Shown here piece after piece: positions 1-46,821 of a stretch of 46,821 nt of DNA. Source of the stretch: an uncultured Chlorobiaceae bacterium (GTDB taxonomy: Bacteria > Bacteroidota > Chlorobiia > Chlorobiales > Chlorobiaceae); the NCBI GenBank assembly GCA_903859055.1, contig CAIOLC010000302.1, positions 1-46,821 of the forward strand, in the 5' to 3' direction. The notes beneath the pieces are model-generated. The model was given only the letters and a program-made list of their open reading frames with translations, did no database searches and was not told the origin of the DNA. Numbering within the stretch: the stretch's first letter is position 1; each line of letters begins with the position of its first letter. The position numbers were made by a program, and so were the translations under genes.

Positions 1-109
1 ACTCTGCTTTACTTTCAAATTCTTCTTTTTTTGCATGTACATGAATTGGTTCATGCTCGTTTGAGTAGAAAAAAATCAGGATTCCAAAGTAATCATAAAT
101 TTTTGGCAT
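1..109 (-). CDS. DUF4160-like protein, N-terminal fragment running off the window edge
   Basis: Reverse strand from ATG at 109 reads MPKIYDYFGILIFFYSNEHEPIHVHAKKEEFESKAE..., typical of the DUF4160 N-terminus; not in the ORF track because truncated. Confidence 0.75.
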   Translation of the reverse strand, partial: MPKIYDYFGILIFFYSNEHEPIHVHAKKEEFESKAE

Positions 110-125
110 TTTATAATTATCTCTT

Positions 126-344
126 TTAAACAATTTGGAGTAAATCTTCAATAAGCAGTAATGTTTGTTCACGCCCTTTTTCTTTCCGAGCAATATAATA
201 GAGGTATGTAATTGTTGTTGCCGACATAAACAAATCAATAGCAGCAAATTTTGCCGCAACAAAAACTTGTTCCGAAAATTCAGCAAAGGGTGCACGATTT
301 AATATAATATTCAACAATACGTTTGTATCAATCAAGATGTTCAT
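126..344 (-). pseudogene. PIN-domain toxin, truncated (72 aa)
   Basis: MNILIDTNVLLNIILNRAPF... is a canonical PIN start; the ORF stops before the C-terminal acidic residues expected in a ~130 aa PIN domain. Confidence 0.65.
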
Positions 345-610
345 TGGTATTTTTGATGCAAATATTGATGTCTTGCGCTATCTGCGTCTACGCCTTTAAG
401 TGCGCCTTTCCACTTTTTCAAAAATATATCAATAGCTTGAGATTTTGATGCGCACTGTTCAACGGAATAAATGTCTTTTGAAGAGAGAAATTCCCCTTTT
501 TGTTTATCAGGTTCATCTGATGCCAAATCTTGAACCAGAATCTGTATCAAATGATATTTTTCTTGACGAGAAAGTGTGTGAATTTCTGTCTTTAATGTTA
601 CTGGAATCAT
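341..610 (-). CDS. Putative antitoxin partner of the PIN protein
   Basis: Small ORF overlapping the PIN start by 4 nt (ATGA), typical type II TA arrangement. Confidence 0.5.
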   Translation of the reverse strand: MIPVTLKTEIHTLSRQEKYHLIQILVQDLASDEPDKQKGEFLSSKDIYSVEQCASKSQAIDIFLKKWKGALKGVDADSARHQYLHQKYQ

Positions 611-705
611 AGTAATATTTCTTTATATTTTCGGTACGTGGCAATCAAGAGTATTGATTCAAACATTTTAAGCTGTGCTTCGGGATGAAAGCGAAGGTAT
701 TTCAC
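607..705 (-). pseudogene. RelE/ParE-type toxin remnant
   Basis: GTG-initiated frame VKYLRFHPEAQLKMFESILLIATYRKYKEILL*; the first ~13 aa resemble RelE/ParE addiction-module toxins, remainder missing. Confidence 0.45.
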
Positions 706-938
706 ATCAAATCCTCAAAGGCTTGCTCAAAAACTTGCTCTCCCTGATGCAATTTCACTTTCTCGCATTCAATCTCATGGCAGCGCTGAACGATCTCCTA
801 TTGCCATTTGGCAGAAAGCTGAAAGTCAGGTTCCGCATCAAGGCTTTCCAGTAAACGTTCAGCAATGAATGCCCTTGCGGGATGGGATAGATGCAAAGCT
901 GCATCAAGAACTTGTGTTGCCTTTACCTCAACATTCAT
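702..938 (-). pseudogene. Addiction-module antitoxin with in-frame stop
   Basis: MNVEVKATQVLDAALHLSHPARAFIAERLLESLDAEPDFQLSAKWQ*EIVQRCHEIECEKVKLHQGEQVFEQAFEDLM*; TAG at 798-800 interrupts an otherwise continuous 79-codon frame. Confidence 0.6.
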
Positions 939-1150
939 AGTTGTCTCACTGTTACTAAAGTTTTATTAATAATAGTATAGCTCGAATGGTATTGTATCAA
1001 GATTGTTGAAATTTTGCTGAAAAGAAAAAAATATTTTTCAAGGCAATGTCTGTGATATGATTGTAACCCAAAAAATATAGAGTTACCGTAGTAGTATTCT
1101 GCGTTTTCGAGTTTGGGCAGTGTTGTGGGATGTGCTGGCCAACACCCTCT

Positions 1151-1591
1151 TTATCTGACGTTGAAAAACCATTTTTTGCTGGTGACAAGTTGTTGCTGCT
1201 GCTTGAGATCAACTCTTGTGAACCACACGCCTTTGAAGGGAATCGTGGGGGTTGCCTGGTAGATACCCGGAGCCAGTTGACGCATGGTCATTGTCGAGTC
1301 GAAACGGGTGGTGGAGAGGTTGCCGATGAAGAGGGAGAGATCGCCCGTTTCGAGCGGTTTGCCGTGCGATGTGGCCTTGAGTCGAATGATGTTGTATCCC
1401 CTTTTCAGTGAATCCGGCTTGCTCACCTCAACAGCAAGCTGCTTTTCGGCAGCTTTCGACTGAAAATAACCCTTGCTGCTTTCGTAATAGTTGCTCTCAA
1501 CCAACCCTTCAGCATCCCTGAAGGCGACATAGATGCCACTCCCCATGGCAAAAAAGAAGAGCGGGTAGATGATATAAAAAAAGAGCTTCAT
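1151..1591 (-). CDS. FixH-family cbb3 oxidase assembly protein
   Basis: N-terminal TM, FixH-like length and position directly after ccoG. Confidence 0.7.
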   Translation of the reverse strand: MKLFFYIIYPLFFFAMGSGIYVAFRDAEGLVESNYYESSKGYFQSKAAEKQLAVEVSKPDSLKRGYNIIRLKATSHGKPLETGDLSLFIGNLSTTRFDSTMTMRQLAPGIYQATPTIPFKGVWFTRVDLKQQQQLVTSKKWFFNVR

Positions 1592-2691
1592 AAAAATCCG
1601 GCCTCTCTGTTTATTGAGATGGAACGCCCCGAAATGGTCAGGTGAAGGTGCTCAAGCTTGCTGTTTGCCTTGACCAGAATACGACCATGAATGGCGGAGA
1701 ATGGTTTCAGCCGAAGCGTGTGCTCTCCAAGAAGGGTAACATTGTCGGGTGACGACAGTTCCAGCATGCGCTCCTCTCCGCTGTTGTTATGGATGCTGTA
1801 GGAGTAACGGTTCAACCCTGAGGGGAGCGTGGCGTTGTCGCGGGTCACCAGAAAATCAACCGCCGGGCGGCTCCAGATCAGCACCAGAAGCGTGCTTGCC
1901 GCCACTGCGGCAGCGCCTCCCAGCCAAAAGGTTTTGGGGCGGAGTATCTTGCCTTTGTAGTTCGGAAAAGGGGGAATATGTTTTCTTGCGGTTTTTTCGA
2001 CGCAGGCATCAATACACTCGGCACAGGCAATGCAGGCGGTGCTCAACCCCTGTTTGATGTCAATGCCGACCGGGCACACCTTGACGCAGGCATCACACTT
2101 CATGCAGTCACGATCTCGTGAAACATCATACTCGATGATGAGGGTATCTTTATCAAAAAAGAGATTCTGCAGCATCGCGTAGGGGCAGATGGACATGCAG
2201 AACTTTCTGCCGAGAAAAGCCAGCTCCAGAGAGACGACTGCCCAGAGCACAAGAAAAAAGGCGGTGATGGTGGGCGACACAAAAAGCACCCTGAATGTCT
2301 CTGCAGGTGGAATAAAGTACCAGATCATGGTGAGGGAGACCAGAGCAGAGAGGAAGATCAGGAGCAGCTTTTCAACCTTTCGAGCCAGTTTTTTCCCAAA
2401 GAGTCTGGCGAGCCCCTCACCAAAATCAAGCAGCACCGTCTGAGGGCAGAGCCATCCGCACCAGACTCGCCCGAGAATGATGGTAACAAAGCCTATGAGC
2501 AGGAGAAAAAAGAGAGCAGCAGCAAGAACGAGATAAAACTCCCTCATCCAGATCACTGAGCCGAAGAGATGGAGTTTGAGCGTTGGAATATCGAACCGTA
2601 ACGCACTTTCGCCATTGACGGTGACGAAGGGCAGGCCGGTGACGATGATGGCCTGCAGAAGTTCAAGAGCAGTTCGGTATTTTTTCCACAA
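1588..2691 (-). CDS. ccoG: Cytochrome c oxidase accessory protein CcoG (FixG/RdxA), 4Fe-4S
   Basis: GRVWCGWLCPQTVLLDF, CMKCDACVKVCPVGIDIKQG, CIACAECIDAC motifs and TM segments. Confidence 0.93.
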   Translation of the reverse strand: MWKKYRTALELLQAIIVTGLPFVTVNGESALRFDIPTLKLHLFGSVIWMREFYLVLAAALFFLLLIGFVTIILGRVWCGWLCPQTVLLDFGEGLARLFGKKLARKVEKLLLIFLSALVSLTMIWYFIPPAETFRVLFVSPTITAFFLVLWAVVSLELAFLGRKFCMSICPYAMLQNLFFDKDTLIIEYDVSRDRDCMKCDACVKVCPVGIDIKQGLSTACIACAECIDACVEKTARKHIPPFPNYKGKILRPKTFWLGGAAAVAASTLLVLIWSRPAVDFLVTRDNATLPSGLNRYSYSIHNNSGEERMLELSSPDNVTLLGEHTLRLKPFSAIHGRILVKANSKLEHLHLTISGRSISINREAGFL

Positions 2692-2718
2692 AATGGCTGA
2701 CTCCGGAGTTGGTGAGCA

Positions 2719-3180
2719 TTACTTGTTTCTGAGGGTTTCCAGAAAAGCGATCACCTTGCTGATCTTGTCGGCACCAATCTGCGGAAGGAATGAAGGCATC
2801 CCCCCTGGCCGTCCTTTGGTAATAGTTTCAAAAAGAATTGCTTTGGTAGAGCCATACTTCAGGGTAGGGGCGGTAAGATTTGGGCCAATCAGCCCTTTGG
2901 CATCAGCATTATGACAGGGGGCGCAGGTGTTGGCAAAAATCTCCTTGCCATCCTCAATGGCTTCGTGATTTCCTGAATAGTCCGTTACGGCAACGGCACT
3001 CTCTGTTTTCTGAGCTGCAGCCATCTCTTTATCGAACTCCTTGTACACAGACCAGTTGGAGAGCGCAGGGGTATAGGAGGCGATGTAGCCGATCATGCAG
3101 ATAATTCCAACAATGAAAAAGAAGATCCATCCTTTGGGAATACTGTTGTGGCCATCCTGTGGTTCCGGGGTATCATGCAT
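2719..3180 (-). CDS. ccoP: cbb3-type cytochrome c oxidase subunit III (CcoP), single heme
   Basis: N-terminal TM plus one CAPCH cytochrome c motif; position between ccoQ and ccoG. Confidence 0.85.
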   Translation of the reverse strand: MHDTPEPQDGHNSIPKGWIFFFIVGIICMIGYIASYTPALSNWSVYKEFDKEMAAAQKTESAVAVTDYSGNHEAIEDGKEIFANTCAPCHNADAKGLIGPNLTAPTLKYGSTKAILFETITKGRPGGMPSFLPQIGADKISKVIAFLETLRNK

Positions 3181-3211
3181 GATTCATCTCCATTTCGGTC
3201 GGTTCAGTTGT

Positions 3212-3340
3212 TCATTTATCATCGTCAAGCATTCGGTGTTTGGGCCCCTCAATCCGCTCTTTTCTTTTCGGGTTGAAGTAGTAAAAGATTATTCCTGCCA
3301 TAACCAGAGCAAGCAGCGAGGTGAAGAGAAAGTATCCCAT
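3212..3340 (-). CDS. ccoQ: CcoQ-like small membrane protein (42 aa)
   Basis: Reverse strand MGYFLFTSLLALVMAGIIFYYFNPKRKERIEGPKHRMLDDDK*; one TM then basic tail; below ORF-track length cutoff; located between ccoO and ccoP. Confidence 0.8.
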   Translation of the reverse strand: MGYFLFTSLLALVMAGIIFYYFNPKRKERIEGPKHRMLDDDK

Positions 3341-3352
3341 AGTCTGACGAGG

Positions 3353-4024
3353 TTATTGATTCTTCTCTATACTCTTGACATCCCTTCCGAGCTTCTGGAC
3401 ATAGGCCACCAGGGCATCCATCTCTGTCAGCTCTTTGCGCAGTTCCGGAGGAGTGACGACGTTACGACTCTCTTTCGAGGGGTAATTTTCATCAGCCACT
3501 TTAGCGCGATACTCCTCAAGCTGCTGCTTCACCATCGCCTCGGTGTATCCATAGCCAAGCACAGTGGTTTTTTTGAAGGAGTAGCTGGTATCGAGCCGAT
3601 TCTTTGCAAGCCAGAAATAGGGGGGCATATTTGACTTTTCAAACATTCCTTGTGGTCTCTTGAAGTGCGTGTAATGCCATGAATCAGGATACTTTCCCCC
3701 GACCCGGTTCAGATCGGGGCCGGTGCGCTTTGAGCCCCAGAGAAATGGTCGGTCATAGGCGAACTCCTCAGGTTTCGAGTACTCACCATAGCGAAGCACC
3801 TCTGTCCGCAGTGGCCGCACCGTCTGGGTATGGCAGTTATTACACCCTTCACGCATATAGATATCGCGCCCCTCCTGTTCAACAGCCGTGTAGGGTTTGA
3901 TGTATGCGCTGACAGGTTGTGTCGAAGGCATAAAGAGAGGAATAAAAACGGTGACCGTGGTACCAATCAGGATGACAGCGGCTGAAAGGATGGCAAAAAC
4001 AACCGGTTTTGAAGTGATTCCCAT
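3353..4024 (-). CDS. ccoO: cbb3-type cytochrome c oxidase subunit II (CcoO)
   Basis: REGCNNCHTQTVRPLRTEVLRYGEYS, GPDLNRVGGKYPDSWH. Confidence 0.95.
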   Translation of the reverse strand: MGITSKPVVFAILSAAVILIGTTVTVFIPLFMPSTQPVSAYIKPYTAVEQEGRDIYMREGCNNCHTQTVRPLRTEVLRYGEYSKPEEFAYDRPFLWGSKRTGPDLNRVGGKYPDSWHYTHFKRPQGMFEKSNMPPYFWLAKNRLDTSYSFKKTTVLGYGYTEAMVKQQLEEYRAKVADENYPSKESRNVVTPPELRKELTEMDALVAYVQKLGRDVKSIEKNQ

Positions 4025-4039
4025 GATGGCAGCTCCTGT

Positions 4040-5446
4040 TTATAAAATTGACGGTGACGCTTTTCCCGGCTCTTGCTTCTGGCGGACGGTCATGACCAGA
4101 TTCCAGGCAAAAATAAGTATCCCGACAAAGAAGATGACCCCTGCTCCGAAGCGGATCTGATAGTAGGGGTAGAGTGAGGCAACCGTATCAAGAAAATTGT
4201 ACATGAGCGATCCATCGGGATTTGTTGCCTTCCACATGGCACCCTGCTGAATTCCGGCAATCCACATCGCCGATGTCCAGACGATCTGGCCAACCATCAT
4301 CAGCCAGAAATGGATGTTTGCAAGCTTGACACTGTAAATCTCCCTGTCGTAGATACGGGGAATCATGTAGTAGAAGGAGGCTGAAATGATCATGGTTACC
4401 CAGCCCATAGTCCCCATGTGGACATGGCCCGGAACCCAGTCGGTGTAGTGAAAGAAGGCACTCAGGGTTCTTAGCCCCTGAAGTGGCCCCTGAAGGGTCT
4501 GAAGCCCGTAAAAGGTGATGCCTGCAATAAAGAACTTGACCAGATAGTTGGTGCGCATCTGATCCCAGTTGCCATTGAGGGTGTAGTAGCCGTTGACGAC
4601 CGATCCCCACGATGGCGCAATCATAAAGAGGCTGAATCCCATAGCCACCGTCTGGAGCCACTCGGGCAACGGGCTGAGCATGAGATGGTGGGCACCTGTC
4701 CAGAGATAGGCAAAGTTCAACGACCAGAATGAGACGATGGAGAGGCGATGGCTGTAGATCGGCAGGTTTGAGACCTTGGGAAGAAAATAGTAGAACATCG
4801 CAAGGATGGGAACCGTAAAGATAAATCCTACAACGTTATGGCCATACCACCACTCCACGTTGGCATCGTTTGCTCCTGAATAGATGGTATAGGACTTGAA
4901 GAGGGATATGGGGACTTCAAGGTTGTTGACGATATAGAGAATGGCAATGGCAACCGTCATGGCAATAATGTACCAGAGAGAGATGTACATCTGCTTCTCC
5001 TGCCGTTTAATCAGCGTCCCAAAGACGTTGATGGCAAACATCACCCAGAAGATAACAACCCCGATATCAATCGGCCACTCAAGTTCAGCATACTCTTTGG
5101 TGGTGTTCATGCCCGCAAAAAGGCTCAACGCTCCAAGGGCCAGTACCGTATTGAACAGGTAAAGATGTGCCTGGGCAAGCCGGGGAAAGGCAATCGGCGT
5201 TCTGGTCAGCCGTTGCAGCATGTAATAGGTCGCGGCAAAAATGGCTGCGAGGGAGAAACCGAGCCCCATTCCGTTCGTATGAACCACCCGAAGCCGTCCG
5301 AAGCTGAGCCAGGGGGTAAGATTCAGCGCCGGATTGAACATTTCGAAGGCAATCCAGAGGCCTACAGCCAAACCAACAAGCAGCCAGAAGAGTGCTGAAA
5401 AAGCAAAACCCCGGACCACCCTGTAGTTGTACCCTCCGTCGCTCAT
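4040..5446 (-). CDS. ccoN: cbb3-type cytochrome c oxidase subunit I (CcoN)
   Basis: Multi-TM heme-copper oxidase: RVVHTNGMGLGFSLAA, WWYGHNVVGFIFT, TDWVPGHVHMGTMGW. Confidence 0.95.
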   Translation of the reverse strand: MSDGGYNYRVVRGFAFSALFWLLVGLAVGLWIAFEMFNPALNLTPWLSFGRLRVVHTNGMGLGFSLAAIFAATYYMLQRLTRTPIAFPRLAQAHLYLFNTVLALGALSLFAGMNTTKEYAELEWPIDIGVVIFWVMFAINVFGTLIKRQEKQMYISLWYIIAMTVAIAILYIVNNLEVPISLFKSYTIYSGANDANVEWWYGHNVVGFIFTVPILAMFYYFLPKVSNLPIYSHRLSIVSFWSLNFAYLWTGAHHLMLSPLPEWLQTVAMGFSLFMIAPSWGSVVNGYYTLNGNWDQMRTNYLVKFFIAGITFYGLQTLQGPLQGLRTLSAFFHYTDWVPGHVHMGTMGWVTMIISASFYYMIPRIYDREIYSVKLANIHFWLMMVGQIVWTSAMWIAGIQQGAMWKATNPDGSLMYNFLDTVASLYPYYQIRFGAGVIFFVGILIFAWNLVMTVRQKQEPGKASPSIL

Positions 5447-5605
5447 ATCTCCTCCAGATCAGTTTATTTGGATTACAAAGGAAATGTTACAACAAGTTTT
5501 TCTCTCGACCAAGCCAAAAACTCTTGTTTGAACGGTAAAGATCGTGATAAAATCAAAGGAACAAAAAAAACTTTTATCTGTGAGTTATAATCGATGTATT
5601 TCTTG

Positions 5606-5780
5606 TCTGAACCATGATTCGCTTGATTCGCTTGATGACATGATGGGCCTGATAAGGAGTCTGATGGGTGAGTGACACCTTGTCAGAACCATGATTCGCT
5701 TGATAACTTGATGGGCATGATTGTTGTGATAAAAAAATCATGGTACATCCGATAATCATGCGAATCATGGTTCAAGACAA
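5606..5780. repeat. Interspersed repeat with terminal inverted repeats (copy A)
   Basis: gtctgaaccatgattcgcttgatt... on the left and ...aatcatgcgaatcatggttcaagac on the right are inverted copies; an extra direct copy lies internally near 5681-5705. Confidence 0.75.
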
Positions 5781-5801
5781 GGGTTGAATCGTGCTGTCTC
5801 T

Positions 5802-6815
5802 TCAGTACTCCAGCTCCGAATCCCCCGTCACGCGCTGCCTGAACACCCAGTAGCTCCATCCCTGATACATGATAATAATCGGTAAAAAAACTAGGGCGAC
5901 CACGGAGACAAGGCCGAGGGAGTAGGCTGATGATGAGCTGTTGTAGATGGTGAGGCTCCAGGGCGGGTTGAGGCTTGAGACCAGCAGGCGCGGGTAGAGA
6001 CCCATGAAGATGGTGATGGTGGAGAAGGCAATGGCGACGGAGGTCATGGCAAATGCCCATCCGGCAGCGTTTTTTTGCAGCAGAAAAATCACCGAGATGA
6101 GGGCCAGTACACTGAAAACCGGAATAATGCCGGGATTGACACCGAGGTGGCGGAAGAGGTCCGTTTCGATGGTGGTGTAAGCCATAAAGAGTATGCAGAG
6201 AAGTGTAGCCGGTGCCCAGAGCTTTTTGGCGAACTCCATCGCCCTCTCATGAAGCACACCGGTGGTTTTCAGGGTGAGAAATATGGCTCCGTGAAGGGTA
6301 AAAATCAAGGTTGCCGTGATGCCGCAGAGCAGGGCATAGGGGTTCAGCAGATTCAGGAGACCGCCGGTATAGTGCATGGAGCCATCCACCGGCACCCCCC
6401 GGATGAAATTGGCCAGGGCGATGCCCCAGAGGAGCGCAGGCACAACGCTTCCCCCGAAGATGCTCCAGTCCCAGAAGCTTCGCCATGCCGGGTTGTCGCG
6501 CTTGCTGCGGAACTCGAAGGCAACACCACGGAATATCAGGGCGACAAGCATGATCAGTACTGGCAGATAAAGGGCACTGAAGAGGGTGGCATACCAGTCC
6601 GGAAATGCCGCGAACATCCCGCTGGTGGCGGTAATCAGCCACACCTCATTGCCATCCCAGAAGGGGCCGATGGTGTTGATGATGGTGCGTCGCTGACGAT
6701 CATCACGGCTTATGAAGGGGAGCAGGATACCTACGCCGAAGTCGAACCCTTCGAGCACAAAAAAGCCGATAAAAAGAAAGGTGATGATGATAAACCAGAG
6801 TGTTTGCAAATCCAT
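5802..6815 (-). CDS. cydB: Cytochrome bd ubiquinol oxidase subunit II
   Basis: MDLQTLWFIIITFLFIGFFVLEGFDFGVGILLPF..., GPFWDGNEVWLI. Confidence 0.96.
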   Translation of the reverse strand: MDLQTLWFIIITFLFIGFFVLEGFDFGVGILLPFISRDDRQRRTIINTIGPFWDGNEVWLITATSGMFAAFPDWYATLFSALYLPVLIMLVALIFRGVAFEFRSKRDNPAWRSFWDWSIFGGSVVPALLWGIALANFIRGVPVDGSMHYTGGLLNLLNPYALLCGITATLIFTLHGAIFLTLKTTGVLHERAMEFAKKLWAPATLLCILFMAYTTIETDLFRHLGVNPGIIPVFSVLALISVIFLLQKNAAGWAFAMTSVAIAFSTITIFMGLYPRLLVSSLNPPWSLTIYNSSSSAYSLGLVSVVALVFLPIIIMYQGWSYWVFRQRVTGDSELEY

Positions 6816-6852
6816 TGCTCATCGTTTTTTCAGGTTATTCAGGGGCTACACG

Positions 6853-8208
6853 TTATTCCCCACTCTCAATGCCAGCCACCGCATACTTTTTCATCAGCAG
6901 AAAGTCAGTGACGGCAAGCGCGGCATAGAGCATGACAAAGACTGCGAGAGAGATCATCATCTCGCCACGGCTCACCACCGATACCGGTGAAAGACCGTTT
7001 TCCGTTTTCAGCAGCCCAAAGACCAGCCAGGGCTGGCGACCCATCTCCGCAAGAAGCCACCCCGATGAGTTGGCAAGCCAGGGGAGCAGTATCGACCAGA
7101 AGAGCAGTGCGCCCGTCACTGGCGAAAAAGTGTAGCTCTCTCTGATCACCTTGTAGAGAGCGAGTAGCGCGATGAGGAGCATCAGTGTGCCCGCTCCCGC
7201 CATAACCCTGAAGCTCCAGTATGAGGTGACAATAGAGGGCATGTAGTTGCCGGGACCGTATTGCACTTCATACTCTTTTTGCAGGTTTTTGATGCCTCTC
7301 ACCTCACCCTCAAAGGAGTTGTAGGCAAGAAAGGAGAGCAGTTTTGGCACCCGTATCGAAAAAACATCTTTCAGCCCCTCTTCATCACCTATAGTGAAGA
7401 GAGAGAAGCTTGCCGGATTTTCGCTCTCCCAGAGCGCCTCTGCCGCAGCAACTTTCATCGGCTGGGTTTTAAGCAGATGCTGCATCTGGGAGTGGCCGGC
7501 AAGAATCACTACAACTGTCCCGATAAAGGCAAAGATGGCCCCAAACTTCAGCGATGTTTCATACCCGTTTCGGTTAGTGCCCTTTCTCATCAGGTGCCAG
7601 GCGCTGATGCCGATTACAAAAAATCCGGCAGTGACAATGCCACCAGCCAGCACATGGGGGAACTGTTGCCAGACGTGGGGATTGAAGATGAGCGCCATAA
7701 TATCCACCAGCTCAGGCCGGGAAGCTCCAGCGGCCATGGTGTAGCCGGTTGGTGACTGCATAAAGGAGTTGGCGACCAGAATCCAGAAGGCCGACATGGT
7801 TGAGCCAAAGGCGACAATCCAGATTGATGCGGCATGGAGCGTCTTGGGCAGCCTCTCCCACCCGAAGATCCAGATCCCGAGAAAGGTCGATTCTACAAAA
7901 AAGGCAAGCAGTGTCTCAATGGCCAGCGGGACACCAAAAATATCGCCGACAAACCGGGCATACTCCGACCAGCTCATCCCGAACTGGAACTCCATCACAA
8001 TGCCGGTGACCACCCCGACGGCAAAGTTGATCAGGAAAAGATGGCCCCAGAATTTCGTCAGTTGCTTGTACTTCTCCTTGCCGGTTTTCACATAAGCGGT
8101 CTCAAGAATCGCCGTAAAGATGGAGAGACCAAGTGTCAGCGGGATAAAGAAGAAGTGGAAGATTGAGGTGAAGGCAAACTGCGTTCGCGCAAGAAAAAGG
8201 GTATCCAT
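6853..8208 (-). CDS. cydA: Cytochrome bd ubiquinol oxidase subunit I
   Basis: LARTQFAFTSIFHFFFIPLTLGLS, GVVTGIVMEFQFGMSWSEYARFVGDIFG, GRQPWLVFG. Confidence 0.96.
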   Translation of the reverse strand: MDTLFLARTQFAFTSIFHFFFIPLTLGLSIFTAILETAYVKTGKEKYKQLTKFWGHLFLINFAVGVVTGIVMEFQFGMSWSEYARFVGDIFGVPLAIETLLAFFVESTFLGIWIFGWERLPKTLHAASIWIVAFGSTMSAFWILVANSFMQSPTGYTMAAGASRPELVDIMALIFNPHVWQQFPHVLAGGIVTAGFFVIGISAWHLMRKGTNRNGYETSLKFGAIFAFIGTVVVILAGHSQMQHLLKTQPMKVAAAEALWESENPASFSLFTIGDEEGLKDVFSIRVPKLLSFLAYNSFEGEVRGIKNLQKEYEVQYGPGNYMPSIVTSYWSFRVMAGAGTLMLLIALLALYKVIRESYTFSPVTGALLFWSILLPWLANSSGWLLAEMGRQPWLVFGLLKTENGLSPVSVVSRGEMMISLAVFVMLYAALAVTDFLLMKKYAVAGIESGE

Positions 8209-8284
8209 AAATCGGTGTTCTATTCCATCCTGATCGTTCTCTGAAAATAAGGGGAATGTAAGGAGAATTATGGAGAGTTGTCAG

Positions 8285-8416
8285 TCTGAATCATGATTCG
8301 CCTGATTTTCATGATTTCTTGATTTGTCGTCCCTGATGCGTAATTCTCAATACAGGAGTAATGAGCCGGGAAAATCATGCTCATCATATAATCAAGTGAA
8401 TCAAGGTTCAAGACAA
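8285..8416. repeat. Interspersed repeat with terminal inverted repeats (copy B)
   Basis: tctgaatcatgattcgcctgattttcatgatt left; aatcatgctcatcatataatcaagtgaatcaaggttcaagac right (inverted). Confidence 0.65.
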
Positions 8417-8471
8417 CGCTCACCATCCTTCAGTTGACGGTGAGCGTTTGAACATTCAGAACAAGCCCCAC

Positions 8472-9536
8472 TTACTCCACCATCAAAGCAGCAAGCCCCT
8501 CGACATAGTTGCCGACGACCGCCTTCTTATCCGTGATGATACCGCGCAAAAATTGGGCGGGTGTCACGTCAAAGGCGTAGTTGAGTACTGGCGTGGTTGG
8601 CGTGGCAACCTGGGTGCCGAAGATGGTGCGCAGCTCGTCGGCGTTGCGCTCTTCAATCGGAATGTAGCTGCCATCGGGAATGGTGATATCGATGGTTGAG
8701 ACCGGCGCGGCGATGTAGAAGGGCAGCTTGTGGTGGTAGGCACTGATGGCATGGGCACAGGTGCCGATTTTGTTGGCCGTGTCGCCGTTGGCGGCAATGC
8801 GGTCGGCGCCGACAATACCGAAATCAATCATCCCTCTTTGCATCAGGAAAGCCGATGAGGAGTCGGAGATGGAGACAAACGGGATGCCATCATGCTGAAG
8901 CTCCCAGGCGGTGAGGCGCAGCCCCTGCAGCAGTGGACGGCTTTCGGCGGTGATGACGCGCTCAATCAGCCCCTCCTGCCAGGCCAGCCGGATAACACCC
9001 AGTGCTGAGCCGGTGCCGCAGCAGGCGAGCGTGCCGGTGTTGCAGTGGGTCAGCACGTTGAGCTTGCGGGTTTTCAGGATGTGGGCAAGGTCAATCTTGA
9101 TCTGATCGACACCGTGGCGCGACATGAGATCGCAATTGGCGATTTCGTCAGCATGAATTTTAAGCGCGGCATCATTCATTTTGGCAAAAAGTGCCTCGAT
9201 GGTGTCGGCTTCAAAGTTTTCAGCATAGACCTTTTTCAGGCGTGCTGCCGCAAAAAAGAGGTTGACTGCGGTCGGGCGCGACGCTTCAACTTCAGCTACA
9301 AGTGACTTGAAAAAGGGGGGAAACTCCTCTTTCGTCCCCTTGAAGCTGTTGATGCCGAGAATAATGGTGTAGGCAGCGGCCACCCCAATCAGCGGAGCAC
9401 CACGCACAGCAAGCGTCTTGATGGCCTCAATGGCCTCCTTGTACTCTTTTGTGGCAACATAATTCTCCTTGAGCGGCAGATAACGCTGGTCGAGGTAGTG
9501 AAGGGTGTTCTCTTTGAACGATATGGCATCTATCAT
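8472..9536 (-). CDS. mtnA: S-methyl-5-thioribose-1-phosphate isomerase
   Basis: AVRGAPLIGVAAAY, THCNTGTLACCGTGSALGVI, ESRPLLQGLRLTAWEL, GADRIAANGDTANKIGT. Confidence 0.95.
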   Translation of the reverse strand: MIDAISFKENTLHYLDQRYLPLKENYVATKEYKEAIEAIKTLAVRGAPLIGVAAAYTIILGINSFKGTKEEFPPFFKSLVAEVEASRPTAVNLFFAAARLKKVYAENFEADTIEALFAKMNDAALKIHADEIANCDLMSRHGVDQIKIDLAHILKTRKLNVLTHCNTGTLACCGTGSALGVIRLAWQEGLIERVITAESRPLLQGLRLTAWELQHDGIPFVSISDSSSAFLMQRGMIDFGIVGADRIAANGDTANKIGTCAHAISAYHHKLPFYIAAPVSTIDITIPDGSYIPIEERNADELRTIFGTQVATPTTPVLNYAFDVTPAQFLRGIITDKKAVVGNYVEGLAALMVE

Positions 9537-9551
9537 ACTCTATCAGAAGGA

Positions 9552-10379
9552 TTAAAGGTTGGCGACAATTGATTTGAAAAGAGAGGTCATTTTTGGCTCA
9601 GCATGGCCGGAGACCTCGATGATCTCTTCAATGCTGACCGATTTGAGGCAGTCGGGGAAGCACTCGTCGGTGATGATGGACATGCCGAAGACTTCGGTTC
9701 CCTGATGCACGGCGGCAATCACCTCCGGCACGGTTGACATGCCGACCACGTCGGCACCAAGGATGCGCAACATGCGGTACTCTGCGCGGGTTTCGAGACA
9801 GGGGCCGGAGAGGGCGACATAGACACCGCGCTGCACCTTGATTCTGTGGTCGAGCGCAACCCTTTCGGCAAGTTCAAGAATGCGGGGCGAGTAAGGGGCA
9901 CAGAGGTCTGGAAAGCGTGAACCGATCTCAGGATCGTTCGGGCCGATCAGCGGGTTGCCGCCAAGCAGGTTGATGTGGTCGTCAATCAGCATGATCTCGC
10001 CTTTTTTGTAGGCAGGGTTCAGGCCGCCGCAGGCGTTGGTGATGCCGAGGGTTTTGACTCCGAGATGTTTCATCACCCGAATCGGGAAAACAATCTGGTG
10101 CATGGAGTACCCTTCGTAGAAGTGGAAGCGTCCCTGCATGGCAACAACATTTTTGCCTGCAAGTGTTCCGAAAATCAGTTTGCCATGGTGGGTCTCAACG
10201 GTGGAGACAGGAAAATTGGGAATATCGCTGTAGTCGAGGGAAAAGTCAATATCAATCTCCTTGACAAGAGCACCAAGGCCTGTGCCCAGCACAATTCCCA
10301 CGGGATAATTGGCGGATGTTTTTTTTCTGATAAAGGCAACTGCCTCCTGAATCTTTGCCTGCTGTGCGATCATGATCAA
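9552..10379 (-). CDS. Purine nucleoside phosphorylase
   Basis: GIVLGTGLGALVKEI, ETHHGKLIFGTLAGKNVVAMQGRFHFYEGY, NACGGLNP, GVYVALSGPCLETRAEYRML, VGMSTVPEVIAA. Confidence 0.93.
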   Translation of the reverse strand: MIMIAQQAKIQEAVAFIRKKTSANYPVGIVLGTGLGALVKEIDIDFSLDYSDIPNFPVSTVETHHGKLIFGTLAGKNVVAMQGRFHFYEGYSMHQIVFPIRVMKHLGVKTLGITNACGGLNPAYKKGEIMLIDDHINLLGGNPLIGPNDPEIGSRFPDLCAPYSPRILELAERVALDHRIKVQRGVYVALSGPCLETRAEYRMLRILGADVVGMSTVPEVIAAVHQGTEVFGMSIITDECFPDCLKSVSIEEIIEVSGHAEPKMTSLFKSIVANL

Positions 10380-10618
10380 GTTGGTTTAAATGTTTATTAA
10401 TAAAAGCATAAAAAATCTATTTAATCTCTATGGGTTCAGCTTCCCATCGCTTGCGGGGAATTTCGTTCAGTTTGTCTATAACCAGATACCCTGCGGGTTG
10501 CAGCGGCGAGCTTCATTGAATTTCCCATTGCCACTGGGGACGTTTGTCAAGTTTCTTCAAAAAAGAGCAGATGCTCCGTAGCTTTCGGCAGGGAGCTTTA
10601 CCTGTGGATAACCCCATC

Positions 10619-11308
10619 TCAGCGCCAGCCAAAAATTGCCGATCCGACGCGGATCATGGTTGCCCCTTCATGAATGGCATCCTCAAAATCGCCGCTCATG
10701 CCCATCGAAAGTTCGGTAAGCTTCGAGGGGTCAGGGGCAATCTCCCGAAGCGACTCAAGCAGGGTGCGCAGTTGGCAAAACTCTTGCTTCGCAGCCACCC
10801 GGTCATAAGAGGCGATGGTCATCAGTCCGCGAAGGGTAATGTTCGGGAGATGGAAGAGATTATCTGCAACCAAAAGAAGCTCTTCCGGTGACAAGCCATA
10901 CTTTGACGTTTCACCCGAGGTGTTGACCTCAAGCAGATAGTCAACGTGCAGATTATGCTGAACAGCCCGCTTTGAAAGCTCCTCTGCCGTTGAAAGCTTG
11001 TCGATGCCGTGAACCAGGCTCACCTTGTCGATGATTAATCGCACCTTGTTGGACTGCAGGTGGCCGATAAAATGCCACTCAATCGGGCAATGAGCAAGCA
11101 GGGGATCCTCATACTTGTCGAGAAACTCCTGTACGTAACTCTCTCCAAACTCAATCAGCCCGGCATCGAAGGCCTCACGGACAAGCTCTGCCGATTTGGT
11201 TTTGGAAACAGCTATCAGGCGAACCGTGGCGGGATCTCTTCCCGCCTCAATGCAGGCATGGTTGATCTGCTCCCGTATCGCCTCAATATTGGCCGCAATG
11301 CTCTCCAT
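10619..11308 (-). CDS. YggS/PLPBP family pyridoxal phosphate homeostasis protein
   Basis: RLIAVSKTKSAELVREAFDAGLIEFGESYVQEF, IEWHFIGHLQSNK, LSMGMSGDFEDAIHEGATMIRVGSAIFG. Confidence 0.94.
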   Translation of the reverse strand: MESIAANIEAIREQINHACIEAGRDPATVRLIAVSKTKSAELVREAFDAGLIEFGESYVQEFLDKYEDPLLAHCPIEWHFIGHLQSNKVRLIIDKVSLVHGIDKLSTAEELSKRAVQHNLHVDYLLEVNTSGETSKYGLSPEELLLVADNLFHLPNITLRGLMTIASYDRVAAKQEFCQLRTLLESLREIAPDPSKLTELSMGMSGDFEDAIHEGATMIRVGSAIFGWR

Positions 11309-11318
11309 GGTGATGTAA

Positions 11319-11810
11319 TCAGGGCTTTGCTACTGGAACAATGGTCTCAATGGTGACAGGCACTATCGGGTTGTCGTTAGGGTCAGTCTTGACTGCGGCA
11401 ATTTTTTCCACCACATCCATGCCGTCATCAACCATTCCAAAGACGGTGTACTGCCCGTCAAGAAAGTCATTGTCCTTGTGATTGATGTAGAACTGGCTGC
11501 CCGAGGAGGCCTTCTGCGGGTTGTTGTCTCTTGCAGCGGCAAGTGTTCCCTTTTTGTTGGGGTGCTTGATCTCCGCCGGAACTCTTGTGGATGGTCCACC
11601 AGTGCCGTGCAGAGCGCGCTTTTCGTCAAACCTTGAGAGCGGATCGCCAGTCTGAATCATGAACCCCTGAATAACCCGGTGAAAGCGGATGCCGTCGTAG
11701 TAACTCTCACCGGTCAGCTTGACAAAGTTATCGCGGTGCAGCGGTGTGTCGTCATAGAGGCTGATGGTGATGTCGCCGAAGTTTGTTTTGATGGTAAATT
11801 GTTCAGCCAT
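11319..11810 (-). CDS. Cyclophilin-type peptidyl-prolyl cis-trans isomerase
   Basis: IRFHRVIQGFMIQTGDP, SSGSQFYINHKDNDFLDGQYTVFGMV. Confidence 0.94.
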   Translation of the reverse strand: MAEQFTIKTNFGDITISLYDDTPLHRDNFVKLTGESYYDGIRFHRVIQGFMIQTGDPLSRFDEKRALHGTGGPSTRVPAEIKHPNKKGTLAAARDNNPQKASSGSQFYINHKDNDFLDGQYTVFGMVDDGMDVVEKIAAVKTDPNDNPIVPVTIETIVPVAKP

Positions 11811-11827
11811 GGTATCAGTTGTTGTGT

Positions 11828-12493
11828 TTAAAGGTTACCGGAAATTTGCCAGAGTGAACGCTGTGCCGCAGCGGCACCGGTTGAACCGGGATAGTCGGCA
11901 ATAATTTTTTTATAGAGTTCTGATGCTTTTGCAAGCTGTCTTGACTGCTGGAGGCTACTGGCGGCGTGTGCCAGATATTGTGCTTTGAGTGCGCTGTTGT
12001 CGGCCTTTTTCGATGCCTCCTCATAGCTTTCCGCTGCCTGCGCAAACTGATTTTTGTTCACAAGGCAGTCACCAGCACCAGCCAGTGCCGCCGCTGCAAG
12101 GTCATTATTTGCAATCGATACGGTTTTAAAAACATTCAGGGCACGGTCATACTCCCTGTTGGAGTAATACGCATTGGCCAGAAGCAGATTGGCCATGTTG
12201 CCGCTGGGGGTGCCTGTATATTTTCCGGCATACTCTTCAGCAATTTTTTTCAGACCGGCTACATGGCCTTTCCCGTTGATGGCCACACCATACTCTCCCG
12301 CATCAAGCAGTGGCGCTATCCTTGAGAGTTGCATCGCAGCCTCGAGTTCATAAGCTTTCTGCTGTCGTACCCAAAAGAAGGTGCTGGCACCGAGAGTGAG
12401 CAGCGACACAAGGGTTGCGATAAGTGCGCTTTTATATTTAATGGCATAGTAAAGAAAATTCTCTTCGGTCGATGGTTTTACGCTTTGTTCCAT
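11828..12493 (-). CDS. Membrane-anchored TPR protein (YfgM/DUF2133-like)
   Basis: Single N-terminal TM followed by TPR-like repeats. Confidence 0.7.
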   Translation of the reverse strand: MEQSVKPSTEENFLYYAIKYKSALIATLVSLLTLGASTFFWVRQQKAYELEAAMQLSRIAPLLDAGEYGVAINGKGHVAGLKKIAEEYAGKYTGTPSGNMANLLLANAYYSNREYDRALNVFKTVSIANNDLAAAALAGAGDCLVNKNQFAQAAESYEEASKKADNSALKAQYLAHAASSLQQSRQLAKASELYKKIIADYPGSTGAAAAQRSLWQISGNL

Positions 12494-12606
12494 AAGGTCG
12501 ATTTTGGGTTGTCAGCTTTTGTCCGCAATGGTCCTCAACCTAAGCAAGTTTGTTTGATTTTCAAAATATGAGCAGAGCATCAGTTTATCACAGGCTCGCA
12601 GAGTCT

Positions 12607-13389
12607 TTAAGGTTGCGCAGCGAGCGGTAATCTGAAGAGATCAACAGCATTTTTGGCAATTGCGGTTGCCGCTGCTTCAAGCGGGATCTCCCTGATGCGG
12701 GCAATGGCCTCTGTGACGGTGCGAACGTAGGCCGGTTCGTTCCGTTTTCCCCGATGCGGCACAGGCGCAAGGTAAGGTGCATCAGTCTCCGTGAGCAGAT
12801 CATCAAGCGAAACAGCTCTGACCACTTCGGGTAGAAGAGAGCGTTTATAGGTGACGGTGCCGGGAACGGAGAGCTTGAACCCTTTGCGGATACAGGTTTC
12901 GGCAATCTCCATGTCGCCCGAAAAGCAGTGCATGACACCCCTCAGGGCCGAATGGTTCTCCTCCGAAAGAATGAGCAGCATATCCTGCCAGGCATCACGA
13001 CAATGGATAACCACCGGCAGGTCGAGCGAGCGGGCCAGCCGCAGCATCTCCCGACAGGCCGCTTGCTGGGCTGACGGGTTATAGTCGGGATAGTGGTAGT
13101 CGAGACCGATCTCTCCAATGGCGACAACTTTTGGCTGTCGAGCCAGATGCGCCAGCTCTTCAAACACACTCTCGCTGACGGGATTTGTCGCCTCATGAGG
13201 GTGCAGGCCAACATTGGCGTAGATAAAATCAAAGCGTTGGGCAAGCTCAATTGATTTTCTGCTTGACGCGACATCAGTGCCCGGGTCAACAAGCAGGCTG
13301 ATCATATTGTTTTTAAGGCGCTCAATAACCTCAAGTCGATCCTGATCAAACTCAGGAAAGGAGAGATGGCAGTGTATATCAACGAACAT
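12607..13389 (-). CDS. TatD family hydrolase
   Basis: [61 protein letters not shown]; start set to ATG at 13389. Confidence 0.93.
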
Positions 13390-13888
13390 CGGTTGTAGAT
13401 GCAAGGCTTCCGTCAGGAAAAAGTTTCTGGTGAAAAATAATCAAAATGCAGGCACCGACAGAGATAGCTGAGTCAGCAACATTAAAAATAGGCCAGAGTG
13501 AGAGGTAAAAACCAAAGATATGGCCATTGTAAAGATCGAAGTAAAGAAAGTCAACAACCCTGCCAATGGTAATTCGGTCAATCATATTGCCAATACCGCC
13601 ACCGGTGATAAGAGCAAAAGGGACAAGAAACAGCGGAGTGCGGTTTTTTGATCTCAGGACATAGACAAAGACAACTGCTGTAATCAGCGCGGTCAGGAGA
13701 AAAAGCACTGCCGGTGGCGCAAATTCAAGGCCAAAGGCAATCCCCCTGTTCTCCGCGTAGGTGAGCGAGAAGAGGTCGGGAATAATTGAGATACTCTGGG
13801 CTTTATTCTTCAGATAGGCTATGGCCAGTTTTTTTGTCAACTGATCCGCCGTGATCACCAAAAGAAGAAGAGAGAAAAACCATTTCAT
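13379..13888 (-). CDS. lspA: Lipoprotein signal peptidase II
   Basis: [44 protein letters not shown]. Confidence 0.95.
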
Positions 13889-13900
13889 GAGTCAGCGTTA

Positions 13901-14752
13901 TTATTGTTGAATCTCCCGCAGAAGCTCCTCCCTTACCCTGCTTGTCGGCATCGGCAGAGCAGTCCAGAGCGTAAAGGCCAGCTCAGCCTGCCCGATCAGC
14001 ATCTCGATGCCCGGTATGGTTGTGGCTCCAGCGAGTTGAGCTGCCTGCAGGAGGGGAGTGTCAAGAGGGTTATAAACCATGTCGTACACAATCTGGCCTG
14101 GAGAGAGCAATTGACGGTCAAGGGGGAGGGGGGAGCTGTTATTTCCTCTTGTGCCGAGAGGAGTTGCATTGACAATGAGGCGACAATCCCTGATTTCTTC
14201 GACACTCTCCCGCAGGAGTATGGTGACAGGGAGAGCACTGGCGTAACCGCTCTCCTCAAGTTGGCACCGGGTTTTTTCCCGATCGCGGACAAAGAGGAGA
14301 ATCTCCTCTGGCGCAAAAAACTGGTTGAAAGCCTTGATGGCAGCCAGCGCGGCCCCTCCTGCGCCGAACAGAGAGACCCTTTTACCGCTTATGCTCTCAC
14401 GGTGTGGCAGAAGGGGAGCAGCAAACCCGCCAATGTCGGTGTTGTGCCCCACAAGCCTCCCGTTGTCATTGACGATCGTGTTGACCGCCTGAATAGAGGC
14501 CGCCTCCCCGGAGAGTTCGTCAAGAAACGGAACAACCGTTTTTTTGTAGGGAATGGTGACACTGAACCCGCCAATGCCAAGTGCTTTTGCCCCTTGCAGT
14601 GCGGCTCCGACCAGTTCAGGAGAGGGAATGTTGAAGACGGTATAGTGGCATGGAAGCTCAAGCAACCGGAAGGCACTGTTATGGATGAGCGGAGAGTATG
14701 AATAATCAACGCTCCGCCCGAGAAGAGCAAAGATTTTTGTCGCTCTCGTCAT
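13901..14752 (-). CDS. aroE: Shikimate dehydrogenase
   Basis: [65 protein letters not shown]. Confidence 0.95.
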
Positions 14753-16230
14753 GAAATGCCGAGCATTCTTCTCACGGAATCCTGCTGATAGAGTTCCGGA
14801 AAGGTGCTCTGAAACAGCTCTTTTTTCTCTGGATCAATCTTGAACGCCTTGCTCAGTGCTTTCAGTGTGCTGAGTTTATCGCCCATAGCAAAATATGCAG
14901 CAGCAATCTCAAAATGAGCGTCGGCGGACAATGGCTGAAGTTTCAATGACTGGTGCAGTGCTTCAAGAGAGGCATTGACCAGCCCGCCTTCACGAAGCAC
15001 AATAGCAAAATCAACCCAAATCTGTGGATTATCAGGCTCAAGTAAAATAATCTGCTGGTAAGTGGCCACTGAATCATCAAGATGGTCAAGATTGTACTCT
15101 ATCTCCGCTTTCAGAAGAAGAAAATCAATGCTGTCATCTGTTGTTTTCAGTGCCTCCAGGGTTGCCTGGTATGCCTCTTCATACTCATCAAGAGCCTCAT
15201 GGCAGCAGGCCATCGCAAACCAGGCATCAGCAAATTCAGTGCTGATGGAAATGCAGCGACGATAGCAGGGTATTGCCTCGGCGTACCTTTCCAGCTCTTC
15301 GTAGGCAATACCGAGATTGTAGAGTGCGTTGATATCATCCGGATCATATTCGAGCGTTTTCAGATAGCTTTCAGCCGCCTCTTCAATACGTCCGGTGATG
15401 GCAAGCACGTTTGCGCGGTTGTACCATGCAGAGCTGAAATCATCCGATATGGCGAGTGCCATATCGTAACAGTCGAGAGCCTCGTCAAAGCGCTTCATTT
15501 TGCTCAAGACAAGGCCATTATTGTACCAGGCGTTGACGTTGTAGGGGTCATGATCCACCGTGTTGCGGTAACAACTGGTGCTCTCCTCAAGCTTGTCAAG
15601 CACATCCTTGCAGTAGGCAAGCTCATACCAGGCATCGGCAAACTCTTTGTCAAGCTCAAGAGCTTGCTCAAAATCAGCTTCTGCCTCATCAAATCGTTCA
15701 AGCCGCTGCAGAATGATGCCGCGATAGTAGTAATACTCCTTTTCGAAGAAGCTGTCGATGACGCTGTCGTTAATCTCTTCAAGTGCCTCAAGAAAATTGC
15801 CGGTGTTGAAGTAGCCCAGCGCAAGGTTAAGGCGCATTTCGCTGTCGGTGGGGCTGAACGCCACCGCTTTCAGAAACGACTCAAGCGCCTCGTCGAAAAA
15901 GCCGTTCAGCGTCAGGCAGTTGCCAAGGAAAAACCAGCTCTCCGAGTTTGACGGGGCAATATCTGCCAGCCGGCGGGCAAGTGCCAGAGCCTCGAGGTGA
16001 AAACCATCCTCATTATACTGGGTGATACGCTCAAGAAGCTCTTCAGAATCAAATAATGAATCAAGTCCATCAAGGTCAGGCCGCTCTTTTCCTGATGCTC
16101 CCGTTGGTTCAGATCGATTATCATCGAAAAAATCGGGCATATTCATAAACGCACTATCAAGAATTTCTTTATCTCTCGTCACTCTTCGCATCGTCCCCAA
16201 ATATAACAGAATTGTTCGTAAGAAAAACAT
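14749..16230 (-). CDS. Tetratricopeptide repeat protein
   Basis: Many TPR units (e.g. [52 protein letters not shown]). Confidence 0.9.
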
Positions 16231-16251
16231 TCCGGCAAAGGAGGGAAAATT

Positions 16252-18123
16252 TCATGGACGGTAAAAATGGTTGATGGCTTCGGCCACTTTTACTCCCGCG
16301 ACAGCCTGAAGCTCTTCGAGGGAGGCCTTCGCAACACCCTCCGTTGAGCCAAACTGCCTCAGCAACTTGAAGGCAGTCTTTTCTCCAATACCGGCAATGG
16401 TGGTGAGCTCTGTCTGAAGCGTTCTTTCGGTTCTTGATTGTCGATGATAGGTAATGGCAAAACGGTGTGCCTCATCGCGGAGTTGCTGGAGGAGTTTGAG
16501 TGCTGGTGAGGTTTTTGGCAAATTAAACGGATCTGAAGAGTGCGGCGTAAAGATCTCCTCAATCCGTTTTGCCAGACCAATGACCGGAAGAGAGAGGTTC
16601 AGTGCCTCAAGGGTGTGAAAAGCGATGTTGACCTGTCCCTTTCCGCCATCGACCACAATAAGGTCAGGCAACGGTAGCTCAGTGGAGAGAGAGCCGCTGT
16701 AACGCCGCCGGATCACCTCCGCCATGGCGGCATAGTCGTCCGAGCCTTCAAATGATCGCATTTTAAATTTGCGGTAATCCGATTTTTTTGCTTTTCCCTT
16801 CTCAAAACAGACCATGGAGCTGACATAATCGCTGCCCTGAAGGTGGGAATTATCAAAACACTCAATGCGTTGTGGCAAATTTGGCAGATGGAGCAGCTCC
16901 TTGAGAGCGGTCAGGCCGAAATGCTCCCGTGCCGCTTCACCCCTTTTCTGTTTCTGGATAAGATACTCCTCCAGATGGTGCCGCGCATTCTGACGGCACA
17001 TCTCCACCAGGTGAGCCTTTTCACCAATTTGCGGCACCACAAAGCGGATCTGTTTTTTCTCCTGCTGTTTTTCTGCAATCAATGCTCTCAGCATCTCCTC
17101 CTCCTCACTCCCCAGCGGCTCTTGCAGAAGAATTTCATCAGGCACCCCTTCCAGAGTTTCGATATAATATTTTTCAACCACTCTCGCTTGCAGGCCGGAA
17201 TCACTCTCCCCATCGGTATTGTTCATGTAGATGCGCTGTGACCCGAGAAGTTTGCCTTCCCGGATCTTGAAGATGACACCGCATCCATCATCCTCTCCGG
17301 CGGCCACGGCAAAAACATCTCTATCCGCTCCATCGCCAGCCACCACCTTTTGGCGTTCCGCGTAACGTTTCAGGCTGTCGAGCTGTGCTTTAATCTCCGC
17401 AGCCTGTTCAAACTTCAACTCCCTGGCATGAAGCAGCATGGATTCTGTGAGTGATCGGAGAGTGGCGGCGGTTTTTCCTTTCAGCAGCCTGACGATTTCG
17501 TCAATCATCTTTTGATACTCCTCTTCCGATTGTAGCCCTTCGCATGGCCCCTTGCACTTGTGGATATGGTAATCGAGGCAGAGCTTGTATTTTTTTGAGG
17601 CGATATTTTCATCGCTCAGGCGGTGCTTACAGCTTCGAACCGGAAAAATTGAACCGATCAGATCAAGGATTGAGCGAAGTTGACGAGCTTCGGTATAGGG
17701 ACCAAACCAGGTCGCTCCATCTTTCCGTCGCTGGCGCGAAAAGATAATTCTCGGGAAAGGTTCATTGGTGATAACGAGGTAGGGATAGCTCTTGTCATCC
17801 TTGAGATTGATATTATAGCGCGGTTTCAGCTCCTTGATCAGATTATTTTCAAGAATAAGCGCCTCAACCTCCGAAGAGGTGATAATGACCTCGAAATCTT
17901 CTATGTGAGTCACCAGCACCAGCGTTTTTCCGAAAAGCTGCTGCCTGTTGCGGAAGTAGGAGCGAACCCTGTTGCGGAGGTTCTTGGCTTTTCCGACATA
18001 GATCACCCGGCCACTCGCATTTTTGAACTGGTAAACACCAGGTGACGTTGGCAGTGTGCTCAGCTTCTCCTCAAGTGCTCTTTTTATCTCTGGTTGGGCG
18101 CGAAACTCATCCTGGCTATCCAT
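16252..18123 (-). CDS. uvrC: Excinuclease ABC subunit C
   Basis: LPTSPGVYQFKNASGRVIYVGKAKNLRNRVRSYF, IECFDNSHLQGSDYVSSMV, VDGGKGQVN, C-terminal HhH. Confidence 0.97.
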   Translation of the reverse strand: MDSQDEFRAQPEIKRALEEKLSTLPTSPGVYQFKNASGRVIYVGKAKNLRNRVRSYFRNRQQLFGKTLVLVTHIEDFEVIITSSEVEALILENNLIKELKPRYNINLKDDKSYPYLVITNEPFPRIIFSRQRRKDGATWFGPYTEARQLRSILDLIGSIFPVRSCKHRLSDENIASKKYKLCLDYHIHKCKGPCEGLQSEEEYQKMIDEIVRLLKGKTAATLRSLTESMLLHARELKFEQAAEIKAQLDSLKRYAERQKVVAGDGADRDVFAVAAGEDDGCGVIFKIREGKLLGSQRIYMNNTDGESDSGLQARVVEKYYIETLEGVPDEILLQEPLGSEEEEMLRALIAEKQQEKKQIRFVVPQIGEKAHLVEMCRQNARHHLEEYLIQKQKRGEAAREHFGLTALKELLHLPNLPQRIECFDNSHLQGSDYVSSMVCFEKGKAKKSDYRKFKMRSFEGSDDYAAMAEVIRRRYSGSLSTELPLPDLIVVDGGKGQVNIAFHTLEALNLSLPVIGLAKRIEEIFTPHSSDPFNLPKTSPALKLLQQLRDEAHRFAITYHRQSRTERTLQTELTTIAGIGEKTAFKLLRQFGSTEGVAKASLEELQAVAGVKVAEAINHFYRP

Positions 18124-18183
18124 TGCTCATCGGGGGCTGGTTATTCTTCTTCTGATGTTCAGTCTCTTCTTTTTTGCCGGAAA

Positions 18184-18218
18184 AACGAAAAGCCACACTC
18201 AAGATGCGGCTTTTCGTT
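18184..18218. terminator. Bidirectional intrinsic terminator
   Basis: AACGAAAAGCC...GGCTTTTCGTT perfect 11-bp stem flanked by A/T runs. Confidence 0.7.
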
Positions 18219-18248
18219 GAAAAAAAGAACAGATATGGTTTTTAATGG

Positions 18249-18473
18249 CTATGCAATGACATCGTACTCACCTTTCAGCGCAAACACTCCAAAGGTAATG
18301 AGGCTGAATGAGATGATCGGCATAAGCACAACAATCACGATCGACCAGAAAATCCAGTTCTCTTCACTGGGTTTTGCGGCGATCTCTTTCATGGCTTGCA
18401 TGATCACCAGCGGGATAATTCCTACTCCCATAAGTGACCAGACAATTCCGAACAGTCTTTTAATGACAGACAT
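18249..18473 (-). CDS. Small hypothetical membrane protein (74 aa)
   Basis: Two predicted hydrophobic segments; co-directional with the MFS gene just upstream. Confidence 0.7.
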   Translation of the reverse strand: MSVIKRLFGIVWSLMGVGIIPLVIMQAMKEIAAKPSEENWIFWSIVIVVLMPIISFSLITFGVFALKGEYDVIA

Positions 18474-18499
18474 AATAGATGAAATTAAATGGTTCTTGG

Positions 18500-20074
18500 T
18501 TACTCAACGTCCATGTTGTTGGTTTTGTTTGAGATATAGAGCATGCCGATAACAAAGCTTACGCTTGCAATCAGTATCGGATACCACAGGCCAGCAAGTG
18601 GATCTGCAGGAGGAAGACCCGGGGCTGGGCGTGTTGCTTCAACAAGACGGGTTGAGATAAGCGGAACAAGACCGCCGAAAACACCATTGCCGATATGGTA
18701 CGGCAGAGACATTGAGGTGTAGCGGATGCGTGTCGGGAAAATCTCAACAAGGAATGCTGCAATCGGACCGTACACCATCGTGACAAAAATCACCTGGACA
18801 AAGACAAAACCGATCATTTTGTAGTAGATCTCTTTAGGCAGGATAACTGATTTTTTCTTCTCCGGCTTCAGTTTGCCTGCTGCGGTAAGTGCAGCTTTCT
18901 TTGTTTCGTCAAGCGGAACGGTGGTCTTGACAGTCTCGTTGTAGGTTGTTCCATCAGCATAGGTTTTGTTTGTTACGATGGTCGTCACCGTATCGGTTCC
19001 TTTTACCTCTACTTTCGGGTCAGAGACTACTGTCTTTTCAATGACCTCTGTTTTTTGTTTAAGATCGGCATTGTTGTACATCATGGTATAGATAGGTCGG
19101 TATGAAACAACGGCGATAAGCATACCGGCCATCATGATGTACTTGCGCCCGATTTTGTCGGAGAGGGCACCGAAGAGAACAAAGAAAGGTGTACCAAGAA
19201 CCAGGGCAACCAAAATAATGGTGTTGCTCTGCTCAAATTCGATGTTACAGGCATTCTGCAGGAAGGAGAGCGCATAGAACTGACCGGTGTACCAGACGAC
19301 ACCCTGACCTGCGGTTGCACCGAGCAGGGCAATAAGTACCATCTTCAGGTTATCCTTCTGCTTGAAGCTCTCAGCAAGCGGGTTGGCTGAGGTTTTCCCC
19401 TCTTTTTTCATCTTTGCAAACATCGGAGACTCCGACATTTTCAGGCGGATGAAGATTGAGACTCCAACAAGGAATGCTGAAACAATGAACGGTATGCGCC
19501 ATCCCCAGTCTTCGAAGACTGGAACAGTGAGCGTCTGGCGGACAACAAGAATAACGCCGAGCGCAAGAAAGAGTCCCAGAGTTGCAGTTGTCTGGATAAA
19601 GCTGGTCCAGAAACCACGCTGTCCATCAGGGGAGTGTTCCGCAACATAAGTGGCCGCGCCACCATACTCACCTCCAAGAGCAAGACCCTGCAGTAATCTC
19701 AGAAGGAAGACAATAGCCGGCGCAAAGAAGCCGATCGTTTTGTAGCCGGGAACAAGACCAATGGCAAAGGTGGAACCGCCCATGATCACCAGGGTCACAA
19801 GGAAGGTGTATTTCCGGCCGATAAGGTCACCAAGGCGGCCAAAAAAGAGGGCACCAAAGGGACGAACCACAAAACCGGCAGCGAAGGTTGCCAGTGTGGC
19901 CAAAAGAGCCGCAGTCGGGTTATCCTTCGGGAAAAACTGTTCAGAGATTATTTTCGCGAGAGTACCGAAAATATAAAAGTCATACCACTCGATGAGTGTT
20001 CCTACCGAGGAGGCAGCAATAACCCGTCGGGTGCTGCTGACCTCTTCGGTCTGGTAAGCATTATCTCGTGCCAT
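18500..20074 (-). CDS. MFS transporter, metabolite:H+ symporter (MHS) type
   Basis: GTLIEWYDFYIFGTLA, RPFGALFFGRLGDLIGRKYTF, LRLLQGLALGGEYGGAATYVAEHSP. Confidence 0.9.
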   Translation of the reverse strand: MARDNAYQTEEVSSTRRVIAASSVGTLIEWYDFYIFGTLAKIISEQFFPKDNPTAALLATLATFAAGFVVRPFGALFFGRLGDLIGRKYTFLVTLVIMGGSTFAIGLVPGYKTIGFFAPAIVFLLRLLQGLALGGEYGGAATYVAEHSPDGQRGFWTSFIQTTATLGLFLALGVILVVRQTLTVPVFEDWGWRIPFIVSAFLVGVSIFIRLKMSESPMFAKMKKEGKTSANPLAESFKQKDNLKMVLIALLGATAGQGVVWYTGQFYALSFLQNACNIEFEQSNTIILVALVLGTPFFVLFGALSDKIGRKYIMMAGMLIAVVSYRPIYTMMYNNADLKQKTEVIEKTVVSDPKVEVKGTDTVTTIVTNKTYADGTTYNETVKTTVPLDETKKAALTAAGKLKPEKKKSVILPKEIYYKMIGFVFVQVIFVTMVYGPIAAFLVEIFPTRIRYTSMSLPYHIGNGVFGGLVPLISTRLVEATRPAPGLPPADPLAGLWYPILIASVSFVIGMLYISNKTNNMDVE

Positions 20075-20149
20075 AAAAATGAGCTTTGATTGTTGAAAAA
20101 AATATGGTGAACCTTTTGCTGGTCAAATGCCGAAAGACCGCTACTATGC

Positions 20150-20587
20150 TTACTTGATAAACTCGTGTTCGTTTTCCTTGACCACAAGCACCGGGCATGG
20201 AGCACGGCGTATGACATGTTCCGCAACGCTGCCAAGAATCATCCTCTTCAGACCACGGCGACCGTGTGAACCCATGATGATGATATCTGCCTCCTGACGT
20301 TTTGCATAATCAAGAATACACTCCTCGGCAAATCCCTCATAAATAACATAATCAGCCACAATACCTGCCATATCCTCCTCTTCAATCAATGCGACAAGCT
20401 TCTGTTCCTCTTCAGCCCGCTCCTTCTCCAGTCCGTGTGAATAGTTGATTGAGGGGTCATTCTCAATAACGCCGACAAGAAAAACCTGGCCATTGGACAG
20501 TCTTGCAAACTCATTGGCGTATTGCAGCGCTTTGCGCGACAACTCTGAGAAATCAACCGGGCAGATGATTTTCTTGATGGTAATCAT
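20150..20587 (-). CDS. Universal stress protein (UspA family)
   Basis: ICPVDFSELSRKALQYA..., IIMGSHGRRGLKRMILGSVAEHVIRRAPCPVLVV. Confidence 0.95.
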   Translation of the reverse strand: MITIKKIICPVDFSELSRKALQYANEFARLSNGQVFLVGVIENDPSINYSHGLEKERAEEEQKLVALIEEEDMAGIVADYVIYEGFAEECILDYAKRQEADIIIMGSHGRRGLKRMILGSVAEHVIRRAPCPVLVVKENEHEFIK

Positions 20588-20660
20588 AGTCCGCTGTTCT
20601 GTTTAGGTTATTTAAATAAACTCCATTCTTTGTGCTCAAATCAAAATAACAAAATAAACA

Positions 20661-20689
20661 AAAAAAAGCCGCAGTCGCCCACGGCTTTT
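20661..20689 (-). terminator. Intrinsic terminator of the porin-like gene
   Basis: aaaagccg/cggctttt stem with U-run on the minus strand just after the stop at 20709. Confidence 0.65.
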
Positions 20690-20708
20690 CTCAAAAGAGA
20701 GTGACCCT

Positions 20709-21821
20709 TTAGAAGGTCACCGTGGTATAAAGCTCAGCGCGAAGCTGGTTGTTTGGAGTTGTGCTTGCTCCGGCAACATCTTTTCCGCTGGCACGGTATC
20801 GCAGTGTTGGTGTCAGATTAACGTTGCTGGATCCTTCGTGGAGCTTGATGTTGTACTGTGCCCATACAAAGACGTTGTTATAGGTGACATCAGCCAGCTT
20901 GTCGCTGGTGTGGTTATAGTCAATCCACGCCATTGCCGGACCGGACTCGCCTTTCAGCCTGAGGAGGTATCCACTGTAATCGATCGTCTCAGTAACCAGC
21001 GGAGATGAAGCCCTGACACCCTTGCTGTCTTTGCAGATGGTGTAGAAAGCACTGACACCGATTTTAGAATCACCTGCAGGTATAGTTGCGTTGGCCCCAA
21101 AAGTGTTTGGAGATATTTTCTGATAGATGGCTCCCTGTACATCAGTCAAAGAGATGACTGCCTGTGGTTCGATAGTGACATCACCAAGTTGATTTTTGTA
21201 ACTAATATGCAGCGCATATCCATCGTTGAGAAGGCCATCACCTGTTGCAGCAGTGTTTGCTGTTATAGAATTGTTGTCAAGCACAACAAGCGTGGTATTC
21301 AGGTTTCCATCGCCAAGTTTCGTGTTGTAGTTGATACCAAAAAAACGATCAAAGTTCCATGTTGCAACAGGAACGTCAACAGCGTAGATTCCACCAAGTG
21401 CGGTCGGAACTGCGTAAAGCGCAAGATCAAAAATTGGGTTGTTGAAGCTGTTGAGAGGCAGGCGACCAATTTTGTAACTGCAACAGCCCTCATTACGTCC
21501 AAAGTAGAAGTTTGAAATCTGGAGCGGATATTTTTCTGTATTATCAGTGACACCGACTGTTTTCGTACCGCTCACCGTCGCCCATGAACCAGCAGCATCC
21601 TCGTTTTGGGCAAGTGCATTAAAGAAAAAACCGTCGCCAAGATCTGCCGCCGCTTTCAGACGAATACGGTACTGATATTTAACATCGTCACCGGTCGAAT
21701 TGCTATTAAACTCAGCTCTTCCACGAATAGCAGCGTCACCGCTGAATTTCAGTTCAGCCGATGCCGGTGATGCGTATGACAACACTGCAAACATTGCAGC
21801 AAGGGATAGCATTTTCTTCAT
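20709..21821 (-). CDS. Porin-like outer membrane beta-barrel protein
   Basis: Signal peptide MKKMLSLAAMFAVLSYASPASA, alternating beta-strand pattern, terminal aromatic residue (TTVTF). Confidence 0.75.
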   Translation of the reverse strand: MKKMLSLAAMFAVLSYASPASAELKFSGDAAIRGRAEFNSNSTGDDVKYQYRIRLKAAADLGDGFFFNALAQNEDAAGSWATVSGTKTVGVTDNTEKYPLQISNFYFGRNEGCCSYKIGRLPLNSFNNPIFDLALYAVPTALGGIYAVDVPVATWNFDRFFGINYNTKLGDGNLNTTLVVLDNNSITANTAATGDGLLNDGYALHISYKNQLGDVTIEPQAVISLTDVQGAIYQKISPNTFGANATIPAGDSKIGVSAFYTICKDSKGVRASSPLVTETIDYSGYLLRLKGESGPAMAWIDYNHTSDKLADVTYNNVFVWAQYNIKLHEGSSNVNLTPTLRYRASGKDVAGASTTPNNQLRAELYTTVTF

Positions 21822-22118
21822 CTTTCTTTCTCCGTTAGGTTATGTGTGTGTGTATACAATTAAAAATGTCCAAGGCCTTGATTACATCAGAAGTCCAGAA
21901 AAAGCATTTTATCGAGAACTGTATTACTCGTCTAAAAGTTTAAATTTAAAACAATATCTTGAAAAGATTTGCATAATCTTTTCAAGATGTGCAAAATTTG
22001 GCGTTATTAAGCTGAGAAAAACCTCTTTTCTGAATCTTTTGTACGACTGATAATGGATTACAGTCACTTGTTCATGGCCAACGCATCATCTTATAGAGTT
22101 AGGTCTCCATGATAACAT

Positions 22119-22991
22119 TCACAACTCAAGAATGACCCCGGCGGCGGCAAAGCTCTCGGGGTGGTAAAAATACATCCCATGGCGGCTGATGCCTGAGTAA
22201 TAGTTGCAGACGACCCTCACCTTTTCCAGTCCGATTCCACTGAGGCGTATGCCTGCCTGCAGATTGCAGCTTCCCCGGTGCCCTCTTGTGGCCTCAAGTG
22301 ATTGCTGCCATAGAGGTAACAGTTTAAAATCCGCAGCAATAAAGGTGTTGCCGGGGGTGGAGAGCTCTGCTCCTGCCTGCAACGAGTGTGGATTGATCCC
22401 CTCTGGAATGGTGTGGTACAGGTACTGGTAACCGGCATAGACCCGGAGCTCTGGCGAGCTGAGCGCCAGCACGACATTGATAAACTCCCTGCTGTAGGTG
22501 AAGGGAATGGTGCCTGACCAATCGCTTTGCTGCGTCCACTGGCTGGCATCGGCGTTGTAGTGCCCGTCTTCGAAATGGGCAGAGATGTGGCTCAGTCGCA
22601 CCCGTGCGCTGAAGGTGTCGAAGGGGAGCAACTCGCCGTTGTAGGGTTTTTTCCAGCTTGCGTTGAGGCCAAACAGGTAGTCGATGGCATCAACAGGAAA
22701 CTTGAATTCATTACTCCGTTTCAGGCGTGACCAGGTTCCAAAATCGACACCTGCGGCAAATTCCTTGCTGTCGCTCAGATAGAGGTCGGACGAAGTGCCG
22801 ATATCAAGTTGCAGAGCCCTTTCGTTCAATGAGGGCAACACCGCCACTCTTGGTTCCAGCGGGTCAGCCAGCAGAGGAGCAAAGAGCGTTTTTGATGCGT
22901 TGTACTGTTCAGCAACGGCTGTGTTGTTCGCGGCAAAAAACGCCAGAATGACAAAGCAAAGCGCGCTGAAGAGAGTTTTCATATTTTTCAT
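22119..22991 (-). CDS. DUF1207-like secreted/outer-membrane protein
   Basis: Signal peptide, FAPLLADPLEPRVAV near N-terminus, beta-rich body. Confidence 0.6.
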   Translation of the reverse strand: MKNMKTLFSALCFVILAFFAANNTAVAEQYNASKTLFAPLLADPLEPRVAVLPSLNERALQLDIGTSSDLYLSDSKEFAAGVDFGTWSRLKRSNEFKFPVDAIDYLFGLNASWKKPYNGELLPFDTFSARVRLSHISAHFEDGHYNADASQWTQQSDWSGTIPFTYSREFINVVLALSSPELRVYAGYQYLYHTIPEGINPHSLQAGAELSTPGNTFIAADFKLLPLWQQSLEATRGHRGSCNLQAGIRLSGIGLEKVRVVCNYYSGISRHGMYFYHPESFAAAGVILEL

Positions 22992-23022
22992 CTTGTTTCA
23001 TTAAGAGTTGCAATGTCACAGT

Positions 23023-23949
23023 TTACTGGCCCAACAAGGTTTTCAGTACCGCCATGCGGATTGCAACGCCATTGGTCACCTGTTCAAGTAAAACGCTTTT
23101 CGAATAGCCCGGTGGCTGTATGCGGTCGGCAACATGGTTCGATATCTCAATCTCCCGATTGATCGGTCCAGGATGGAGCACCAGAAGGTGCTTCTGCATC
23201 CGTTCCAGCCGTTCATCCGTAAGGCCATAATGGACGGAGTACTCTTCAAGGGAGGGGAGATATCCACCGGTAGCACGTTCAAGCTGCAGGCGCAGCACGA
23301 TGGCGGTGTCCGCCCAGGCAATAGCCCGGTCAAGATTGGTGAAGAGGGTGACACCCAGTCGGTCGGCATCGGGGGGCATCAAGGTTACCGGGCAGCAGAG
23401 TGCCACCTCCGCTCCAGCCGTAAGGAGTCCGTAAATATTGGAGCGGGCAACGCGGCTGTGCAGCACATCGCCAATAATGACGATTCTCAGCCCTTCGATT
23501 TTTCCAAAATATTCACGAAGCGTAAACATGTCGAGGAGCGCCTGGGTCGGATGCTCATGCGACCCATCGCCAGCATTGATGACGTTTTTGCTGGTAATGC
23601 CTTTGATCATATCGGCGGCTCCCGAAGAGGGGTGGCGCAGCACAAAGGCATCCACCTGCATTGCCTCAAGGTTTTTTATCGTATCGCTCAAGCTCTCTCC
23701 CTTGCTGACACTGCTTGATGAGGCACTGAAGTTCAGCGTCCCCGCTCCAAGATTGCGAGCTGCTATTTCAAAGGAAAATCTGGTGCGAGTTGAATTTTCA
23801 AAAAAGACCAGCGCAATGCGCTTGTTGCGAAGAGATTGTTCAAAAGAGGGGTTTTCGTTGCACAACTCCCTTTTGAAACCGGCGGCCATGTCGAGAAGCA
23901 TGGCAATGTCACTGGCCGGAACATTACATAATCCTGTAAGGTGCTTCAA
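23023..23949 (-). CDS. pyrB: Aspartate carbamoyltransferase catalytic subunit
   Basis: FFENSTRTRFSFEIAARNLGA, HPSSGAADMI, GDGSHEHPTQALLDMFTL, LVLHPGPINREIEI. Confidence 0.96.
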   Translation of the reverse strand: MKHLTGLCNVPASDIAMLLDMAAGFKRELCNENPSFEQSLRNKRIALVFFENSTRTRFSFEIAARNLGAGTLNFSASSSSVSKGESLSDTIKNLEAMQVDAFVLRHPSSGAADMIKGITSKNVINAGDGSHEHPTQALLDMFTLREYFGKIEGLRIVIIGDVLHSRVARSNIYGLLTAGAEVALCCPVTLMPPDADRLGVTLFTNLDRAIAWADTAIVLRLQLERATGGYLPSLEEYSVHYGLTDERLERMQKHLLVLHPGPINREIEISNHVADRIQPPGYSKSVLLEQVTNGVAIRMAVLKTLLGQ

Positions 23950-24105
23950 CTCTTGCCTTTATTTGCTCTGTTGCAGGAAGAAATTTTTTTCAAATGTACA
24001 ATAAAAATTGATGATCATGAACTACCTTACATGATATTGTCACCCAGGAGGAGGCAGGAACTCCGCCGGGGGTGAAAGAGTAACAATTGTTCAGAGTTGT
24101 CCATT

Positions 24106-24459
24106 ATGCACGAAATGAGTATTGCGCTTTCAATCGTTGAAGCTGTTGTGGCTCATGCTCAAAAAGAGGGGGGCGTTGGAATTTCGGAGATAGAGCTGCT
24201 TGTTGGCAAACTTGCCGGCATTGAAGCCGATGCCTTGACGTTCTGTTTTTCAGCCGCCGCAGCGGGAACCCTTGCCGGGGAGGCTCGGCTTGTTCTTGAG
24301 GAGCCGGAGGGGGTTGGAGAGTGCGGGGAGTGTGGCCTGCGATTTCCGGTAAATTTTTATTATGCGGAGTGCCCGGAGTGCCGCTCACTTCGAATAACAA
24401 TTGTCTCCGGTGAGGAGTTTCTTATTCAATCAATAACGATCGATGAGAGGGGAGAGTAA
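24106..24459 (+). CDS. hypA: Hydrogenase maturation nickel metallochaperone HypA
   Basis: MHEMSIALSIVEAVVAHA..., CGECGLRFPVNFYYAECPECRS zinc site. Confidence 0.94.
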   Translation: MHEMSIALSIVEAVVAHAQKEGGVGISEIELLVGKLAGIEADALTFCFSAAAAGTLAGEARLVLEEPEGVGECGECGLRFPVNFYYAECPECRSLRITIVSGEEFLIQSITIDERGE

Positions 24460-24463
24460 AAGC

Positions 24464-25324
24464 ATGTGCAACACCTGTGGTTGTTCGGATGATGGCGGAG
24501 CGGTGCTCCGCAAGCCGGGAGAGAGCGATTATCACGTTCATGTTGATGATGGTGGAGCAGGAAAGCATCATACTCATGGCGAAGTGGAGCGGAGTGAGGA
24601 GGCCCATCACCAAGAAGTGCACCACGATCATCACCACGATCATGATCACCATCATCATCATGAAATAAGAAGCCGACATGTGCTGCTGGAGGAGGATGTG
24701 CTCCTGAAAAACAATCTTCTTGCCGAAAGGAATCGTGGATATTTTGAGGCAAAAGAGATTGTTGCCCTCAATTTTCTCAGCTCGCCGGGCTCTGGAAAAA
24801 CTTCACTGCTTGAAACGATCATTCCACTCCTGCAGCAGCGCCTGCCGGTCGCTGTTATTGAGGGCGATCAGCAGACCACCAATGATGCAGACCGTATTCA
24901 CGCCCTCGGAGTGCCGGTGATCCAGATCAATACCGGTTCTGGTTGTCACCTTGACGCACTGATGATCCAGAGAGCATTACACGAGATGGAGTTGCAGGAG
25001 CATTCGCTGCTCTGTATCGAAAATGTCGGCAACCTGGTCTGCCCGGCACTTTTTGACCTGGGCGAGGCCTTGAAGGTGGTGATTATCAGTGTGACGGAGG
25101 GCGATGACAAGCCTCTCAAGTATCCAACCATGTTTCATGAGGCTGATCTCTGCATTCTGAACAAAATCGACCTGCTTCCCTATGTTGAGTTTGATGTGGC
25201 CAGGTGCCGCCAGAATGCCATGCGGGTAAACCATCATCTCGAATGGTTTGAGCTGTCGGCAAAAACCGGAGAGGGGGTGGCCGAGTGGCTGGAGTGGCTC
25301 GAGAAGCGGTTGAAACTGCTTTGA
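24464..25324 (+). CDS. hypB: Hydrogenase nickel incorporation GTPase HypB
   Basis: MCNTCGC start, His-rich stretch HHDHHHDHDHHHHH, NFLSSPGSGKTSLLE P-loop, NKIDLLPY. Confidence 0.96.
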   Translation: MCNTCGCSDDGGAVLRKPGESDYHVHVDDGGAGKHHTHGEVERSEEAHHQEVHHDHHHDHDHHHHHEIRSRHVLLEEDVLLKNNLLAERNRGYFEAKEIVALNFLSSPGSGKTSLLETIIPLLQQRLPVAVIEGDQQTTNDADRIHALGVPVIQINTGSGCHLDALMIQRALHEMELQEHSLLCIENVGNLVCPALFDLGEALKVVIISVTEGDDKPLKYPTMFHEADLCILNKIDLLPYVEFDVARCRQNAMRVNHHLEWFELSAKTGEGVAEWLEWLEKRLKLL

Positions 25325-25328
25325 CACC

Positions 25329-27638
25329 TTGAACGCTGAAAGCCGTCGCCGCCTGCTGGTTCATGGCATGGTGCAGGGAGTGGGGTTTCGTCCCTTTGTC
25401 TATCGTCTTGCCATCGGGTATGGGCTGAAAGGGTTTGTGCGCAATACGCACACCGGGGTACTGATTGAGGTGCAGGGCCCAGGGCAGCTTTTGGAGAGCT
25501 TCTGTTCCTCAATCCGGCACGGCACTCCACCACTGGCTCGCATTGAGGCAATCGAAGAGAGTGCGCTTGATTGTTGTGAAGAGGCTGACTTTCATATCGG
25601 GGACTCAACTGCTAGTGATGCGGTTGAAACACTGATAGCACCGGATATTGCGCTTTGCAGCGATTGTCGTCGCGAACTTCTCGATCCGGCTGATCGCCGA
25701 TTTCGATATCCCTTCATCAACTGCACCAATTGCGGCCCCCGCTACACCATTGTCGAGAGCCTCCCCTACGACCGTCCTTCCACCTCCATGCGCTTTTTCA
25801 CCATGTGCCCGGAGTGTGAACGGGAGTATCATGATCCTCTCGACCGTCGTTTTCATGCGCAGCCCAATGGCTGCCCGGTGTGCGGCCCGGCGCTTCTGCT
25901 GCTTGATGCGGCTGGTTTGCCGATGATGACGGCTGATGTGGAGCCGTCCACTTGTGCCACTGAGTCTCCAAAGCCGTTGGCAGGTGATGCTGTAACAGAA
26001 GCGGTTGTGATGCTTGAAGAGGGGCATATTCTTGCCTTGAAGGGGCTTGGAGGTTTTCATCTTGCTGTTGATGCGAGCAATGAGAGTGCCGTAAGGAGGC
26101 TTCGGGAGCGAAAGGGGCGTGAAGCAAAGCCTTTTGCGGTGATGATGCGTGATATCGTTCAGGTCAGGAGCTGGTGCGACGTGAGCGAGGGTGAGCTTGC
26201 CGCCTTGACCTCAGCAGAGGCACCCATTGTGCTTCTCAACAAGAGAGCGGGCAGTATGCTGGCACCATCCGTAGCACCGGGCTACGATCGAATCGGAGTC
26301 ATGCTTCCCTATACCCCTCTGCATACCCTGCTCTTCGAATCGGGGCCCGACCTGCTGGTAATGACCAGTGCAAATTTCAGCGAAGAGCCCATTGTCAACG
26401 ACAATGACGAAGCACTCTCACGCCTCACAGGAATTGCGGATGCATTTCTGCTTCACAATCGCCCCATCTACCTTAAATGTGACGATTCGGTAACCATCCA
26501 TCTCTCAGGCGAACTTCGTCATAGCAGGCGGAGCAGGGGATATGTGCCGGCACCAATCACTCTGCGTAAAGGTGGGGCCACGGTGCTTGGAACCGGAGGA
26601 GAGCTTAAAAATACTGTCACTCTGTTGAAAGGCACTCACGCGCTGATGAGCCAACATATCGGTGACCTGAAAAATTTTGAGGCATACCGCCATTTTGAAC
26701 AGGTTGTTGCCCACTTGCAGCACCTTTTTCAAGCCACGCCGGAGCTTGTGGTGCATGATCTCCACCCCGGCTACCTGACGACACAATGGGCGTTACGCCA
26801 GAATATTCCTCTGCTGGGCGTTCAGCACCATCATGCCCATCTGGTTGCCTGTCTTGCTGAAAACAGGGAGGAGGGCCCTGCCATCGGGCTGATTCTTGAT
26901 GGTACAGGCTACGGAAGCGATGGCACAATCTGGGGCGGAGAGCTGCTGATTGGCGATGCCGCCGGAGTGGAGCGTTTCGCCTCGCTGGAGTCCATGCCGC
27001 TGCCGGGTGGTGATGCGGCGGTGATTCATCCATGGCGTTTGGCGCTTGGTTATCTTCACAGAAGCTGCGTCGATATGCCTGAGCTGCCGTTTATGAAAGG
27101 GAGGGGGATTGCGCAGGTTCTTGAGCTGCTCGAAAAAAAGGTGAACATTGTTGAAACATCAAGCTGCGGCCGTCTCTTCGATGCCGTCGCCGCGCTCTGC
27201 AACCTGCGGGGAGAGATCAGCTATGAAGGAGAGGCTGCCATGGCGCTGATGCATGCTGCGGGAGGGGTAGTGGGAGAAAAAGAGTTTCGCTCTGCATTGC
27301 GTGAAGAAAAAGGTCGCTGGATCATGCAGGTGTCACCAATGATTCAGGATATTGCTACGGCATTGCAACAAGGGATGCCCGTCACCGAAATCAGCCAAAG
27401 ATTCCATCGCACGCTGATATCCTGCTTTCTGGAGATCATTGGCAAAGCCGCCAACGCTGCCGGTATAAAAACAGTCGTATTGAGCGGAGGGGTTTTTCAG
27501 AACGAGCTTCTCTTTGTTACCTTGTTGCATGAGCTGCAACAGGCAGGCTACAGGGTGCTCACTCACGCGCGTATTCCCCCCAATGATGGTGGCCTTTCGC
27601 TTGGCCAGGCGATAATCGGGCGGCGTATGTTGTCTTGA
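25329..27638 (+). CDS. hypF: Carbamoyltransferase HypF
   Basis: Acylphosphatase VHGMVQGVGFRPFVYRLA, zinc fingers CSDCRRELLDPADRRFRYPFINCTNCGPRYTI, SUA5 domain, VQHHHAHLVACLAE; TTG start. Confidence 0.95.
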   Translation: MNAESRRRLLVHGMVQGVGFRPFVYRLAIGYGLKGFVRNTHTGVLIEVQGPGQLLESFCSSIRHGTPPLARIEAIEESALDCCEEADFHIGDSTASDAVETLIAPDIALCSDCRRELLDPADRRFRYPFINCTNCGPRYTIVESLPYDRPSTSMRFFTMCPECEREYHDPLDRRFHAQPNGCPVCGPALLLLDAAGLPMMTADVEPSTCATESPKPLAGDAVTEAVVMLEEGHILALKGLGGFHLAVDASNESAVRRLRERKGREAKPFAVMMRDIVQVRSWCDVSEGELAALTSAEAPIVLLNKRAGSMLAPSVAPGYDRIGVMLPYTPLHTLLFESGPDLLVMTSANFSEEPIVNDNDEALSRLTGIADAFLLHNRPIYLKCDDSVTIHLSGELRHSRRSRGYVPAPITLRKGGATVLGTGGELKNTVTLLKGTHALMSQHIGDLKNFEAYRHFEQVVAHLQHLFQATPELVVHDLHPGYLTTQWALRQNIPLLGVQHHHAHLVACLAENREEGPAIGLILDGTGYGSDGTIWGGELLIGDAAGVERFASLESMPLPGGDAAVIHPWRLALGYLHRSCVDMPELPFMKGRGIAQVLELLEKKVNIVETSSCGRLFDAVAALCNLRGEISYEGEAAMALMHAAGGVVGEKEFRSALREEKGRWIMQVSPMIQDIATALQQGMPVTEISQRFHRTLISCFLEIIGKAANAAGIKTVVLSGGVFQNELLFVTLLHELQQAGYRVLTHARIPPNDGGLSLGQAIIGRRMLS

Positions 27639-27816
27639 ACCATGATTCGCCTGATTTGCTTGATGATATGATTGATTGATTGGTTGCACAATGTGGATAA
27701 GTCTTGAACCATGATTCGCTTGATTCGCTTGATGACATGATTGATTGATTGGTTGCACAACGTGGATAAACTCAAAAATCAAGGTAATCCTGTAATCAAA
27801 TAAATCAAGGTTCAGA
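27633..27816. repeat. Interspersed repeat (copy C) containing a tandem ~69-bp duplication
   Basis: tcttgaaccatgattcgc.tgatt.gcttgatga.atgattgattgattggttgcacaa.gtggataa at 27633 and again at 27702; right edge aatcaaataaatcaaggttcag is inverted. Confidence 0.8.
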
Positions 27817-27878
27817 AACTATTTGATGAAAAACAGGTCAATACATCTTATCACTAACGTTCTCTTTCCCTGTAACCA

Positions 27879-28151
27879 ATGTGTCTCGCTATTCCCGGAA
27901 AACTGATCGAACTTACGACGGAAAATGGCCTGAAAATGGGCATTATTGACGTGAACGGTTCAAAAACAAGAGCCTGTCTTGAATATGTGCCCGACATCAA
28001 GGTGGGGCAGTATACCATTGTTCATGCCGGATTCGCCCTGAAAATAATTGACGAAGAGGAGGCGGCCGAGAGTCTGAAGCTTTGGCAGGAGCTGATCGAG
28101 AGCGGAGCATTTCAGCCTGATGACGAGCTTCCTTTACCAGGATCGGTGTGA
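27879..28151 (+). CDS. hypC: Hydrogenase maturation chaperone HypC
   Basis: [12 protein letters not shown]...[27 protein letters not shown]. Confidence 0.96.
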
Positions 28152-29254
28152 TGCCGACACCAATGAGATATATCGACGAATATCGTGATCCCGGGCTTGC
28201 CCGGAAGCTGCTTGATGAGATTCGCAGAAAAGCCACCCGGCGCTGGACGATCATGGAGATATGCGGAGGCCAGACCCACTCAATTTTACGAAATGGTCTG
28301 GATCAATTGCTGCCGGAGAGCATCGAACTGGTGCATGGCCCCGGATGCCCGGTCTGCGTCACCCCCCTTGAATCCATTGAGAGGGCTCTTGCCATAGCCG
28401 CACGCGAAGAGGTGATTTTTACCAGTTTTGGGGATATGCTTCGGGTGCCTGGTAATGCAAAGGATCTCTTTATGGTGCGCAGCACCGGCGGGGATGTGCG
28501 CATTGTTTTTTCCCCACTCGATGCCCTGCAGATAGCCCGTGATAATCCGTCAAAAGAGGTTGTCTTTTTTGCTGTCGGGTTTGAAACCACGGCTCCCGCC
28601 AATGCCATGGCGGTCTGGCAGGCCGCGCGTGAAGGGAGAGAGAATTTCTCGGTTCTGGTGAGTCAGGTGATGGTACCACCAGCCATGCGGACCATTCTCT
28701 CTTCACCGGGGAACAGGGTTCAGGGTTTTCTTGCCGCAGGGCACGTTTGCGCGGTGATGGGCTATGAAGAGTATGAGCCCGTAGCCCGTGAGTTTCATGT
28801 GCCGATTGTCCCGACTGGTTTCGAGCCTGTTGACCTGCTTGCCGGGATTTTGAAAACCGTGGAGCTGCTGGAGGAGGGGAGGGCGGAGGTGGTCAATCGC
28901 TACGGCCGTGTTGTCAGCCGTGAAGGCAATCCTGTGGCGCGGGAGATTATGGCAAAAGTATTTGAGGTGATTGATCGTCCGTGGCGCGGGATTGGGATGA
29001 TTCCCGACAGCGGTCTCGGGCTCAGGGAGGCGTTTGCCCGTTTTGATGCCGAAAAAAAGTTTCATGTTTCCAATATCTGTGCCCGGGAGTCACCACTCTG
29101 TATGAGCGGGAGTGTGTTGCAGGGGATGCTGAAGCCCGACGGCTGTCCCGCCTTTGCGAAGGAGTGTACACCCGCGCATCCGCTTGGTGCCACCATGGTC
29201 TCCTCCGAGGGGGCCTGCGCCGCCTATTATAACTATCACACTACTGTATCATGA
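28148..29254 (+). CDS. hypD: Hydrogenase maturation protein HypD
   Basis: [60 protein letters not shown]; overlaps hypC by 4 nt. Confidence 0.97.
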
Positions 29255-30297
29255 CAATCGCACCGACCTGTCCAACTCCCATTATGCAGCACGAAACTGT
29301 CCAGATGGCCCATGGCGCGGGGGGGCGGTTGTCGCAGGTGCTCATGCAGAGGGTTTTTATGCCGCACCTCTCCAACGCTTTTCTTGATCTGCTTGATGAT
29401 CAGGCAAAGCTTGATCTCCCGTCCGGACGAACCGCTTTTACCACCGATACCTACGTGGTGAGCCCGGTTTTTTTTCCTGGAGGTAACATCGGGGAGCTTG
29501 CCGTCAACGGTACCGTTAACGATCTGGCTGTGGGTGGTGCCAGGCCGCTCTATCTCAGTGCCGGGTTTGTGCTTGAAGAGGGGCTTCTGCTGGCGGAGCT
29601 CGAAACCATTGTCAGGAGTATGGCAGAGGCCGCCCGGCGAGCAGGGGTGATGATTGTGACCGGTGACACAAAAGTGGTTGGCAAGGGGCAGTGCGACAAA
29701 ATTTTCATCAACACATCGGGCATCGGTGTTATTCGGGAGGGAGTGAACCTCTCCTGTCGCAACCTGAAGGCGGGTGACAGCATTATCCTTTCAGGGACGG
29801 TGGGCGATCACGGGATGGCCATCATGACCTCGCGAGAGGGTCTCTCATTCCAGTCGAGGATAACCAGCGACTGTGCGGCGCTCAATGGTATGATTGCCTC
29901 CATGCTTGATGAGCAGCCTTGTGCCATCCATGCCATGCGCGACCCGACCAGGGGAGGGGTGGCCGCCACCCTGAATGAACTGGCAAGCTCCTCTTCTGTT
30001 GGTATTGAGATCACTGAGAAGACTATTCCGGTCAAACCCGACGTTCGGGGTGCCTGTGAGCTGCTCGGTATAGATCCCCTGCACGTGGCAAACGAAGGAA
30101 AACTTGTTGTGGCTGTGGCGGCCGACAACGCCAGAGAGGCGCTCGACCTGATTCGTAGCTTCGACCTTGGCCGGGATGCCGTCATTATTGGCTCGGTGGT
30201 TGACGATCATCCCGGTATGGTTGTTATGCGGACACTCTATGGCAGTCGGCGGATTATTGATCTTCCGCTTGGTGAGCAGTTGCCCCGGATTTGCTGA
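29251..30297 (+). CDS. hypE: Hydrogenase maturation protein HypE
   Basis: [62 protein letters not shown]-terminal PRIC. Confidence 0.97.
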
Positions 30298-30323
30298 ACG
30301 TTCCATGTTCAGCACCCTTTTTT
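30293..30323 (+). terminator. Probable intrinsic terminator of the hyp cluster
   Basis: GCTGAAC gttccat GTTCAGC followed by accctttttt, overlapping the hypE stop. Confidence 0.6.
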
Positions 30324-30383
30324 CAATGGCAGCTTCACGCTGCTTATATCGCGGGTTAATGCGAAAGAGTTACTGGAAAAAGT

Positions 30384-31126
30384 TTACTGTGTGCCGCAGG
30401 TTGGGCAGAAGCTGTCACGCTGGACTTTGATGGTGCGGATTTTCATGGTGAGGGTGTCGCAGGTGAGCAGGGTATTGGTGAGCGGGGTGCCAATGGAGAG
30501 AATATTTTTTATGGCTTCGGTGGCCTGGATTGAGCCGATGATGCCGGGTACGGCGCCAAGGGGGCCTTTGGGGATGGCGGCAGTGGGGGCACCCTCTTCG
30601 TGAAAGAGGCAGTGGTAGCAGGCGGTGGCACCGGGGTGGACAGTCATGGTCTGGCCCCGGAACTCCCGGATTCCCGCATGGGAGTAAGGTTTTGCTGTGT
30701 TGTGGCAGGCTGTATCTATCAGAAATTTTGAGTCGAAGTTGTCGGTGGCATCGACGATAAAGTCATAAGGCTCAAAAATTTCTGTTGCATTGTTGGCGGT
30801 GAGTCGAAAGGGGTAGAGGTTGAGCTTTATCTCAGGGTCAAGGGCAACAAGTATCTCCTTTGCAGAGGCCACCTTGTTTTGTCCGATAGAGTCGGTGGTA
30901 TGGAGAATCTGGCGCTGGGGTTGCTGAGATCGACCTTGTCGCCGTCCATGATTCCGATGGTGCCGATGCCTGCTGCGGCAAGATAAAAAGCAACAGGGGA
31001 TCCGAGCCCACCGGCACCGATGACCAGTACTTTTGCTTTGAGGAGCTTCTCCTGTCCCTCCTCGCCGATTTCGCTCAGGGAGAGGTGACGGGCATATCGT
31101 TCGCGCTGGTTGTTGTTCAGTGGCAT
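30384..31126 (-). pseudogene. thiF: ThiF/MoeB/HesA-family adenylyltransferase, frameshifted
   Basis: Two ORFs (30827-31126 and 30384-30872) form one ThiF-family protein; frame break near 30917-30921: DGDKVDLSN | [30 protein letters not shown]. Confidence 0.85.
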
Positions 31127-32256
31127 GGCTCTGCTTCAGGAGTTATTGGGGTGGCTGACCTGTCGGCTTCTCTTTCATGATGTATGGTGGCAGATGCTCC
31201 GTTATACGAGGGTTCCCAGTTTTTGAAGACCGGATCAATGTTCATTGCGCGCATTGCAGCACAAAACTCCCGGGCGGTGCGATCATCAGATATTTCAAAT
31301 TGTCCTTTCTCTCTCTGCTCTTCGCTCTCCCCCTCTTCGTTTTCACAATATCCACCGACAGTAGTCTTGCTCTCAACGCTCATTCTGGTAATTCCCAGCC
31401 CGGCCATACCGTCACGAAAGGTGGCACTCTCCCTTGTTGAGAGTACCAACTCTGTATCCGGGAGAGCAATGCGGAAGGCAAAGATGATTCTGGCAAGCAG
31501 GTGATCGTCCACCGGAAAGGGAGGCTCATAGCCGCCGGTCTGGGGCCTCATGCGCGGGAAGGAGAGGGAGAGGCCGGCTCGCCAGTACGTTCTACCGAGG
31601 TGGCGAAGGTGACGGTAGAGGCAGAGAGCATCCTCAACGGGATCGGAGAGGCCAAGCAGTACGCCAAGCCCAACGCTTTTTATTCCCCCTTCAAGGGCGC
31701 GTGCCGGAGTTTCGAGGCGGTCGATAAAATCTTTTTTGGGGCCCCAGCGGTGCAGCTCCTCGTATCGTTCCCGGTTGTAGGTCTCCTGGTAGATGGTGAT
31801 GCCGGTGCAGCCGCAGTCGGCCAGCCTCCGGTACTCGCTGACACTCATCGGGAAGGCCTCAACCGAGACACGTGGCATCTCCTCTGCAGCAATGGCAACG
31901 CTCCGGTGGAGATAGTCGAAATCGGCAGCAGCGGTGCGTTCGCCGGTGAGCAGCAAAACGTCGCTGATGCCAAGCTTTCTCATGGCGGCCAGTTCGCGGC
32001 GTATCTCCTCCGGTTCAAGACGGTGGCGCGGCGTTTTGCGGTCGGAGGCAAAGCCGCAGTAGGCGCAGCCGCTTGAGCAGTAGTTTGAGAGGTAGAGCGG
32101 AGCGTAAAGCGTCATGGTGCGTCCGAAACGGCGCAGGGTCATCGCTCTCGATTCGGCAGCCAGTGCTTCGAGCGAACGGGGTGATGCAGGCGCAAGCATG
32201 GCGGCCAGGGCCGCAGTGTCACGCGTGTCGGTAAGCCATTCCGGCAGAGCGTTCAT
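31117..32256 (-). CDS. thiH: 2-iminoacetate synthase ThiH (radical SAM)
   Basis: [46 protein letters not shown]. Confidence 0.95.
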
Positions 32257-33029
32257 CAGTAGGTTCCAAGAAAAGTGAGTGGGCTGGTTGCCACCGCAGA
32301 GCCGCTTTTCTCCATCAGTCCAGCCATGAATGCTTTTCTTCCCGCTGCAACGGCTTCGGCAAATGCCTCAGCCATGACAGGTGGGTTGCCTGCCGCCGCC
32401 ACAGCGCTGTTGACCAGTACCGCTTCGCATCCCATCTCCATGGCGTGTGCCGCTTCGGAAGGGGAGCGCAGCCCGGCATCGACGATCACCGGAATGGTGC
32501 TTTCCCGGATGATAATATTCAGCATTTCGGAGGTGGCAAGCCCCTGTCCGCTTCCGATGGCCGAACCAAGTGGCATCACCGATGCGCAGCCAACCTCCTC
32601 CAGCCGCTTGGCAAGCACCGGATCAGCGGCGATATAAGGCATCACCAGAAAGCCCTCCTTTGCCAGAATCCGGGCAGCCTCGAATGTTTCAATCGGGTCG
32701 GGCATCAGGTGCTGAGGATTCGGATGAATTTCGACCTTGATGAAGGGGCTCCCCGAGAGTTCCCTGGCAATATGTGCTGCACGTACTGCCTCCGCAGCGG
32801 TCGATGCGCCGGAGGTATTGGGCATGAGGGTGATTCCCTCAATGGCCGAAAGGGGGCCGAAGAGGTCATCTTCAGCCTGCTGGCGGTTGAAGCGGCGCAA
32901 CGCCACGGTGACCAGTTGTGCGCCTGAAGCCCTCACGGCTTCGAGCATCACCCGGGAGTTGCTGAATTTCCCGGTGCCGAGAATCAGGCGCGAAGAGAAA
33001 GTATAAGAGCCAAGCTTTAAAACGTCCAT
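32256..33029 (-). CDS. thiG: Thiazole synthase
   Basis: [75 protein letters not shown]. Confidence 0.97.
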
Positions 33030-33045
33030 AGTTTACAATAATCGG

Positions 33046-33258
33046 TTAACCACCACCGGCAAAGATAAGCAATTCAACGCGATCTCCTTGTTGAAGCTGG
33101 TGGGTAGAGCGGTTTTCGGGGCGGATGATCGCGTCATTAACCACCACCGCCACGCTTTTTCCGTCGGAGCCAAGGATCGAAAGCAGATCACCGACCGACG
33201 AATCGGGTGGAAGTGGCTGCTCTTCTCCGTTCAGTGCAATAGTAATTCTTTGTGACAT
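33046..33258 (-). CDS. thiS: Sulfur carrier protein ThiS
   Basis: 70-aa ubiquitin-like protein from ATG at 33258, ends LLIFAGGG; adjacent to thiG. Confidence 0.93.
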   Translation of the reverse strand: MSQRITIALNGEEQPLPPDSSVGDLLSILGSDGKSVAVVVNDAIIRPENRSTHQLQQGDRVELLIFAGGG

Positions 33259-33393
33259 TATTTTTATTATTTCTTTTGTCGTATCCCATAGGTGCAAGCC
33301 GTGATACATCCCCACAAACCCCACACCCATATCATTAACCATATCCTGCCATGTCGCTTACGACGTGGTTGGTACGCGATTCCGTGCATATAG

Positions 33394-33413
33394 GGGCACG
33401 ACATGTCGTGCCC
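33394..33413. repeat. Perfect 20-bp palindrome
   Basis: GGGCACGACATGTCGTGCCC directly abutting the stop codon at 33414. Confidence 0.75.
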
Positions 33414-34592
33414 TTACGGGGTTCCAAGGGCGTTCAGCAGATCAGCCTCCAGATCCTCGGCATTTTCCAGACCGACAGAGAGACGCACCAGATTGTCGGT
33501 GCATTTTCGCCGGTCACGCTCCGCTTGCGAAAGTGCCCAGAGCGTCATTTTTGCCGGGGAGGATATGAGCGACTCGACTCCGCCAAGGCTGTCGGCAAGC
33601 ACGAAAAGCTTGATGGTGGCGAGCAGCTTTTTCACCGCCGGAAGCCCCCCTTTCAGCGAGAATGTTACCATGCCGCCGAAACCGCTCATTTGCGTTTTTG
33701 CCAGCTCGTGCTGTGGGTGTGAAGCAAGGCCAGGGTAAAAAACCTGCTCCACCGCCGGATGGCCTTCAAGCATTTTGGCAAGGTGCATTGCGGTTGCCTC
33801 ATGCTCCTTCATGCGGATCTTCAGTGTTTTCAGGCCGCGCAGAATCAGCCAGCAGTCCCAGGGGCCGGGCACGGCTCCCGCAGCGCCCTGATAGTTTTTG
33901 ATCGCGGTGTGAATCGCCGTCTCTGATGTTATCACAGCGCCGCCGATAACGTCGCTGTGCCCACCGAGATATTTGGTGGTGCTGTGGACCACAATATCCG
34001 CCCCAAGCTCAAGGGGGCGCTGAAAATAGGGGCTGGCGAAGGTGTTGTCCACCGCCAGCAGAATGCCCCGCTCTTTGGCAAGCGAGGCAAGCGCCCGTAT
34101 GTCGCAAAGCTGAAGCAGCGGATTGCTTGGAGTCTCAATCCAGATCAGCTTCGTCGCCGGTGTGATGCAGGCTTCGTAGCTCTCCATGGATTCATTGTCG
34201 GTGTAGCTGGTGGTCACACCCCAGGGGCGCAGAAGCTGCTCAAAAATGCGATAGCTTCCACCGTAAATGTCGTTGCCCGCCACAATATGGTCGCCGGGTT
34301 TCAGCACCTGCAGAGCCGCCATGGTTGCCGCTACCCCGGAGCCAAAGGCAAGACCATACTTGCCATTTTCAAGCAGCGCAAGGCTCTCTTCAAGTGCTTT
34401 TCTCGTCGGGTTGCCAATTCGCGAATAGAAAAACTCACTCCGCTCGTCAAGGCTGTCGCGTCCAAACGTTGAGGTCTGATAGACAGGAACCGTGACGGAG
34501 CCTGTCTGCGGGTCAGGCGCTTGTCCGTCATGGATGGCAAGGGTTTCAAAGTGCATGGAGTGTGGTTTACTTTTCCGAAAAAATGAGGCCAA
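33414..34592 (-). CDS. PLP-dependent transsulfuration enzyme (cystathionine gamma-synthase/lyase family)
   Basis: YSRIGNPTRKALEESLALLENG, VDNTFASPYFQRPLELGADIVVHSTTKYLGGHSDVIGG. Confidence 0.92.
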   Translation of the reverse strand: MASFFRKSKPHSMHFETLAIHDGQAPDPQTGSVTVPVYQTSTFGRDSLDERSEFFYSRIGNPTRKALEESLALLENGKYGLAFGSGVAATMAALQVLKPGDHIVAGNDIYGGSYRIFEQLLRPWGVTTSYTDNESMESYEACITPATKLIWIETPSNPLLQLCDIRALASLAKERGILLAVDNTFASPYFQRPLELGADIVVHSTTKYLGGHSDVIGGAVITSETAIHTAIKNYQGAAGAVPGPWDCWLILRGLKTLKIRMKEHEATAMHLAKMLEGHPAVEQVFYPGLASHPQHELAKTQMSGFGGMVTFSLKGGLPAVKKLLATIKLFVLADSLGGVESLISSPAKMTLWALSQAERDRRKCTDNLVRLSVGLENAEDLEADLLNALGTP

Positions 34593-34670
34593 AGATAACC
34601 ATTATTATTTCTCATGCTCTCCAAAACGTCACGTTCACCAGGAAAACGTCACGTTTTGAAATGCACAGTG

Positions 34671-36581
34671 CTATCTCCGCTGAATATGGTTAATCACATC
34701 AGCAAGCCGGTCGATCTCATCTTTCGTGTTGTAGAAGGCCAGCGACGGGCGCACGGTGCCCTCAACGCCGAAGCGGCGCAATGATGGCTGGGTGCAGTGG
34801 TGGCCCGCACGGACGGCAATGCCTTCGCGGTCGAGCAGCTTGCCAACCTCTTCGTTGGGCAGAGTGTTCAGCACAAAGGAGAGCACGCCCACCTTGTTTC
34901 TTGCCGTACCAATCAGACGCAGGCCGGGAATGCGAATCAGCTTTTCGGTGCCGTACTCAGTCAGCTCGTGCTCGTATTGGGCAATGTTTTCAAGACCGAT
35001 TTTGCGCACGTAGTCGAGCGCGGCACCGAGGCCGATGGCATCGCCGATTGACGGGGTGCCAGCCTCAAATTTGGCCGGTGCCTCGTTATATACCGTCTCC
35101 TCAAAGCGCACATCCTTGATCATGTTGCCGCCACCCTGCCACGGGGGCATCACCTCCAGCAGCTCCTTTTTGCCATAGACCACGCCGATGCCGGTTGGTG
35201 CAAAAATCTTGTGGCCAGAAAAGACGAAGAAATCGGCATCAAGATCCTGCACGTTTACCGGGATATGCGCTACCGACTGGGCACCATCAATCAGCACCCG
35301 TGTGTCGTACCGCTTGGCCAGTTGAATCATCTCCTTGACTGGCAGAATAGTGCCAAGGCCGTTTGATGCCTGTGTCAGCGAGACAAGTTTCGTTCGTGGC
35401 CCAAGCAGTTTGGTGTACTCTTCGAGGATGATTTCGCCCCGATCGTTGACCGGTACCACCTTGATGCGTGCTCCCTTCTCCTGTGCGACCATCTGCCATG
35501 GCACAATATTGGCATGATGCTCAAGAATGGAGAGCACAATCTCATCGCCGGGCTGGAGAAACTTGCGTCCCCATGTTTGAGCCACCAGGTTTATCCCTTC
35601 GGTGGTGCCGCGGACATAGATAATTTCCGAGGTTGACCCTGCGCCGATAAACTGGCGAATCTTTTCGCGAGCCCCCTCATAAGCGTCGGTGGCGCGTGCC
35701 GCAAGCGTGTGCGCTCCCCGGTGGATATTGGAGTTGTCGGTAGCATAAAAGTGGGCGACCGCGTTAATGACGCTCAGCGGTTTCTGCGTTGTGGCAGCGT
35801 TGTCGAACCATGCAAGCTGTTTTCCGTGAATCTTTTGGTGTAAAACAGGAAAATCCTTGCGAATGGTGGCAACATCAAACCCCTCAGGCTGATGCACAGG
35901 CTGGCGTGGTTCGCGCAGAAAATAGTATGGCTCAGCCGGAGCGTCAGGGAGGCTGAAGGGCAGAGAGCTGCCGCCGGGCGTTTCGGGGCTGCCATTCGGC
36001 CAGGCTGGCGCTGGTGCCTTGCCGGGGAGTTCGGGGTGGGTGCCGATTGGGCTGTTCAATCCATACCCTGCAGGCGACTCTCCGCCACGAAGCGACTGAA
36101 AGACAAACTCCAGCACCGGATCGCCCTGTTGCTCAGTAAACTCCCTGTACAGCTTTTCGGCATAGCACTCACCCTCCGGCTGCGCTGGCAGTGAGCGGCG
36201 CAAAAATTTGTCGAAGCCGCCCGGGTTCTCTGTTTTTCCGGAATAGCTCTGTTCGTCAGTCAGCCTGTTGGCGTGGTGCTCCAGCGGTTCCGGCTCTTTT
36301 TCGGATGCCGTGGGCAAAAAATAGAAATCCTGCGCCGGCAACAGCGGAGCGGCGTTGGCGGGAGGCTCAGCACCATCCTGCGCCCCAGCATAAGGTACGC
36401 CATCAAACAGCGTCGTGGTTGCTGCTGATGGAGCTGTCGCTGCGTCGCTCTCGCTTCGCGGAACACTTCCGGCTTCCGGTGCTTCGTTAAACAGACGGCT
36501 CGCAAGCTGCGCAATAAAGGTGGGGTTCAGAGCGTCGCTCCCCTCTCCTGTAATGTTCGGATGTTGATATGCTTCTGGCAT
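34671..36581 (-). CDS. SufS-type cysteine desulfurase with long N-terminal extension; probable Family 2 encapsulin cargo
   Basis: SufS core FDNAATTQKP, ILEHHANIVPWQ, DGAQSVAHIPVNVQDLDADFFVFSGHKIFAPTGIGVVYG, RAGHHCTQPSLRRFG; preceded by a ~240-residue Pro/Ala/Glu-rich extension; directly downstream of an encapsulin gene. Confidence 0.92.
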   Translation of the reverse strand: MPEAYQHPNITGEGSDALNPTFIAQLASRLFNEAPEAGSVPRSESDAATAPSAATTTLFDGVPYAGAQDGAEPPANAAPLLPAQDFYFLPTASEKEPEPLEHHANRLTDEQSYSGKTENPGGFDKFLRRSLPAQPEGECYAEKLYREFTEQQGDPVLEFVFQSLRGGESPAGYGLNSPIGTHPELPGKAPAPAWPNGSPETPGGSSLPFSLPDAPAEPYYFLREPRQPVHQPEGFDVATIRKDFPVLHQKIHGKQLAWFDNAATTQKPLSVINAVAHFYATDNSNIHRGAHTLAARATDAYEGAREKIRQFIGAGSTSEIIYVRGTTEGINLVAQTWGRKFLQPGDEIVLSILEHHANIVPWQMVAQEKGARIKVVPVNDRGEIILEEYTKLLGPRTKLVSLTQASNGLGTILPVKEMIQLAKRYDTRVLIDGAQSVAHIPVNVQDLDADFFVFSGHKIFAPTGIGVVYGKKELLEVMPPWQGGGNMIKDVRFEETVYNEAPAKFEAGTPSIGDAIGLGAALDYVRKIGLENIAQYEHELTEYGTEKLIRIPGLRLIGTARNKVGVLSFVLNTLPNEEVGKLLDREGIAVRAGHHCTQPSLRRFGVEGTVRPSLAFYNTKDEIDRLADVINHIQRR

Positions 36582-36651
36582 AAAGGTACAGTGATAACCC
36601 ATTGCACTCATGGTCATGAGCTGCAATGGGCTGGTTGGTCAAAGAGCGATT

Positions 36652-38109
36652 CTATTTTACTTTTGTTCCCGATTTGCGATGCTCGTAATCGTGGTAGTAT
36701 CCCACTTCGACATTTTCGAGAATTGCAAGTGCATCGTCGGTCAACACCGCCAGCGACGAGTAAAGCGTCAGCAGATAGGAGGCGACACCAAGCTTGTCGA
36801 GCCCCATCAACCGTGCCGAAAGGCTTGGGCTGATTTCACCCGGAATTCCCGCCTGATGCAGACCAACCACACCCTGCTCATTTTCGCCGACACGGACAAG
36901 GATGATGTTGGTGGTGCCGTGGCCCGACTTGCTGTTTTTGTTGATCTCAAGTTTGTCGCTCGGAATCAGCGGTACGCCACGCCATGTCAACACCGGTGTT
37001 CCGAAGAGGTTGATGGTGGCAGGAGGCACGCCGCGCCAGGTGCATTCGCGCTCAAAAGCGGCGATGGCTTTGGGGTGCGCGATAAAGAAGGCCGGTTTTT
37101 TCCACACCTTGGTGAGCAAATCATCAAGATCATCCGGTGTCGGTGTGCCATACCGGGTGCTGATGCGCTGACCGGGATCGGCAGAGTAGAGCAGGCCAAA
37201 CTCTCTGTTATTGATAAACTCCCACTCCTGACGCTCCTTGATGCCCTCAATCGTCAAGCGCATCTGCTGCTCAATCTGGTTGAAGGGCTCGTTGTAGAGG
37301 TCGGAGACTCTGGTATGGACGCGGACGACCGTCTGGATAGCCTGCAGCGAATATTCCCTCGGTTTGTTGGAGTAATCGACATAGGTTTCAGGAATTTCAA
37401 CATCCTCTTCAAAGCCTGCAATCAGGTCGATATGTTTTTCGCCATGCTTGTTGACCGTTGAGCGGATTTTTAGGTACTCGGCAACCGCTGTCTGGAATGA
37501 ACCCTTGAGAGCGGGAAACTCTTTAAAGAGCTTTTCAATATCAACGCTGGAGAGGGAGAAAAACGATCCTGGTGTGATGGTGCGAATGGTGACGGAGGAT
37601 GGCTTCCCGGATACCAGCTCCTCTTCGCCATAGTACTCTCCCTCTGAAAGGAGGGCGATGCGCAGATCCTCACCATGCAGCCCCTTGCTGAGAATTTCAA
37701 CCTGGCCATGGGCAATAATAAAAATTTTGTGGCGGTCTTCGCCCTCAAGAAGCAGGGTGTTGCCCAGTTCAGCCTCTTCAAGCACAAATTTCTGGCTGAT
37801 GAGGTTGATGATGTCGTTGTCAAACGAGGCAAAAAGAGGGATACTTTTCAGTGCTTCAGGTCTGAAGGAGGCGATACCATCATGAAAGTCGATCCCGATA
37901 CGCTCTGGTTTCTGCAGCTCTATCTTTGTGCGGTTGACGCGGTAGGTGCCCGAAGAGACATGAACCCACGGGAGCAGCTTCAGCAGCCACCTCGGGGTTA
38001 TGGAGTTCATCTGGGGCGGCGTTTTGGTCGTATTGGCCAGATTTCTTGCAACGTGGGTCGTTACGCTACGCTGCAGGTGGCTGTTCGTTTCTGGTTGTGT
38101 GTTTGACAT
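36652..38109 (-). CDS. Family 2 encapsulin shell protein with internal cyclic-nucleotide-binding-like domain (2B type)
   Basis: HK97-like SrpI-type motifs (YSLQAIQTVVRVHTRVSDLYNEPFNQIEQQMRLTIEGIKERQEWEFINNREFGLLY, FIAHPKAIAAFERECTWRGVPPATINLFGTPVLTWRGVPLIPSDKL, LVRVGENEQGVVGLHQAGIPGEISPSLSARLMGLDKLGVASYLLTLYSSLAVLTDDALAILENVEV) with a cNMP-like insert; start set to ATG at 38109. Confidence 0.92.
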   Translation of the reverse strand: MSNTQPETNSHLQRSVTTHVARNLANTTKTPPQMNSITPRWLLKLLPWVHVSSGTYRVNRTKIELQKPERIGIDFHDGIASFRPEALKSIPLFASFDNDIINLISQKFVLEEAELGNTLLLEGEDRHKIFIIAHGQVEILSKGLHGEDLRIALLSEGEYYGEEELVSGKPSSVTIRTITPGSFFSLSSVDIEKLFKEFPALKGSFQTAVAEYLKIRSTVNKHGEKHIDLIAGFEEDVEIPETYVDYSNKPREYSLQAIQTVVRVHTRVSDLYNEPFNQIEQQMRLTIEGIKERQEWEFINNREFGLLYSADPGQRISTRYGTPTPDDLDDLLTKVWKKPAFFIAHPKAIAAFERECTWRGVPPATINLFGTPVLTWRGVPLIPSDKLEINKNSKSGHGTTNIILVRVGENEQGVVGLHQAGIPGEISPSLSARLMGLDKLGVASYLLTLYSSLAVLTDDALAILENVEVGYYHDYEHRKSGTKVK

Positions 38110-38154
38110 AGCAAATAATAATGTGTTAATGGTAATCAATAAACATGGTCCGTT

Positions 38155-39066
38155 TTAAATGCCAAGACCATCCGTGAACGTGGTTTCAACCGCTTTCTGC
38201 TGCAATACCCTTGAATCAGGCGGCACACTTCTTGTCTGCCAGACGTTGCCGCCAATAACCGAGTTTCTGCCGATTGTTATTCTGCCGAGAATGTTGGCGT
38301 TTGAATAAATCACCACGTTATCCTCGATAATCGGGTGACGCGGCACATTTTTGACCGGATTGCCTTCGTCGTCGAGGGCAAATTTTTTGGCACCAAGGGT
38401 GACTCCCTGGTAGAGTCGCACGTGGTCGCCGATAATGCAGGTTTCGCCAATCACGACACCGGTGCCATGGTCGATGCAGAAAAAGTCACCGATATGGGCG
38501 CCGGGGTGAATGTCAATACCGGTCTCCGAATGGGCCATCTCCGCAATAATTCTGGGGATCAGGGGCACTCCCAGCGAGAGCAGGGCGTGCGCAGCCCGGT
38601 AATTGATCATGGCCCTGATGGACGGGTAGCAGAAGATGATCTCTCCATAGTTCTTTGCCGCCGGGTCACCGTCATAGATAGCTTTCACATCAGTCCAGAG
38701 TTTTCTTCTTATTTCAGGCAGTGTTCCAATAAACTGGCGGGCATTTCCTGCGGCTATTTCTGCCGCATTTTCGGAGTTGTTGTGTTCAGTGTCAAAATGC
38801 TGAACACTGAGAAGCTGCTCTTCAAGCAATCCATACAGCTTTTCTATCCGTACGCCCAGAAAGTGGTGGCGCGACTGTTTGCGGAGCACAGGACCGCCAA
38901 AGTAACCCGGAAAGATTATTGACCGGAGGAGCTCTACAATCTCCTTTACCTTATCAATAGAGGGGAGCGGATGTTCACGATGCTCCGGATCCTCCCTTTC
39001 AGTATCATTGGGGGCTGACAATAATTGTATTGCCTCATCAATGATGCCGTTATTGTTGCTGTCCAT
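38155..39066 (-). CDS. Serine O-acetyltransferase (EpsC/CysE type)
   Basis: Left-handed beta-helix hexapeptides: GIDIHPGAHIGDFFCIDHGTGVVIGETCIIGDHVRLYQGVTLGA. Confidence 0.94.
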   Translation of the reverse strand: MDSNNNGIIDEAIQLLSAPNDTEREDPEHREHPLPSIDKVKEIVELLRSIIFPGYFGGPVLRKQSRHHFLGVRIEKLYGLLEEQLLSVQHFDTEHNNSENAAEIAAGNARQFIGTLPEIRRKLWTDVKAIYDGDPAAKNYGEIIFCYPSIRAMINYRAAHALLSLGVPLIPRIIAEMAHSETGIDIHPGAHIGDFFCIDHGTGVVIGETCIIGDHVRLYQGVTLGAKKFALDDEGNPVKNVPRHPIIEDNVVIYSNANILGRITIGRNSVIGGNVWQTRSVPPDSRVLQQKAVETTFTDGLGI

Positions 39067-39124
39067 GTATTAGTAATCTTCCCGGTTCTGGATAAATTTC
39101 CCTGGTACAATAAAAGTTATCGCA

Positions 39125-40078
39125 TCAGTAGTTCACTGCGTCATTGTCGAACTGGTAAAGCAGTGTCGAGAGGTAACGCTCACCGGTATCCGGCAGAATG
39201 ACCACAATACGTTTGCCTGTATTCTCTTCGCGCAGTGCAAGCTGGAGTGCCGCGTAGACGGCAGCACCTGATGAAATTCCCACAATCAGCCCCTCTGTTT
39301 TAGCCAGTTGGCGACCGGTGCGAAGTGCATCTTCGTTTTTGACTGGGATAATTTCATCAATAATTGAGGTATTGAGGATATCAGGCACAAAGCCGGCACC
39401 AATACCCTGTATTTTGTGTGGACCAGGTTTGCCACCAGCAATAACCTGGGAGTCGAATGGCTCTACAGCCACGATTTTGACATCAGGGTTGCGCTGCTTG
39501 AGCACCTCACCAACGCCAGTAATCGTCCCTCCGGTACCAACTCCACTGACAAAAATATCAACATTGCCATCAGTGTCATTCCAGATCTCTTCGGCTGTGG
39601 TTTTGCGGTGAATCTCCGGATTCGCAGCGTTTTTAAACTGTTGGGGCAGATATGAATTGTCGTACTCTGCATGGAGTTCGTCTGCCTTTCTGATAGCACC
39701 CACCATTCCCTCCGGGCCAGGTGTCAGTACCAGTTCGGCACCGAGTGCCTTCAGCAGATTTCTGCGTTCAAGACTCATGGTTTCCGGCATGGTGAGGATC
39801 AGGCGATACCCTTTTGCTGCGGCAATAAATGCCAGTGCAATGCCGGTATTGCCGCTGGTCGGTTCGATGATGATACTATCCTTGTTGAGCAGTCCCTTTG
39901 CTTCAGCATCCTCAATCATGGAATAACCGATACGATCTTTGACACTTCCACCCGGGTTGAAATATTCAAGTTTTCCAATAATGGTTGCCCTGGTGTCGTG
40001 TTCGCGATTGAAGTTTCCCAACTCCAGAAGAGGAGTGTTACCGATAAGATCGGTCAGTTTTTTTGCAATGTGTCCCAT
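39125..40078 (-). CDS. cysK: Cysteine synthase A (O-acetylserine sulfhydrylase)
   Basis: [53 protein letters not shown]. Confidence 0.96.
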
Positions 40079-40183
40079 AGCTCTCAGTTATTTATAAGGT
40101 TATAAATGAATCAAGGTAATCAATAAATGTACCGATGTAAATCACACAAAAAAGGTAGCTCCCTCTACCGCAAATATGGTATC

Positions 40184-40837
40184 TCAGATATGATACTCGA
40201 TATTGTCAATCAATCCTGCCTTGATGGCGTACATGAGCAGTTCCGGACTGCTGGAGACGCCAAGTTTGCGGAAAATGTTCTTTCGATGTGTCATGACGGT
40301 ATGAAAGCTGATATGTTTTTTTGTTGCAATCTCTTTTGTTGAAAGTCCACTGGCAATTTGTCGGACGATTTCAATTTCCGAAGGTGTCAGAATGCTGATA
40401 TCTTCAGTAGGCGCATCCTTTTTCAGGAGTATGTCGAGCACCTCTCCCGAGTAGTATTTTTTCCCTTTCAGGGCCGCATCAATGGCCTGCTCAATCTCAT
40501 CACGCTCGTCGGTTTTCAGGATAATATTTTTGATACCAACGTCATTAAGCTCCTTGATCTTTACAGAGGTGATGGCGTTTGTCAGAATAATTGTCACTGT
40601 TTCCGGATGTCTGTTTTTCAGCTCACCCAGCTCACTGATTGAATCATAATCGAAAAGAGCATAATCAGTGATGACCAGGGCAATCACCTCCTTTTCAAGA
40701 TATTGTTGCAGGCCACTCTTCGTTGATACCGTATAAAACGCACGGAACTTGTGAGACAACATCGAAGAGAGTGCCTCGTTTGTTAAAAACTGCCTGTCAG
40801 CCAGCACAACAGAGAGATTGCTGTAGTTGTTTTTCAT
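40184..40837 (-). CDS. LuxR/NarL-family response regulator
   Basis: N-terminal receiver, C-terminal HTH ILTPSEIEIVRQIASGLSTKEIATKKHISFHTVMTHRKNIFRKLGV. Confidence 0.92.
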   Translation of the reverse strand: MKNNYSNLSVVLADRQFLTNEALSSMLSHKFRAFYTVSTKSGLQQYLEKEVIALVITDYALFDYDSISELGELKNRHPETVTIILTNAITSVKIKELNDVGIKNIILKTDERDEIEQAIDAALKGKKYYSGEVLDILLKKDAPTEDISILTPSEIEIVRQIASGLSTKEIATKKHISFHTVMTHRKNIFRKLGVSSSPELLMYAIKAGLIDNIEYHI

Positions 40838-40846
40838 GGTTAGAGT

Positions 40847-42142
40847 TTAGTTTCCAGCTCGCTCAAGTGCCTCGTCAAGCGCCTCGATAAGGTCGTCAGA
40901 ATGTTCAAGGCCAACAGAGAGGCGGATCAGATCGGGTGAAAGCCCACTTTGCAACTGCTGTTCCGCAGTTAACTGGCTGTGCGAGGTGCTTGCCGGGTGG
41001 AGGATCAGGCTCTTGGCATCGCCCACATTGGCAAGGTGTGAGAAGAGATTGATGTTGTCGATAATGTTCACGGCCGCATTGTAACCCCCCTTGACGCCAA
41101 AAACCACCATTCCGCCAAACCCGTTCTTCAGATCTTTCGAGGCTTTCGGGTAAGAGGGATCATTTTTCAGGCCTGGATACCGAACCCATGCCACTGCCGG
41201 GTGCTGTGCAAGATGTTCTGCAACTTTGAGAGCATTTTCTGAATGGCGGGCCATCCGCACGGGCAGGGTTTCAATGCCTTGAAGCAATATCCAGGAGTTA
41301 TCAGGAGAAATGCAGGCCCCAAGGTTCCTGAGCGGGACGGTGCGCACCCGAAGAGCGAATGCAATCGGGGCGAGTGGTTCAGGGAGATCAATGCCCCAGC
41401 GCAGTCCATGGTAGTTACTGTCTGGTTCAGTAAAAAGCGGATGCCGTCCACCCTTCCAGTTAAAGCTCCCCGCATCGGTGATGATCCCGCCAATACCTGC
41501 GCCGTGGCCACCAAGCCATTTGGTCAGGGAGTTAATGACAATGTCAGCTCCAAGCTCGATGGTTTTGAGCAGATAGGGGGTGGTGAAGGTTGCATCGACA
41601 ATCAGCGGAAGGCCGTTGCGGTGGGCAACTTCAGCAATCGCCTTTACATCGGTATAGTCAAGCACAGGGTTGCCGATGGTTTCAATGAAAAGAGCCCTTG
41701 TCTTTTCTGTAATGGCCTTTTCAAAATTGGCAGGATCCTTCGGATCAACAAAGGTGACGGTAATGCCAAGTTTTGGCAAAATGGCATCAAACTGGGTATA
41801 GGTGCCGCCATAGAGGTTGTTGGCTGCAACAATATTATCACCGGCTTCAGCAAGCGTGATGATGGTGTTGAAAATTGCCGCTGTTCCCGATGCCAGTGCA
41901 ACCGAAGCGGCTCCTCCCTCAAGTTGGGTCACCCGCTGCTCAAGAGTATCAGTTGTCGGATTCATCAGGCGGGTGTAGATGTTTCCGAGTTCTCTCAGCG
42001 CAAAGAGGTTTGCGGCATGTTCGGTGCTCTTGAAAAGATAGGATGTGGTGCGATAGACCGCCACTCCCCGCGAAAGCGTTGCGTCAACCGGCTGGCCCGC
42101 ATGAAGGGCAAGTGTTTCAAAGCGGTAGTGTTCAGAACTCAT
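40847..42142 (-). CDS. O-acetylhomoserine aminocarboxypropyltransferase/sulfhydrylase
   Basis: YRFETLALHAGQPVD...RGVAVYRTTSYLF, YTRLMNPTTDTLEQRVTQLEGG, INSLTKWLGGHGAGIGG; start corrected to ATG at 42142. Confidence 0.95.
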   Translation of the reverse strand: MSSEHYRFETLALHAGQPVDATLSRGVAVYRTTSYLFKSTEHAANLFALRELGNIYTRLMNPTTDTLEQRVTQLEGGAASVALASGTAAIFNTIITLAEAGDNIVAANNLYGGTYTQFDAILPKLGITVTFVDPKDPANFEKAITEKTRALFIETIGNPVLDYTDVKAIAEVAHRNGLPLIVDATFTTPYLLKTIELGADIVINSLTKWLGGHGAGIGGIITDAGSFNWKGGRHPLFTEPDSNYHGLRWGIDLPEPLAPIAFALRVRTVPLRNLGACISPDNSWILLQGIETLPVRMARHSENALKVAEHLAQHPAVAWVRYPGLKNDPSYPKASKDLKNGFGGMVVFGVKGGYNAAVNIIDNINLFSHLANVGDAKSLILHPASTSHSQLTAEQQLQSGLSPDLIRLSVGLEHSDDLIEALDEALERAGN

Positions 42143-42185
42143 GGTTTTACTCTCCTTTATGTTTTGCGTGTGATTTGTGCCTGCG

Positions 42186-42665
42186 TTATTGTTGATTGTT
42201 TGACTGCACTCTCTTGCCGAAAAGCCTGAATCGCTGCAGATTGAACTGGTAAAAGAGGAAGCAGCCAAAGCAGAAGCCGGCCAGTGCCACCGAGGCGGCA
42301 ACAGCCACTACTCCTGAAAAGATCCAGCCAACCAGAGGCGATCCCGAGAGAAAAGCGATCTGTGCGCTGCCAAGCAAAACTGCTGCTATGGAGTTATTGA
42401 ATCGCATCAGCTTCGGATCTTCTGTGGCTGCTGTAAGGTTTTGCCTGGCAAAAAGTCGGGATCCAAGAAAGAAAACAAGGCTTCCTTTTCGTCCAAACAC
42501 CGCTGCCAGCAGGATAATAATAAAAAGGAGGGTTACTATCAGAGGTTGCTGGAAGAGCAGGGCGATTAAAACCCCGGCCAGCAGCGCGGCGCGGTTCAGC
42601 TTCACTATTGGCAGTGGTATTCCAGTGCAGAGTGCAGCTTCACTTGATGATGATGTTGTAGACAT
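42186..42665 (-). CDS. DUF4395-like integral membrane protein
   Basis: Several TMs; LNRAALLAGVLIALLFQQPLIVTLLFIIILLAAVFG; MRFNNSIAAVLLGSAQIAFL. Confidence 0.75.
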   Translation of the reverse strand: MSTTSSSSEAALCTGIPLPIVKLNRAALLAGVLIALLFQQPLIVTLLFIIILLAAVFGRKGSLVFFLGSRLFARQNLTAATEDPKLMRFNNSIAAVLLGSAQIAFLSGSPLVGWIFSGVVAVAASVALAGFCFGCFLFYQFNLQRFRLFGKRVQSNNQQ

Positions 42666-42692
42666 AAATTCTGTTTTAGGTAAAAATGACAA

Positions 42693-42727
42693 TAAAAAAA
42701 GCCGGTTCTGACACTCAGAACCGGCTT
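42693..42727 (-). terminator. Strong intrinsic terminator upstream of the DUF4395/metY genes
   Basis: Minus strand AAGCCGGTTCTG agtgt CAGAACCGGCTT followed by TTTTTTATT; 12-bp perfect stem with 5-nt loop. Confidence 0.85.
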
Positions 42728-42840
42728 GTAAGACTGTACATACTCATGACATTCATCGAGTTACCATCTCATTACCGATATCCCTGTGTCAGGATATCCC
42801 GGGCAGTTGCGACAGCAACAACACATCTCGCTGAATGTTA
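42693..42840 (-). promoter_or_regulatory. Candidate structured 5' leader (riboswitch/attenuator)
   Basis: Closing helix CATTCAGCGAG/CTCGATGAATG (42827-42837 with 42750-42760, one mismatch) encloses two hairpins and precedes the terminator. Confidence 0.55.
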
Positions 42841-43186
42841 AAATCCTGTTTTTCATAAGTAGGGCACTATTGGTGATCAGTTTAAGACTTTTTAACTCTA
42901 TTTTTTTAAATTTCCAAAAGAAAATTGATTTTCAATTCAAGAATCCAGTTGTCAGGAGCAAAACAAGCCGGTGCTGAAGCAGAGAACCGCCCATTTTTTG
43001 CCTGGAATTTTTGAATTTGTTCTTTCGTTTTCTTCAGAATCCTGATATCTTTTGGTATGAAGCTCTTCATCTGCCGGGTTGTGTGGTCTGGGATGGTTAT
43101 AGCACTTTTTTACGGAGAGAGAACTCTTTATGCTCTCACGCGTTAGCTTTGATTTGCAAAATTGATCGGGTCAGGGAAAAAGTTTT

Positions 43187-46100
43187 ATGCGTAAAAATGT
43201 GTCTGATCTCAGCAAAACAAAAAATCCGAAAGGCAATACAGCCATGCATGCTGCGCAAAGCTCTCTTCCTGTGGTTGGTATCGGTGCCTCTGCCGGAGGG
43301 CTGGAGGCACTGGAGGTTTTCCTGAAAAATATACCTTCAGCGTGTGGCGTAGCCTTCGTGATTGTTCAGCATCTTGATCCCGCCCACAAGGATATGATGG
43401 TTGAATTGCTTCAGCGGGTTACTCCGTTGCCTGTCGTTCAGGTCACCGATCGGCTGAAAATTGAGCCGAACCATGTTTATGTTATCCCTCCAAACAAGGA
43501 TCTCACGCTGCTTCACGGAACATTGCATCTGCTTGATCCTGTAGAGCCACGAGGATTGCGGCTGCCCGTTGATTTCTTTTTTCGCTCGCTTGCTGACGAT
43601 CTCCAACAGCAAAGCATTGGTGTTATTCTCTCTGGTATGGGTTCCGATGGCAGCCTTGGCTTGCTTGCTATCAAAGAGTATGGCGGTGGTATTTTTGTCC
43701 AGGATCCCTCGTCTGCCAAGTTTGACGGTATGCCTCGAAGTGCCATTGACCTCTGTCCGGTTGATGTTATTGCCCCTGTCGAGGAGCTTCCTGGAAGAAT
43801 TCTTGCCTGGATTTACCATCCCCACTTTTCAGCAGCGCAGGCTCTTCCGCTGGAAGAGAGAGTGCTGAGCGGGCTTGAAAAAGTGGTGATTCTTTTGCGT
43901 CTCCACACCGGTCAGGATTTTTCACTCTATAAAAAAAGCACCATCTATCGTCGTATCGAGCGGCGAATGGGTATCCATCAGATTGAAAGGATTGCGGATT
44001 ATGTCCACTTTTTGCAGGAGAACCCCCATGAAACGGAGTTGCTCTTCAAAGAGCTGCTGATCGGAGTAACCAGTTTTTTTCGTGATCCAATTGCCTGGGA
44101 ATCATTGAAACTCAAGGTAATTCCATCACTTCTCGCATCACGGACGATTGGAGGTGTGCTCAGGGGCTGGGTGGCAGGTTGTTCTACAGGTGAGGAGGCC
44201 TATTCGCTTGCCATTATTTTCAGGGAGGTGATAGAAACAGTCAAACCTTCCAGAAATTTCAGACTGCAGATCTTTGCAACTGACCTTGATAAAGATGCCA
44301 TCGAAAAGGCTCGCGCTGGCCTTTTTCCTTTGAACATCGTCTCCGATGTTTCACCGGAACGGCTGCAGCGATTTTTTGAGAGGGATGAGCATGGTTACAG
44401 GATAGCAAGGGAGATTCGTGAAACGATTGTGTTCGCGCCGCAGAATGTGATTATGGATCCACCCTTCACGAAACTTGATATACTGATTTGCCGGAACCTT
44501 TTGATCTATATAGAGCCGGAGCTGCAAAAAAAGCTTTTGCCACTCTTTCATTACAGTCTGAATCCTGAAGGCGTTCTTTTTCTGGGGAGTGCTGAAAGTT
44601 TGGGTTCATCGACCAATTTGTTCAAGCCGCTTGACGGTAAAATAAGGATTTTCAGGAAACTTCACACTGGTGTTCGTCCAGAGCCACTTGCACTTCCTTT
44701 TTCGTTTTCCCCCACGCTACCCGCTTTTCAGACTGTTGCATTCACTCAACCAACATCACCATTGCCTGCAATCAACCTTCAGGCTTTAACTGATCAGCTT
44801 CTTCTTCAGACATATACTCCTGCAGCGGTGCTGACTAATGACAAGGGCGATATTATCTCCATCAGTGGTCATACTGGCAAGTACCTGGAGCCAGCGGCTG
44901 GCAAGGCCAACTGGAATATTTTTGCCATGGCTCGCGAAGGGCTTCGTTATGAACTGAATCTCATGTTTGGAAGTGTGCTCCATCAAAAAGGAGTTGTCAA
45001 TAAAAAAGGGGTGAAGATCGTCTCAGACGGCGATGCACTGACGGTTAACCTTACGGTTGAGCTGCTTGAAAAGCCTGCTGCCTTGCGTGGTCTTGTGCTG
45101 ATCGTTTTTACCGATATGGCAAGCGTTGCAGCAGATAAAGCACAGCCCCCTCTTCCAGTTGCAGATTCCGGGGGGCCCCAGTACAGACTTTTGCAGCAGG
45201 AGCTGCGCCAGGCATTGGATGAGATTCTGAGTATTCGTGAAGAGATGCAGACTTCACAGGAGGAGCTCAAATCTACCAATGAAGAGATGCAGTCGGCTAA
45301 TGAAGAGCTGCAGAGCACCAACGAGGAGTTGACCACCTCCAGGGAGGAGATGCAGTCCATGAACGAAGAGCTGCAGACGGTGAACAACGAACTGCAGTCG
45401 AAGGTGAGTGACCTGTCGCAGGCAAATAACGATATGAAAAATCTGCTGAACAGTACCGATATTGCAACCCTTTTTCTTGATGATGCGCTTAACATCCGTC
45501 GTTTTACCACTCGTACAGCAACCATTATCAAACTGATTGCAAGCGACGTAGGGCGTCCCATAACCGATATTGTGACCGATTTACACTACCCTGCGCTGGC
45601 AGATGATGCCAGTGAGGTACTGCACTCTCTGGTATTCAGTGAAAAAGAGGTTTCAGCGAGTAACGGGCGCTGGTTTACCGTCAAGATCATGCCATACCGT
45701 ACGCAGGAAAACAGGATTGTCGGGCTGGTGATCACCATCACCGATATCACCAGTGCCAAAAAGTTCGAAGAGGCACTTCATGAGAGTGAAGATCGTTGCC
45801 GATTTGTGTTTCAGGCAATCTCTGCGGGCACTCTGCTCCTCGATGGTGAAGGAAAAATTCTTCTGGCGAATCGGGAGGTGGAGCGTCTTTCAGGATTTTC
45901 AAAGGAGGTTATGCAGGGGAAAACATCGGAAGAGCTTCGCTGGAAGATTGTTCGGGAAGATGGTTCCGATTTTTCGTTCAAAGAGCATCCTGTGTTTCTC
46001 GCTCTACCCGCAGACAAACCCGTCAAAGATGTGGTTGTCGGTCTGTTTCAACCCGGCCACCATTGCTGCCGATGGTTCAAGATCCATGCCCTGCCCCGGT

Positions 46101-46207
46101 TCCGGCCAGGAGTGGCTGCACCATCTGAGGTCTGTATAAAGTTTGTTGAGACGAAATCATTCCGGGCTCATCCGGAAGCATGTGTAAACCAGAGAACCCC
46201 TTCATGA
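43187..46207 (+). CDS. CheB-CheR fusion with coiled coil and PAS domains
   Basis: CheB VVGIGASAGGLEALEVFL, GVILSGMGSDGSLGLLAIKEYGG; CheR VTSFFRDPIAWE, WVAGCSTGEEAYSLAI, FATDLDKDAIEKAR, ICRNLLIYI; EEMQTSQEELKSTNEEMQSANEELQSTNEEL coiled coil; PAS. Confidence 0.95.
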   Translation: MRKNVSDLSKTKNPKGNTAMHAAQSSLPVVGIGASAGGLEALEVFLKNIPSACGVAFVIVQHLDPAHKDMMVELLQRVTPLPVVQVTDRLKIEPNHVYVIPPNKDLTLLHGTLHLLDPVEPRGLRLPVDFFFRSLADDLQQQSIGVILSGMGSDGSLGLLAIKEYGGGIFVQDPSSAKFDGMPRSAIDLCPVDVIAPVEELPGRILAWIYHPHFSAAQALPLEERVLSGLEKVVILLRLHTGQDFSLYKKSTIYRRIERRMGIHQIERIADYVHFLQENPHETELLFKELLIGVTSFFRDPIAWESLKLKVIPSLLASRTIGGVLRGWVAGCSTGEEAYSLAIIFREVIETVKPSRNFRLQIFATDLDKDAIEKARAGLFPLNIVSDVSPERLQRFFERDEHGYRIAREIRETIVFAPQNVIMDPPFTKLDILICRNLLIYIEPELQKKLLPLFHYSLNPEGVLFLGSAESLGSSTNLFKPLDGKIRIFRKLHTGVRPEPLALPFSFSPTLPAFQTVAFTQPTSPLPAINLQALTDQLLLQTYTPAAVLTNDKGDIISISGHTGKYLEPAAGKANWNIFAMAREGLRYELNLMFGSVLHQKGVVNKKGVKIVSDGDALTVNLTVELLEKPAALRGLVLIVFTDMASVAADKAQPPLPVADSGGPQYRLLQQELRQALDEILSIREEMQTSQEELKSTNEEMQSANEELQSTNEELTTSREEMQSMNEELQTVNNELQSKVSDLSQANNDMKNLLNSTDIATLFLDDALNIRRFTTRTATIIKLIASDVGRPITDIVTDLHYPALADDASEVLHSLVFSEKEVSASNGRWFTVKIMPYRTQENRIVGLVITITDITSAKKFEEALHESEDRCRFVFQAISAGTLLLDGEGKILLANREVERLSGFSKEVMQGKTSEELRWKIVREDGSDFSFKEHPVFLALPADKPVKDVVVGLFQPGHHCCRWFKIHALPRFRPGVAAPSEVCIKFVETKSFRAHPEACVNQRTPS

Positions 46208-46821
46208 CAACGAAAAGAGATTTTGCCTTATTGCGCCAGCAGGCTGAAGCGCGTCTCATGGTAACAGCGCAGCAACAAAACGACCATGTCACCTCTCACA
46301 GTGACATGCAGCGAATTATCCATGAGCTGGCGGTTTACCAGATAGAGCTTGAAATGCAGCAGGATGAACTGCTTCAGACAAGGTCTGAGCTGGAGGAGAG
46401 TCTGGATTGCTACACAGAGCTTTATGACTTTGCCCCTCTTGGATATCTGACTATCGACAGAGATGGGTTGATACGCAAGGCAAATCATGCTGCTTCCAGG
46501 TTGCTTGGTGTCAATCGTTCGCGGCTGAAGGGCGATCGTTTAGCGCGGTTTATTGCTGAGGAATCTCTTGGAGCATATAATGCCATGTTCCAGAGTGTGT
46601 TCCGCACCAGAGAGCATGGTTCCTTCGAGGCTCTACTCCAGAGTGATCGCGCATCATTATCTTCGCCGGATTCTTTCGTATCCGGCACTGTCGAAGTAAT
46701 ACAACGTCATACTGTTCGGATCGATACGGTTGTCAGCAATGATGGTCTTCTCTGCCAGGTGGTGTTGTCGGACATCAGTATGCAAAAGCAGGTTGAACGT
46801 GAGAATAAAGAGCTTCTTGCC
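46204..46821 (+). CDS. PAS-domain sensor protein, truncated at window end
   Basis: ATG at 46204 overlaps the upstream stop (ATGA): MTTKRDFALLRQQAEARLM...HELAVYQIELEMQQDELLQTRSELEESLDCYTELYDFAPLGYLTIDRDGLIRKAN... Confidence 0.85.
   Translation, partial: MTTKRDFALLRQQAEARLMVTAQQQNDHVTSHSDMQRIIHELAVYQIELEMQQDELLQTRSELEESLDCYTELYDFAPLGYLTIDRDGLIRKANHAASRLLGVNRSRLKGDRLARFIAEESLGAYNAMFQSVFRTREHGSFEALLQSDRASLSSPDSFVSGTVEVIQRHTVRIDTVVSNDGLLCQVVLSDISMQKQVERENKELLA

Follow-up and report, generated by a model that had tools for sequence, protein, structure and literature searches.

Family 2B encapsulin shells that occur with a cysteine desulfurase and a serine O-acetyltransferase (SAT) gene are an already known kind of locus. 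A total of 199 Family 2B operons with a desulfurase cargo were counted in nine phyla, with SAT and rhodanese as their most enriched neighbours (Andreas and Giessen 2021; PMC8346489), and the preliminary description of the locus reported here, which called such an arrangement unusual, therefore overstated the case. Two-component Family 2B shells are known from S. lydicus (PMC12407261). Among Family 2A systems, SrpI/CyD of Synechococcus elongatus (PDB entries 6x8m and 6x8t) is induced by sulfate starvation, the N-terminal domain of the cargo drives loading into the SrpI shell and encapsulation raised the desulfurase activity; growth was unaffected in the knockout (PMC8049743). That a Family 2A system stores elemental sulfur is reported as a cited result in PMC10960027. 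Among the papers searched, none contains both encapsulin and Chlorobium.

In this study, we analysed a window of 46,821 nucleotides from an uncultured Chlorobiaceae bacterium (contig CAIOLC010000302.1 of assembly GCA_903859055.1) and compared its genes with a set of 86 Chlorobiaceae genomes. Family matches in the window establish a single-shell Family 2B encapsulin together with a cysteine desulfurase as its putative cargo. Like the Family 2B operons surveyed in PMC8346489, the locus combines a cNMP-like insertion in the shell, a SufS-type desulfurase with an extended N-terminus and a SAT neighbour; unlike them, its run also includes cysK, MetY, a cystathionine gamma-synthase/gamma-lyase (CGL/CGS)-type gene and thi genes, and it has a single shell gene and a green sulfur bacterial host that, by its gene content, assimilates sulfate, and the Chlorobi word stem is absent from the main text of that paper. 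SrpI/CyD resembles the present pair in the HK97 part of the shell (59.5% identity across residues 226-477), in the type of cargo and in a phototrophic host that assimilates sulfate, but SrpI has no cNMP-like insert and is plasmid-borne, whereas the present pair adjoins the genome's sole SAT and CysK genes. The two-component shells of S. lydicus share the Family 2B architecture but not the single shell gene, and the order shell-shell-desulfurase is found in Planctomycetes-type relatives (for example L052 and L055) and not in the Chlorobiaceae loci examined.

The core of the locus comprises six unbroken open reading frames on the minus strand. MetY, an O-acetylhomoserine/O-acetylserine sulfhydrylase (40847-42142; TIGR01326, 589 bits, cut-off 495), is followed by a LuxR/GerE-type response regulator (40184-40837; PF00196, 58 bits; PF00072, 30.6 bits), which adjoins MetY/CysK also in the shell-less loci L100, L101 and L112, by CysK, O-acetylserine sulfhydrylase A (39125-40078; TIGR01139, 466 bits, cut-off 351), and by a long-type SAT (38155-39066; TIGR01172, E = 2.7e-47), the closest solved relative of which is 3f1x (E = 2.5e-102). 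The SAT ends in GLGI, and a terminal isoleucine is the type of tail by which SAT binds CysK. The shell gene (36652-38109) and the desulfurase gene (34671-36581) complete the series. The coordinates, strand and identities first assigned to these six genes are borne out by intact reading frames and by a strong family match for each. Their description as a co-directional run holds as far as direction is concerned; they may not form a single transcript, given a hairpin resembling a terminator between the regulator gene and cysK (40169-40154), a short stem of a kind that is frequent in shuffled sequence. No riboswitch upstream of metY matched Rfam at the gathering threshold. A DUF4395 gene lies upstream of metY (42186-42692, minus strand, in the window) in the majority of Chlorobiaceae loci, whether or not they have the encapsulin, and in the window a strong terminator-like hairpin (42727-42699) is present just upstream of it.

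The run continues in the same direction beyond the desulfurase with genes left out of the preliminary description. A PLP enzyme of Cys/Met metabolism of the CGL/CGS type (33414-34556) matches PF01053 with 490 bits and NF005871 with 497 bits, below the cut-off of 513 for the latter. It is followed, all on the minus strand, by thiG (32256-33029) and thiH (31117-32256), both named from sequence reading and synteny, and by a frameshifted thiF (30384-31126), homologues of which have about 247 residues. Residues 1-69 and 71-246 of ThiF are encoded in two frames here and in one intact gene in the relative G084 (L206); the frameshift is either a sequencing error or the mark of a young pseudogene. Elsewhere in the window (8472-10379, minus strand), genes of the IF-2B and nucleoside phosphorylase families lie side by side and perhaps serve methionine salvage.

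The shell gene encodes 485 residues and matches the Family 2B shell model NF041163 (573 bits, cut-off 400), the SrpI-like family PF19307 (385 bits) and, at residues 124-207 of the long reading frame, the cNMP-binding family PF00027 (45.6 bits). Alignment to SrpI (6x8m; phmmer E = 8e-111) falls into two blocks, residues 16-63 and 232-478, on either side of the insert. By homology, the protein is thus assigned the HK97 fold and is SrpI-like, with the cNMP-binding-like domain placed within the E-loop region; the HMM search proposed as a check matched an encapsulin family, and the 2B-like insert was confirmed with it. The AlphaFold model of the shell has a mean pLDDT of 45, the alignment of 18 close relatives being too shallow, and is usable for the inserted domain alone (blocks within residues 71-220, pLDDT 50-91). 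In that domain, Ser171 aligns with the phosphate-binding arginine, at a position that we take from the PRxA motif of CRP, and is invariant in the 18 relatives. Because a serine replaces this arginine throughout, the domain probably does not bind cyclic nucleotides, in line with other Family 2B inserted domains, which are reported not to bind them (PMC12407261). A two-component shell was considered for the window and rejected, as the genome has one PF19307 gene.

The desulfurase has 636 residues and matches the SufS model TIGR01979 (559 bits, cut-off 475). It aligns with nearly the whole of NF041166, a model of Family 2 encapsulin cargo desulfurases that is named for Family 2A cargo, at 788.8 bits against a cut-off of 800. 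Its ATG start at 36581 is conserved in 27 relatives. The N-terminal domain of about 234 residues is rich in Pro, Gly, Ser and Ala, a composition from which alone its disorder was judged, and is poorly conserved (mean conservation 0.54 versus 0.92 in the catalytic domain; 27 sequences) apart from the short islands LNPTFIAQLASRLFNEAPE and EPYYFLREP. These islands resemble the N-terminal motifs of the SrpI cargo, LARLANEFFS and AASPYYFLDG (PMC8049743), to which FIAQLASRLFNE and EPYYFLREP correspond here. The PLP-lysine motif SGHK and the catalytic motif RAGHHC are intact. The enzyme is likely a SufS-type encapsulin cargo with an extended, predicted disordered N-terminus.

Among the 86 genomes, 55 have a shell gene (51 above the NF041163 cut-off and four clear fragments), and all 51 full-length shells match the Family 2B model. 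Of these 55 genomes, 50 also have a SufS-type desulfurase, which none of the 31 shell-free ones has (Fisher p = 1.6e-18); in the five exceptions the shell genes are cut by, or lie near, contig ends. The desulfurase is directly downstream on the same strand for 48 of the 56 shell genes, and at least six of the remaining eight lie at the end of a contig or belong to a genome whose desulfurase is itself divided between contigs. This near-perfect linkage, together with the HMM matches and the solved homologues, upholds the original identification of shell and cargo. The nearest loci are all from Chlorobiaceae, with an identical gene order in C. ferrooxidans DSM 13031 (L018); the next-nearest are Planctomycetes-type loci with roughly 65-72% shell identity, several of them with two tandem shell genes. 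In five of the Planctomycetes-type loci (L052, L055, L056, L059 and L060), two tandem shell genes precede the desulfurase, a two-component Family 2B arrangement. The Chlorobiaceae shells form one clade.

Within the family, the shell-desulfurase pair is optional and was repeatedly gained or lost, since the shell requires at least 12 changes on the rpoB tree. Seven genomes have the metY-regulator-cysK-SAT-CGL-thiGH cluster, or most of it, intact at this locus without the pair. In the pair-less loci L099, L100, L101, L102, L103, L105 and L109, a spacer of about 12-95 bp stands in place of the interval that holds the pair in the window (34557-38154, minus strand); there the SAT stop directly precedes the CGL leader, still recognizable in the closest loci, and thiG and thiH are retained in the same direction. 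The pair is absent from this locus and present elsewhere with a second cysK in G051, G054 and G064. Such type B loci (L104, L106, L107 and L115) have the order cysK-shell-desulfurase without SAT or regulator, and G061 has both locus types, type A on C45 and type B on C99. Type A, the SAT-adjoining arrangement found in the window, is basal in the Chlorobiaceae shell clade, and the type A clade of the window may or may not derive from type B. The co-distribution of shell and desulfurase and the pair-less SAT-CGL junctions in Chlorobiaceae are new observations.

The host had been presumed to be a sulfide-oxidizing phototroph. No dsrA was found in its genome, a 306-contig draft, or in its nearest relative G084, and in the host genome a sulfite-reductase-like gene is lined up with cysH, cysD and cysNC; a sulfide-oxidizing phototroph of the dsr type is therefore not supported. 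In the photoferrotrophs C. ferrooxidans and C. phaeoferrooxidans, CysD, CysNC and CysH are present and DsrAB is absent (PMC5498476), and the gene content of the host matches the profile of such sulfate-assimilating photoferrotrophs. The reading of this encapsulin-bearing host as sulfate-assimilating and dsrA-less, from its genes, is a new observation. The gene cysD occurs in 42 of the 55 shell-bearing and six of the 31 shell-free genomes (raw p = 3e-7); on independent pairs of the rpoB tree, a mean of 4.5 pairs speak for and 0.6 against the association (median p = 0.22), which leaves a suggestive trend between shell and sulfate assimilation after tree control. Loss of dsrA as a driver of shell presence was also considered and rejected, as the association (raw p = 0.004) vanished when independent pairs from that tree were compared. 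The window further holds, at 1588-8208 on the minus strand, cbb3-type oxidase genes (COX1, FixO, cytochrome c and an Fer4 protein) adjoining both cytochrome bd oxidase subunits, so that genes for both oxidases occur in a presumed strictly anaerobic phototroph.

Several functions can be proposed for the pair. The best reading, in which we place about even confidence, is a cysteine-fed reservoir of sulfur(0) or persulfide attached to the only cysteine pathway of the cell. By comparison with solved relatives, the shell protein would form an icosahedral particle with the cNMP-like domains outside, and the conserved islands in the disordered N-terminal domain of the desulfurase would retain this enzyme within the particle. 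Sulfate would be reduced to sulfide by CysD, CysNC, CysH and the sulfite-reductase-like enzyme and incorporated into cysteine by SAT and CysK of the same run, and surplus cysteine would enter the shell and yield alanine and a protein persulfide. With no SufE acceptor, it is proposed, sulfur would accumulate within the shell as S(0) or polysulfide, from which it may later be freed as sulfide by thiols for MetY/CysK. The storage step is argued from the Family 2A precedent; to our knowledge, sulfur storage has been shown for Family 2A and not for Family 2B. SufE is the usual acceptor of SufS. SufE (PF02657), the one acceptor type covered by our search, was not found in 85 of the 86 Chlorobiaceae genomes, the window genome included, and its absence from these genomes is a new observation. 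The lone SufE of the set (G070:C46:58022-59651; L110, L212) lies directly upstream of a stand-alone SufS of 405 residues without the cargo N-terminus. Because the window genome is without SufE and has a separate NifS-type desulfurase, SufE-dependent Fe-S supply by the encapsulated enzyme appears unlikely, and the same two observations indirectly favour sulfur storage. An enzyme that feeds Fe-S clusters or thiazole synthesis with persulfide sulfur, with a shell that only stabilizes or activates it, would nevertheless suit the SufS-type catalytic domain with its intact Lys and Cys motifs, the downstream thiG, thiH and thiF genes and the gain in activity seen on encapsulation in S. elongatus (PMC8049743). 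For thiazole, G044, G073 and G085 keep the thiG/thiH/thiF cluster with neither a shell nor a SufS-type desulfurase found, so thiazole synthesis is independent of the pair, and as a whole we consider this supply role quite improbable.

With SufE-dependent Fe-S supply unlikely and thiazole synthesis independent of the pair, storage of sulfur(0) or polysulfide and a cysteine valve are left. In a valve, an enzyme that destroys cysteine would be confined by the shell, and excess cysteine would be turned into alanine and sulfide while the cytosolic pool is spared, with nothing stored. The protection of cytosolic cysteine by sequestration of the enzyme has been discussed for S. elongatus (PMC8049743), the run holds several Cys/Met enzymes and the pair adjoins the genome's only genes for cysteine synthesis; a soluble lyase such as the adjacent CGL-type enzyme could, however, do the same without a shell, and the Family 2A precedent accumulates sulfur. 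We judge a valve unlikely. Alternatively, the pair might happen to sit in a conserved sulfur-amino-acid cluster and work independently of SAT, CysK and MetY, as the persistence of the cluster without the pair and, in some genomes, the location of the pair at another site with a further CysK (type B; L104, L106, L115) would allow. Against such a coincidence, CysK immediately precedes the shell gene in type B copies and SAT does so in type A copies, a long SAT is directly upstream of 34 of the 56 shell genes, and a long SAT occurs in 52 of the 55 shell-bearing genomes versus six of the 31 shell-free ones. This run also supplies the single convincing SAT and the single CysK of the window genome, which is 94.75% complete. 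An incidental neighbourhood seems distinctly improbable to us.

The finding places a known kind of nanocompartment, a protein shell of viral descent with a sulfur-releasing enzyme as its likely content, in a lineage that, from its genes, is read as living on sulfate rather than on sulfide. The Chlorobiaceae amount to a natural experiment, in which related genomes with and without the shell-desulfurase pair can be compared at one locus, with the further advantages that SufE is absent, that the window genome has a single SAT and CysK and that a named photoferrotroph, C. ferrooxidans DSM 13031, is syntenic. What is added is a clean comparative system that makes the role of desulfurase encapsulins testable. 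A more specific proposal, which we advance tentatively and regard as rather doubtful, is that in a sulfate-assimilating, dsr-free, photoferrotroph-like Chlorobium the encapsulin would serve as a renewable intracellular sulfur reserve, refed through the adjoining SAT-CysK-MetY genes. Sulfur would then be parked as S(0) or polysulfide out of the reach of Fe(II), by which free sulfide would be lost as FeS. If this is true, such a reserve would differ, as a sulfur store, from the sulfur globules that classical green sulfur bacteria form.
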